The translations under genes and the position numbers were made by a program. The notes below the pieces were generated by a model, which was given only the letters and a program-made list of their open reading frames with translations, did not search any database and had not been told where the DNA came from. 64,000 nucleotides of DNA from Argopecten irradians (Eukaryota > Mollusca > Bivalvia > Pectinida > Pectinidae), in NCBI RefSeq assembly GCF_041381155.1, contig NC_091134.1:38833338-38897337 (forward strand), read 5' to 3'. Position 1 is the stretch's first letter. Each line of letters starts with the position of its first letter. Of this stretch, positions 1 through 64,000 are shown in pieces.

Positions 1-71
1 ACAAAACTATGACGTTACAATGCATTATGGCGCGCAAAGGCATACACAATGTTAGTGAAATATCTGCGACA
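1..71 (-). mobile_element. BEL/Pao element, 3' LTR (cut by window edge)
   Basis: These 71 bases match the outer part of the repeat at 5439-5509 with one mismatch. On the minus strand the repeat starts TGTCGCAG, the expected TG start of an LTR. The rest of the 3' LTR lies left of the window, so its target-site copy cannot be read. The near-identity of the two LTR copies points to a recent insertion. Confidence 0.85.
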
Positions 72-3000
72 TACTGGGGCCGGCAAAAGTGCATTGATTT
101 AATAAGGTTACGAAACTAAAGTTATTGTTCGCGTTGTGTAATTTTTTATGATTTGGTCAGTCTCTCACTTCTTCTTGGTTCCTTTACATTTATTTCTAAA
201 GGAAACAGTTTTGTGATTGGTCTGTTAGTTCTCCCGCTACGTGTTTTCACTATAGCAGCTCTCGCGTGTCCGTCGCCTCCAATGATAAGGTCCTCCACTA
301 CTCCCAATTTCCAATAGATCCGTTTTGTATCGTCGTGAATTTGTACCACATCACCAATCTTAATCGTTTCTTTGACGGTACCAGATGCGCGTTGGAATTC
401 TCGTAGAGATGTGAGATATTCCTTCTTCCACCGTGTCCAGATATGTTGCAGTATTTCCGTTTTACGAGAATACTGGTTGTTTAAAGTTACATGTGAAACT
501 GGCCCATGAGGAGTCTGTCTTTTATCGGGATACACGGGTGATGATATTCTGCGTCCGTAAAGTAAGTGTGACGGAGTGAGTGGTTCTGGATCTCTGTTGT
601 CCACGGACACGTGTGTTATAGGACGGTCATTGATGATCATCTCGACTTCTGAGATGAGTGTGGATAACTCCTCCACAGTAATGTAGGCTGATCCAAGTAC
701 TTTGAATATAGTTGTTTTGACTATTCCTATTAAACGTTCCCAGAACCCGCCAAACCAAGGGGCTCTCTTTGGGATGAATTTCCACTCTGTTCCATGCTCT
801 TGTAGTTTTTCCTTAACAACCCGTGAATTTGTAATGGATTTAACTGTCTCCGCCGCAGCCAAAAAAGTCGTTCCATTATCGGAAATCATTGTTTGTGGGG
901 TAGACTTCTTGCTGACAAAACGACGAAAAGCCATAATGAATGAATCCTCGGTCAAATCTGACACAATTTCAAGATGTATGGCACGTGTACTAGCACAAGT
1001 AAATAGGCAAATGTACACCTTTTTGTCCCTCGAATTCTTCATTTTCACATGTATAGCTCCGGTAAAATCTACTCCTGTAACTGTAAATGGTGTCTTTCAA
1101 TCTGTCTTTAGGTAGTGGTGGCGGGTCTGGTGCAAGAAAACTTTTCCCTGTCACTTTCCTACACGGAACACATTTGCGTAGACAATTTCGTACTTCTTGT
1201 CGAATGCTTGGTATCCAAAACTTCTCCCTCAATGTCACGATCGTTGCCTCTGGTCCACAATGCAGATTCCGTCGATGTGTATCTTCTATAATGAGTTTAG
1301 TAAACGCATGTGACTTGGGTAAGAGGAGAGGAAACTTTGTGTCGTCCGGTAATGGTGCGTTATGTATCCTACCTTGATATCTGATCAATCCATTGGAATC
1401 CATGAACAACTTTAACTGTCTGATTAAGTGGTTCCGTTTAGTGTTGTTCAAACTTTCCTTTACATCTCCATAGCTTTCTTGTTGGACAACTTTGATCCAG
1501 TATTTTGACGCCTGGTTTAGTTCCTGCGAAATGATGTCGCCACAGATCCGATCATTTTTGCTCTGTCTACAGTTGTTTGCGAACCGAAGTATGAAAGCAG
1601 TGATCCGTAGCAGTTTCTGGTAAGAACTGTAGTTCGATAGGGTAAGGATATGAGGTACTGCTTGTTCACATTCCTCTTGTTGAATTTCCTCCTCTACCCC
1701 GTGCTCTTTGACCTGCGAGATCATCAATTTTGTCGTGCTATTTGGGTCCCATATAGGCCATTCGGGTTGATTAATTATCCACTTAGGTCCATGAATCCAT
1801 AGTGGATTGTCCAACAACTCTTTGGCTGATATCCCCCTTGTTTGGAGATCCGCTGGATTACTGTTTGTGGGTACATATCTCCATGAATGTTTTCCCGTCA
1901 GTTCTTTTATCTGTGTCACTCGGTTTGAAATGAACTTTTTCAGCGGTTTATCCGATTTCAACCAGTGTAGCACTATCTGACTGTCACACCAAAGTGTTAT
2001 TAAGTTTGTGTTTAACACTGATTCAAAGTATTCTGCCAACTGAACACCAATGACTGCTCCCAAAAGTTCCATTCTTGGTAGGGTAGTTTCTTTTAAAGGT
2101 GTAACACGGTTCTTGGATAATAGAAGTGTTGAATTCTCGCCGTTCACCAAGTAAGCGCATGCTCCGTATGCATGAGGACTAGCATCTGTGAAGATGTGTA
2201 ACTGACTAGCTCTAATATCCTGTTGTTGAGGAATATATCTCGCGACGTTCAGGCTAGTAGCAATTCTTAATTCATCGCTCACAATCTTCCATTTTTCTGT
2301 CACGTTTTCAGGCAATTCCTGATCCCATGTATAGTTATGTTTCCATAATTCCTGCATAAATATTTTTCCTCTTATGGAAACGGGGCTCAGAAAACCTAAG
2401 GGGTCAAAAATCTTTGACGACTGACTGAGTATCTCTCTCTTGGTCAACTTGTCAGGCGTTGTTAGTTGTAGACATGGATATCCTAATGTATTACTGTCAA
2501 CGTTCCATCGCATCCCTAAGATTTTGACATCTTTTGTTGAGTCCTCAACTTTGTCTGATTGAGCTTGATCCTTAAGTTGAGTACTATCTGAATTCCAACT
2601 ACGGAGATTAAAACCGCCTTTCTGTAGTAAGTTGCGAGACTCTTGGTAAAATGACAGCAAAGTATTCTCATCCGTGAAGCTATTGAGTACGTTGTCTACA
2701 TACAAGCTTTGCTTTAATGTAGTTGTGCAGCTGTATGGCCGTTACCTTGGAATAATTTCAACAAGGTTGCGTTGAGAATAAAAGGTGAGCACGTTGCTCC
2801 AAACAAAACTACATTGAACCGATATGTAACGATCTCACTGTTTTGATCTGTGTAATCCTTAAGCCAGAAAAAGCGGGTGTAGTCCCTGTCTTCCTCATCA
2901 AGCCCGACTTGTAGGAATGCATTTTCAATATCCGCTGTAACTGCATACTTGTTCATCCGGAAGTTTGTCAGTAAAGTTGTAAGGTTGTTTAACTGCGGAG

Positions 3001-5352
3001 CATTCGTTTCAAGACAATCGTTCAGACTTGGTGATCCTTTGGATTCCTTGCAGCTGCAGTCGAACACTATCCTTATAGGAGTGGCGAGTGAATCTTTCTT
3101 CACTGCGTGGTGAGGTATGTAATGAACATCGTTCTTTCCATCATCATCGTTGATCTCTTCTATAAAGCCTTTCTCTTTCTGATCTTTAATGATACTGTCA
3201 TATACCTGCATCATTCCTGGTTTTTTTTTTAGACGTTGTATAACACTCTTAAGTCTCAGCTTAGCAATAGTTCTATTTGTAGGAAGCTCAAAATGATCCT
3301 CTTTCCATGGTAGCCTTGCGATAAATCTGCCATCTTTGTGTATGATCTTGTTATCCTGATATTCCTGTAGTTTAGTGTTAGCTCCGATGTATTTCGTATC
3401 CGGAATGTCTTCAATTTCCCAGAATTTCGTCAGGTTGACTTCTTCGTCTTTATGCTCAGTCAGGACCTTGTATACCCCTATGTTTGTTGACTTGGAGTTT
3501 CCGTTACTAGGACCCGACAATAGATAGCCAAGCTTAGATTGTACAGCTGTAGGTCCGTTACCGCGAACTACATGGTCCATGATGAAATTCCAGTAATAAT
3601 CCGCTCCTGTCAGAATTTGTATTTCAAAAGAGGTATTTCCTGGGCCTTTGTGAGCGAGTTGTAAATTGCGAAGATATTTTAATTCCTTTACCTCCGAAGA
3701 ATGCGTCTGTAACGGTACGCCGATGTTAGGGACGACTAAAGCCTCTATGGGGATACGTTGGTTGTTTACGCCGATGACGAACAGACGAACTTTATCCAGG
3801 TTGCGAATTTCGCCGTTTGTCGAACCAAATCCAGATAAGTTGAGAACTTCTGTACCTATCGTTTTCACGGCAAGCCGGTCTGCCATTTGTCTAGTAACAA
3901 ATGACCGTTGTGATCCTTCATCAAACATTATGTTCGCGTCACATCCTGTTCCGTTCGTGGATTGTACTTCAGCTACTGCCGTTTTCAATAAAATGTGAGA
4001 CGCTGTAGGTGTCGCTGAATGCATAGTGATTACCTCTGATTTAATTGGTTCTGATGTCCGCGTTGTATGATTAATGTTGTCCTTTGGACATACACTAGTG
4101 TGGTGTCGACGCTGGCAATTTTTGCATGACTTTTTCGAATTACAATCGGCCACTTTGTGTGATCCCAGGCAGTTGTAACACAGTTTGTGTTCTTTCAAAA
4201 TTTTCATCTTTTCCTCACGATTTAAATCACAGTTTACAGGGGCATGTATTCCTTTGCAATACGCACACGGTCTTGAATTGATATCGAACTTTAATTGCTT
4301 TGCTGATACTGAACTATTGGTTGACTTCCGCGAGGTACGATTACCGTTGTTACCGTTGCCGTTGGTGAGAAACGTAGCAGTAGGCCTAGTTGTTGTGTCG
4401 GGTTCACGTTCTATTCCGAAATTTGTTGAATCACGAATGCATATTTCTTGTTTGATACTCTCTAGTAATGAATGTAAATTCCAGTGGTCATTTCCGTTCT
4501 GACGCGTAATATCCATGAGAAAATCACGAGGTAGTTTCCTAAGAATGATGGGTACTAGTAGGGCCGAATAAGATTCCGCGTGGGTACCAAGAGATTCGAG
4601 ACTTCGAATATAGGTTTCCGTCTTGTCTAAATAACTACGTAAATCTACAATGTCTCGTGGAGCCGGTAATTCTACTAAGTTTTGCATGTATGCGTTCACG
4701 ATTTTGTGATTCTGTCCATACCTCTCAACTAAAACATCGATTGCCTGTCCGTAATTAGTGTTCGTCAGTGTAAAACCGGACACTGCCTGAAGTGCCTCCC
4801 CACGCAAAAGTGAGCGAAGATAACTAAACTTGTCAACATTTGATAAACACACTTTGTTGTGAATACTGCTTTCGAAACAGTACCCAGAAAGTTTGCCAAT
4901 CAAGAAGATTTCCCGAAAATGTGGGTAGGTCTAGCTTTGGTAATTTATGGCTGTTGTTTGATAATGGAATGTAATCCGGGGCGTTAGCATTGAGACTCTG
5001 ATTCAAAACCCGTGTAAACGTTGGACGTTCTCTTCCCATTGTATTTGTCAAAAGCATTAGAATGTTCTTTAATCTTAAGATTTAAGTTAATCATATACTC
5101 ATCTGAATCCTCTATCTCTGTTCCGATGTCTTCATCCTCTGTCATCGCATTCAGTATCTGATCATCTAGTTTCTTAAGTAGATTTCTCTTTTCCGTTAGA
5201 GTCCTCACGTATTCTTCCAGCGTAGCTTCATCAAAATTGCAACCTTCCGAAATCTTCCTCAATATTTCAGTTGCAGCACCCCGATGTCCCGTACGAATCG
5301 ATTTTAACTTTCCGAGTTCCATTTCGTTGACCCGATGATCACGGCACCAAAA
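72..5352 (-). mobile_element. BEL/Pao LTR retrotransposon, internal gag-pol region (fossil)
   Basis: The minus strand carries a BEL/Pao-type gag-pol in the usual order. Gag lies at about 4.0-5.3 kb and ends in CCHC-like zinc knuckles near 4.1-4.3 kb. Next come an aspartic protease region with a DEGSQ-type motif near 3.93 kb, reverse transcriptase (near 2.7-3.2 kb, including a YVDN box), RNase H (FTDAS motif near 2.2 kb), an HHCC-type integrase zinc region near 1.2-1.3 kb, and the integrase core and C-terminal part (about 0.15-1.1 kb). The leader next to the 5' LTR reads TTTTGGTGCCGTGA, a plausible primer-binding site. The coding capacity is interrupted about four times, so the copy is broken, although its LTRs say it is young. 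The BEL/Pao assignment rests on domain order and motif style; a search against retrotransposon libraries would settle it. Confidence 0.92.
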
Positions 5353-5509
5353 TGTTGTGCGTAATGAGAGACTTGAAAAAGCCGTGTTAGTTCATGGTTT
5401 ATTCGTTCTACAAGTAATAACGTTACAAACGTGACGTCACAAAGCTATGACGTTACAATGCATTATGGCGCGCAAAGGCATACACAATGTTAGTGAAATA
5501 TCTGCGACA
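5353..5509 (-). mobile_element. BEL/Pao element, 5' LTR
   Basis: On the minus strand this runs from TGTCGCAG at 5509 to about ACAACA at 5353, giving an LTR near 157 bp. It contains an AATAAA-type signal near 5400. The outer 71 bases repeat at 1-71. The inner edge is inferred from the CA end directly before the TTTTGGTGCC leader. The flanking acatt (5510-5514) also occurs in the uninterrupted paralogous intron at about 6778, so it is a good candidate for one copy of the target duplication. Confidence 0.8.
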
Positions 5510-5636
5510 ACATTCTAACTTGGATTGATTCATAAGAAGGCCTTTGTCGATCTAGCACTGAAATTGTTCAACCATACTTTCCCTAAAACTAAAATCTGTG
5601 CAAAATGTAATTATTTTTAATCAAAAATTGACATAG

Positions 5637-5767
5637 GAAAGGCATGTCCTTCAACACCAACAAATGCATGTAAGGACGACTCTGTGTTTTTAGAGGTGTG
5701 TGTACCTGTAACAACGGTTACTATGACAGCTATGACTCGTCAGCTAATAGTGGGATGTGTACGGAAA
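5637..5767 (+). pseudogene. Gene 1 six-cysteine module exon A1, frameshifted
   Basis: The exon is bounded by acatag and gtaagt and aligns with the intact module exon at 5912-6055. It begins in phase 1 and reads KACPSTPTNACKDDSV. One base is missing about 50 bases in, relative to its sisters. Beyond that point the third to sixth cysteines (CTCNNGYYDS in the sisters) are only found in another frame. The length of 131 bp is not a multiple of three, so including the exon would throw the next exon into an early stop. Skipping it would keep frame, because the neighbouring exons are phase 1-1. The same lesion is in its duplicate at 6905-7026. Confidence 0.75.
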
Positions 5768-5911
5768 GTAAGTCAGGCTGACTAACGAACAGTTAGATCA
5801 CAAAGAGTAAATAAAATTCGCTGCCTCGGAGAAGTCTCCTTGTCCTATGTACATGATATGAAAAATAAGCTAAAATTGCATCTATATTAAATCAAAATTC
5901 TTTCAAATCAG

Positions 5912-6055
5912 GACTAAATCCAGGAGTATCATGTCCAGTATCACCAACAAACGCCTGTAAGGACAGCTCTATATGTATTGGTGGTGTGTGTACCTGTAAC
6001 AATGGTTACTATGACAGTGATGGTCCATCAGCCAATAACGGGATATGTACTCTAA
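5912..6055 (+). CDS. Gene 1 six-cysteine (EGF/EB-like) module exon A2
   Basis: A 144-bp exon, phase 1 at both ends, with acceptor tttcaaatcag and donor gtaagt. It encodes one extracellular module starting GLNPGVSCPVSPTNACKD and continuing CTCNNGYYDS...NNGIC. The six cysteines are spaced C-x7-C-x5-C-x4-C-x-C-x16-C, which fits EGF-like folds and also the EB modules common in molluscan secreted proteins. The close CxC pair and the GYYDS segment recur in nearly every module of this cluster. Such modules normally form three disulfides and act in binding or as structural repeats outside the cell. The ligand is unknown. The exon belongs with 6278-6400, 7171-7314 and the tail exons that follow. Confidence 0.88.
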
Positions 6056-6277
6056 GTAAGTCAGATATATGTAAAAGCTTTGCATCAAATAATGAATGTC
6101 ATTCAGGGAAACAATTTTTCAATAGCAACTGACAATTACGAACAGAAAAGATCTATGTATGGAATTTATATCTTTGGATTTATATGCTCATAGACAAAGA
6201 AATCCTAGAACAGTTTTGCAAGATATTTTCGTCTAGTAAACTAACTGCTGTTTAACTCAGTGTAACTTGTTCCCCAG

Positions 6278-6400
6278 AGATCCTTCCCGGGGAGTCCTGT
6301 AACAACATCGCCAATGAATGTACAGCCTTGTCTACCTGTAGTGGGGGTATATGTACCTGTAACACAGGTTACTATGACAGTGGTGATACATGTGAATCAA
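6278..6400 (+). CDS. Gene 1 six-cysteine module exon B
   Basis: A 123-bp exon, phase 1-1, after the acceptor ttgttccccag and before gtaagt. It encodes EILPGESCNNIANECTALST followed by CSGGICTCNTGYYDSGDTC. Cysteine spacing is C-x6-C-x5-C-x4-C-x-C-x10-C, shorter between the last two cysteines than in the A2 type. It is the same module type as the array exons at 41.6-49.1 kb (EIQAGE...GCTG...NEC), so gene 1 and gene 2 share a common ancestor module. It lies between the two copies of the segmental duplication and has no second copy in the window. Confidence 0.88.
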
Positions 6401-6904
6401 GTAAGTAATGAAAGTAAATATATAACTTTAAACATAAAATTGCATATGTTGACTCTGAAGCAAAACCTCTTTCACATTCTTACGGATGCGACGCCGGTTT
6501 AACACGGTCGAAAAATTACCATGAATGCATCATTACGGATAATTTTCGTCCGTGCGAAAAACTTCTACATGTTTGTTTCTTCTCCGGGAACAAAGTGACA
6601 ATTGTTTATTGTCTTTGATCAATCAGTAAAGGTGCATGCAATCATGATTTAGAAATGAAAAAAAATGACAGATACTGCATGTATGTTGAAGTTTCTGTTC
6701 TAGATGTTTTGCGATCCAACCAAAGCCGAATACAACCTTAATATACTAGTCATATTGGTATATATATATATAGGAATACATTCTAACTTGGATTGATTCA
6801 TAAGAAGGCCTTTGTCGATCTAGCACTGAAATTGTTCAACCATACTTTCCCTAAAACTAAAATCTGTGCAAAATGTAATTATTTTTAATCAAAAATTGAC
6901 ATAG

Positions 6905-7026
6905 GAAAGGCATGTCCTTCAACACCAACAAATGCATGTAAGGACGACTCTGTGTTTTTAGAGGTGTGTGTACCTGTAACAACGGTTACTATGACTCGTC
7001 AGCTATTAGTGGGATGTGTACGGAAA
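6905..7026 (+). pseudogene. Gene 1 module exon A1', frameshifted duplicate
   Basis: A duplicate of 5637-5767 with the same one-base loss, plus a deletion of nine bases (one AGCTATGAC unit) after GGTTACTATGAC. Splice borders acatag and gtaagt are kept. At 122 bp it is again out of frame. Because both copies share the frame error, it arose before the duplication, or it reflects an exon already being skipped. Confidence 0.75.
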
Positions 7027-7170
7027 GTAAGTCAGGCTGACTAACGAACAGTTAGATCACAAAGAGTAAATAAAATTCGCTGCCTTGGAGAAGTCTCCTT
7101 GTCCTATGTACATGATATGAAAAATAAGCTAAAATTGCATCTATATTAAATCAAAATTCTCTCAAATCAG

Positions 7171-7314
7171 GACTAAATCCAGGAGTATCATGTCCAGTAT
7201 CACCAACAAACGCATGTAAGGACAACTCTGTGTGTACTGGTGGTGTGTGTACCTGTAACAATGGTTACTATGACAGCGATGGTCCGTCGGCCAATAACGG
7301 GATATGTACTCCAA
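7171..7314 (+). CDS. Gene 1 six-cysteine module exon A2'
   Basis: A 144-bp phase 1-1 exon, duplicate of 5912-6055. It encodes GLNPGVSCPVSPTNACKD then NSVCTGGVCTCNNGYYDSDG and NNGICTP. All six cysteines are intact. Against its twin, several differences change amino acids in the third-to-fourth cysteine loop (SSICIGG to NSVCTGG). This is the last module before the C-terminal tail: its final base joins CT of the exon at 8750 to make a Thr codon. Confidence 0.88.
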
Positions 7315-8749
7315 GTAAGTCAGATATTAACATTCATAGTAAGACCTTTATATACTGATCACTATGTTATATTATTTTTTTTAGTTTAAATGAAATGAAT
7401 TAGAGAATTAATAACTGTCATTTTTTTCCATTATTTGAGGTAAATCTATTTATTAAATTAGTTCTTATTTGTTTGTTTGATATTATGTAAATATTAATCA
7501 CAAAGATGTTGATATCCTTATTCTTATTAATTCGATGTAGACCTGTTACTGCATGCCAAAATATGTTCGCGGTGACTTAATTTCGCATTTTAATGGCTTG
7601 AAATAATTCAATGGTAGATTAATTTTGCGACATATTTTTATTTTGATATTACAATGTGTGTTTTTATCAGTGATAACTTACAATTTTTTATTGGCGAATA
7701 TAAAATTATAAATGTTCATTACTTAAATATATATTTACTATATACATCGATTTTCCATATTTTTTCTTGATGAACTAAATAATTTACCATGTTTTTTTCA
7801 AAATCAAATGTAATAAATAGTATTTGTGATTATTTTGTCTATTATTTTAGTTTTTTCAATGTATTGTGCCATAAGTTTGTGGTTGTTGCTCTTTCCATAT
7901 CGTACAAAACATTTTATAATTATTTAATCTTTGCCACACCTGTATTGCCTTTGCTTTACCTATATAGCAATAACAAGACGCCTAACACTGATATATCATG
8001 TTTTCATAGTTGATACATTTAGTTGTATTGGTTTTATGACTCATTTTATGATTTTTTATTGTCTTTTGTTTTTGTCCTTTGTGATTGTATGTTTTTCATC
8101 ATTAATTGGAATCTATTATATAGACTTGATCATTTGAAACCGTACATGAACCATGTATTAATTGTATGGCTAGTTAATTTACTTTGTTATAAATATTCAT
8201 TTATTTCTTGTCATTTGGGCTATGATAACTTGAGATAAATGCATGTTTTTGAGATGTGCAGATTTATATTTAAGATTTTTGTCATAATTGTCGCTATACG
8301 ATGTCCCACAAAAGACAACAATTTCAGTGATTTATTCAAATATATGTATAACATTTAACAACATGCTTGCATTGGTATATTTTATCACTTTCTTATTTTA
8401 TCTTTTGTTCACACATGTCAGTATATATCACATGTTGCTATGATTTTAATACTCAAATAACGAATTATCTAATGTGTTGCATACTCTCGATAAAACCATA
8501 AATTAATGTTTCTATTGCATTTTTTCTCATAACTTATTAATGTGATTTTAAAAACAATAATTATGTTATTCCTACCTGTTGTGATTATTTTGTTACAACA
8601 TAATCATGATTAAGGTCATCTGGATAATATAACAGTTCTGAAATAAGTACATTTTAAAAATAAGTAGACATCTCAGCATTTTGATCAGTACTGTTCATTT
8701 ATTACAACAATGCCTTCTAAGTCGTCGGCGAAATAGTGATTACTTCCAG
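7315..8749 (+). other. Gene 1 intron, AT-rich
   Basis: About 1.4 kb of strongly AT-rich sequence. I see no module exon, repeat border or conserved frame. Its end is a good acceptor, gattacttccag. Confidence 0.6.
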
Positions 8750-8838
8750 CTGACAGCACCAACAAAACATCTACCATATCCACCAAGCATGACGGAGGAT
8801 ACCCAATGGAACTCGGTATGGATGCCTTTCAAATCAAG
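8750..8838 (+). CDS. Gene 1 C-terminal tail exon 1
   Basis: An 89-bp exon entering in phase 1 and ending in phase 0 (AAG before gtaaga). It encodes DSTNKTSTISTKHDGG then YPMELGMDAFQIK. The Ser/Thr-rich start contains an N-glycosylation sequon (NKT), as expected of an extracellular linker. There is no cysteine. The frame was chosen because only this one both accepts the phase-1 end of the preceding module and joins an open frame through the next three exons. I do not recognise the domain. Intron 8839-9451 shows nothing else. Confidence 0.65.
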
Positions 8839-9451
8839 GTAAGATTTAATATAGTGTACACCAGATTTCTATGAAATTGTACGTTTTGTTTTAACATGTT
8901 TCATTGTAATATCTTATATACATTAGGATAGGACATAACTTGAAGCCCTTTCATTTCATTTTTGTATTCCTCCAAATTGAAGAGTTACATAAATTAAACA
9001 TTGATGAAACAAACAATAATGAAAATAACCAAAATCACGATGTTTATAGTGTCACACTGAATCTTTGTATATGGTAATATATAATCACTTTCGATGCTGA
9101 CGACCAAACTTATCAATCAACATCAAGAAAGAAAAATAACTGAGAAAGACCAATTAGCATGCAGAATGACCAAAAGTTTTAGCATTAGAGATTAAAAATA
9201 GCAGCGCCATAATAAAAACTAATAATAATAAAGGTGAAAAGGCAATAAATAGTGTATGAAGGACAGCATTAATTCAGCTTTGGCAATGAAAAATAACAAC
9301 ACCATAAGGGACACATATACTATACCTTAAAGTTGGATAGTATCGAAAAGTCTGTCTAAAATATCCAATTGATTTAACCCCATAACGTTTGATACATTCA
9401 GGGTCAAACGATATTTCCATATATCTTACTATCTTGTGACTTTTTCCCTAG

Positions 9452-9551
9452 CCTTTCAGTGGAGGTACTGAAGATGCTGGAGGGTACACCTGCGTTCAGG
9501 GAAAGGCATCTGGTTTTTGGCTCAAGCTACCATTCTTCTTTCCGTTTCCAA
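9452..9551 (+). CDS. Gene 1 C-terminal tail exon 2
   Basis: A 100-bp exon, phase 0 to phase 1, acceptor tttttccctag, donor gtaata. It encodes PFSGGTEDAGGYTCVQGKA followed by SGFWLKLPFFFPFP. The second half is a short, strongly hydrophobic, aromatic- and proline-rich stretch, too short and proline-broken for a clear membrane helix. One cysteine could pair with those in the next exon. A second possible acceptor (ctttcag, ending 9458) would break the frame and was not used. Confidence 0.65.
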
Positions 9552-9654
9552 GTAATACATGTATGTGTAGTTATTTTGTTTTTAATTAAGATATCAGTGG
9601 GAGATACGAGCACAATATCTGGCTGAGTTTTGTTTATTTATAATACCAGCTCTA

Positions 9655-9885
9655 TACTTATAGCTATTCGCCCTTCACCTAACCTAACCGGCGGGGGCTC
9701 GATCCTGACATGGACGTGAACGGGTGAGAGGTTACCTGTCCGATCACTTGGGGTTTCTTCGGGCACTGTCGTTTCCTCCCACTCTAAGATCCATCGCGTG
9801 ATTACATCCTGGCCATCGAAGGTGATTTCTTTAAGTTATATATGTATTGTTTAGCAATTGATGTAAATTAAATAAACTTCATAAA
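9655..9885 (+). mobile_element. tRNA-derived SINE copy in gene 1 intron
   Basis: It contains a degraded tRNA-like head (gctattcgcccttcacc, then a B-box-like ggctcgatcctg) and a conserved-looking central part (ggggtttcttcgggcactg, tttcctcccac) seen in other molluscan SINEs. Borders are approximate. It lies in the sense orientation of the gene, between tail exons 2 and 3. Confidence 0.6.
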
Positions 9886-10216
9886 ATTATCGCACCTTTT
9901 TAGCAGATCGCTTTATAATCATCTTTAATATTGATAGATTTTGGTAGGAAATCCAGATTGGGCAGCATATAACAACGTCTCATAATGTAATACCTATAAA
10001 TGTACACGTGTGTAGTTCAAAATAGCATGAAGAGGCTAATATCTGCTGGGGGGACATCTAAACCTATAGCTACGACATAGAAATTCTACACAGGTCTATT
10101 TAATTTGGCGCCCATTTATTATTATACAATCAAAAAAATATCATTTCAATAACTCAATAACAAAAAATCTACACAAGAGAAGATGGTTAACAAGACTAAT
10201 ATATGTTTAATTTCAG

Positions 10217-10294
10217 TTCCAAATCGAGGCATTGGCACCATAAACGTCTTTACTTCTGAATCATTTCATTGCTGCTCTGAGAATAAACCGAATG
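10217..10294 (+). CDS. Gene 1 C-terminal tail exon 3
   Basis: A 78-bp exon, phase 1 to phase 1, acceptor gtttaatttcag, donor ggtatgc. It encodes IPNRGIGTINVFTSESFHCC followed by SENKPN. The other two frames meet stops, so the reading frame is well determined. It carries a CC pair that could form disulfides with the single cysteine of exon 2. Intron 10295-11071 is AT-rich with nothing notable. Confidence 0.65.
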
Positions 10295-11071
10295 GTATGC
10301 TTTCTTCAAACTGAAATATTAGTGAAGGGACATATATATCAAAAGTGTTCAAGTTATATGTGCCGTATTTTTCATACTCGCGAATCAAGATGAGCTTTTA
10401 ATATGTTATTCATTACCAAAAGTAACCATCATTTTGAGAATTACACTACTTTCAATCCATAGGTTTTGATTTTACCAGCACATATAAGAGCTGAAAATGA
10501 TTTTTGGCAATACTGCCAAGAATCATGATATTTACACCTATAGTGAATTGAAATGAGTACATACAGTCAGATCATGAAGCCAAATTGTGGTCTACAATTT
10601 CATTTCAAATTTTTACAGTGTTATTAGTAATTGTAAAGTGATATCTGCAGGTATGTTTCCATCTAAACATACATAACGCATAAAATACAACAACTTTACA
10701 GTATATAATGTATGTGTTGTAGCTATTATTTATAAGGCATCTGAAGTCATTTGAATGACTTTCACAGCTTAATTCATCAAACCTTGTGGTTTTCAGTAGA
10801 TTAATGAAGAAAAAATCACATGTCAGATTTTTTGTCCAGTTACGGCACATATAACTTTAACAATACGTAATTCAACCAAGGACTTGTATACATATGCTTG
10901 TTAAAGGCGCAAATCGTTGTGTACACGTATCATAAAAACAACAGGATTCCAAACCACAAAGTAAGTTTTTATAAGGAGAGTACTTGATTTGGGAAACCGG
11001 ACGGAAATGCAACTGCCTTCTGTAATTATATCTTAACTTATTTTTTCAATTCTTTTGTTTATGTTTTGCAG

Positions 11072-11097
11072 ACTGGGGAGCTAGAAGAAACAGATAG
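11072..11097 (+). CDS. Gene 1 terminal exon with stop
   Basis: After the acceptor tttatgttttgcag, the sequence completes the open codon to Asp and reads WGARRNR then TAG at 11095-11097. The basic tail has no anchor signal. With tail exons 1-3 it makes a consistent chain of phases (1-0, 0-1, 1-1, 1-stop), the main support for the whole tail. A possible alternative terminal exon in the same phase lies at 14329. Confidence 0.65.
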
Positions 11098-11217
11098 ATG
11101 AGAGCTTATGACTGATGACATTACGATTAGCTTTCGTTACAAAATCCTACTACTTATTACTGCATCGTTTTCATGACGTCATAATTATGCTCACAAATAA
11201 ATAAATATATCAAATAA
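11098..11217 (+). terminator. Gene 1 3' UTR with poly(A) signals
   Basis: Overlapping AATAAA hexamers occur at 11196-11205 and another at 11212-11217, about 100 bases after the stop. They give a plausible end for the gene 1 transcript. The cleavage site cannot be fixed from sequence alone. Confidence 0.6.
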
Positions 11218-13429
11218 ATGAATAATATCCAGATATAACTATGGTTTGTGTTTTTGCTTTCTTCTTTTGTTAGAAAAATGCACTTCATCAAATCAACTAC
11301 AGCAACTAGGAACATAATGGAAAGTATATTAAGTGTCTCTGAAAGAGGAACCCGTCCTCTATATACTTTATATAGACCTACCATATGATATATGCCTAGT
11401 CAAAAAAGAGAGGGAATACATTATGTCCTAAAATATATGCTGTATTTTAGCGAGGATTAAGGGGAGGTAAGAGTGGCACGTTAATGCCGAAAACATAGCA
11501 AAATATATATGCGGTAGAGGTATATTTCGACAACTTCAATGATGGTAGCAGATTAAAACATATGTTAGATCTTGAATAAATCCCCAGTGCACTTGTATTG
11601 TTCATGATTGAATAAGGTACACTAATGATTATCATTTGGTACCAGCAATAATGAGTATTATTGTATTGTTCATGTTACATATGAAAAAGTGGCAATTGGC
11701 GTTTAGAGAAATCAAATACTTCTACATCTTGGACATTGTGACTGGTTTGGCTGTTTGAATTCAATGTAAGGTTACAGTCGTAATATGACTGAAGGCAAGG
11801 CCTTAAAAGGCGCAGCCAGATGTTTTAATATGAATCATGAACGGCATGGGAAGAGCGAAGCTCTACTTGTTTATTTTATTTTCTATTTCATGTAGAAGAC
11901 ATAATTTAGAAATAAAAGGACGCACTTTAAACCATAGAAGTATATGATGTAATAATTGTCTGGCATAAACTCAAATAAATGAACTCAAAGATTCGGAATT
12001 CTATGTGTCAATTCAAGGCCTAGAATGGCGCGTATGCGAATCCTATGATTTCGCGCCATTTGTTGACGTTACATGTATGTGACGTCATGATTCCGTGTGC
12101 TCATCGTCGCCTTGGTGGATATTTTGACTGCATTCCATAGCTTTTACTTTTCAAAACTTTGTTATTATTATTTAAAAAGTAATAAAAAATGTTTATTTAC
12201 TCCTGTTATGCATTTGCATTAGTTAAATATATATTTACTGGGGAGAGCAGTGCCGAAGCAACGCACAACCTCCCCATATGTATGAAAAAATGACGGCCGC
12301 AAACTGAAGCTGTCAGTGTGTAGGATTGAATTTTGAAGATTGTGTTTTTTCTTATATTTTCGTGTATCTGTTACCTTAGAAGCTTCGGACACGAAGGGCT
12401 GCGCCCTTATTACAAAAGCATTATGAACTCATAAATTGTCGATGCAAAAAGTCATGATTTATATATAGTAAAACGTTTTACTGTAACCAAACTCACTAAT
12501 GAAGACGAATTAACGTATATTTGTATACTGTATTTAAAATTTAAAACAAAAAAGCACAATAAAACTTCGAATTATTTTCTAGAATGTAACGCGTAGTCAA
12601 GCCTCAAATTGTACTATATGAGTGCTTAAGGGTCTCGTTGCTGTATCCTTTAGTACATTCACTACTTTAAATTGTTGACCTCTATATAGTACATGTATAT
12701 GCTACAGTAGTAATCTGACATATTGTCAACATAAATAGTCCATATGCAAATCAGTTTAAAACAAAGCGTATTTAATTTGTTTTAAAGAGAGTCATCAAAA
12801 TGTCTGACCTTCGCACATACCTTTGTCTGCGTGTGAAGCAATAAAACCCTGTTAACCTCTGACCCTTGAAGCCATGACTGAAATGTTATCATTTATGTAA
12901 ACTGCACTATATCTATGAATTGGTCAAATTTATTGTTTAAAAGTCCATCACTTTATATCTAAGAGAGAATAGGGAAATAAATACGGTTTGACCCCTAACC
13001 TAGAGGTCAAGGTTACAGTCAAACTGTCAAAAATACACTGCCTATTTATCTTATACAAGAATAGTCAACTTACATAACGCCAGCACAGGACGGAACATAC
13101 ACATGCGTTGGGTTTTGAATAGTCCATATATATACAATCTTAGATAAGTTCATTTCATTATGTAATTGTATGAAACAAATCTTTACTTTGGGAGCCTAGA
13201 TGTGTGTCATAAAATATCATATGTAAATAAACACAACTTTAAGATACTTTTTTATCACATAACTACAACAACCTTCATTTCGAGGAATCTAAACTTCAAA
13301 ATGTGTTGCAATAATCCAGTGGGCGCCACTAATCTGTCATAGCGTCCTCTTATTCTGACACCATGTCATTGTTTAACTGACTTCAAGTCAATAAAGCGCC
13401 CCAGGACCAAGTTTCATCGACATTTTTAA
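11218..13429. other. Intergenic stretch, nothing recognised
   Basis: AT-rich DNA without a convincing coding frame, splice-bounded exon or repeat border. Short phrases near 11800-11870 and 12240-12300 are more GC-rich, but I cannot assign them. Confidence 0.5.
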
Positions 13430-13575
13430 ATTAAAAAGAATTTCTTAACTTAAACTTCTCCATAGGAAACCCTCAGAAGTTTAGGGGAAAATCTAAGTTA
13501 AGAAAGTTTCCTTAACTTATATAATGCTTTCCTGTGTAGAATTTTAAGTTAAAGAATTTCATAAGTTAAAGAATG
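13430..13575. repeat. Short diverged repeat cluster (taacttaaa motif)
   Basis: Variants of ttaacttaaa and taagttaaag occur several times in both orientations, with the flanking phrase tccataggaaa. It looks like a fragment of a dispersed repeat; the family is unknown. The following span to 14328 shows nothing I can name. Confidence 0.35.
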
Positions 13576-14328
13576 TTGGCTGAAAGTGAATTCAAGCTAA
13601 TATCACATGGTCGAAATCACAGAATGCCAGACGGACTACATGATAAAACTCCAAATGCCATAGGTGTGATTTCATGGCAATCGAAATGTTAGCTACAATA
13701 TCAGTGTATGTGTATTTAAACGTACACGACCTAACATGCTTTCCGGCCGACAAATAAGGAAACCATTATCTGTCTAAAAGTCTTTCGAGCTACAATATTG
13801 CAGATGTGCCCCATTGAAAAATATAACCAACTTCATATTCCTCTTTTCAACATTAACTTTTAAGATCACCACTGATTACGTTATTCGTGGGTAAAATAAT
13901 GATATAAATGTATTTCGAAACAAAAGACGATAGACCTCCGATTAAGCAATGATATGAGTAGTATAAACGACACGATAACTCCTGAAGTAAATTGGGTGGA
14001 GTACCAATGATTTGTAAACAGAGACCAGGAAGTTTGTGATATTCAAATTAATAGAAAACCGGTTTCTTCTCTGTTATTTAGAGATACGGTAACACAATCT
14101 AAAAATAGGAATACATTTATTGTAAATCCATACATATGTACTAAAATGCTGCACGCACATAACTGTACAAATTTTACATTGCAGTTTTATTTCTAATGTG
14201 TTCTTTGAAAGTAGTACATATGACACGATCAACATAATAAGCTTTCCATTGTATACACCAGAAATACATTACTTCATTTTCCATATTTGATTTAATTGTT
14301 TTACTTCTGTTTAAATTTCTTGTTTCAG

Positions 14329-14381
14329 ACATCACTGACACCACGATGTCAGATAATCACTGGCCGAGACACACTAACTAG
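14329..14381 (+). CDS. Possible orphan or alternative terminal exon
   Basis: A strong acceptor (taaatttcttgtttcag) is followed by ACATCACTG and an open frame, ITDTTMSDNHWPRHTN, ending TAG at 14379-14381. It would accept a phase-1 donor, the same phase as tail exon 3 of gene 1 (10294). It could be an alternative last exon of gene 1 about 3 kb past the main one, or chance. No poly(A) signal lies close behind, and the next bases enter a dispersed repeat. Confidence 0.25.
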
Positions 14382-14393
14382 TCTATAAAAGTG

Positions 14394-14692
14394 GTAGTTT
14401 CTGCTCCTACTTAGCGTTCAGAATTAATCAAGGGAGTGAGACGACTGGTTCGCCCGTTTTCAGTATAATGTGACCGATAGGGCGTGTTACTTAGTGTCTT
14501 CGGCAGCATGCTTCAGTAGTTCCACTATACAAGAAGACACAGCACGAATATACCGCAGTCTCCAAAACACATCCCCGCACTTCATAGTTTATACACGCTA
14601 CACACCGCATACACAGGAGGCCGTCCTCAAATTACCCTGGCTGTTATTAGAACGTAAATATAATAAACCAAACCAATTCAAACCAAAGTCAG
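14394..14692 (+). mobile_element. Dispersed bivalve repeat, SINE-like, sense
   Basis: It carries phrases I associate with a common bivalve interspersed repeat: ctgctcctacttagcg near its start, gactggttcgcccg, and ccctggctgttattagaacg followed by an A-rich aataaaccaaacc end. The 3' part is shared, inverted, with 14762-14856 and 35588-35690. An apparent 95-codon frame inside it is taken as chance. Confidence 0.5.
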
Positions 14693-14761
14693 AAAATACG
14701 GCAAAACAACCGTATATGGTGGTGAATACGTTTTCGTTTGTTGGATGGTTGATTTGATAAC

Positions 14762-14856
14762 TGTGCTAATAACAGGCAGTGCCATTTAAGGACGACTTTC
14801 AATGTATGTGGTGTGTTGTATGTGAAGTGCGTGCGTGTTTTCGGAGACTGCAGTAT
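14762..14856 (-). mobile_element. Inverted 3' fragment of the same repeat
   Basis: Reverse-complement similarity to the end of 14394-14692 (gctaataacaggcagtgcc, ttaaggacgac, cggagactgcagtatg). With its neighbour it forms an inverted pair around a short spacer. Confidence 0.45.
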
Positions 14857-15057
14857 GATCGCGTTGTGTCTCTTTGTTATAGTGAAACTTTACTGCTATC
14901 TCACTGAATATATAGAACATTTGGCTTCGTAAACCAGTAATAGCACGAAAGGTCTTCCTGTATTTGATGATGAGGGTTTATTACGAAATCATAATAGTTG
15001 AAATCCTAATTTGTTTTACTCAAGGCCTCCTAGACCCATATCAATGACCTTCCCTTT

Positions 15058-15270
15058 ATGTTACAATTTGGAAAGCTTTTTGGAGACAACAAGGATAGCT
15101 CTCCCGACAGCTTATCACCTGTGAATGTCAGAAAAAAGGCCCCAGTGTTCCCTAACAAGGGAGACGCTTCACTATCACTCAAAGAGATGTCCTTGGTTTC
15201 AAGAAAGACATTGGGAAGACGAAAGCTGAATAGTGATATCGTAATGGAGGGCAACAGACACATTAAATGA
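15058..15270 (+). other. Coding-like open frame of unknown nature
   Basis: A 70-codon open frame, MLQFGKLFGDNKDSSPDSLS..., hydrophilic and Ser/Lys-rich, open upstream to about 15031. Its composition is more protein-like than that of other chance frames here. The upstream INDLP followed by KLFGDN vaguely recalls a LINE reverse transcriptase box, but the rest does not. No splice context supports it. It may be a fragment of a mobile element or nothing. Confidence 0.2.
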
Positions 15271-15337
15271 AACAACGCTGAAATAATAACACAATACAAT
15301 ATGTAGGGTAGTTGATTCATTGGAATAGCCGGCATCC

Positions 15338-15508
15338 TCGATTTCCAGGGGTTACAGATCATCCTCGATTTCCATAGGTGACTGTCGCTTACATGTAGAT
15401 CTCCACTGTGTCCTCGATTTCCAGGAGTTACGATGATTTAGGATCTCTTCGGAGATCATTCTCGATTTCAAGGGGTTACGATCACTTATGATCACTCAAT
15501 TTCCAAAT
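15338..15508. repeat. Interrupted repeats of a cctcgatttccagggg motif
   Basis: Four or five variants of tcctcgatttccaggggtta occur at irregular spacing of about 35-60 bases. A dispersed-repeat fragment or decayed minisatellite. Confidence 0.5.
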
Positions 15509-17454
15509 TTAGGAATTTCTAAGCAATCATAGAAACCATTTCGAATCCATCTAAAAAACAGAAACCTCGCCTCATCTCAAAACTTTAAAACTACCGCGGT
15601 TTGATGAACGCTAATTATTAGTAATACTTTGAATAAGTACATGTATCCCGATTCTGTGATTAGATTAGGGAGTGTTATAGGATATTGTGATAGGAAATAA
15701 ATATAATATTAGTTCAACAGGTTATGACGAATAGATGATGTTACTTCCCGTATCAATTAGCAGGAAGTTATACGGCATCACTGGTTTGTGTAATAAAAGA
15801 TAAATAAAAACTACGATTTTATTTGTGTCGACCAAACACACTGTATATTTCATTTTCCGGCTTATGTTGTACCAGACCTCCTATCCCAGAGAGTCACTTA
15901 CTGTATATCTATAGCCGTTATTTAGAACAAACTTACATAAACTCACCTAACACGTTGTCATTCGCAACAAAACTGGCTAAAAAATATAATAACAAAGAAG
16001 GCCACTCAGTGATAAGCAAAATATTTTGCATGAAGATACATTATGGTCAGCTGCATATTGTATGCTATTCAGAATATCCTATTTTTCTGGGCTCATGGTA
16101 ATTTCAGAGGTCAAAGGTCAAAGGGTGAAAATTTACAATTTCATTATTTTTGCTGTTTTTGCCTGTAAATATAGGGTTTGTGAAGTTCAGTTTAGAAAAC
16201 TGATGAAAGTAGGTCACAGTGACCTAGTTAAACATTTGTTCTATTTTAGCATTAAACACTTTAATACCGGTATTTTTTGCCGAAAACTAGGATTTTTTTT
16301 AAAGATTTAGTACTGCGTGTAAATCTTGACATGACTTGCTTAAGATGACCCTAGGGTCACATTGGCTAGGTCACATACATAGATTAAGTCATAAAAAATG
16401 GTATTATCTGTCCACTAAGCCTTTGCTGTTTTCCCATGTTTAAACCAGGATTTTAAATCATTTAGACTTGTTTTATGAGCTTAATTTCAAGCAACGCCTT
16501 CACTGCGGTAAGATGTTAGAATTATGCCTGCTGCCCCACTGCATGATCGTAAAAGGCGACTTGGGATATGTGAGGGAATGACGGCAACTTGCCGATGACT
16601 GGTTGTTAGGTTCATTGCAACCTGTCCGAATCTTATGCAGCTTCACAAACCAGGTATAAACACCATCCATCTGGCTTGCAAAAGCTTCCAGCTTCAACCC
16701 TTTCTTTTTTAATAACTAAAGGCTTTCTTACTGTTTGTGAACTTGAAAAGACCATGACACTTTCTCCACCGCACGTCATTTTCCTTCAGTCCCTCAAACG
16801 CAGCGTTCTCTGGTTCTGGTATGAAAGTAAAGTTTCTTCATGGGATGTCTCTCTGTTGCTGGTGTATTGTTTTCTCCTTGCACCCCTCCCCTTGCTAATA
16901 GCATAAAGTGTATCCGTACCATCGATGGCACCAATAGGACCAGAAGCGACCCCCATTTCCTCTCTTATCGAGTGAAGTAGCTTCAGATGGTGGAATGGGC
17001 GACCTGGTGACAACCGTGGATGGCTTTGATTTGAGTCGGCAGCAGACTGGGCCCCTGTATCTGGAGGAGGTAGACTGGGGTATGCAGACCACCCTTTTGC
17101 ATCCACTGCTTCTTTGGCTTGTTGTTATAGTATTGTTGAAATAGTGATACCGAAAGTCTCGATAGCTCTTCTTCTTTTATGAACACAATACAGATGCCCA
17201 AATTGCGCAACACATCCGTTGTTTCCGCTAATGTGCGCAATGCATCCTCATAACATCCGTAACGTTTCCGTAACATTCGCAATGCTTCCGACCTGTTTCC
17301 TCAATACATGTAGTATACATTCGTAGTTGTTCGTTACATATCCGCAATATTCGAGAATTTTACCGATTGTACCCCTCATGGGAGAGCATCCGTTATCGTA
17401 TTCACTTTTATTCGTGAAATATCCGCTTTTGGCCGTCATGAATTTGCAGTACGT
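15509..17454. other. Intergenic stretch with weak repeat fragments
   Basis: The segment 16500-16690 (ctgcggtaagatgttagaat, gcatgatcgtaaaaggcgac) reads like a dispersed molluscan repeat. Between 17160 and 17450 the phrase acatccgtaac recurs imperfectly. A minus-strand frame near 16.8-17.1 kb contains GAIDGTD, a string seen in some transposases, but nothing around it supports that. Otherwise I see nothing. Confidence 0.35.
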
Positions 17455-17825
17455 TATTGATATATCCGTAATTCAAACTTGAAGTTAGCACCGAATTCGG
17501 GATTCGAATAACGAATCCGGTGCCAGCACTTAATTCGTTATTCAAAAATGAACAAATAAAAAAGCACTTTCAAAACATAAAAAACAGATCAAAACATAAT
17601 TTCACAACCTCAAAATAAACTTAATATCTTGATAAATTGTTTTGTGTTTGAACAACGAATCTGGTTTCAGCACCGTATTCGTTATTCTGTTTTCAATTTT
17701 CAACAACGAATCCGGTGCCAGCACCTTATTCGTTATTTGAGGACTTGAAAACCGTAAAACACCTCATTATATCGTTTTTCGTTATTCAGTTTGAATAACG
17801 AATTCGGTGCCAGCAAAACGCCTGT
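17455..17825. repeat. Cluster of a 30-bp motif (aacgaatccggtgccagcac)
   Basis: Variants of aacgaatccggtgccagcac followed by ttattcgttatt occur around 17505, 17655, 17705 and 17795. The motif is itself partly palindromic (gaataacgaat). It may be the decayed interior of a MITE. Confidence 0.5.
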
Positions 17826-18284
17826 GATTAGCCGAATCTGGTTAAATACATGTAACGTTAGCTGTAATGCTTTTAAATTATTACCATCTTATGTAAGATA
17901 TTAGAAACTCTTATTGAAGTTTGTATGTTTACATAAAAGCTTTAACATTTTCAGTGTTTTGTGAAATGTTTGAGAATCGGAATTATTGTCATTATGCATA
18001 AACCCAAAACTTCCTCGTGTTCACAGCACGTTAATTGTACTACAGAAATAGAAATACAAAAGGCCTAGCGTATATAATAATATGTGTAGTAGTGTACAAT
18101 GTAGTTATATGGACTATAGCTATATAGGTTGACTTCCTGGTAGATAACCAATATTATATAGCCTACCTTCATTGTGGCAAATTATATCGTTTTATTCTGA
18201 AATTTGAGTCGCTCTGTTGAGGCTCAGTCGTGTGGTGAAAATTCACCAGCTGAGATAAATGAAACTGCTGTAAGTCTTTCGGTA

Positions 18285-18502
18285 TAAGTCAGGGGCACAG
18301 GGATATGAGAATTAGTTACAGTTTATATAGTTATGGACCGATCCGAGTGCCGTCAGACCATTTTTAGACGTTTTAGAGGTCTATACTCTGCATAGTACTG
18401 TAAACGTGATATAGACCTCTAAAACGTCTCAAAATGGTCTTATGGATCCATAATATATTATGTAAACTATAACTAATTCTCATATCCCTGTGTCCCAGAC
18501 TT
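18285..18502. mobile_element. Foldback MITE with long inverted arms
   Basis: The left arm, from taagtcaggggcacaggg through gacgttttagaggtctata, is mirrored by tatagacctctaaaacgtc through ccctgtgtcccagactta. Arms of about 100 bp surround a loop of roughly 30 bp, with a few mismatches and one short indel. No coding content, as expected for a non-autonomous hairpin element. Confidence 0.75.
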
Positions 18503-18990
18503 AAAGCTTGTCCTCGAGGTCTGGGGCTACATGTGTACAGCTCTGTACATGTATAAATACACCATGCCCCATGTCCCTATTATACAATTGTATCTGCAAT
18601 TTTAGTTTGCAAGTTACACAATAATTACACGCATGAATAGTAATTATAATTAATTAAAACACACACAATATCAGCTATTTATTTATTGATAAATGATCTG
18701 ATAATTATATATTCCCGTGTACAGTCAGAATCGATTGATTCACAAGGAAAGGACTCTTTATAAAGAAACACTTTAGCATACAAGCGTAGTTAAAATGGCG
18801 CGAATTTCAAAAGTATGGTCATTGACCTATACATGTACCTTTTCCACTGTGTAACATGTAGTTTTGCTATACAGTGATGGTGAAATACTAAACAGCGTGA
18901 AAATTATAACAAGTGTTCAACTGTTCATGGAGCTACAGGTTGGCTCAGTTGAATCAGAAACCAAAAACATATCCATGTATAAATACAATG

Positions 18991-19044
18991 TATGTTTTCG
19001 CAGAAACTTATGTTTTCGCAGAAACTTATGTTTTCGCAGAAACT
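18991..19044 (+). repeat. 18-bp tandem repeat, three copies
   Basis: The unit tatgttttcgcagaaact is repeated three times perfectly, then trails off. Since 18 is a multiple of three, the local open frame is by-product rather than evidence of coding. Confidence 0.8.
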
Positions 19045-19821
19045 TATGTTTCTGGTTGAATTACAATTTACATAACCCACCAGAGTATCCACAAAACCGT
19101 TTTAAGAGCTCTTATGGGTCTAGATTAAAAATCGGTAAAAGTTATATTCTAAATGGTACATATATTGGCATACTCGTATATATGTAGAATGTCAGTTTCA
19201 CCTACTGCAGTTTTTATCTAGACCTCGTGGCCATTATAAGATCAGAAACATTTAAGGGTAAACAAAAATAATTGTGTCTTCAATATCAATGCATCCCTTT
19301 CTTTCATCTAGGTAAAATAATTATACATAGCATGGAATGTGTGATTCCTTCCCAGAGCAAAATCGTGTATTTATTTAATTTCCAGTTGCATTGACTGCCA
19401 TGAGAAGTCTAAGCCGGAAAAAAGGATACGGTTTTCCGGAAACCGTTCCGGAGATTATATTACTACAAAACAAGTTTTGTCGCACTGGCTGAAACAGGAA
19501 GCAATATGCACAGTAGAGTGAACAAGAAAGACGATTGCTATTAATACCAGGGATTTATTCAATAGAACTAACTTCCTGGTTCCCAAAAAGTTTACTTCTT
19601 TAACCATAGTTTTCGATCTGGTACTGTGCCATTCTGGAAAAGTTCAGAAGAAAGTTTACCGGCTACAGTGTCGTCTGTTCGCGATCGCCTGCAGGGCGTG
19701 GGTCACTGGGTGGACCAACATTCTCATCTTGGTCTAAAACTTACCGTTCCCGGGTACTTCCTGGTTATGTAAGACGGTGATCAGGTTAGCCATTTTGTGA
19801 TCGCCCGAGGGAAGACTGATA
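19045..19821 (+). promoter_or_regulatory. Region upstream of gene 2 signal-peptide exon
   Basis: About 780 bp before the predicted start. A locally GC-richer pocket (19640-19710, with gttcgcgatcgcctgcagg) could mark a promoter. No TATA box is convincing. The start codon context, gataATGG, has A at -3 and G at +4, a favourable initiation context. Confidence 0.3.
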
Positions 19822-19872
19822 ATGGGCGCCATCAGAATACCTTGGGCTGTGTTTACATGCCTTGTAGTGATG
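19822..19872 (+). CDS. Gene 2 exon 1, signal peptide
   Basis: The ATG in good context is followed by 17 codons, MGAIRIPWAVFTCLVVM, then a strong donor gtaagtg in phase 0. The peptide has a basic residue and then a hydrophobic core, typical of the first half of a secretion signal. The N-terminal exon type seen at 59445-59613 begins in phase 0 with TVLLFSGGC, which would complete a signal peptide of normal length with cleavage near SGG/C. That fit is why I assign this exon to the cysteine-rich gene family. The next matching exon on this strand is 14 kb away (34060), so the connection is inferred. An inverted, decayed copy of the surrounding sequence lies at 21905-22265. Confidence 0.55.
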
Positions 19873-20103
19873 GTAAGTGTCCGGAGTATGTAGTCACAAG
19901 GGATTGTAACGTAGGTTGTGAGAAACTTGCTATAATATTTATATAAAAGGACAAGGGAACCAAGGCTGGAAGAGGTACACCTGTACAAAACTATCCGTCA
20001 AACATGGATAAATATGTATATAATATTCTTAAATAAATTTTCGACATAGAAAAACACAACTTTCACGATATAAATATATTAACATACCTTTATTTCACTA
20101 TAT
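19849..20103 (+). repeat. Inverted duplication, left arm
   Basis: From the end of the signal exon rightward (gtttacatgcc..., ataaaaggacaaggga, agaggtacacctgta, cgtcaaacatggata, acatacctttatttcacta) this matches the reverse complement of 21905-22265 with scattered indels. Similarity resumes at 21354 (gaacgtggaaaatgcagtca). Confidence 0.7.
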
Positions 20104-21353
20104 TTACACTTGCTAGGCCACTATACGCTAATACTAGCCGATTTTTGTTTACATAACTGCATGGTAACAATTGAACTTTGAACTTGCGTAAGGAAATGTT
20201 CTGTGCAACGTAAAAGGACTACTTTTTTTAAAAAGAAACACATGGCTTTGTTTACATTTTGACGCAACATTACGTGTATATTGTTGTTTTCATAGAATTT
20301 TGGAAAAATGTAAACAATATATACATGTTTTATATTTATATATGATTCAAACAATTTTTAAATTAACAATTGTATAAAGAAACGGAAAAATAATATCCCG
20401 ACCGGGGCGACGTGCTTTCATTTTTGTTAAAAATGATGGGTGTCAAATGTAAACATTACCTCTGTGCCTATGTTCGTCCTACGATCGAGCCTTTGGGGTG
20501 GACGGGTGTGAGACCCTCTGATAGAGGTCAGTTATAAACATATCCTCTTGTCTTTGTTCTTTGAGTATTTAATCATGTGTATTATAAAACATGCACCGCT
20601 AATAATCCACGTGTTGACAGTTCCGCGTCACCACAAATACATTGTATCCATCGAACACAAGTGAATTTGTTTCATCTATCGATGGCGATATGGATCTAAG
20701 CGTAGATTATATAATCACATGGCTCCCAAGGATGTAATACTGTCAAGTCAGACGACATCTCAAACACATTGAGCTACTTGAAAATCGGTGTTTTGCCAAC
20801 TTCGGCAAACTAAAGTGTGTAAGCGTGTGCGTCAGCTTCGCCTCGCTGCACAATAACGGTCACCGAGTTCACACATGTGGCCGTGTACAAATTCTTTATG
20901 TTATTACGCTATATATTAACTTTTAGCAAAATTGAATATATATATTTAAAGTTCTGATCTGATTAAATAAAATTATCTCTGAAATTTACTTTGTTTGTCA
21001 TGTTTATTTTACACTAAAATATTGAACTTTTTTGTCGTCGCGGATGAATAATTCTACCTTACGTGAAGCGTCACCATTCGCTGTTCAAATGAGTAAGCTC
21101 CTCCCACTTTTGACCGACTTTTATTGAATAATTACGTCACTTTCAAATGACGATTTTATTGCATAAAAAATAAATAAAAAGTCGTGTGAGTGTAAATATA
21201 GGGATTGGATTTCGTTTTTATGTTAACCATGCTTGTATGGAGCAATTCCTCTAAGAATATATTCAATATGGGGGCGCGCCCCCATAGAATATATTCTTAG
21301 AAGAATTGCTCCATACAAGCATGGTTAACATAAAAACGAAATCCAATCCCTAT
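20104..21353. other. About 1.25-kb insertion interrupting the left arm
   Basis: The right arm of the inverted duplication is continuous where this stretch interrupts the left one, so it behaves as an insertion at about CTATA. It has no clear terminal inverted repeats and no coding frame I trust. Its right end is the large palindrome at 21196-21355. Inside I see only AT-rich sequence and a small hairpin near 20793 (gccaacttcggc). Confidence 0.45.
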
Positions 21354-21355
21354 AT
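21196..21355. repeat. 160-bp near-perfect palindrome
   Basis: The left arm starts atatagggattggatttcg and the right arm ends cgaaatccaatccctatat. The arms of about 78-80 bp differ by one substitution and one 2-base indel, and meet at ggggcgcgcccc with no spacer. Such a sequence can extrude as a cruciform and is normally unstable, so its intact state suggests it is young. It could be a hairpin MITE or a remnant of inverted end-joining. Confidence 0.9.
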
Positions 21356-21904
21356 GAACGTGGAAAATGCAGTCAGATTTCCTCGCAGTCGTTTTGCTTG
21401 TCCACTGAAATCTAGGTTAAACACGTTTCGAGTGGATATTGTGTACCCCATACCCGGACCCGAACTGGAAACCCCATATACACAGTGCCTGTATACTAAA
21501 AGCTACAATATTAATGTGGTAACGGTAAAGTAAAACATGTTAGAGTCTCGACTTAAGTTAGATTCTTCAATTAATGATACGTGTATTTCAAATAAAAGGT
21601 ACTTCTAAGAACCTTAACCATGAAACTTAATTTATACAGAGTCTGGGTACAGAATTTCAGTGCAGTATCGGGTAAGGGGGGGGTACACTAAAAAGGTACC
21701 CATCATCAATTACAATATGGCGGATTATACGAACAAGAGTCGATTGCTGGATAAAAAAAAGTGTGATTCCTAGCTTAGTTGTTGGATTGGTTAAATGAAA
21801 GCGTTATCGGAGATAGCCTATTTGTATTTGCAATGGGAAAATATCACCAGTAAGTGAAATGAATGCATACAAAATTTGTTACAAGGGAATATGAGTGCCT
21901 TTGA

Positions 21905-22265
21905 CCTCGATTTCACTGGACAGGCATAACGACAGTGAGGAAATCTGACTGCATTTTCCGCGTTCATAGTGAAATAAAGGTATGTTAATATATTATTTCG
22001 TGTCTGAAGTTGTGTTTTCCGTATCGCAAATTTATTTAAGAATATATTAGTATTAAATATATACATATCTATCCATGTTTGACGGAATACCGGCGACTTT
22101 TGTAGAGGCAGCTAGGTGTACCTCTTCCAAGCGAGCCGTTTGTTCCCTTGTCCTTTTATATAGTATATAGGCCTAGTACACATGTATACACAACAGACTT
22201 TCTCACAACTTACGTTACAAGTCCCTGTGTATGTAGTCTACTGGGCGAAGCTTTGTAAACATAGA
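21905..22265 (-). repeat. Inverted duplication, right arm (decayed exon 1 region)
   Basis: On the minus strand this matches 19849-20103 plus 21354-21418. The part matching the signal exon end and its donor is decayed, so it is not a working exon. The far end is cut by the hAT MITE at 22275. The interval 21419-21904 has no feature I can name. Confidence 0.7.
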
Positions 22266-22274
22266 GGTAAACAG

Positions 22275-22770
22275 TAGGGCTGGGTATTGGAAGGTCTAAA
22301 ACAATACGATACGTATTGACTATACACTGAAACAATACACGATACGTATTGACGATACAGTGGACCTCTTTTTCAAATTCAGTTGACCAATGTGTTTTGA
22401 ATATTGTGACAATAAAAGACAATTTTGATAAAACATTTTATAACCTGGAAAAAATCTACCAAACATTTGATTCGGTTTATCATCTGTGTTGATTAAATTA
22501 TGTCAATTTGTATCTTAGTTATGGAAAAGGTATTTTCTAATCCATCTAGGGGACACAGATGCCTTAAAAACACATTCCAATTGATTGAAATGCTCTTACT
22601 TGAATGATGTTTTAGAATAAATTTTGTTTTGATTTTCCTATTTCTATAACAAAAACAGTAGGGTGAGATGTAAAACGATACAGCGATATACAACATGTTT
22701 GCATATCGATATTTGATACACTGGTGAAAACCGATACATATCGGTAAAACGATATATTGATTCAGCCCTA
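22275..22770. mobile_element. hAT-type MITE with 8-bp target duplication
   Basis: The ends are tagggctgggtattgg and ...attcagcccta, giving a short TAGGGCTG inverted end. Identical gtaaacag octamers flank both sides (22267-22274 and 22771-22778). The interior is rich in cgatacgtattg and gatatcg variants. 496 bp, non-coding. The 8-bp target duplication and TAGGGCTG ends are hAT hallmarks. Confidence 0.85.
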
Positions 22771-23786
22771 GTAAACAGAAACACGAAATTTCAAATCATG
22801 ATAATGATGGCAATAGCGCTATATAGCTAGCAGCGTGTTTTGTTTAGTTCGCTGATCGACATAAAAGGCTTTATAACAGTGATTACTGATCAGTGGATTC
22901 AGTGCCATGTATAAAAACCAATACACATAAAGACAACTGTGCAGGGACACTGCTTCCAGAAGCATAACGTCATTGTACCCAAATTGATACAGTTACTGTA
23001 CCCAAATTGATACCCTAATTGAGAAATAAGCTGAAACGTTGTTTTTTTTTTTGTTAAATCTTACCTCATTTTTCAGTGGTGATCTACCAAAGATGCACCA
23101 TTTATTGATAACTACGCTTCGTTTTATGCAACTAGTTCTGTTATTTTCTCTGAAATATAACTTTGAAATTGATAACTTGATCTCAAATGTGTTGATCCCT
23201 AGAAATGTGGCCATGGCCGTGCCACAATTACTAATATACTATAATCATGTTTTTTTCAAAGCATAAGGCCTCCTCAATGAAATTTTTATTAATAATGAAA
23301 TTTAAGATATGTAAACACTCAACAAAAATAGAAAAAATATAATTTTTCTATTTAATCAAGTGCATATTGCTCTCTGTTAGCGTTATTTCTCCATCTTGAT
23401 TTTTATTAAAACTGTTAGGCCTACTAGATTCTAGTATCTTGTAACTTGATTGATCCATAATTATGTTTGTAGTATCTAACATTGTTTTTTTTACAATCAT
23501 TAAAAATAATTGATAGTGTTCTTATGACATATACACCATATTGGAACAATATAGACTTTGGTGAATGCCACAGAAAACTGAATTTAAATCATTGAAATAT
23601 CACATAAGTGACATTACCTGGTCTTACAGGGGTACTGAATTAGCGCAGGTACTGTTGTGAAAACACTTGTACAATTTTCACAGTAAAATGTATCACTGCA
23701 TTCAGTAAAAGTCAGTACATGTATAATAAACGCAAGCACACCTCATTTATGTAGTAAAATCATAAAAGTATCTTTTATACATTTTT

Positions 23787-26406
23787 AGCTCACCTGGCCC
23801 GAAGGGCCGGTGAGCTTATGTCATGGCGCGGCGTCCGTCGTCCGTCGTCCGTCCGTCCGTCCGTCCGTCTGTCCGTCAACATTTCCTTTAAATCGCTACT
23901 AGTCATAGAGTTCTGCATGGATTGTAACCAAATTTGGCCACAAACATCCTTGGGGGAAGGGGAACAGAACTTGTATAAATTTTGGCTCTGACCACCCCGG
24001 TAGCTGCAATATTGTAGCCCAAAAGACTTATAGACAGAAAATGGTGTCGTCTTTAGAGCTACAATTGGTGCCTATTACCGCTAATGGAGCAAATTAATGA
24101 TTATGCAAACCATTATTAATCATTTGTTTGCATTTTATCGTACTTGTTTGGTATCGCTTACCTACTAGGCAATAAAACTGAACCACATAAAATATCAAAT
24201 TCTCATCAAGGCATCATTTTTTTTACATATTCATATGAAGAGATCTTTCTGAGGGGAATTTATACGGCGAGTCCACAAATTGTGAATTTTGACGTCTTGT
24301 GACCTGTACGGTAGATATTAAGAATGGTAGTTATGTTTGTTTTGGACAAAAATAATATGTAAATGCAATGTATACGCATAAAAATAATCGGAAACCTACA
24401 AAAAAGTATGAAAAACTATGCCCGAGTGATTTTCGGAGGCAGTGCTCCACTACGACACATAGGGACCAATTCGTACCCGGCCGAAAGGTATAGTAGGCCG
24501 GGTACGTATATTCGTTCTAACCCCCGGGGGCAGGAGGGGCGGGGCCCAATAGGGGAAATAGAGGTAAGTCCTTTAAATCGCTACTTGTCATAGAGTTCTG
24601 AATGGAATGTAACTAAATTTGGCCACAAACATCCTTGGGGGAAGGGGAACAGAACTTGTATAAATTTTGGCTCTGACCCCCCGGGGGCAGGAGGGGCGGG
24701 GCCCAATAGGGGAAATAGAGGTAAATCCTTTAAATCGCTACTTGTCATAGAGTTCTACATGGATTGTAACCCAAATTTGGCCACAAACATCCGTGGGGGA
24801 AGGGGAACAGAACTTGTATAAATTTTGGCTCTGACCGCCCGGGGGCAGGAGGGGCGGGGCCCAATAGGGGAAATAGAGGTAAATCCTATAAATTGCTACT
24901 AGTCGTAGAGTTCTGCATGGATTGTAACCAAATTTGGCCAGAAACATCCTTGGGGGAAGGGGAACAGAACTTGTATAAATTTTGGCTCTGGCCCCCCGGG
25001 GGCTGGAGGGGTGGGGCCCAATAGGGGAAATAGAGGTAAATCCTTTAATTCGCTACTAGTCATAGAGTTTTGTATGGATTGTAACTAAATTTGGCCACAA
25101 ACATCCTTGGGGGTAGGAGAACAGAACTTTTATAAATTTTGGCTCTGACCCCCAGGGGGCAGGAGGGGCAGGGCCCAATAGGGGAAATAGAGGTAAATTC
25201 TATTAATCGCTACTTGTCCTAGAGTTCTACATGGGTTGTAACCAAATTTGGCCACAAACATCCGTGGCGGAAGGGGAACAGAACTTGTATAAATTTTGGC
25301 TCTGACCCCCCGGGGTCAAGAGGGGCGGGGCCCAATAGGGGAAATAGAAGTAAATCCTATAAATTGCTACTAGTCGTAGAGTTCTGCATGGATTGTAACC
25401 AAATTTGGCTAGAAACATCCTTGGGGGAAGGGGAACAGAACTTGTATAAGTTTTGGCTCTGGCCCCCCCGGGGGCTGGAGGGGTGGGGCCCAATAGGGGA
25501 AATAGAGGTAAATCCTTTAATTCACTACTAGTCATAGAGTTCTGCATGGAATGTAACCAAATTTGGCCAGAAATATCCTTGGGAGAATAAGAACTGAGTT
25601 TGTATAAATTTTGGCTCTGGTCCCCCGGGGCAGGAGGGGCGGGGCCCAATAGGGGAATTATAGGTAAATTCTATAAAGTGCTACTTAATTGTCCAAGAGT
25701 TTTGTATGGATTGTAACTAAATTTGGCCACAAGCATCCTTTGGGGTAGGAGAACAGAACTTGTATAAATTTTGGCTCTGACCCCCAGGGGGCAGGAGGGG
25801 CAGGGCTCAATAGGGGAAATAGAGGTAAATTCTATCAATCGCTACTTGTCCTAGAGTTCTGCATGGATTGTAACCAAATTTGGCCACAAACATCCTTGGG
25901 GGAAGAGGAACAGAACTTGTATAAATTTTGGCTCTGATCCCCTGGGGGTAGGAGGGGCGGGGCCCAATAGGGGAAATAGAGGTAAATCCTTTAAATCACT
26001 TCTTCTCATAGAGTTCTGCATGGATTGTAACCAAATTTGGCCACAAACATCCTTGCAATTGGGAGAAGGGGAACAGAACTTGTATAAATTTTGGCTCTGA
26101 TCCCCCGGGGGTAGGAGAGGTGGGGCCCAATAGGGGAAATAGAGGTAAATTCTTTAAATCGCTACTAGTCATAGAGTTCTGCATGGAATGTAACCAAATT
26201 TGGCCAGAAACATCCTTTGTGGAAGGGGAACAGAACTTGTATAAATTTTGGCTCTGACCCCCAGGGGGCAGGAGGGGTGGGGCCCAATAGGGGATTTAGA
26301 GGTTAATATTAAAATTCCTTCAGAAAAGAAACAATGAACCTGTATTCAGAAAATTATTTGGCATTACAAACCAGGTGAGCGATACAGGCCCTCTGGGCCT
26401 CTTGTT
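23787..26406 (+). mobile_element. AGCTCACC element 1 (pearl/Helentron-like, tandem core)
   Basis: It starts with the hairpin AGCTCACCTGGCCC gaa GGGCCGGTGAGCT, followed by cggcgtccgtc and a gtcc simple repeat. About a dozen 157-bp core units follow (cctttaaatcgctac...cagaacttgtataaatttt...gggcggggcccaatagg). It ends caggtgagcgatacaggcc, ctctgggcctcttgtt. The runs of T on both sides fit the T/T target of Helentrons, but the class is inferred. Open frames in the core on both strands are short and shift between units because 157 is not a multiple of three. The second core unit carries a foreign insertion at 24001-24520. Confidence 0.85.
24001..24520 (+). mobile_element. 520-bp insertion in AGCTCACC element 1, hairpin near its end
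   Basis: Core sequence stops at accaccccgg and resumes at cccccgggggc. Near the right end an 11-bp perfect stem (cgtacccggcc / ggccgggtacg, 24472-24506) is followed 14 bases later by CTAA at the junction. That recalls the 3' hairpin plus CTRR end of Helitrons, but there is no TC start. A ccccgg repeat at both junctions would instead suggest a 6-bp target duplication. Family undecided. Confidence 0.5.
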
Positions 26407-27728
26407 CTTGCTGGGTATATCAATTTGGGTATACATAATGTGACAAAACTAGAAATTTTGACACAAGCTGTTAATCATTCTAACAGTAAAAATAAGCATT
26501 GTAATATCAAAAAACAAAGCATCAAAATAAAGTTTGTATGCTCTTCTTAAAAACAAATCAGAAAAAATGAAACACACCAAGCAACACATGTCATAAAGGA
26601 GAAATCTGTGTGTATTGGTATCAATTTGGGTACAATGACGTTATAGTTACATGTTTCTGCTATTTCATTTCCAATACCTGTAATTGGGAAATTCTTACAG
26701 CATTTGCATTAATTTAAGGATCATTGAAAAAAGAAAATTAAAGGAAATCTAACTGATTTAGTTTTTTTAGCTCACCTGGCCTGAAGGGCCGGTGAGCTTA
26801 TGTCATGGCGCGTCGTCCGTACGTCCGTTAACATTTAATTTAAATCGCTACTTGTCCTAGAGTTCTGCATGGATTGTGACCAAATTTGGCCACAAATATC
26901 CTTGGGTGAAGGGGAACAGAACTTGTATAAATTTTGTCTCTGACCCCCCAGGGGCAGGAGGGGCGGGGTCCAATAGGGGAAATAGAGGTACGGTAAACCT
27001 CCGGTTAATTCGAACCGCCGGATAGTTCGAACACGCAAATTTTTCCAGAAAAACGGTAATTTTTTAGCTTGTGATAGTTCGAACACTGACTTTTTATAAT
27101 CAATCCTATTTCGGATAGTTCGAACACGTCAAATTATGAACGTAAAAGTAAGATTTTTGTCGGCAAATCGGCGCAATGGGGTCCCCAAAAATGGTGATAT
27201 ATTTGCATATTGCAACAGTTTTGGTGTTTGGAATAAAGATTGTATAAATGATCATTATAATGACCACATGACAGATAATTAATGAACATTTTAAGCCATA
27301 AATAAAAATAATTTATGCCGATATATCGTACACAAATGTTTAATCTTAGGCCCAGACAATGTATATTTGAATTCGCTGTACCTGATGGAAACACGTGGAA
27401 GAAATCGCCAATGTTTGTTAAGTTCAATCTAGATACGGATATCAGTTTAAGTCATTTTCTGTGGTTTAAATAAAGTTTCTATCTCAGTTAACGGACGTCG
27501 ATGTAAATTATAGGTCGCATCGTGAACGGTGCTGTTTGGGGCCTTGTCCACGTGCACGTATGCATGCGGCTTCTGCTACGCAATTAAATATGAATTCACA
27601 AATTAAATGCCCATGTTTATGAAGAAAATGATTGAATATATTATCTTCAGGAAACTAAATACTTACCCGATAGATTTTCTGCCTTACATTGCTTATGCCT
27701 GGTACATCGGTACTCAAAACTGATTTTT

Positions 27729-29830
27729 AGCTCACCTGGCCCGAAGGGCCGGTGAGCTTATGTCATGGCGCGGCGTCCGTCGTCCGTCGTCCGTCTGTCG
27801 TCCGTCCGTCGTCCGTCCGTCCGTCTGTCCGTCAACATTTCCTTTAAATCGCTACTAGTCATAGAGTTCTGCATGGATTGTAACCAAATTTGGCCACAAG
27901 CATCCTTGGGGGAGGGGGAACAGAACTTGTATAAATTTTGGCTCTGACCCCCGGGGGCAGGAGGGGCGGGGCCCAATAGGAGAAATAGAGGTAAATCCTA
28001 TAAATCGCTACTAGTCATAGAGTTTTGAATGGAATGTAACCAAATTTGGCCACAAACATCCTTGGGGGAGGGGGAACAGAACTTGTATAAATTTTGGCTC
28101 TGACCCCCCGGGGGCAGGAGGGGCGGGGCCCAATAGGAGAAATAGAGGTAAATCCTATAAATCGCTACTTGTCCTACAGTTCTGCATGGATTGTAACCAA
28201 ATTTGGCCACAAACATCCTTGGGGGAGAGGGAACAGAACTTGTATAAATTTTGGCTCTGATCCCCCAGGGGCAGGAGGGGCGGGGCCCAATAGGGGAAAT
28301 AGAGGTAAAACCTTTAAATCGCTACTTGTCCTAGAGTTCTGAATGGAATGTAACCAAATTTGGCCACAAACATCCTTGGGGGAAGGGGAACAGAACTTGT
28401 ATAAATTTTGGCTCTGGTCCCCCGGGGGCAGGAGGGGCGGGGCCCAATAGGGGAAATAGAGGTAAATCCTTTAAATCGCTACTAGTCATAGAGTTCTGAA
28501 TGGAATGTAACCAAATTTGGCCACAAACATCCTTGGGGGAAGGGGAACAGAACTTGTATAAATTTTGGCTCTGACCCCCCGGGGGCAGGAAGGGCGGGGC
28601 CCAATAGGAGAAATAGAGGTAAATCCTTTAAATCGCTACTAGTCATAGAGTTCTACATGAATTGTAACCAAATTTGACCACAAACATCCTTGGGGAAAGG
28701 GGAACACAACTTGTATAAATTTTGGCTCTGACCCCCCGGGGGCAGGAGGGGTGGGGCCCAATAGGGGAAATAGAGATAAATCCTTTAAATCGCTACTAGT
28801 CATAGAGTTCTGCATGGATTGTAACCAAATTTGGCCATAAACATCATTGAGGGAAGGGGAACAGAACATGTATAAATTTTGGCTCTGACACCCCGGGGGC
28901 AGGAGGGGTGGGGCCCAATAGGGGAAATAGAGATAAATCCTTTGAATCGCTACTAGTCATAGAGTTCTACATGGATTGTAATCAAATTTGGCCACAAACA
29001 TCCTTGGGGGAAGGGGAACAGAACTTTTATAAATTTTGGCTCTGGCCCCCCGGGGGCAGGAAGGGTGGGGCCCAATATATATATAGGGGAAATAGAGTTA
29101 AATCCTTTAAATCGCTACCAGTCATAGAGTTCTGGATGGATTGTAACCAAATTTGGCCATAAACATCATTGAGGGAAGTGGAACACAACTTGTATAAATT
29201 TTGGCTCTGACCCCCCGGGGGCGGGAGGGGTGGGGCCCAATAGGGGAAATAGAGATAAATCCTTTAAATCGCTACTAGTCATAGAGTTCTGCATGGATTG
29301 TAACCAAATTTGGCCATAAACATCATTGAGGGAAGGGGAACAGAACACTTATAAATTTTGGCTCTGACACCCCGTGGGCAGGAGGGGCGTGGCCCAATAG
29401 GGGAAATAGAGGTAAATCCTTTAAATCGCTATTAGTCATAGAGTTCTGGATGGATTGTAACCAAATTTGGCCACAAACATCCTTGGGGGAACGGGAACAG
29501 AACTTGTATAAATTTTGGCTCTGACACCCCGGGGGCAGGAGAGGTGGGGCCCAATAGAAGAAATAGAGGTAAATCCTTTAAATCGCTACTTGTCATAGAG
29601 TTCTGCATTGAATGTAACCAAATTTGGCCACAAACATCCTTTTTGGAAGGGAAACAGAACTTGTATAAATTTTGGCTCTGGCCCCCCGGGGGCAGGACGG
29701 GTGGGGCCCAATAGGGGATTTAGAGGTTAATATTAAAATTCCTTCAGAAAAAAAACAATGAACCTGTATTCAGAACATTACTTGGCATTACAAACCAGGT
29801 GAGCGATACAGGCCCTCTGGGCCTCTTGTT
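27729..29830 (+). mobile_element. AGCTCACC element 3 (inside the MITE)
   Basis: Complete copy: 30-base start hairpin, long gtcc/cgtc simple repeat (27770-27832), about twelve 157-bp units, and the gggcctcttgtt end. One unit carries an 8-base tata expansion near 29077. Units are closer to each other than in element 2. Confidence 0.9.
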
Positions 29831-29869
29831 ACCGATTTCAACTCGGATAGTTCGAACTCACGATTTTTT

Positions 29870-31933
29870 AGCTCACCTGGCCCGAAGGGCCGGTGAGCTT
29901 ATGTCATGGCGCGGCGTCCGTCGTCCGTCCGTCGTCCGTCGTCCGTCGTCCGTCTGTCCGTCAACATTTCCTTTAAATCGCTACTAGTCATAGAGTTCTG
30001 CATGGATTTTAACCAAATTTGGCCAGAAACATCCTTGGGGGGAGGGGAACAGAACTTGTATAAATTTTTGCTCTGACCCCCCGGGGACAGGAGGGGCGGG
30101 GCCCAATAGGGGAAATTGAGGTAAATCCTATAAATCGCTACTTGTCCTAGAGTTCTGCATGGATTGTAACCAAATTTGGCCAGAAACATCCTTGGGGGAA
30201 GTGGAATAGAACTTGTATAAATTTTGGCTCTGACCCCCCCGGGGACAGGAGGGGCGGGGCCCAATAGGGGAAATAGAGGTAAATCCTATAAATCGCTACT
30301 TGTCCTAGTGTTCTGCATGGATTGTAACCAAATTTGGCCAGAAACATCCTTGGGGGAAGGGGAACAGAACTTGTATAAATTTTGGCTCTGACCCCTCGGG
30401 GACAGGAGGGGCGGGGCCCAATAAGGGAAATTTAGATAAATCCTATAAATCGCTACTTGTCCTAGAGTTCTGCATGGATTGTAACCAAATTTGGCCAGAA
30501 ACATCATTGGGGGAAGGGAATCAGAACTTGTATAAATTTTGGCTCTGACCCCCCGAGGACAGGAGGGGCGGGGCCCAATAGGGGAAATTAAGGTAAATCC
30601 TATAAATCGCTACTTGTCCTAGAGTTCAGCATGGATTGAAACCAAATTTGGCCAGAAACATCCTTGGGGGAAGGGGAATAGAACTTGTATAAATTTTGGC
30701 TCTGAACCCCCGGGGACAGGAGGGGCGAGGCCCAATAGGGGAAATAGAGGTAAATCCTATAAATCACTACTTGTCCTAGTGTTCTGCATGGATTGTAACC
30801 AAATTTGGCCAGAAACATCCTTGGGGGAAGGGGAACAGAACTTGTATAAATTTTGGCTCTGACCCCCCAGGGACAGGAGGGGCGGGGCCCAATAAGGGAA
30901 ATTGAGGTAAATCCTATAAATCGCTACTTGTCCTAGAGTTCTGCATGGATTGTAACCAAATTTGGCCAGAAACATCCTTGGGGGAAGGGGAACAGAACTT
31001 GTATAAATTTTGGCTCTGACCCCCCGGGGACAGTAGGGGCAGGGCCCAATAGGGGAAATAGAGGTAAATCCTATAAATCGCTACTTGTCCTAGAGTTCTG
31101 CATAGATTGTAACCAAATTTGGCCAGAAACAACCTTGGGGGAAGGGGAATAGAACTTGTATAAATTTTGGCTCTGACCCCCCGGGGACAGGAGGGGCGGG
31201 GCCCAATAGGGGAAATTTAGGTAAATCCTATAAATTGCTACTTGTCCTAGAGTTCTGCATGGATTGTAACCAAATTTGGCCAGGACCATCCTAGGGGGAA
31301 GGGGAACAGAACTTGTTTAAATTTTTGCTCTGACCCCCTGGGGACAGGAGGGGCGGGGCCCAATAGGGGAAATAGAGGTAAATCCTATAAATCGCTACTT
31401 GTCCTAGAGTTCTGCATGGATTGTAACCAAATTTGGCCAGAAACTTTCTTAGGGGAATAGGAACAGAACTTATATAAATTTTGGCTCTGACCCCCCGGGG
31501 GCAGGAGGGGCGGGCCCAATAGGGGAAATAGAGGTAAATCCTATAAATCGCTACTTGTCCTAGAGTTCAGCATGGATTGAAACCAAATTTGGCCAGAAAC
31601 ATTCTTGGGGGAAGGGGAATAGAACTTGTATAAATTTTGGATCTGACCCCCTGGGGGCAGGAGGGGCGGGGCCCAATAGGGAAATTTAGGTAAATCCTAT
31701 AAATCGCTACTAGTCTTAGAGTTCTGCTTGGATTTTAACCAAATTTGGCCCAGAAACATCCTTGGGGTTAACAGAATTCCTATAATTTTTGGCTCTAACC
31801 CTCTTGAGCAGAAAGAGTGGGGCCCAATAGGGGAATTAGAGGTAAATATTCAAATTTCTTCAGAAAAGAAACAATGAACCTTACTAGGCATTACAAACCA
31901 GGTGAGCGATACAGGCCCTCTGGGCCTCTTGTT
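29870..31933 (+). mobile_element. AGCTCACC element 4 (inside the MITE)
   Basis: Complete copy with start hairpin, gtcc tract, about twelve units at regular 157-bp spacing and the gggcctcttgtt end. Only 39 bases of MITE separate it from element 3. Its core subtype (ggccagaaacatccttgg, ggggacaggagg) differs from element 3 (ggccacaaacatcc, gggggcaggagg), so the two are independent insertions rather than one tandem copy. Confidence 0.9.
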
Positions 31934-33364
31934 CCTGAAGCTTAATTTCGGATAATTCGAACTGGTCCATCAATATCTATTTAATTTTGTTCGAAATAAC
32001 CGAAGGTTTACCGTAAATCCTATAAATCGCTACTTGTCCTAGAGTTCTGCATGGATTGTAACCAAATTTGGCCACAAACATCGTTGGAGGAAGGGGAACA
32101 GAACTTGTATAGATTTTGGCTCTGACTCCCCGGGGCAGGAGGGGCGGGGTCCAATAGGGGAAATAGAGGTAAATCCTATAAATCGCTACTTGTCCTAGAG
32201 TTCTGCATGGATTGTAACCAAATTTGGCCACAAACATCCTTGGGGGAAGGGGAACAGAACTTGTATAAATTTTGGCTCTGACCCCCCGGGGGCTGGAGGG
32301 GCGAGGCCCAATAGGGGTAATAGAGGTAAATCCTATAAATCACTACTTGTCCTAGAGTTCTACATGGATTTTAACCAAATTTGGCCTCAAACATCCTTTG
32401 GGGAAGGGGAATAGAACTTGTATAAAGTTTGGCTCTGACCCCAGGGGACAGGAGGGGTAGAGCCCAATAGGGGGATATAGAGGTAAATCCTATAAATCGC
32501 TACTTTGTCCTAGAGTTCTACATGGATTGTAATCAAATTTGGGTCACAAATATCATTGGGAAAAGGGGAACAGAAACCTGTGTAAATTTTGGCTCTGACC
32601 CCCTGGGGGCAGGAGGTGCGTGGGCCCAATAGGGGAAATAGAGGTTAATCCTTTTAAAATCACTACCTAGTCATAGAGTTCTGCATGGAATGTAACCAAA
32701 ATTTGGCCAGAAACATCCTTAGGGGAAGGGGAACAGAGTTTTGTATCAATTTTGGCTCTGACTAGCCCCCAGGGGGCAGTAGGGGCGGGGCTCAATAGGG
32801 GAAATAGAGGTTAATCCTTTAAATCGCTACTAGTCATATATTTCTGCATGGAATGTAACCAAATTTAGGCAGAAACATTCTTGAGGTAAGGGGAACAGAG
32901 TGTGTATAAATTTTGGCTCTGATCACCCCAAGGGCAGGAGGTGCGGGACCCAATTAGGGGGAATAGGAGGTTAATCCTTTAAAACGCTACTAAATTTGGC
33001 CAGAAATATCTTGGGGGAAGGGGAACAGAGTTTGTATCAATTTTGGCTCTGACTAGCCCCAGGGGGCAGTAGGGGCGGGGTCTCAATAGGAGGAAATAGA
33101 GGTTAATCCTTGAAATTTGCTACTAGCTATAGAGTTCTGCGTGGATTGTTACTAATTTGGCCAGAAACATCCTCTGGGGAATGGGAACAGAGTTTGTATA
33201 AATTTTGGCTCTGACCCCCTGGAGCAGAAAGAGTAGGGCCCAACAAGGAATTTAGAGGTAAATCTTTAAAATTCCTTCAGAAAAGAAACAATGATCCTGT
33301 ATTGAGAACATTATCTGGCATTACAAACCAGGTGAGCGATACAGGCCATCTGGGGCCTTTGTTT

Positions 33365-34059
33365 CATATCTTGATCAGACCAAATTGTAGCAGTTGAAAA
33401 AAACATCTAGAGAAGAAGCTGTACTAAATGTAAAGTTATATATGTCTGCTTATGTAGGTTTGCTTTTATACATGTATACATATATATTATTCAATATAGA
33501 ATTATTATTTATAGGGTTACTTTAATGTTCCACACTGGCTGTGTCATCAACATATCTTTCAAGTTTCAACAGGAAATTAGCTATATATAAGATCTAGACG
33601 CAGTAGCCAGAATCATTATGCTACATCATCAGATGATGAAAAAATATCATGTTGCTAGTTTATATATAATATATTGAATTTTGATCATGATTCAACACCA
33701 GATATCATTTTATATACATTTGTATATTCAAACATGCTGTTGTGACTAAGCCTGTATCAATTAAGACCACCGGCTTATTAGACCACCTTCTCAGGTTCCC
33801 AAAATGGTCAATCGAACACATTTTGTTCCTGTGTATAAAGATCTAGACATTTGGCTATTTAAAGACCATTTTTCCTTGGTCCAATATGATCATGAGTAGT
33901 CTAGATCTTTACAGACAGGTTTGACAGGAGATCAAGAAGAGAGCTAAAACTATATAGCTCAAAAAGTCTATATTTTCCTTTTTATTTGTTTTATTTATTA
34001 GTAACTTTAACTAATCAGGAAAATATTTTTATTATGCATGCACTTTTTTCTTTCTATAG
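33365..34059 (+). other. Gene 2 intron part, AT-rich
   Basis: Nothing recognisable up to the acceptor cttttttctttctatag. Confidence 0.5.
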
Positions 34060-34209
34060 ATAGTTTTTGTTGTTCAGTGGAGGATGTAAGGCAGATGTTG
34101 GTACAGCCTGTTACAGACACCACTAACTGTACTACAGGGGAGGTCTGTAATGGTTCATCATGTGTCTGTGATACAACTCATTACCAGAATGGTGTTAACT
34201 GCCTGGAAA
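34060..34209 (+). pseudogene. Gene 2 N-terminal cysteine-rich exon, frame-disrupted
   Basis: It aligns along its length with the intact minus-strand exon 59445-59613. Shared parts include the upstream acceptor tract, TTCAGTGGAGGATGTAAGGC, the GEVC...CVCDT region and the end HYQNG..CLE before gtaagt. Relative to that exon it has an extra T in an early T run and another extra T in cctgTtacag, and it lacks some codons in the middle. Entered in phase 0 (as required by the signal exon at 19822) it hits a stop after nine codons. A phase-1 entry is open throughout but loses the first cysteines. Either the exon is dead, or the two extra Ts are sequencing errors and it encodes GGCKADVGTACTDTTNC followed by TTGEVCNGSSCVCDTTHYQN. 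Confidence 0.7.
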
Positions 34210-35587
34210 GTAAGTGATATGCCGATCTACAGTATATAGATACATGATTGTCCTCATCAGCATGGACTCTATATTGTCTAGGCTAATGCTCACTATCATC
34301 CTTTATGTTAAAAATTGCATTATTTAAATTATAGGATTTTAACAGTATTGCCTGCATGTGTATACATGACTTTTAGATTTCTATTTTTTCACTGCATAAT
34401 TTTTGGATGTTTAGTCTACTTCTTGTAATAATAAGTAGACGTCTTGGTATAACAGTGATGTGCCGTTTACTTTGTATTTTCCAATTTTCCAAACCATCCA
34501 AGTAGGTTCGAGAAATTTAAAACATATAGAAAATCTAAAATTGGTTCATTTCAGTGATTTAGGGACTCTCCTGAGTCCAGCGTAAAATCATGATTTTTTC
34601 TGTTGGACTTGCCAAAATTTTGAGAATTCTTTATTTTCTGTTTACTAGGACTTCATGAAGATTTTTGAAAATTAATGTTAGACTTGTCTTAAAAAATTCC
34701 TACATAACTTGCTGTCCATTACATGTTTTTTTTCAGTGGAAAATTGAAGTTTTCTAATATATATGATACTGTAAAAACCATTTAAATTTTGTTGGACATT
34801 TACGTAAATCTTATTTATTTCGTGGGCACATAAAAAACGACGAAAAATAAAAACACAAACAAAAATTTAACCACAACTTAATCTTTATCTTAAATAGAAG
34901 AACAACGAAAATATCCTCAACGAAAACGTTTATAGACATCAAATAACAAAATTTTACCCCAACTAAATTAGATATTTTTACAATATAATGGGTCTATTCA
35001 CAACAGTAAAAATACCAATGCTTCAATGTCTTTTACTAAGTTTTATTCAGAAAACTAAAAACAACTTAAAAAACTAGATTTGATCGCGATCAAAACACGG
35101 GATTTCCACCTATGTATGATATAAGTAATGTTAGCGAACAGACGATTGCTTGAACGACGACGAACGATCTCACTCAATATTAATCAGAAAGCGTTTCTTA
35201 CGAAAGTAGTCTGGTCCAACCGAAAAACAGATTTAGGGGAATCCCCTTTTGGGCACAAGATTTCATAGAGAGGTGAATATATAGGAACCTGCTGATTGGA
35301 TATATTCAGGGTACACCAGTTAATGGTTTATGTGTGGGTCGGACAATACATGTAGATGTAAAATTTGTAAAGAATTTTGATAACTTCATTTAACCTGAAT
35401 AGTAGCAAACGTTAACACGGTCCTCTATGGGAATTTATTTGGTTCTGTGATCTCAAAACGGCCGGGTAGTTTCTCAAAATAGCACCGGTTGTGTTTGAAC
35501 ATCCGGTGTCACAGGTGACGGCTCTGCCACACACATAAAAGGTTTTTAAACCTGTCAGTTATTGTGTTTGTGCATTACTTTTATTGT
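34210..35587 (+). other. Gene 2 intron part
   Basis: AT-rich; short inverted phrases such as agtagac (34420-34440) only. Nothing assigned. Confidence 0.4.
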
Positions 35588-35690
35588 TTGTTTGTTCAAA
35601 ATGTACGTCCTATTAACAGCTAGGGTCACGTAAGGACGGCCTCCCATGTATGCGGTGTAGTTACACATGTACGTGTATTTACGCAAACAC
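35588..35690 (-). mobile_element. SINE-like repeat, 3' fragment
   Basis: The phrase tacgtcctattaacagctag, then ggtcacgtaaggacggcctc, is the reverse complement of the 3' end seen in 14394-14692 and in the SINE at 49845-50113. Confidence 0.5.
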
Positions 35691-35716
35691 GTGTACATTG
35701 TTCATATATACGTGTA

Positions 35717-36676
35717 TATGTAGTGTGATAGAACGGGTTTCTATCATTGTTGCATTTATTTCTACAGTATGTATATTTGTTATTGCACTCTTCTAAGTCT
35801 TCACTTCAGTGATCTGTTTATGTATCTTGGACCTAAATTCAAGGGAACACCAGTGAGAACAGGTCTTATCTAGGGTGTGTTTGCTGTTTAGCAGTCACAT
35901 TCATCAACCTAGTTGTCCTCATGATCACACCCCGATGATGACCGCTGGCCGGAGTACACGTGTGGTACACGTGGGAGGTTTTTATCAGTCAGTTGAGCCT
36001 TGTCTGTTTTAAGCGGAAGATATATTTAGTGTGTAGGTGGGTTGTTGTAGCAACGGTTTCACCTAAATATGGTGCTCTGTCCGGACATTGACCAATCAGT
36101 GGTCACTTTGGGGTAATGGGTTGATGAGTTGTTATAAAAGGGGCTGATTCTAAGGAAGCTTTGGTCTTGACTTAGGGAATAGGTAGGGAGCAGAGCCACG
36201 TCGTGCACTGTCAACAGTGCAACACTTGCGGGGTTTTCTGAGCTAGACTGCAACGTGGGTCTTTACTTAGAGTGTATCTATAGCTAACGTAGGGTTTGTG
36301 TATAATTAGGGGTTGTCAGGGGCTTAGGGCTTAGGCATCCTAAGGTATCCTAGTTTACACCGTTGGTTTTATATACCTCTAGAGTTAAGAACATTTGTAG
36401 GTGGTTAGTTGGCTCCGTAGGGTGTTAGGCTTTGTTTAGGGAACGTGGTAATCACACAGGACTTAGCTAATTAGGCCTAAAGTTTGGCTATAGTTAATCT
36501 TGGATACATTGTTACTGCTTCGGCACTTATATATCTCTTATTGTTATCTGTCTTAACGGGCACTATTGTGAATCTTCTATGTAATAATTAATCTACTTGT
36601 CTTTTATATAATAAATAGTTATTTGTACCTGTATTTACCTAGTTGAGTTATTGGATTAGTGTCAGTACTTCCGCTA
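35717..36676 (+). mobile_element. Possible solo LTR (old retroelement)
   Basis: A span with TGTAG and CTACA ends, a TATA-like ttataaaagggg near 36133 and a late aataaa near 36609. These are the layout of an LTR. There is no clear target duplication, no matching second copy and no coding remnant here. The assignment, to an unspecified LTR family, is tentative. Confidence 0.25.
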
Positions 36677-37274
36677 CATCCTAGAGATCGAACCAGTTGA
36701 GATACAGGCCTGTAACCTGTGGAGGAAACGGGATCCGGAGAAGATTTGTGACGACTGTGGACTCTGTTGTATACTAAAAATACTATACGATCACGATTTG
36801 GGACTTATACATATAACGGGAGCTACAGTCGGATCGCCCCTCCGGGTCTCTTGTGGAAAACCCTCCCTATTACAGTAGCACTTAAAACATCCCGAAAAGT
36901 ATTGAAAACTAAATGTAAAAATACCTTCGAAACGGCCCGTGTGTAACGAAGATTGAGCCCAGGACAGAATTTTAACCCGGCCGCTGATTGGCTGGCTTAT
37001 TATGAATTTCAAAATTAAAAATGTTTTCTGACAGGTGATTATTCCTTGATAACCGTGATATGAATTTGGAAATTCCGATTGAGATTTAGGTTCAAAATAT
37101 CAATTTTGATAATGAATAGGTAAACACATTAGAATTTCAGGTTTTTTTAAAGTGCAAAAATTCTCCTTTTCTTATGAAGATCTTGGACCAATGCGGAATA
37201 ACACGTACGATTAGAGTTTTAGTATTAGATATGGATTATCTCCCTTTGGCCACAGGCCACATCATGTAATCACA
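36677..37274. other. Unassigned stretch
   Basis: The phrase cctccgggtctcttgt near 36840 resembles the CTCTTGTT ends of the pearl-like elements and may be a fragment of one. Otherwise nothing. Confidence 0.3.
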
Positions 37275-39850
37275 ACTCAAAATCGCTGAAAGTTCTATAC
37301 CTCCGCCATTTTGAATCATATGACATTGAAATTGGTCATTTTATGTGTCTGAAAGCATGATCTTTCACATCCAATTCAAAACATTTCACCTTTGAATTTT
37401 CATGAATTACGATAAAATTTACGTTAAAAAATGAACGAAACGCCATATTCGGAGGGGTGTATTTCCACCATTTTCTAATTCCTGATTTTGAAATTATAAC
37501 TCTGTACAGACAATATATCAATGTCTACATTTACATCAAATCAACACCCTAAATTAAATCATAAAGGCCCTACGAGCTCACAAATTACGAAAAAAAATAA
37601 GGAAAACATACAGGTTTAAAGGCGCTGAAACGCGTGCCGCAAGGACAAATATAAACTAAAAATTCGATTTTTGATGTCCTATATCTCCGCCATTTTGAAT
37701 CTGATGACCTTGAACTTGGTCATTTTATGTGTCTGAAAGCATGATCTTTTACATCCAATTCAAAACATTTCACCTTTGAATTTTCATGAATTACGCTAAA
37801 ATTATACGTTAAAAAATGAACGAAACGCCATATTCGGAGGTCTATATTTCCGCCATTTTCAAATTCATGTCTTTGAAATTAAAAACCTGTACAGACAATA
37901 GGCTAAAGCTAACATTTACAAAAAATCAACACCCTACATGAGATGATCAAGGCCCTACGAGCTCACAAATAACGGACAAAAATAAGAAAATGAAACAAAT
38001 TGCCATATTTGGAGAGCTATATTTTCGCCATTTTTCCATTTAACCCCTTAAAAATAAATAACTTTTGAAGACAAAAAGTTCATACAACATAGGTATGAGA
38101 AATCAACACTGTACATACAGGTTTAAAGGCGCTGAAACGTCTCGGGCAAGGACAAATATAAACTAAAAATTCGATTTTCGATGTCCTATATCTCCGCCAT
38201 TTTGAATCATATGACCTTGAAATTGGTCATGATTTATGTGTCTTAGAGCATAGCTCTTTCACATCTAATTCAAAACAATTTTCTTTGAAAATTCATAAAT
38301 AACGGTAAAATTTACTTTAAAAAAATGAACGAAACGCCATATTCGGAGGGCTACATTTCCGCCATTTTCAGTGCTTTGTCTTTGAAATTGAAACCCGATA
38401 CAGATAATATGTTAAAGTCTACATTTACAAAAAATCAACACCCTACATTAAATTATAAAGGCGCTACGAGCACACAAATTACGATTGAAAAATAAGGAAA
38501 TGGAACAAATTGCCATATTTGGAGAGCTATATTTCCGCCATTTTTCTATATAATCCCTTTAAAACCCAAAACTTTTGAAGACAAAAGTTCATACAACACG
38601 CGGTATGAAAAATCAACACCGTACATACAGGTATAAAGGCGCTGAAACGTCTCTCGGGCAGGGGCAAATATAAACTAAATTTTCGATTTTTGATGTCCTA
38701 TATCTCCGCCATTTTTTGATCATATGACCTTGAATTTGGTCATTTATGTGCCTGAGAACATGCTCTTTCATATGCGCCATTCGAAACATTTCTATGGTAA
38801 AGTTCATTTTTGACCTTTGTTTGACCTCATTTGACCCCCTAGTGAACTCGTGACCTTGACATAATTTCTGATTAACATGTAATGAGAAAAAAACGTGAAT
38901 TATCGTGATCTACATGGAGAATGAAAACGTACATGTTGTGTAGCGTACGGTTATGAAATTATGAGCGTTTAAAGTTCGTTCGAAAAAAGCAGTTTTTTAC
39001 GTCTGTGACCCTTGACCTTGAACGTTATCCTCCAAAATCGAGAGTACATTTGAAGAACTCATGTACGTACATAACGTGTCCAAATTTACAGCGCTCTACA
39101 CCTCTTATTTATAAAGAAGAAGTCGTTTAAAGATTTAAAGCTTTTTGAACCCTGTGACCTTGAATGAATGTCAAGGTCAATAAAAAGGCATAAGTTCTGT
39201 AGACATTCGTCCATGCTATGTCTATACAAAAAATCAAGCATGTATGTTAAGTATTAAAGGCGCTGAAAACCTTTAAATATTTTTGGCGGGAAAACGCCAA
39301 AATATCCTTTTTTCAAAGGCCTATATCTCCGCCATTTTGGATCTCATGACCTTAAAACTTGTCATTTATATATTTCTGAGGGCATGCCCTTTCATATCCA
39401 ACTTTCAAAACTTTTCTGTGACAAATTTCGTTTTTGACCTTTGTTTGACCCCGTAGCGAACTCTTGACCTTGACATAATCTCATGATAACATGGCATGGG
39501 AAAAGCACGCGCAATGTCAAGATCTATCTGAATAACAAAACGTGAACGATGTAAACCATACAGTAATGAAGCTATGAGCGCTTAAACTTCGTTCCAAAAA
39601 AAATGTTTTTTTACGTCTGTGACCTTGACCTTGAACATTTTTGTAAAAAATCGAACGTACATTTCAAGATCTTATGTACATTCATAACGTGTCCAAAGTT
39701 GAGCGTCGTACCTTATTTCGTTCCTGAGATATCCTGCGGAACAAGATTTGTGGAATAAGAATAAAAAAGAAAAATAAGAATAATAATAATAAGAAGAAAA
39801 AACAGAACAATAACAATAGGGATTTCCATCACCTCAATGAAATCCCTAAT
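37275..39850 (-). mobile_element. Pearl-like element with ~500-bp higher-order tandem core
   Basis: The phrases tatatctccgccattttgaa, gaacgaaacgccatattcgg and aggcgctgaaacg recur. The larger period is near 510 bp (units at about 37.68, 38.18 and 38.69 kb). On the minus strand the element begins at about 39850 with the hairpin TAGGGATTTC...GAAATCCCTA, then a ttattattattctt simple repeat, then the core. That is the same layout as the AGCTCACC elements. Its far end is unclear. Confidence 0.6.
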
Positions 39851-40096
39851 AAGAAAAAAAACTTTTTAAAACCACATTTAAAGCAATAGCATCCTCCATA
39901 CAATTTAGAAGGCCAGGATCTCGATCTACATATAGATATAATGACAACTTATATTTGTATTAAATTTTGTTTTTGTTTTACCACAGAAACTAAAGTTCTT
40001 TGGCTTCATTCTCGAAGCTTATTGAAATCTTCGGTTTCTGTAGAGGTAATATTCAAAGGATCACTTAATTTGCTATGTAAATAATTGTTTTACATG

Positions 40097-41252
40097 TTTT
40101 AGACCACCATCATCTGATTGTGGGCTATTCAAATCGCTTTTCTGTCCGTGGTCACTGTCATCCGTCCTTCTGTGTCCGCGTCCGTCTGTCCGTCCGTCCG
40201 TCCTTCAGTATGTCCTTCGGGTCCGTTAACATTTATTGTTACTTTTTTTTTTGTTAAGCTATTTCTCCAGTAAAGTGCTGAAGGGATCTCTCCTCAAATT
40301 TCACTTGTAGGGGTTCCCCTAGGGCCCTAGTTTGTGCATATTGCATTTTAGGGACCGATCGGTTTACAAGATGGCCGCCAGGCCACCATCTTGGATTTTG
40401 ATAGTTAAAGTTTGTTACCGCTATTTCTCAGAAAGTACTGAAGGGATCTCTCCCAAATTTCACAGGTAGGTTCCCCTAGGGCCCTTGTTGTGCATATTTC
40501 ATTTCGGGACACGATCGGTTATCAAGATGGCCGCCAGACCGCCATCTTGGAATTTGATAGTTAAAAGTTTGTTAACGCTATTTCTCAGAAGTACCAAAGG
40601 GATCTCTCTCAAATTTCACATGTAGGTTCCCCTAGGGCCCTAGTTGTGCATATTTCATTTTTGAAACTGATCGGTTGACAAGATGGCCGCCAGGCCGCCA
40701 TCTTGGATTTTGATAGTTAAAGTTTGTTACCGCTATTTCTGTAGGTTCCCTATTTCTGAACACGATCGGTGAAAATGCCCCAGGGCCGCCAGGATTTTGA
40801 TACCTCTCTCAAATTTCTCAAATTTCACATGTAGGTTCCCCTAGGGCCCTAGTTGTGCATATTTCATTTCTGAACAGATCGGTTGACAAAGATGGCCGCC
40901 AGGCCGCCATCTGGATTTTGATAGTTAAAGTTTTTTACCGCTATTTCTTAGAACAGTACTGTAGGGATCTCTCTCAAATTTCACAGGTAGGTTCCCCTGG
41001 GGCCTTAGTTGTGCATATTGCATTTTGGGACCAATCAATCAACAAGATGGTCGAAGGTAGCAATCTTTGATTTTTGATTATTGAAGTTTGTTAGTGTTAT
41101 ATATCTCAGAAAAGTACTGAAAGGATCTTTCTCAAATTTCATATGTAGTATTATGTAGTAAAAGTTTGAAAAGCAGAGAAAATTAAGATCCCTCTTTGGT
41201 AGACATAGATCATTCTTTGGTGGGCGCCAAGATCCCTCTGGGATCTCTTGTT
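40097..41252 (+). mobile_element. Pearl-like element, gccgccatcttgg core
   Basis: It starts with the imperfect hairpin CCACCATCATCTGATTGTGG, then a gtccgtccgtcc tract (40140-40225). Core units of about 150-160 bp follow, containing gggatctctctcaaatttca, aagatggccgcca and ccgccatcttggattttgat. It ends gatccctctgggatctcttg tt. The last unit is diverged. It directly precedes the exon array. Confidence 0.75.
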
Positions 41253-41570
41253 AAATATTCATTTTCAACCTAAGCCTCCAATCTTCCTTCTGAATCATTA
41301 TTGCTGGTACATTGAAGTGAATGATCTTAACCTACTTTTATAAGTCATCAAATATTTCAAAAACTTACAGTTTCAACCATTAAGGCCTATTAGAGTCTCC
41401 TGTTTCTCAAAAGTAAAGCATCTAGTTCTATTCATTTGGTTCTATTCATGAAGCTGTAAAAAGACATGATTGAAAGCCTGGTGTCTGAGGTAATCATTAC
41501 AGGGATACTTAACTTTGCAATGTAAATAATTGTATTACATTTGTAAATATTCATTTCCAACTACTACCAG

Positions 41571-41696
41571 AAATCCAGGCTGGTGAGACAGGTTGTACAG
41601 GTATAACCAATGAGTGTACTGCCATGTCTACCTGTACCGGGAACCAATGTATCTGTATCAGTGGTTACTATGACAGTGGTGCTGTCTGTTCTCTTC
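41571..41696 (+). CDS. Gene 2 array module exon 1
   Basis: 126 bp, phase 1-1. Encodes EIQAGETGCTGITNECTAMS followed by TCTGNQCICISGYYDSGAVC and SL. The six cysteines have the spacing of exon B of gene 1 (C-x6-C-x5-C-x4-C-x-C-x10-C). Acceptor cactaccag-like (ctactaccag), donor cgtaagt. An extracellular EGF/EB-like module; ligand unknown. Confidence 0.88.
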
Positions 41697-43030
41697 GTAA
41701 GTTTTTAGTTCATTTTCATAAACTAACCGTCTGTATGTAGTACAAGACTAATGCTTCAACCACTTGTAATCAGGTTTGTTTTTGGTTTATTATAGAAATA
41801 TAATGATAATGGACATCAAATCAGACAAATGGGTTTAGCTGTACAAAAATTATGATATTATTATTATAAAGAGATTGCTTAAGACAATTATTAAGGGATT
41901 GACACTATAAAAACCCTTCAGTGTCGAAGTTTCCGGTAGACTAGAAATTTGATTAAAATCTGATGACTATTATAGAATAAGAGCTAGAATTAATTCATTA
42001 TTCATTAGGATTTTGCTGCAGGACTGTTGGCCTATATATAATAAGTTACTGTGCTATAATTATATAATGTCTATTTAAGCTTTAACTTAATTCTCCATAA
42101 TCGAAAGCCCCAGGTTACTGATATTTTGCCTGTAGCCTTGATGGGATGAGGGTTACAGAGTTTGTTCAAACGAATTGGTACCTTTACATATATATATACA
42201 TTTAACGTCACAGGGGTCTAAAAAACTAAAATCCATCCTACAGGACTTCTTGGCAATAAATAAGAGCTCTTGAGAGACCTGATATTTGGCCTGTAGTATA
42301 TATGCTTGCATTAAATTTGTTCAAGTGCATACCTGTCAGCTTTCAGGAATTGCAATGCGGGAGAAAGGACATATGAGCAAAATTTTCAACAGTCCAACTG
42401 AGGCGCTACACGTCGCTTATCATTATTACTTGTGATGTTTTAGCATATTAAACCCTGTTTATCTTTAGAAAATAACATGGGATGGAAATATTTCTTGAAT
42501 GAATAAGCTTATTTTTATATCCTATCAGTTGAAAAACTTGTATCTTTAACATCAAAAGTTTTTATCATGTAAAATAACATTTGTGTAATTAATCAAGTGT
42601 AGAAGGAGAAGGAGAAAAGGGTTCTGATAATATATTCTTGTTGCGACCTCAAATATTGAAACAATTGGATCCATGTGTTGAAGTTACATCTTCAAAAAAT
42701 ATGTTTCGTCTGTATCTGTGCTTGTTTTCTTTCACTTTCAATCTCCTTCTGAATCATTATTGCTGGTACATTGAAGGGAATGATCTTAACCTACTTTTAT
42801 AAGTCATCAAATATATAAAAAAAACTTAAGTTTCAACCATTAAGGCCTATTAGAGTCTCCTGTTTCTCAAAAGTAAAGCATCTAGTTCTATTCATTTGGT
42901 TCTATTCATGAAGCTGTAAAAAGACATGATTGAAAGCCTGGTGTCTGAGGTAATCATTACAGGGATACTTAACTTTGCAATGTAAATAATTGTATTACAT
43001 TTGTAAATATTCATTTCCAACTACTACCAG

Positions 43031-43168
43031 AAATCCAGGCTGGTGAGACAGGCTGTGCAGGTATAGCCAATGAGTGTACTGCCATGTCTACCTGTACCGG
43101 GAACCAATGTATCTGTATCAGTGGTTACTATGACAGTGGTGCTCTGTGGTGTGCTGTCTGGTCTCTTC
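43031..43168 (+). CDS. Gene 2 array module exon 2, variant end
   Basis: 138 bp, still phase 1-1. Identical in style to exon 1 (EIQAGETGCAGIANECTAMS) up to GYYDSGA. A 12-base in-frame insertion (ctgtggtgtgct) then changes the end to LWCAVWSL. The usual last cysteine becomes Trp (TGT to TGG), while the insertion supplies a new cysteine three residues earlier. The count of six is kept, with altered spacing. Confidence 0.8.
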
Positions 43169-44515
43169 GTAAGTTTTTAGTTCATTTTCATAAACTAACC
43201 GTCTGTATGTAGTACAAGACTAATGCTTCAACCACTTGTAATCAGGTTTGTTTTTGGTTTATTATAGAAATATAATGATAATGGACATCAAATCAGACAA
43301 ATGGGTTTAGCTGTACAAAAATTATGATATTATTATTATAAAGAGATGTTTAAGACATTTATTAGGGGATTGACACTATAAAAACCCTTCAGTGTCGAAG
43401 TTTCCGGTAGACTAGAAATTTTATGAAATCTGATGACTATTATAAAATAAGAGCTAGAATTAATTCATTATTCATTAGGATTTTGCTGCAGGACTGTTGG
43501 CCTATATATAATAAGTTAATGTGCTATAATGTCTATTTAAGCTTTAACTTAATTCTCCATAACCGAAAGCCCCAGGGTACTGATATTTTGCCTGTAGCCT
43601 TGACGGGATGAGGGTTACAGAGTTTGTTCAAACGAATTGGTACCTTTACATATATACATACATTTAACGTCACAGGGGTCTAAAAAACTAAAATCCTTAC
43701 ATGACTTCTTGGCAATAAATAAGAGCTCTTGAGAGACCTGATATTTGGCCTGTAGTATATATGCTTGCATTAAATTTGTTCAAGTGCATACCTGTCAGCT
43801 TTCAGGAATTGCAATGCGGGAGAAAGGACATATGAGCGAAATTTTCAACAGTCCAACTGAGGCGCTACACGTCGCTTATCATTATTACTTGTGATGTTTT
43901 AGCATATTAAACCCTGTTTATCTTTAGAAAATAACATGGGATGGAAATATTTCTTGAATGAATAAGCTTATTTTTATATCCTATCAGTTGAAAAACTTGT
44001 ATCTTTAACATCAAAAGTTTTTATCATGTAAAATAACATTTGTGTAAGCTTAATCAAGTGTAGAAGAGAAGGAGAAAAAGGGTTCTGATAATATATTCTT
44101 TAGCTTGCGACTTCGTCATCAAATATTGAAACAATTGGATCCATGTGTTGAAGTTACATCTTCAAAATATGTTTCGTCTGTATCTGTGCTTGTTTTCTTT
44201 CACTTTCAATCTCCTTCTGAATCATTATTGCTGGTACATTGAAGGGAATGATCTTAACCTACTTTTATAAGTCATCAAATATATAAAAAAAACTTAGTTT
44301 CAACCATTAAGGCCTATTAGAGTCTCCTGTTCTCGCAAAAAGTAAAGCACATCCTAGGTTCTATTCTTTTGGTTATATTCATGAAGCTGTAAAAAAGGAC
44401 ATGATTTGATAAAGCCTGGTGATCCTCTAGGTGAAATCATTACAGGGATACTTAACTTTGCAATGTAATAATTGTATTACTATTTGTAAAATATTCATTT
44501 CCAACTAATACCAAG

Positions 44516-44652
44516 AAATCCAGGGCTGGTGAGGCACAGGATTGTACAGGTAATGTGATAAGCCAATGAGTGTACTGCCATGTCTACCTGTACCGGGAAC
44601 CAATGTATCTGTAACAGTGGTTACTATGACAGTGGTGCTGTCTGTTCTCTTC
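44516..44652 (+). pseudogene. Gene 2 array module exon 3, many small indels
   Basis: 137 bp against 126 in intact copies. Extra bases are scattered through the first third (cagggctgg, gaggcacagg, ggtaatgtgata) and the acceptor reads ccaag. The second half, from GAGTGTACTGCCATG, matches the other copies exactly. The frame is lost if read as given. The surrounding intron shows the same peppering of insertions, which suggests read error more than biology. Confidence 0.75.
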
Positions 44653-45985
44653 GTAAGTTTTTAGTTCATTTTCATAAACTAACCGTCTGTATGTAGTACA
44701 AGACTAATGCTTCAACCACTTGTAATCAGGTTTGTTTTTGGTTTATTATAGAAATATAATGATAATGGACATCAAATCAGACAAATGGGTTTAGCTGTAC
44801 AAAAATTATGATATTATTATTATAAAGAGATGTTTAAGACATTTATTAGGGGATTGACACTATAAAAACCCTTCAGTGTCGAAGTTTCCGGTAGACTAGA
44901 AATTTTATGAAATCTGATGACTATTATAAAATAAGAGCTAGAATTAATTCATTATTCATTAGGATTTTGCTGCAGGACTGTTGGCCTATATATAATAAGT
45001 TACTGTGCTATAATTATATAATGTCTATTTAAGCTTTAACTTAATTCTCCATAATCGAAAGCCCCAGGTTACTGATATTTTGCCTGTAGCCTTGATGGGA
45101 TGAGGGTTACAGAGTTTGTTCAAACGAATTGGTACCTTTACATATATACATACATTTAACGTCACAGGGGTCTAAAAAACTAAAATCCTTACAGGACTTC
45201 TTGGCAATAAATAAGAGCTCTTGAGAGACCTGATATTTGGCCTGTAGTATATATGCTTGCATTAAATTTGTTCAAGTGCATACCTGTCAGCTTTCAGGAA
45301 TTGCAATGCGGGAGAAAGGACATATGAGCGAAATTTTCAACAGTCCAACTGAGGCTAGCATACACGTCGCTTATCATTATTACTTGTGATGTTTTTAGCA
45401 TATTAAACCTGTTTATCTTTAGAAAATAACATGGGATGGAAATATTTCTTGAATGAATAAGCTTATTTTTATATCCTATCAGTTGAAAAAACTTGTATCT
45501 TTAACATCAAAAGTTTTTATCATGTAAAATAACATTTGTGTAATTAATCAAGTGTAGAAGGAGAAGGAGAAAAGGGTTCTGATAATATATTCTTGTTGCG
45601 ACCTCAAATATTGAAACAATTGGATCCATGTGTTGAAGTTACATCTTCAAAATATGTTTCGTCTGTATCTGTGCTTGTTTTCTTTCACTTTCAATCTCCT
45701 TCTGAATCATTATTGCTGGTACATTGAAGGGAATGATCTTAACCTACTTTTTATAAGTCATCAAATATATCAAAAAAAACTTAGTTTCAACCATTAAGGC
45801 CTATTAGAGTCTCCTGTTTCTCAAAAGTAAAGCATCTAGTTCTATTCATTTGGTTCTATTCATGAAGCTGTAAAAAGACATGATTGAAAGCCTGGTGTCT
45901 GAGGTAATCATTACAGGGATACTTAACTTTGCAAATGTAAATAATTGTATTACATTTGTAAATATTCATTTCCAACTACTACCAG

Positions 45986-46113
45986 AAATCCAGGCTGGTG
46001 AGACAGGCTGTACAAGGTATAGCCAATGAGTGTACTGCCATGTCTACCTGTACCGGGAACCAATGTATCTGTATCAGTGGTTACTATGACAGTGGTCGCT
46101 GTCTGTTCTCTTC
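45986..46113 (+). pseudogene. Gene 2 array module exon 4, two 1-base insertions
   Basis: 128 bp. An extra A (gtacaAggtat) and an extra C (agtggtCgctg) relative to the 126-bp copies put it out of frame between the first cysteine and the last. All else matches. Sequencing error and genuine decay are both possible. Confidence 0.78.
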
Positions 46114-47442
46114 GTAAGTTTTTAGTTCATTTTCATAAACTAACCGCTGTATGTAGTACAAGACTAATGCTTCAAACCACTTGTAATCAGGTTTGTTTTT
46201 GGTTTATTATAGAAATATAATGATAATGGACATCAAATCAGACAAATGGGTTTAGCTGTACAAAAATTATGATATTATTATTATAAAGAGATGTTTAAGA
46301 CATTTATTAGGGGATTGACACTATAAAAACCCTTCAGTGTCGAAGTTTCCGGTAGACTAGAAATTTTATGAAATCTGATGACTATTATAAAATAAGAGCT
46401 AGAATTAATTCATTATTCATTAGGATTTTGCTGCAGGACTGTTGGCCTATATATAATAAGTTAATGTGCTATAATGTCTATTTAAGCTTTAACTTAATTC
46501 TCCATAACCGAAAGTACATCCCCAGGGTACTGATATTTTGCCTGTAGCCTTGACGGGATGAGGGTTACAGAGTTTGTTCAAACGAATTGGTACCGTTTAC
46601 ATATATACATACATTTAACTTCACAGGGGTCTAAAAAACTAAAATCCTTACATGACTTCTTGGCAATAAATAAGAGCTCTTGAGAGACCTGATATTTGGC
46701 CTGTAGTATATATGCTTGCATTAAATTTGTTCAAGTGCATACCTGTCAGCTTTCAGGAATTGCAATGCGGGAGAAAGGACATATGAGCGAAATTTTCAAC
46801 AGTCCAACTGAGGCGCTACACGTCGCTTATCATTATTACTTGTGATGTTTTAGCATATTAAACCCTGTTTATCTTTAGAAAATAACATAGGATAGAAATA
46901 TTTTATGAATGAATAAGCTTTTTTTTATATCCTATCAGTTGAAAAACTTGTATCTTTAACATCAAAAGTTTTTATCATGTAAAATAACATTTGTGTAATT
47001 AATCAAGTGTAGAAAGAGAAGGAGAAAAAGGTTCTGATATTATATATTCTTGTTGCGATTTCAAAATAATGAAACAATTGGATCCATTTGTGAAGTAACG
47101 TCATCAATATATGTTTCGTCTGTACCGGTACTTTTCTTCTTTCACTTTCAATCTCCTTCTGAATCATTATTGCTGGTACATTGAAGTGAATGATCTTAAC
47201 CTACTTTTATATTAAGTCATCAAATATATCAAAAACTTACAGCTTCAACCGTTAAGGCCTATGGTCTCCAGTTTCCAAAAACTAAAGCATCTCGTTCTAT
47301 TCATTTGGTTCTATTCATGAAGCTGTAAAAAGACATGATTGAAAGCCTGGTGTCTGAGGTAATCATTACAGGAACATAACTTATTTTTGCATAGTTATTA
47401 ATTCTATTGTATTTGTAAATATTCATTTCCAATTACTACCAG

Positions 47443-47568
47443 AAATCCAGGCTGGTGAGACAGGTTGTACAGGTATAACCAATGAGTGTACTGCCATGTC
47501 TACCTGTACCGGGAACCAATGTATCTGTAACAGTGGTTACTATGACAGTGGTGCTGTCTGTTCTCTTC
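47443..47568 (+). CDS. Gene 2 array module exon 5
   Basis: 126 bp, phase 1-1, intact. Same as array exon 1, but with ICNSGYYDS in place of ICISGYYDS between the fifth and sixth cysteines. The Asn form is also found in copies 3 and 6 and matches the NNG/NTG of gene 1 modules, so it is probably ancestral. The upstream intron carries a few diverged bases that copies 1-4 lack. Confidence 0.88.
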
Positions 47569-48967
47569 GTAAGTTTTTAGTTCATTTTCATAAACTAACC
47601 GTCTGTATGTAGTAAACAAGACTAATGCCTTCAACCACTTGTAATCAGGTTTGCTTTTTGGTTTATTATAGAAATATAATGATAATGGACATCAAATCAG
47701 ACAAATGGGTTTAGCTGTACAAAAATTATGATATTATTATTATAAAGAGATGCTTAAGAAACAATTATTAGCGGGATTGACACTATAAAAACCCTTCAGT
47801 GTCGAAGTTTCCGGTAGACTAGAAATTTTATTGAAATCTGATGACTATTATAGAATAAGAGCTAGAATTAATTCATTATTCATTAGGATTTTTTTGCTGC
47901 AGGGGACTGTTGGCCTATATATAATAAGTTACTGTGCTATAAATTAATAATGTCTATTTAAGCTTTTAACTTAATTCTCCATAATCGAAAGCCCCAGGGT
48001 ACTGATATTTTGCCTGTAGCCTTGATGGGATGAGGGTTACAGAGTTTGTTCAAACGAATTGGTACCTTTACATATATATATACATTTAACGTCACAGGGG
48101 TCTAAAAAACTAAAATCCTTACAGGACTTCTTGGCAATAAATAAGAGCTCTTGAGAGACCTGATATTTGGCCTGTAGTATATATGCTTGCATTAAATTTG
48201 TTCAAGTGCATACCTGTCAGCTTTCAGGAATTGCAATGCGGGAGAAAGGACATATGAGCGAAATTTTCAACAGTCCAACTGAGGCGCTACACGTCGCTTA
48301 TCATTATTACTTGTGATGTTTTAGCATATTGAACCCTGTTTATCTTTAGAAAATAACATAGGATAGAAATATTTTATGAATGAATAAGCTTTTTTTTATA
48401 TCCTATCAGTTGAAAAACTTGTATCTTTAACATCAAAAGGTTTTTAACGACATGTAAAATAACAATTTTGATTTGTTTAATTAATCAAGTGTAGAAAGCA
48501 GAAGGAGAAAAAAGGTTCTGATATTATTATATATTCTTGTTGCGACTTCAAATATTGAAACAATTGGATCCATGTGTTGAAGTTACATCTATCAAATATA
48601 TGTTTTCGTCTGTATCTGTATCTTGATTCTTCTTTTCACTTTCAATCTCCTTCTGCAATCATTGATTTGCTGGTACATTGAAGGGAATGAATCTTAACCT
48701 ACTTTTATATTAAGTCATCATCAAATATATCAAAAACTTACAGCTTCAATCCGTTATTGTAGAGTCCGTTATTAGCCTATAAGAGTCTCCTGTTTCTCAA
48801 AAGTAAGCATCTAGTTCTATTCATTTGGTTCTATTCATGAAGCTGTAAAAAAGACATGATTGAAAGCCTGGTGTCTAGAGGTAATCATTACAGGGATTAC
48901 TATAACTTTGCAATGTAAATTTAATTGTATTTACATTTGTTAAATATTTATTTCCAATTACTACCAG

Positions 48968-49093
48968 AAATCCAGGCTGGTGAGGCAGGCTGTACTGGTA
49001 TAGCCAATGAGTGTACTGCCATGTCTACCTGTACCGGGAACCAATGTATCTGTAACAGTGGTTACTATGACAGTGGTGCTGTCTGTTCTCTTC
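48968..49093 (+). CDS. Gene 2 array module exon 6
   Basis: 126 bp, phase 1-1, intact: EIQAGEAGCTGIANECTAMS then TCTGNQCICNSGYYDSGAVC. It is the last array exon. Downstream unit similarity breaks off about 150 bases later and is followed by a SINE. Confidence 0.88.
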
Positions 49094-49243
49094 GTAAGTT
49101 TTTAGTTCATTTTCATAAACTAACCGTCTGTATGTAGTATAACAAGACTAATGCTTCAACCACTTGTAATCAGGTTTGTTTTTGGTTTATTATAGAAAAT
49201 AATGATAATGACATCAAATCAGACAAATGGGTTTGCTGTACAT

Positions 49244-49450
49244 CATATTATCAGATGCAGAATGGGTTTATGCACTGGTCGCGAGTTCGAATCCTATATG
49301 GGGCTAGTTGTCAGGGTTATCTGACCGCTGGTCGGGTATGGTTTTTAGCGTCCAGGTATTACCTCCTACCAACTAAGTACCCTGAACGTCCTTAACTCTG
49401 ACCCTGGTTTATAGGACGTTAAACCTTCAAACCCAAACCCAACTCAAACC
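49244..49450 (+). mobile_element. tRNA-derived SINE copy
   Basis: A B-box-like gcgagttcgaatcctat lies near the start. The mid part is gtcgggtatggtttttagcg and the 3' end is gaccctggtttataggacg, ttaaacc. This matches the layout of 49845-50113 in the opposite orientation. It sits right at the end of the exon array. Nothing is seen from 49451 to 49844. Confidence 0.65.
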
Positions 49451-49844
49451 ACATTGTATACCTCAAGGTTTAGTTTTTGGTTTTATTTATATAAATATAA
49501 TTGATAATGGGACATATCCAAATCAGGACAGATGGGTTAAGGTAGAGGTATGGCTATGGCAGTCATATTTTGATATATTACTCTATATAGAAGATGTGAT
49601 GTCCATTTCGACATTGAATATAGGCATTGACACCACAGGTACCATAAAATGCCCTTCAATGAAGTTATCAACCAAAAAGATAGCATTTCTTCAATCATCC
49701 TAAAATATCACACATTTATTGTTCTGCGACTTGTGACATGTAGTTCTGGTTCAAAAAGTTGACTTTGTGAGACCGTTGTTTTAGTGTAAAAAAAGTATAT
49801 TGAACCTATGGCCATTTTACTATTATGTTGGATGGCGGGGATTG

Positions 49845-50113
49845 GTTTGTTTAGTTTTACGTCCTATTAACAGCCAGGGTCATGTAAGGAGTATGCCAGG
49901 TTAGTTGGTGGGAAGGAAAGCCGGTGTACTCGGGAAGTGGAGACCAACGGTCGTAAAAACCACCCGGCATGCGGTCAAGTACTGGCAAACTGCCCCCACA
50001 ATGGGATTCGAAACCCGCATCCCAGAGGCTGATGAGGGGGAACTTGTGGTATTCTATATTGTTCCCTAAGAGTGTAAACATCACTAACGAGTGTCGGCTA
50101 CCGCGGCCCTCGG
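49845..50113 (-). mobile_element. tRNA-derived SINE, near full length
   Basis: On the minus strand it starts ccgagggccgcggtagccga (A-box region) and has a B box gggtttcgaatccca. It then runs gtttgccagtacttgacc, gagtacaccggctttcctt and ccctggctgttaataggacg, and ends in a short A/C-rich tail. This is the head, body and tail plan of a widespread bivalve tRNA-SINE. Confidence 0.8.
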
Positions 50114-51836
50114 CTCTACATTACATATTCCCGAGGAACAACTAGAAAAATTGAATTTGTAATACTAATACAGCTCAGCTCTGAATGGATTATAAAAATT
50201 CAAATTCCAATACCTCTAAAGAGCAAACTATCTGATGCAACGCAATGCACATGGATTTAATAACCATAATTACTAAACAAATAGAATATGTACAATTAGT
50301 ATGAGAAGAAGGAAGGGAACATCCACCATCAAAGGCTTACTATATTGTGTAGTTATTGTATTTTGATTGAGTAGTTGGGATTAAAATCTCTGCCTTTAAA
50401 TCTTTTTCTTAACAAAGAGCATGTAAGGGTGTATGAACCAGCAAAACAACACCAAATCCAAAATCTTATATTTATCCTTCACTGGCTGATAATACTGGAG
50501 ACCAATAAGGAACATTGTTGCTTACTGCGTTTCCGCTGTTATTATTATGTTACAGTCTCCTCAGGTTTACAGAAAGTGTGTAGGTTATTCCTAATGGATC
50601 GATAATGTCACTCAGTTACCCGTTCTTCAGATGTATTCGCATTCGTACACAGAGGGTTACGAGGCTAACATGGGACCTTAACTGTTTAGAGTGCGACATA
50701 TATTACCAAGTCGCAGATACTTATATGTGTGTATGAAAATCATTGTGAATTGTGAATAGATAAGAAGGCCTTTGCTTCTTTGACTCATGGTGCGAACCTT
50801 TTTGTCCGAAACTAACTACGGTCAAATCAATAATTGGACATCAAATAAATGGGATTTAGGGGGACATATTTGATGTTATTATAAAGAGATGTTCTAGAGA
50901 CATTGTATATTGGATTAATACTTTAAAAAACACACTTCCTTGAAAGTTTATTATCAAAGGAACCCATGGGGGCATGTGAGGGGCCAAGGCTCCAATAGAG
51001 GTCAATTTGTGTAATAATTCATTATTGCTATCTAATACTTTCTTCTCTCGCAAAGTTACTAAATGGATTTTCGCTGTATGACATGTATATTGTTTGTAGT
51101 ATTCTTTATGATGGTGTTGGGAGTTTCTAAATATGTTACAAATGCGTTGGGCAAAACCTCCTCCCCCAGGGCTTAATAGGGTGGGCCAAAGGGGTATACA
51201 ATACTTGCGGTCATTATAGCAATAAAATGTCTTATTCCCTGAAAGTTGAGTGAATCTATCTGATACGTCATCTGGGATGTTAATGGTTTTGCTGACATCA
51301 CCCAACTTCTAGCAACATTCTTGTGTTATATCACTTAAGTTATGTATGTATGCTATCTCTGACACTGGAGGTTGTGACTTCACAAAATTGTAACAAATAG
51401 TGGAAACATGGCACATTGCATGACTCATAGGTAGTGAGAAATTGATTCATAATAGTCCTGTCTAGTCAATTAGTTGGGTGTATATATCTATATGTGCTTG
51501 CATGTATAATCAATATGTACCATCCACGAGTCTGATACACTTGTCAGACAGTTTCGTAGTTATGGCCTATACCTGAATGCTAGCACTGGAAGATTTTTAT
51601 AATTGTAAAAATATTCTCATTGCTTTTCATGATATAAAATTGTCTTGAATATTTTGGTTTATGATGATCAGATAAAAGCATTTTATTTAATGTATATAAT
51701 ATATATATATAGCATATATATTGATCTCTACTGTTCTATGTATAAAATGAATGCTCTATTTTCATGTTTCTATCTGATAAGTCATGTATGAATGCATTCC
51801 AATTTATGTATATGATGTATATTAACAATATTAAGG
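50114..51836. other. Gene 2 intron part, nothing recognised
   Basis: No exon with module cysteines and no clear repeat border. A minus-strand frame of 149 codons (50856-51305) has no motif or splice context and is treated as chance. Confidence 0.45.
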
Positions 51837-51902
51837 ATAATTCAAACTGGTCCATCAATATATATGTTTAATTTTGTTCGAACTAACCGAAGGTTTACCG
51901 TA
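51837..51902. mobile_element. Right-end fragment of the pogo-like MITE
   Basis: ggataattcaaactggtcc through ccgaaggtttaccg then TA is the same as the right end at 31948-32015. The left part is missing, so this is a truncated copy. Confidence 0.8.
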
Positions 51903-51929
51903 TTTATTACTGACAGAAACATAATGCGT

Positions 51930-51971
51930 GATTGTATCATCAACCTACCAATAATGGGATATGTGCTGAAT
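51930..51971 (+). pseudogene. Relic of an A-type module exon end
   Basis: The phrase ccaataatgggatatgtgct gaat before gtaagt matches the last third of the A2-type exons (NNGIC, then the donor). The rest of the exon, including the CxC pair, is gone or unrecognisable, and the MITE fragment lies directly upstream. A dead exon. Confidence 0.5.
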
Positions 51972-52554
51972 GTAAGTTAATGGTTTGAATTATACACTGA
52001 CTGCCAAATTGCTTGGAAAGTCACTTGAACTCTCACAACTATACATTTCTTAAAAGCAATTAAGTCTGTCCCTGACTTCACCACTGGATTTAAAAATTGT
52101 ATATCTACTTCCCATGCATCCTTGACCTCTTGTCTTACAGACAGCTAACCTGTTGGATAGTAATGACTGTCATTATATGCTGGTATATAGCACATTAAAA
52201 AACAAATTTATAAAAGATTTTTCTGTAATAATTTTAAAGTATATACAGTTATAGTTAAGGTATACATGCAGTTATAAAATGGATGGATATCTTAAGACAA
52301 CAAGGTGTTTTCTTTATTTTTGTCTTTGTTTACCTATCAAACCTTCATGTTCAAAATGAAATAGAAGGTACATGGTCAGTGCAATTATTAAATTCAGGCA
52401 TATATACCTGTATCTAGCTAATATTTTTTTTCACAAATATTGCAGTTAGATCATCTTTTATTGTAAAACTTGAATTAAAACATTATATCTGGAATCCTAT
52501 GTTTAATTGAAATGTTGCAATTGAAAGGAAATCAATATTTGATTGATGTTTCAG

Positions 52555-52707
52555 TGATTACATTAAGTGGGACCTGTACTAGTAGTTTAAGTGTTACCCA
52601 GTGTCAGACGACTGGAGCTGTTTGTGCTACTGACAACAAATGTAGATGTAACCAAGGAACATTTGATAGTAACGGGTTTGGTACAGCTGATGGTACCTGT
52701 GTAGACA
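52555..52707 (+). CDS. Gene 2 six-cysteine module exon, divergent type
   Basis: 153 bp, phase 1-1, after ttgatgtttcag and before gtaagt. Encodes ITLSGTCTSSLSVTQCQTTG followed by AVCATDNKCRCNQGTFDSNG and TADGTC. The six cysteines and the CxC pair are present, but GYYDS is replaced by GTFDS and the loops differ, so it is an older branch of the same module family. No later exon of gene 2 was found before the opposite-strand gene begins. Confidence 0.8.
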
Positions 52708-53569
52708 GTAAGTTTATAATATATTTGAATTCCTTTGAGTGAAATAATGTTTTTGGTCTTACTCTTCACTATTGAATATATAGTCAATAGTGCCTAAATA
52801 CAGCTAGTATTATATATTGCTACTCAGCTGTCATGACCATCAGACAGGTCCAACCATTTTCCATCTTTACTATTGAATGAAGCTATAATTATGATGCAGC
52901 AGACACAATTATTTGATAAATTAAATTAAAAGAAAGTTATTATGATAATCCTTTGTTTGTTATAGATGTAGTTATAGTGGTCACATCTACTTTATACACA
53001 AAGCATGTTCAAAATTCCAAACTGCCATATTATGTTGTTAATGGCATGCAATTTTAGTCTAGTCTAAAAAGAAACTTTTAGCACATTTTCATTATGATTA
53101 AAAATGATTAAATAATCAGTTAAAGAAAAGTCTCATCCAGAGCAGTTATCTCCTATACTATAAGAAGACGTCATCTAGGTGAGATGATGAGTTATTTACT
53201 AAAACAACATGGTCGTTTACAAGCTAGGTCACTGTGACCTACATTTTGATCTTTAATAAATTGATCTCAGTTTAAAAACAGCTTATCCAGACTTGCTCTC
53301 CATTACTTTGAGGCATATGAAATATCATATATATACTACTCAAAATTTGCTAAGGATCACTTTTACTTTGTAGTATATCAAATTCATTTCATTGTACAAA
53401 ATTCATAAAAAATACTTAAATGATTTCTTTAAGATGTCTGAACACAGGTTCCAACAGAAAAACTGTGAAATTTCCACGAGCGTTCGATACATTACTTGTG
53501 AAACAGTTCTACCCCCAAAAATGACAAAAACAGGACAATAGGAGTGAAAATGAAATACGCATTAAAAAC
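52708..53569. other. Unassigned, AT-rich
   Basis: Possible 3' end or next intron of gene 2. I found no module, no copy of the gene 1 tail and no clear terminal exon. Confidence 0.4.
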
Positions 53570-53763
53570 AGTTTTCTCGCAATTAAGTCCCATTTCCAGT
53601 TTTGCTGGATGAATGCCCATTCCTCTTGCAAAGCTGTTCCATGTTTTTGCAGTGACCTTGGCTTGTAAACGCTGGAAGAAATAGATTCCAGTAGCATGTC
53701 CTACATGTGCTCTATAGGAATTAGATCCAGGGAATGAGCAGGCCAATCCATGTGTTTGATAAT
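53570..53763 (-). mobile_element. Tc1/mariner-type transposase fragment
   Basis: The minus strand reads KHMDWPAHSLDLIPIEHM, a stop, then DMLLESISSSVYKPRSLQ and ALQEEWAFIQQNW. This is the WPARSPDLNPIEHVWD block and following helix of Tc1-like transposases (last catalytic region), with a TGG-to-TAG change after EHM. No inverted ends were found nearby, so it is an old fragment. The GT-rich stretch 53764-54500 shows a small palindrome near 53883 (caggtctgaggtcccgtaga) and nothing else. Confidence 0.8.
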
Positions 53764-54499
53764 TTTCATTTGAAGCTCGTCGTCCGAGGTTTATAAGGCT
53801 ATGTCACTACGAATACACTTTATAAACGCCACTAGAACTTGAATATCCACGCAATCTGTGTATAATAGACTTTATTTGGCAGGTCTGAGGTCCCGTAGAC
53901 CTGCAATGAGAATTTCTTTGACTAGTAAGCATGCTCAGGCAAGACTTATATCAGCCCGCGATCACGCGAGATGGACTTTCAGAGTAAATAGGTTCTATAT
54001 CTTTTCAATAATTCCTGATTAGTAATAACAAGTGGATAAATATCTCAAACACAACATTGACATTTTCAACCTGGAGTGAACTGGGCGGACCAGAACCGCC
54101 GATGATATATGGACATTCTGCATCAGCATAGAATGTCAGTTATTCAGGGTAACGGAGGGCCAATAACAAGAAAACAAAACACAATGTCGGTTTTAATATG
54201 TAAATATCTTTTAAATAATTAAAATACAACACTGAGAATTCTTAGTGCACAGTTGTCAATCATATATATCGGGTAATATAATTGGCATTGAAATTGTCAC
54301 CAGCTCCCGCGTTTCCATACCTCCGATATTTAGGGACATCCTCTGTGACATGCGTTTTTTTTTCCAAAAATTTTTATGATGCTGCAAAATATACTCGATA
54401 AGTAGATGTTTTTCATCAGCATTATTCCCAGCCCTAAAAAGTACCTGCGCAAATTACACTGGTGCGCAAATTATAACCAGTTTTATACGGTAAAAGGTA

Positions 54500-54775
54500 A
54501 AGGTCATTTTTTTAAAAAAATAAACTTGGTAGCCCACCTTTATCCCAGCATGCCACAGGCCGTAAATCAGGTCCCTAGGCTGTTTGGTTATTAAAATGAA
54601 GTCGTATTTTTAAAGATTTTAGCATATTTGATCCCTGTGACCTTGAATGAAAATCAAGGTTATTCTTTTGAACAAAAAATTTGTAGCCCTCATCCCAACA
54701 TGTCACAGAGCCCAATATCAGGTCTCTAGGCCTTTTGTTTAATTAAGAAGAAGTCTTTTTAACAATTTTAACATC
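54500..54775 (-). repeat. Two-unit tandem repeat, pearl-like core
   Basis: Two units of about 155 bp share ttggtagccc, atcccagcatgccacag, aggtccctaggc and a self-complementary tgaccttgaatg...tcaaggt. The last phrase also occurs near 39.15 kb, which links it to that repeat family. Nothing further up to 55250. Confidence 0.5.
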
Positions 54776-55249
54776 ATGGGGACAGTAAAAATAAATTTGA
54801 CTGCAATACAAAAAGTCAAAATAGAATCTCACCAAGCAGTCAACATTAAATCTTAACAGAAAAATCAGGCATAAGTCAAACAAGGACATAGTCATTCAGA
54901 TCCCCAGCCAATGGAGAGCTAAATCAATTAATTTTATATGCTAGTAAGAGTATAGGGAAAAGTATTTTAAAACCCAACTGCAATTGAAGAAATATATCCA
55001 AAACATAAATTTATGTTTTTTTTTTAACAAAGTGAAACCAACTTTGAAAACATTTGCTTCTTTGAAAAATAACAGAATTGATCTTAGCTTTAACAAAGTT
55101 CAGCAGCTAACAGTGTGATTTTTTATTTGTTTTAAACAGCGACGAGTTACATAGGAATTAAGTGAATGTTCATAGTAATTGAGTTTGATATATCTGAGTT
55201 TTACTGCATGCATATTAAATAAAAAGTAAAGCATAATACAAAATTAGAA

Positions 55250-55657
55250 GTCCTACATAAAATGTGTCTATGAAGTTTCATGGAAATATCTCTGCTGGTT
55301 TTAGAGTTGTGCTCCGGAAACGATTCTTACACAAAAATCTGCCATTTTCAGCAATGTTTCCATGGTTACAGAAAAAAGTACAAAAAGTGAAAACCTTAAA
55401 ATAGCAATGCTCCGGAACGAACCTGGTACAAAAATATGATATTTTCAGCAATGTTTCCATGGTTATGGAAAAAAATGCAAAAAATGAAAACCTAAAAATA
55501 GCAAAAGGCACTACTAGACCATAAGACCAATGTGTGTATGAAGTTTCGTGGAAATATCTCTACTGGTTTTAGAGTTATGCTCCGGAAACCATTCGAACGC
55601 ACGGACGGACGGAACCCATTTGTATATCCCCCGCCAACTTCGTTGGGCGGGGGATAA
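55250..55657 (-). mobile_element. Pearl-like element with a tatcccccgcc hairpin
   Basis: On the minus strand it starts with an 11-bp perfect stem, TATCCCCCGCC...GGCGGGGGATA (55625-55656). Then come ggaacccatt-side ccgtccgtccgtgcgttcg and about three core units with tgctccggaa, ttttagagtt and gcaatgtttccatggtta. It ends about 60 bases from the donor of the exon at 55718. Confidence 0.7.
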
Positions 55658-55717
55658 TAACCAGTTTGTATTTTGTAATTTGCTGCTAGTGTATCTGCAT
55701 ATAACATTCTGACTTAC

Positions 55718-55861
55718 GTGTAACACACATCCCATTATTGGCTGACGGACCATCACTGTCATAGTAACCAGTGTTACAGGTACACACACCACCAGAACAC
55801 ATAGAGTTATCCTTACATGCAGTTGATGGTAAAGAAGAGCATGCTTCTCCTGGATTTAGTC
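55718..55861 (-). CDS. Gene 3 six-cysteine module exon (A type)
   Basis: 144 bp on the minus strand, phase 1-1, acceptor accattctacaccag, donor gtaagtc. Encodes GLNPGEACSSLPSTACKD then NSMCSGGVCTCNTGYYDSDG and NNGMCVT. All six cysteines have A2 spacing. It is the last gene 3 exon I can find leftward. Confidence 0.87.
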
Positions 55862-56346
55862 CTGGTGTAGAATGGTTATAGTTATCAACATGCTGTTTAT
55901 TAAATGTTTACCATGCTATATAGAATAACGATAAAAATTTCTTGCACCTCGGACAAGGAAATCTCACATGGTACCCGGTGCTAGATTTTTCTATCTCGTC
56001 CGATCTGTCTGGTACCTTTACATGAATATTGGCGGAATTTTAAGCCATTCATGTAACAGTTCGTGCATGTGACGTGTCATACTCTCGAATCGGTGATGTC
56101 ACACGCGTCAGATAATCAATATTATTAGAAATTTGTGCATTCAGTCATTTACCATGCATTGTTTGGTTCTTGTTTTTAATTATGAAAACAGTAGGGTATG
56201 TACCGATTGATCATCGTTTTTCTTTGATATGACTAAACTATAGTTTTACAAGAAATGACTGCAATTGAAGTGCAGAAGAAATGGTTGATAGGCTTTGAAC
56301 CAGGAGGCCCAAAACGGGATAATTTTGCACTCTGAACGCGTATATA

Positions 56347-56572
56347 GATTGAGTTTGTTATATCATAGAGGCGTGAGAAATAAAATCTATTATCTTTAAG
56401 TGATCAAGATCGGGTTATCTCAGTCTCGGGCTAAGGTTTGGTAATGTCCTAACTTCGGCTAACGCCTCGGCTGGGATTATGTTACAAAATCTTAGCCCTC
56501 AACTGAGATAACCCGATCTCGATCACTTACAGGTAACAGATTTTATTAATCTAGTGATTGATCTCAATCTAG
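56347..56572. mobile_element. Foldback MITE
   Basis: The arms gattgag...aaaatctattatc...aagtgatcaagatcggg, ttatctcagtctcgggctaa are mirrored by ttagccctcaactgagataa, cccgatctcgatcactt...gattttattaatc...ctcaatc. About 95-bp arms with small indels, loop about 35 bp. It lies in the intron between gene 3 exons. The rest of that intron (55862-56346, 56573-57018) shows nothing. Confidence 0.7.
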
Positions 56573-57018
56573 CCAGGTCAAAGGATTTTAATAACGAGAC
56601 TTCTAATATAGGGAGATCCCAAAAAGATCTAAAAAAGAGGTAAATTTAAAACACTTGAGATATCATAATCCAATATAGCTGTCAGTCATATTTTGTATGA
56701 TAGCTGTCAGAAAACTATAGGTACATGTACTAGTAAGAGGACACTACCAATGCAATATGAAGATTATTGGGATGACTCGATTGATATCCCTCCCTACTTT
56801 GAGAAATTGCAGAAACAAGATTTTTTTTTAGGATGCACATGTACATATAGACCCAAACAAAAGATGATTTGACAAGCCCACTGTCTGATGATAGAGGACA
56901 AATAAATAGACATTTTATAAAGTTTAGTAAGTTATTATCATTATTTGCCTTATATGTGATCTTTAACTACAGCATCAATTGTTTGTTAGGTAAGGCTGAT
57001 CAACATTTCCTGACTTAC

Positions 57019-57162
57019 TTGGAGTACATGTACCACTACTGGCTGACGAACCATCACTGTCATAGTACCCGTTGTTACAGGTACACACATTATTGTTACA
57101 CATAGAGTTATCCTTACAGGCGTTTGTTGGTGATACTGAACATGATACTCCTGGATTTAGTC
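57019..57162 (-). CDS. Gene 3 six-cysteine module exon (A type)
   Basis: 144 bp, phase 1-1, acceptor aacctttctacaccag, donor gtaagtc. Encodes GLNPGVSCSVSPTNACKD then NSMCNNNVCTCNNGYYDSDG and SSGTCTP. Close to the gene 1 A2 exons, with NNN instead of GG in the third-to-fourth cysteine loop. Confidence 0.87.
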
Positions 57163-59444
57163 CTGGTGTAGAAAGGTTATCATCATGCAGTTTAATAAAT
57201 GTTTACCATGATGTAAAGAATATAGTCTAAGCAGATGAACATCAGAACTCAGGTTCTCTATAAACTATAGAAAATAAATGATCGGTGACCAGATTGACAT
57301 TGAAACTATATGTTTAGAAATCAAAAATTCATTTTTATACACATAATGCATGCATTAGATGGAAAAATATTTTTCCTATCTAAATGAAAGTGTGTTTTAT
57401 GGTAATAATGTATTTTAAAACAACTGAACATAGACGCTTAGTTTCAAACTAAAGAGCAAGATCTCCGAAAGATCTTGGTACCATCCATTTTATTATTAGA
57501 CAATAGCAAATGTTAAGTTTTCCCTTATTAACAGGAAGATTTTTTACCTCAACATTTGATTACCACAAGGAAACTGCCCATAAAATCAACTATTCTAGAT
57601 ATATATAATGTTATAGAAGCAAAACACTTTAAACTATTCTAGATATATATAATGTTATAGAAGCAAAACACTTTAAATGTTTTGATTATCTGCTTGCATT
57701 GCTGTCAGCCATATTTGGTATGATAGCTAGCGCTGTTCTAATTTAACCAGCTAGGGACGTACCAATAGGTCCGTGCTGGGGAAAGTTACCAGTTCGCTCA
57801 TCCAAACGAGTAGTGGATTTGACCATAGGAAAGTAAATATTGACAGCACTGCACTTGTTCATCAGACAGGCACAAATTACTGACACCAATCAAATTTGAC
57901 TTGGATCTTCTATAAGTCATGTTACATTTATCACTAAATATATACTTCTTTTACTGTTTCTTAGAAATATGATAGAAAATAATAAGCTTCCACGTTCTGC
58001 ATCATTCATGAAAATGAATTCCCGAATTTTGTTTTCAATACAATGCAGTTAAATCTAAATAACTAAATGAATTAATTCCAGCTCTAATTTTATTAGTTTT
58101 TTCAATACACTAATTATTAATATAATGAAAGATGCAAGTAATAAACACAATTAAGTATTTATATTTACACCCCCCCCCCTTCCAAACTACTCAAGAATGG
58201 TTGAAGGTTTCTTTATTGGTATTGGAAAATACAAGGCACATATACTCAGTGTTTTTTTCACTTACAATTTTCAACAGCCCATGCCTTTTCAATTGGGAAA
58301 ATAACTCGGAATTTGGAGGAAATTGGGAAAAAGTGTAAAAATATTCAAAATCACTTGCCCCGGGCAAGTAGAGCCCAATAATTCACTTGCAATTACCCAA
58401 AATTAAATTCCACTTGCCCCCCAAAAAATACCATTTTTTCTTACCGCAGTACTGTACTTATTAGAAAATTGAAAATCAAAAACTTTAGAATTATCTAATA
58501 AACATTTCTAATTCTATTTCACAAGATGTTTTCCTTCTATTATTAGAAGAAAAATAAAACAATTAATTTGAAACACTATTTGTATTTTTAAAACTTTTTT
58601 TTTGTTTCTCTATCATTTTTTTTTTAAATTCCTGAATTCCGGAAACCGGATTCCGGCTCCATTATTAGATACCAAGTGCTACTTCCTACCTTGAACAGAG
58701 ATCGTTTTTACACAAGAAAAACTCCATGCTTATGTCGAAAAAAAATAATTAGACGACTAATAATGTAAGTTAACTCTGGAAACATTGTTGTATTACTTAA
58801 AAGCAGTTGACTATTGTTTTTATTAGCTTGAATGTCTGTAAAACGTCTCTGAACTGAAGGTGCACCTAGCGACCTAGTTATGCTCATTTCGATTTTGTTT
58901 TCATTTTGTGAAATAAAAATTGTTTCTGATCCCAAATGTTTTGTTTTAAGTAATGTAAACTAGTCTATATTTACACATTTTAGGAATGAAAATCTGGTTC
59001 AAATCATCAACACAAATGTCATTGAATTTGATCAGTTTTTATTGGGAAATTTGACTTCAAAATTGGGGAAATAAGGCATTTTTTGGCTAGGGGAAACAGC
59101 CGAAGTTCGGCTGAAGATTTGGCCAAAAAAAACCACTGATACTGGTATATGCAAATATGTCCCAGCATTATTACAGTAGGAAAGACTATGCAAATCTCAA
59201 AGTCACATATATATCTTACATGTATATACATGCAGTCTATACTGTTAACATCCTATAATATAAATAATGCATTTTATCATACAGAGGTCATACAGAGGTC
59301 CTATGTATAATATGATGGATGTCTGATCATGGTGCAATACATGTACAAGAGTAATTAAAATAATATAATGAGCACAAGCCTACAATTTAGTGTCCATGCT
59401 GATGAGACAATCATGTATCTTATAAAGATCTGCAAATAACTTAC
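57163..59444 (-). other. Gene 3 intron
   Basis: AT-rich. It contains a 44-bp tandem duplication (57588-57675), a C11 run near 58170, and cacttgcccc / cttgccccgggcaag repeats around 58350-58430. No exon recognised. Confidence 0.5.
57588..57675. repeat. 44-bp tandem duplication
   Basis: The unit aactattctagatatatata...caaaacactttaaa-type occurs twice head to tail without mismatch, in a gene 3 intron. Confidence 0.85.
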
Positions 59445-59613
59445 TTTCCAGACAAGTACTTCCATTTTGGTAATGAGTCGATGTGTCACAAACACATGTT
59501 GAAGATCCAGTATCACAGACCTCCCCTGCAGCTGTAGTACAGTTACTTGGATCACCCTCAGTACAGGGTGTACCAACATCTGCCTTACATCCTCCACTGA
59601 ACAACAAAACTGT
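59445..59613 (-). CDS. Gene 3 N-terminal cysteine-rich exon
   Basis: 169 bp on the minus strand, phase 0 in, phase 1 out, acceptor ttttttctttctacag, donor gtaagtt. Encodes TVLLFSGGCKADVGTPCTEG then DPSNCTTAAGEVCDTGSSTC and VCDTSTHYQNGSTC. The seven cysteines include a CxC pair. TVLLFSGG looks like the second half of a signal peptide, to be completed by a phase-0 first exon such as 19822-19872. No such exon was seen upstream on this strand. Alternatively translation starts at an in-frame ATG at 59635-59637, just before the acceptor (MHTFFFLQTVLLFSGG), which also looks like a signal peptide and would make the acceptor unused. Its damaged twin is 34060-34209. Confidence 0.8.
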
Positions 59614-59696
59614 CTGTAGAAAGAAAAAAGTGTGCATAATTAAAACATTTTCTGAATGGTTATAAAATTAACTTACTAATAATATAAATAACACAA

Positions 59697-60148
59697 ACAA
59701 GAGGCCCAAGGGCCTTAATGGTCATCAATTGGGAATTAACCCGAGATGTAGCAACACTTTGTCATAATGTCAAGATCATATCAGAATCATTTCAGGCAAG
59801 TTTCAACCAAATTGCACTGGTATAACTTTTGAAGAAGTTCAAATTTGTTTTCAAGATGACGGCTGTGGTGGCCATCTTGGATTTCAGATCAACCCGAAAA
59901 ATAACAACACTTGGTTGGGATAATGTCAGGATCATTTCATGCAAGTTTCAGCTAAATCGCATTGGTAGAACTGGAGAAAAAGTTCAAAATGTGTTTTCAA
60001 CATGGCAGCTGTGACAGCCATCTTGGATTTCGGAACGACCTGAAAAATAACAACACTTGGTCGGGACCATGTCAGGATCATTTCAGTCAAGTTTCAGCTA
60101 AATTGCACTGCTTGAACTAGAAAAGAAGTTCAAAATGTGAAAAGTTAA
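59697..60148 (-). mobile_element. Pearl-like element fragment (3' part)
   Basis: On the minus strand it ends aaggcccttgggcctcttgt t, the same type of end as the AGCTCACC family. The core has about three units of roughly 150 bp with aataacaacacttggt, aggatcatttca and ggccatcttggatttc. No 5' hairpin or simple repeat is found, so it is truncated. Confidence 0.65.
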
Positions 60149-62022
60149 AGGGACAATTCAGTCTAAGAGTATATTAAAAGTTGCACATATTTTGGAAACA
60201 AACCAGTTCTAATAGAAATTAATTAAGTTTTGCTGTAATATGCCAGAAACGCCCATTGTAGTGAAATGTTTGTGAAATGTTCAAACTCGCTTACTGTCCG
60301 CCATTACACATGGTGGTTGGATGTCTTGTATGCCGAACCCTGGCCCTTGCTAGTGTACATGTAATGTTGTAAAGAAATCTTTGTCTGGAACTACTCAAAT
60401 CGTTCTTACAGTAGTGTGTTTACCTTATTAGATGCATGTTCTTGTCTAAAAGTAATTTCATCAACTCTTCAGTGGTTATGTAAAGTTGCATTTGTTTAAC
60501 GTATGTGACTTTGGCTCGGGTATGGGTACAGCATATATGTTGTACTGGCTTAATTGTATTGATCAACGATTAGGAATTTCAACGGTATATCATGCGGATA
60601 TATCAACCAAAATACTTTATAATGTCGTGGAATTTGTCAATATTTCTTGTTATATGTTTCATAAGGAATGTAGAACAATACATCTATGTCATATTTTGCT
60701 TTGTGGTTATGTAACAGAATTAGCCTCATTGAATTGTCATTCAATGCACGCCGGACGACGCCGGCTCACGTATGACCTAATAAAAATGTAGAATTTTTAC
60801 AATTTTGACCATTTTTTGCTAACTTTGTGTCAAAGAAACCATAGAGTGCATCCTTGAACAAACTTTGTATTTCTCCTTAAGATGTATTGGAAGTGCATAC
60901 ATATTCTCAGTAAATAGTAAAACAGTCATTATAGTTGAATCAGGGATGTATCAAATATTTCAAATGAAACAATTTAATCACCAAATGATTGAAGTGTGCT
61001 GTCATTAACATATCTCTATTCTATACAGGAAGAAAAATCTCCTTAGTTTTAATTAATTAAAAGTCACACTGCATGGCAAAGTTAATTAAATATGAGGGTC
61101 AATATTGTAAGCATTACATGAACATTTCTGATGCAGGAGTTTTTAATTAGGTATGATGGACCATGAGCATTATATTTAATACATACATGGTGTAGTTGGT
61201 GACAAGTTATTTAATGGGTTGATCATATATGAGCTGCCGGCTGGGATTTAGGTCCTTAAGTAATAAAAAATCGATTTTGAGTTTTTTGTTGATTCACAAT
61301 CTAGAGGTTCTAAGGATTAAAATGGTGTAAAAATATTTTCAGTGCGTCAACATTTGACAATATTACACATAATTGAATGTATGTAACATTTGGTTTGTAA
61401 AATGACATTGACGTTTTTCATGACGTTGTTTTACCTCTGCTGTTTAACGTCATTTTTGACGACGTCATCATTGAGGTTAGTTGTATAACACTTTATTTTT
61501 TAATTGATGAATAATACAGATGTATGTTACATGCTTTATATATATTGCATGGACTTAATTTACTTTTTGCATTTAATGAGAGACTATGTATAAGTAGCAT
61601 GCCATCAAAAACTTATACCCAACAGAACTATAGTAATGCATGATGTACACGTTTCCGGTGGTTATCCAGTCTAGAAAGTGCAACTAGCTGTTAAATGAAT
61701 GGATAGTTATAACAAACAAAGCAACATATATATATCTGTTGTTTAGATTCATTTATTTAGTACAATGATAATTAACAACATATATATTTATATAATTATA
61801 ACAATAAAGATCCAATTACTCATAACTTCTACATTTACATTTCATGTTCTCACACTACCTCAACCACATCTCTTTCACGAATTATTACAATCTCACACCC
61901 AACTTGTACCTCTTTGTGCCCTCTCATATTATCTCAACATGATGTCTCACATTAATTTCTTTATTGACTTAACATACTGTGAATCATATAATCAACTGAA
62001 AGATAAAACACATCACAGGTAT
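60149..62022. other. Intergenic or intronic, nothing firm
   Basis: Starts with ttaaagggacaattcagtct, a phrase I associate with a dispersed bivalve repeat, but no second border is clear. A 101-codon plus-strand frame at 60486 has no motif or splice context. Confidence 0.4.
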
Positions 62023-62166
62023 GCAGAAATAAATTTCTAAAATACTTTGAAAGAAATTGCAGAAATAAATTTCCAAAATACTTCGAAAGAAATTGCAGAA
62101 ATAAATTTCCATAATACTTTGAAAGAAATTACAGAAATAAATTTCCGAACTATTTCGAAAGAAACT
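62023..62166. repeat. 36-bp tandem repeat, about four copies
   Basis: The unit gcagaaataaatttccaaaa tactttgaaagaaatt repeats at 62023, 62059, 62095 and 62131 with a few mismatches. The 36-base period keeps a minus-strand frame open with a 12-residue repeat (KFISAISFEVFW). I consider that a by-product. The span from 62167 to 62941 holds nothing I recognise. Confidence 0.85.
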
Positions 62167-62941
62167 GCTGAATTATAAACATAAACATGTTGTTTGATAG
62201 AAAAGAATATAGGTATGCTATATGTGATATTAATCATAATACAGTAGACTACAGAATCAAGCAGAATTATAATTATAATCATTGCATGATGCACAAAGAC
62301 ATTCAGATTAAGGAGAGGCAGAAGAGAGATGAACAGACAATCTTTGTTTTGTTGCAGGCACAAATGTATATTGTTAAAAAAGTAATGACTTAAAACATTT
62401 GACATTTTGAAACAATCATCAGAAACCAAAAGGAACCAGTTTTACTGATGACAAGATCATTTTACTGTATATAGTTGCTTTTAATCACGTGGGGATTTTC
62501 ACTTCCACGATCATTAAATACCTACGAAATCAATGCAAAGAGTGAAAAGTACAATAATTTACATACATATAGCTTATTACTGTTAGAAATCAACAACTGC
62601 AGGATATCTCCCTTTTGAATAAGTACTATTGAGTAAATCAAAGAGTAAGATGTGTTCAGATTCCAGATGTTTGACTTACTGAGTACCCTTACAGTGACTA
62701 CATGTACAATGTACAGCTGTATGTATAGTTAAAGGATCATTCATTAGCTAAATACAATGTACATTACTCACATCGATGCATCAGTACTACTGCAAAATTA
62801 TCTGTTAGACACAAAAAAGCTCACAAGGACACATTAGATCATATCAATTTTTTTAAACAAATTTCACTTTACATTAGTATCAAGAGTAAATGTCTGAACC
62901 CTAAAACTACAGAATAAATTAAACTCAAAACCATTTTTGAT

Positions 62942-63186
62942 TTATTCTTCTGTATGAGGTTGTGTAGATTTGGTAGGCTCTGGGACAGTTGGAAGAGGGC
63001 AAAGAAGGTCTTTTGAAGGATCCTTTACAAAAGCTCTGATGTTTTTATATAAATACCATGTTCGTTCTGGAGAAAGACCTTTTGCTTCTAGTCTTACTGG
63101 CATGCCATTTGGTATTTCCTTTCCTCTCTTCAGAAGTCTCACAACTGTGTGATCTCCACCAACGCTTGTCTTCACTTTCACCATTC
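62942..63186 (-). CDS. Gene 4 last exon (RNase-H-like, DUF7869-type protein)
   Basis: Minus-strand exon after the acceptor ttttgttttcattcag. It continues the exon at 63531-63861 in phase 1: its GA completes the open codon to Gly. It reads MVKVKTSVGGDHTVVRLLKR and includes GLSPERTWYLYKNIRAFV, then ends HTEE and TAA at 62942-62944. An AATAAA overlaps the stop codon. The GL.PER.WYLY.KIR segment is, from memory, typical of the C-terminus of a large animal protein family related to transposases (DUF7869-like). The function in the cell is unknown. Confidence 0.7.
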
Positions 63187-63265
63187 CTGAATGAAAACAA
63201 AATACACAGTAAAATACTTTCAGTAGAGTAATAACAACCTTTTGTTTGATTATTTAAACATCCTT

Positions 63266-63396
63266 TTAACATTAATTCCTGGTGGAAAGCCGGAGTACCC
63301 AGAGTAAAATCACCAACCATCATTTAGTACCTGAAGACGTGTGGTATATATATATCAGGACATTTTACATTATGTAACCACTCGGCCACTCCGGCC
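63266..63396 (-). mobile_element. tRNA-derived SINE copy, internally shortened, in gene 4 intron
   Basis: On the minus strand ccggagtggccgagtggtta is a clear tRNA A-box region, and ctgggtactccggctttcc is the body motif of the SINE at 49845. The middle with the B box is deleted or decayed. Confidence 0.65.
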
Positions 63397-63530
63397 TGAT
63401 AACTGACTTAAAATTCACAACCAAGAAAAACACCTTACTATTCTAGGTAAACAATAAGTTAAGGTTTATATTGTAATTTTGTGTTTATGTAAAAAAAAAC
63501 AAAAAAAAAAACAACAGAAGTACAATGTAC

Positions 63531-63861
63531 CTGTATTGGTTGAAGAAAAGTGGAAGTGGTGATATTTGGTAATCCCAGGTACAGCTCTGAAAACAGGTTT
63601 AAAGAACTGCTTCCAGTCCCTCCATATCCATGAGTTTGGAGACAGCTCGCTATAAACATCTGCCTGGTTATGTGTGGATGACGCATCAATGGTCATTTTG
63701 AGGTCAGACAAACTATCAACATCATTCCACCGAATTTTCCTTCTGGCAATACCAAACATTCCATCTACAAGACATCGAGCATGGTATGGTTTCATGAAGT
63801 GAAGATTGATGTCTTTGTGGTAACCATTTGCGACCCTCCATGCGAGATAGCTTGTGACAAC
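63531..63861 (-). CDS. Gene 4 internal exon (RNase-H-like, DUF7869-type protein)
   Basis: 331 bp on the minus strand, acceptor gttttaattattcag, donor gtacatt, with phase 1 at the exit. Reads VVTSYLAWRVANGYHKDINL then HFMKPYHARCLVDGMFGIAR and NSWIWRDWKQFF, ending ITKYHHFHFSS. The YLAWRV..G....I.L.F...H......CFG..K/R pattern and the KYHHFRF ending are hallmarks, as I recall them, of the DUF7869-type proteins, which show an RNase-H-like fold with a DN..GQNKN block upstream. That block would be in an exon outside the window. It may be a domesticated or still mobile transposase relative. The frame is open throughout, with no sign of decay here. Confidence 0.72.
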
Positions 63862-64000
63862 CTGAATAATTAAAACATACAAATAGCACTGCATTATAAA
63901 AAGCAGAACCAACACTCTTATTGATCTATATCTGTTATCATAAAATGGGGTGGGACATGTCACATATGGATATTTGTTAAAATAGTATTGCACATAATCA

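Follow-up and report, generated by a model that had tools for sequence, protein, structure and literature searches.

We found a tandem array in which a 126-nt EB-like exon, phase 1 at both ends, is repeated together with its intron. The array lies in the window, by which we mean the whole stretch of 64,000 nt that was analysed (C1:38833338-38897337, in a genome of 845.8 Mb). The source is most likely the bay scallop, although a close congener would also fit. One striated-muscle myosin exon of the genome is identical to a solved scallop myosin at 107 of 107 residues, a match that outscores two other solved molluscan myosins; the best entries are from Argopecten irradians. The large contigs among the search matches carry the numbers C1 to C16, and Argopecten has n = 16. 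It is likely that the exon and intron were duplicated together inside one extracellular-protein gene of a cluster of EB and FN3 exons. The array would have grown by unequal exchange between its units. Because an exon of phase 1-1 leaves the flanking frame intact, gain or loss of a whole exon would be tolerated, and the number of modules in the protein would change to match. Much of the damage seen in the copies is probably consensus error.

A tandem array of exon-intron units

The array and its exons, the latter delimited by their splice borders, are listed here in window coordinates.

41279..49242, + strand: tandem array of five full units of ~1.46 kb and a partial sixth (unit query, self-match and six-unit alignment)
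41571..41696, + strand: exon of unit 1 (126 nt), encoding a clean module with six cysteines
43031..43168, + strand: exon of unit 2 (138 nt), frame kept, 12 nt added around the last cysteine
44516..44652, + strand: exon of unit 3 (137 nt), out of frame in the assembly, with stops
45986..46113, + strand: exon of unit 4 (128 nt), out of frame in the assembly, with stops
47443..47568, + strand: exon of unit 5 (126 nt), encoding a clean module
48968..49093, + strand: exon of unit 6 (126 nt), encoding a clean module

When unit 5 (47135-48600) is used as the query, the other five units match it at 94.0, 92.8, 91.8, 91.5 and 89.2% identity over 1456, 1480, 1488, 1501 and 623 aligned columns, respectively. 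Moreover, 42739-49242 aligns to 41279-47721 as a single piece with 93.7% identity. Successive exon starts, calculated from the exon coordinates, are 1460, 1485, 1470, 1457 and 1525 nt apart, and in the six-unit alignment the sixth unit is a 595-nt part that includes the exon. The length and identity of the unit matches rule out chance. With the surroundings of private indels masked, substitution divergence is 1.5-3.4% among units 1-5 and 3.5-6.8% between unit 6 and the others. The copies are young.

The first-pass annotation had proposed that a phase 1-1 exon is being multiplied in tandem with its intron. The unit alignments and splice borders bear out the arrangement, and the youth of the copies, together with further tandem arrays elsewhere in the gene family (see below), agrees with multiplication of exons. 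Exon and intron, which it described as nearly identical, align over the whole length of the units, but the likeness is uneven, with unit 6 standing apart from units 1-5.

All six exons have the donor GTAAGT, and the acceptor is CCAG in five and CAAG in unit 3. The exons are phase 1 at both ends, with the same splice borders and phase in five of the six units and nearly the same in the sixth. The exons of units 1, 5 and 6 each encode a clean 42-residue module with six cysteines. Thus, the six in-frame cysteine modules that had been claimed exist as six tandem copies, but not as six open frames: instead of the intact, frame-neutral exon per unit expected of an array of the LPA kind, we found, in the sequence as assembled, three clean exons, one that is altered but in frame and two that are broken.

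A comparison of dN and dS across units was uninformative, as units 1, 5 and 6 differ at 5 codons (three amino-acid-changing and two silent differences). When the array is compared with the two paralogous exons nearest to it, dN/dS comes to 1.26 and 0.61, values that depend on a single silent change and on two, respectively. The comparison with the S-type exon at 6298 gives a dS of 0.56 and a dN of 0.22. These values say nothing firm about selection.

Damaged exons and the quality of the consensus

Differences that are private to one unit are strongly biased toward insertions. Counted as alignment columns, there are 133 insertion and 9 deletion columns; counted as events, there are 44 insertions and 9 deletions. 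If insertions and deletions were equally frequent, 44 insertions in 53 events would be surprising (p 1.2e-6). As a control, we used the four full units of a neighbouring array with a 1.28 kb unit, in which we counted 3 insertion and 5 deletion events (Fisher p 0.012 for the contrast between the arrays). The insertion rate is 5.5 per kb in the six-unit array versus 0.6 per kb in the control. Our first impression from the alignment was that the insertions occur in patches. We dropped this idea and claim only the excess, since the events, with a variance/mean ratio of 0.74-1.57 over bins of 50 columns, show no clear clumping, which speaks against a simple patch model.

Given this excess, much of the damage in units 2-4 is probably long-read consensus error. 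Such error would fit the gap filling with ~20x PacBio reads that the report on a published bay-scallop draft describes (PMC7090048), although that draft may not be the assembly used here. Because consensus error is likely, both the count of six units and the number of intact exons are provisional.

Relationship of the module to EB

The typical EB module has eight conserved cysteines. The array module has six, and when ten modules from the window are aligned, four of the cysteine columns do not vary. When the unit 5 module is concatenated three times, the resulting sequence, which is not a natural one, scores 33.6 bits with Pfam EB (PF01683), for which the cut-off is 24.3. In a genome-wide search that scored 150 of 195 candidates, Pfam EB gave 17 matches, among which a single array module does not appear; other cluster exons exceed the cut-off in this search.

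The array module matches two minus-strand exons, at C1:38764253 and 38765393, at 82 and 78%. At the DNA level, the best pairs of an array exon with a paralogous exon of the same type (S, below) are ~94% identical over 143-150 nt, which is the likeness expected within one family. The two exons nearest to the array module (C1:38764253-38765500) have damaged 3′ ends: one is without the last cysteine and the donor, and the other is frame-shifted.

The gene around the array

The array lies within a cluster of ~250 kb, in which EB-like exons occur on both strands with FN3 exons interspersed. In 264 kb, a locus HMM built from 14 modules gave 107 EB-like rows with an E value of at most 0.01. In window coordinates these rows extend from -86.8 to 163.9 kb, and 16 of them are within the window. 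The splice scorer proposed a phase 1-1 exon for 67 of the 107 rows. The donor cut-off left the six array exons among the remaining 40, and we inspected these six directly instead. In 304 kb there are 13 FN3-like rows. Pfam fn3 confirmed all three FN3-like exons tested, two of them among the 13. None of the 13 rows is within the window on either strand, so there we found no FN3 exon that could belong to the same gene as the array.

In the better-kept paralogs, the exon order is G, S modules, L, D, FN3, E, alternating L and S, F, FN3 and F′, where the letters denote exon types. The strand of the array has G, the six S exons and D, and the next EB-like row appears only at 148 kb. The neighbours of the array are as follows.

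34060..34209, + strand: candidate first module exon (type G), 150 nt, open; first third frame-shifted relative to two paralogs
52555..52707, + strand: EB-like exon that follows downstream (type D; 153 nt), open, phase 1-1 (HMM, splice scorer)
55725..59589, - strand: facing gene with three EB-like exons, L 55725-55841, L 57026-57142 and G 59449-59589 (HMM, splice scorer)

A search for signal-peptide exons produced one candidate upstream of the facing gene and none upstream of the array.

With a frame-shifted G exon and no EB-like row after D until 148 kb, the gene around the array is incomplete as seen and may be broken. The array could therefore be real DNA in a truncated, decaying paralog, where pseudo-exons multiply without altering any protein. 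We judge this explanation less probable than not, but give it real weight. In its favour are the broken units 3 and 4, the altered unit 2, the frame-shifted G exon and the lack of an FN3-like exon in the window, where the paralogs continue after D with FN3 and E. The exons closest to the array module are themselves damaged, and the 1.28 kb array multiplies a broken exon alongside good ones. Decay does not easily explain why units 1, 5 and 6 are clean and have intact splice sites or why the D exon is open, and private changes that are mostly insertions suggest consensus error more than decay. We therefore prefer duplication within a gene whose array was probably misread in part.

We set aside a reading of these genes as a receptor tyrosine phosphatase family. 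A terminal FN3 exon is present at five sites, and only at one of them is there an exon between the terminal FN3 and phosphatase exons; the phosphatase exons concerned are at C1:39.03 Mb, downstream of one FN3 series. For the array gene, no link to phosphatase exons was found. On contig C6, many protein-tyrosine-phosphatase exons are among the matches listed, which suggests a large local expansion. At several paralogs, the second half of the terminal FN3 exon is tandemly repeated behind that exon, at the following positions.

~171330-172700 (window coordinates): repeated FN3 half-exon
C1:38697156-38697952: repeated FN3 half-exon
C1:38741588-38742066: repeated FN3 half-exon

Other tandem arrays in the family

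The cluster contains at least two tandem exon arrays besides the one with six units. The first is the 1.28 kb array, which extends from about -6 kb to 7.3 kb, has three exons per unit (an L, an S and a third that is broken), and is interrupted by a BEL/Pao retrotransposon. Its last copies are in the window.

5932..7307, + strand: last copies of the 1.28 kb EB-like exon array, which starts ~6 kb left of the window (HMM, self-match)

The second has a unit of ~5.9 kb and lies on the minus strand at 98.9-118 kb; its copies 1 and 2 differ by 0.7%.

A further array lies outside the cluster. At C1:62655996-62697703 on the + strand, EB and FN3 matches alternate in two regular series. The EB matches listed number 33, of which 22 are spaced by ~921 bases and 11 by ~1.77 kb, and the 34 FN3 matches listed fall into the same two series (23 and 11). 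Judged from the positions of these matches, the array is much longer than the six-unit array. Given that the family has several tandem arrays, exon multiplication is a habit that recurs in it.

Possible length variation and copy number

The array might vary in length between individuals, and its length would then fix the size of a secreted protein that acts in recognition or in the matrix. The divergence of units 1-5 is low, the family has several arrays, and the modules and FN3 exons are of extracellular types, all of which is consistent with variation. However, when the best 40 of 973 candidates were scored, the six-unit array was present at one location of the assembly, and a second copy with another number of units was not found. 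We regard variation of this kind as doubtful. A broader version of the idea is that EB/FN3 proteins encoded by tandem exon arrays at several loci, with module numbers that change so quickly that individuals differ, form an LPA-like length-variable set whose longest member has ~33 EB/FN3 units; this is a comparably tentative proposal.

It is unlikely that the copy number is an artefact of the assembly, with a single unit or a pair of units multiplied during gap filling or scaffolding. In favour of an artefact, insertion-rich letters are confined to the six-unit array in our comparison with the control, the gap filling mentioned above would be a possible source, and another part of the cluster has a near-identical block that breaks off at an assembly gap. 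Against it, the units carry consistent, differing substitutions in their clean stretches, the window has no run of N, and a paralogous gene likewise has two such exons ~1.1 kb apart. The near-identical block is in the left flank (-48043 to -44938 in window coordinates), where it ends at a run of 33 N. It is 98.8% identical to -15474 to -12367 and is possibly an uncollapsed second haplotype.

Relation to known systems

The tandem duplication of module exons is already known from the LPA kringles, and we regard the scallop EB/FN3 case as another example. The copy number of LPA kringle IV-2 in primates varies between people and sets the size of the protein. Like the LPA array, the scallop array consists of head-to-tail units of a module exon and its intron, with near-identical copies and exons of frame-neutral phase. 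The scallop module is EB-like, however, and variation and its effect on protein size are established for LPA only. A second relevant class is that of old genes with repeated modules, for example those that encode matrix proteins rich in EGF or FN3. These also have one module per phase 1-1 exon, but the introns between their repeats have diverged, whereas exon and intron are both alike in the scallop array.

Growth of proteins module by module is mostly known from such old arrays. The scallop case is more than routine in that one family of one genome has several arrays, which differ in the length of their units. Copies that still match in their introns are present at several sites of this family, and the animal is farmed. 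Pedigrees and populations could thus be used to measure directly how fast copies are gained and lost, how far unequal exchange contributes and what becomes of broken copies.

In another bivalve, the flat oyster Ostrea edulis, EB-domain genes have been reported to expand in tandem, with 31 and 11 copies in two orthogroups (PMC9679249). These numbers count whole genes, whereas the scallop array multiplies exons and introns within a gene or gene remnant, with FN3 exons interspersed in the cluster. Bivalve C1q-domain genes, which also encode an extracellular-protein family, have similarly expanded by tandem duplication according to a published account (PMC6835236), again as whole genes rather than exons. 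A search of the literature, in part a narrow one and thus a weak negative, found no paper on EB/FN3 exon arrays in scallops.

Possible exchange between units and the edges of the array

Unequal crossing-over between units, which had been proposed in the first-pass annotation, would leave conflicting patterns of shared substitutions along the unit. When only gap-free columns are counted, the right end of the unit has 7 columns in which units 4 and 5 share a letter that sets them apart from the other units. Units 2 and 4 pair in this way in 4 columns in the middle of the unit, where they also have an 8-column gap in common, and units 1 and 5 do so in 4 columns. These conflicting two-way groupings fit repeated unequal exchange or conversion, but the columns are few, and we consider the trace suggestive only.

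Two features bear on the edges of the array.

43787..44241, + strand: dispersed-repeat-like part of the unit, shown for unit 2 (matches on many contigs)
50825..50890, + strand: diverged, unit-like intron piece downstream of the array (match to a paralogous intron)

Of 52 listed unit matches, 39 are outside the array and its nearest paralog; nearly all of these are over the dispersed-repeat part, with 73-90% identity. The left edge of the array is ~34 bases inside the right end of this part, which may have been the first point of exchange. The intron piece downstream is a possible older, decayed copy of the unit.

Immediately after the right edge of the array, 49243-49440 contains a tRNA-like internal promoter motif. 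ARAGORN predicts no tRNA at this position, and neither a tRNA scan nor an Rfam scan of the window gave a hit; the segment is perhaps a SINE.

Several other repeats accompany the cluster. The BEL/Pao-type retrotransposon occupies 1-5509 of the window and ~85 preceding bases on the minus strand. It has the Pfam domains Peptidase_A17, RVT_1, rve and DUF1759, and its end repeats of 157 bases are 99.4% alike. Three arrays of a 157-base satellite lie at 24521-33115, and related satellite copies occur in inverted orientation inside the 5.9 kb units (~100.0-100.9, 105.9-106.8 and 111.9-112.8 kb). Finally, at 161474-164000 in window coordinates, there is a repeat of ~100 bases with half an EB-like module per copy, which seems to be a minisatellite that grew out of an exon.
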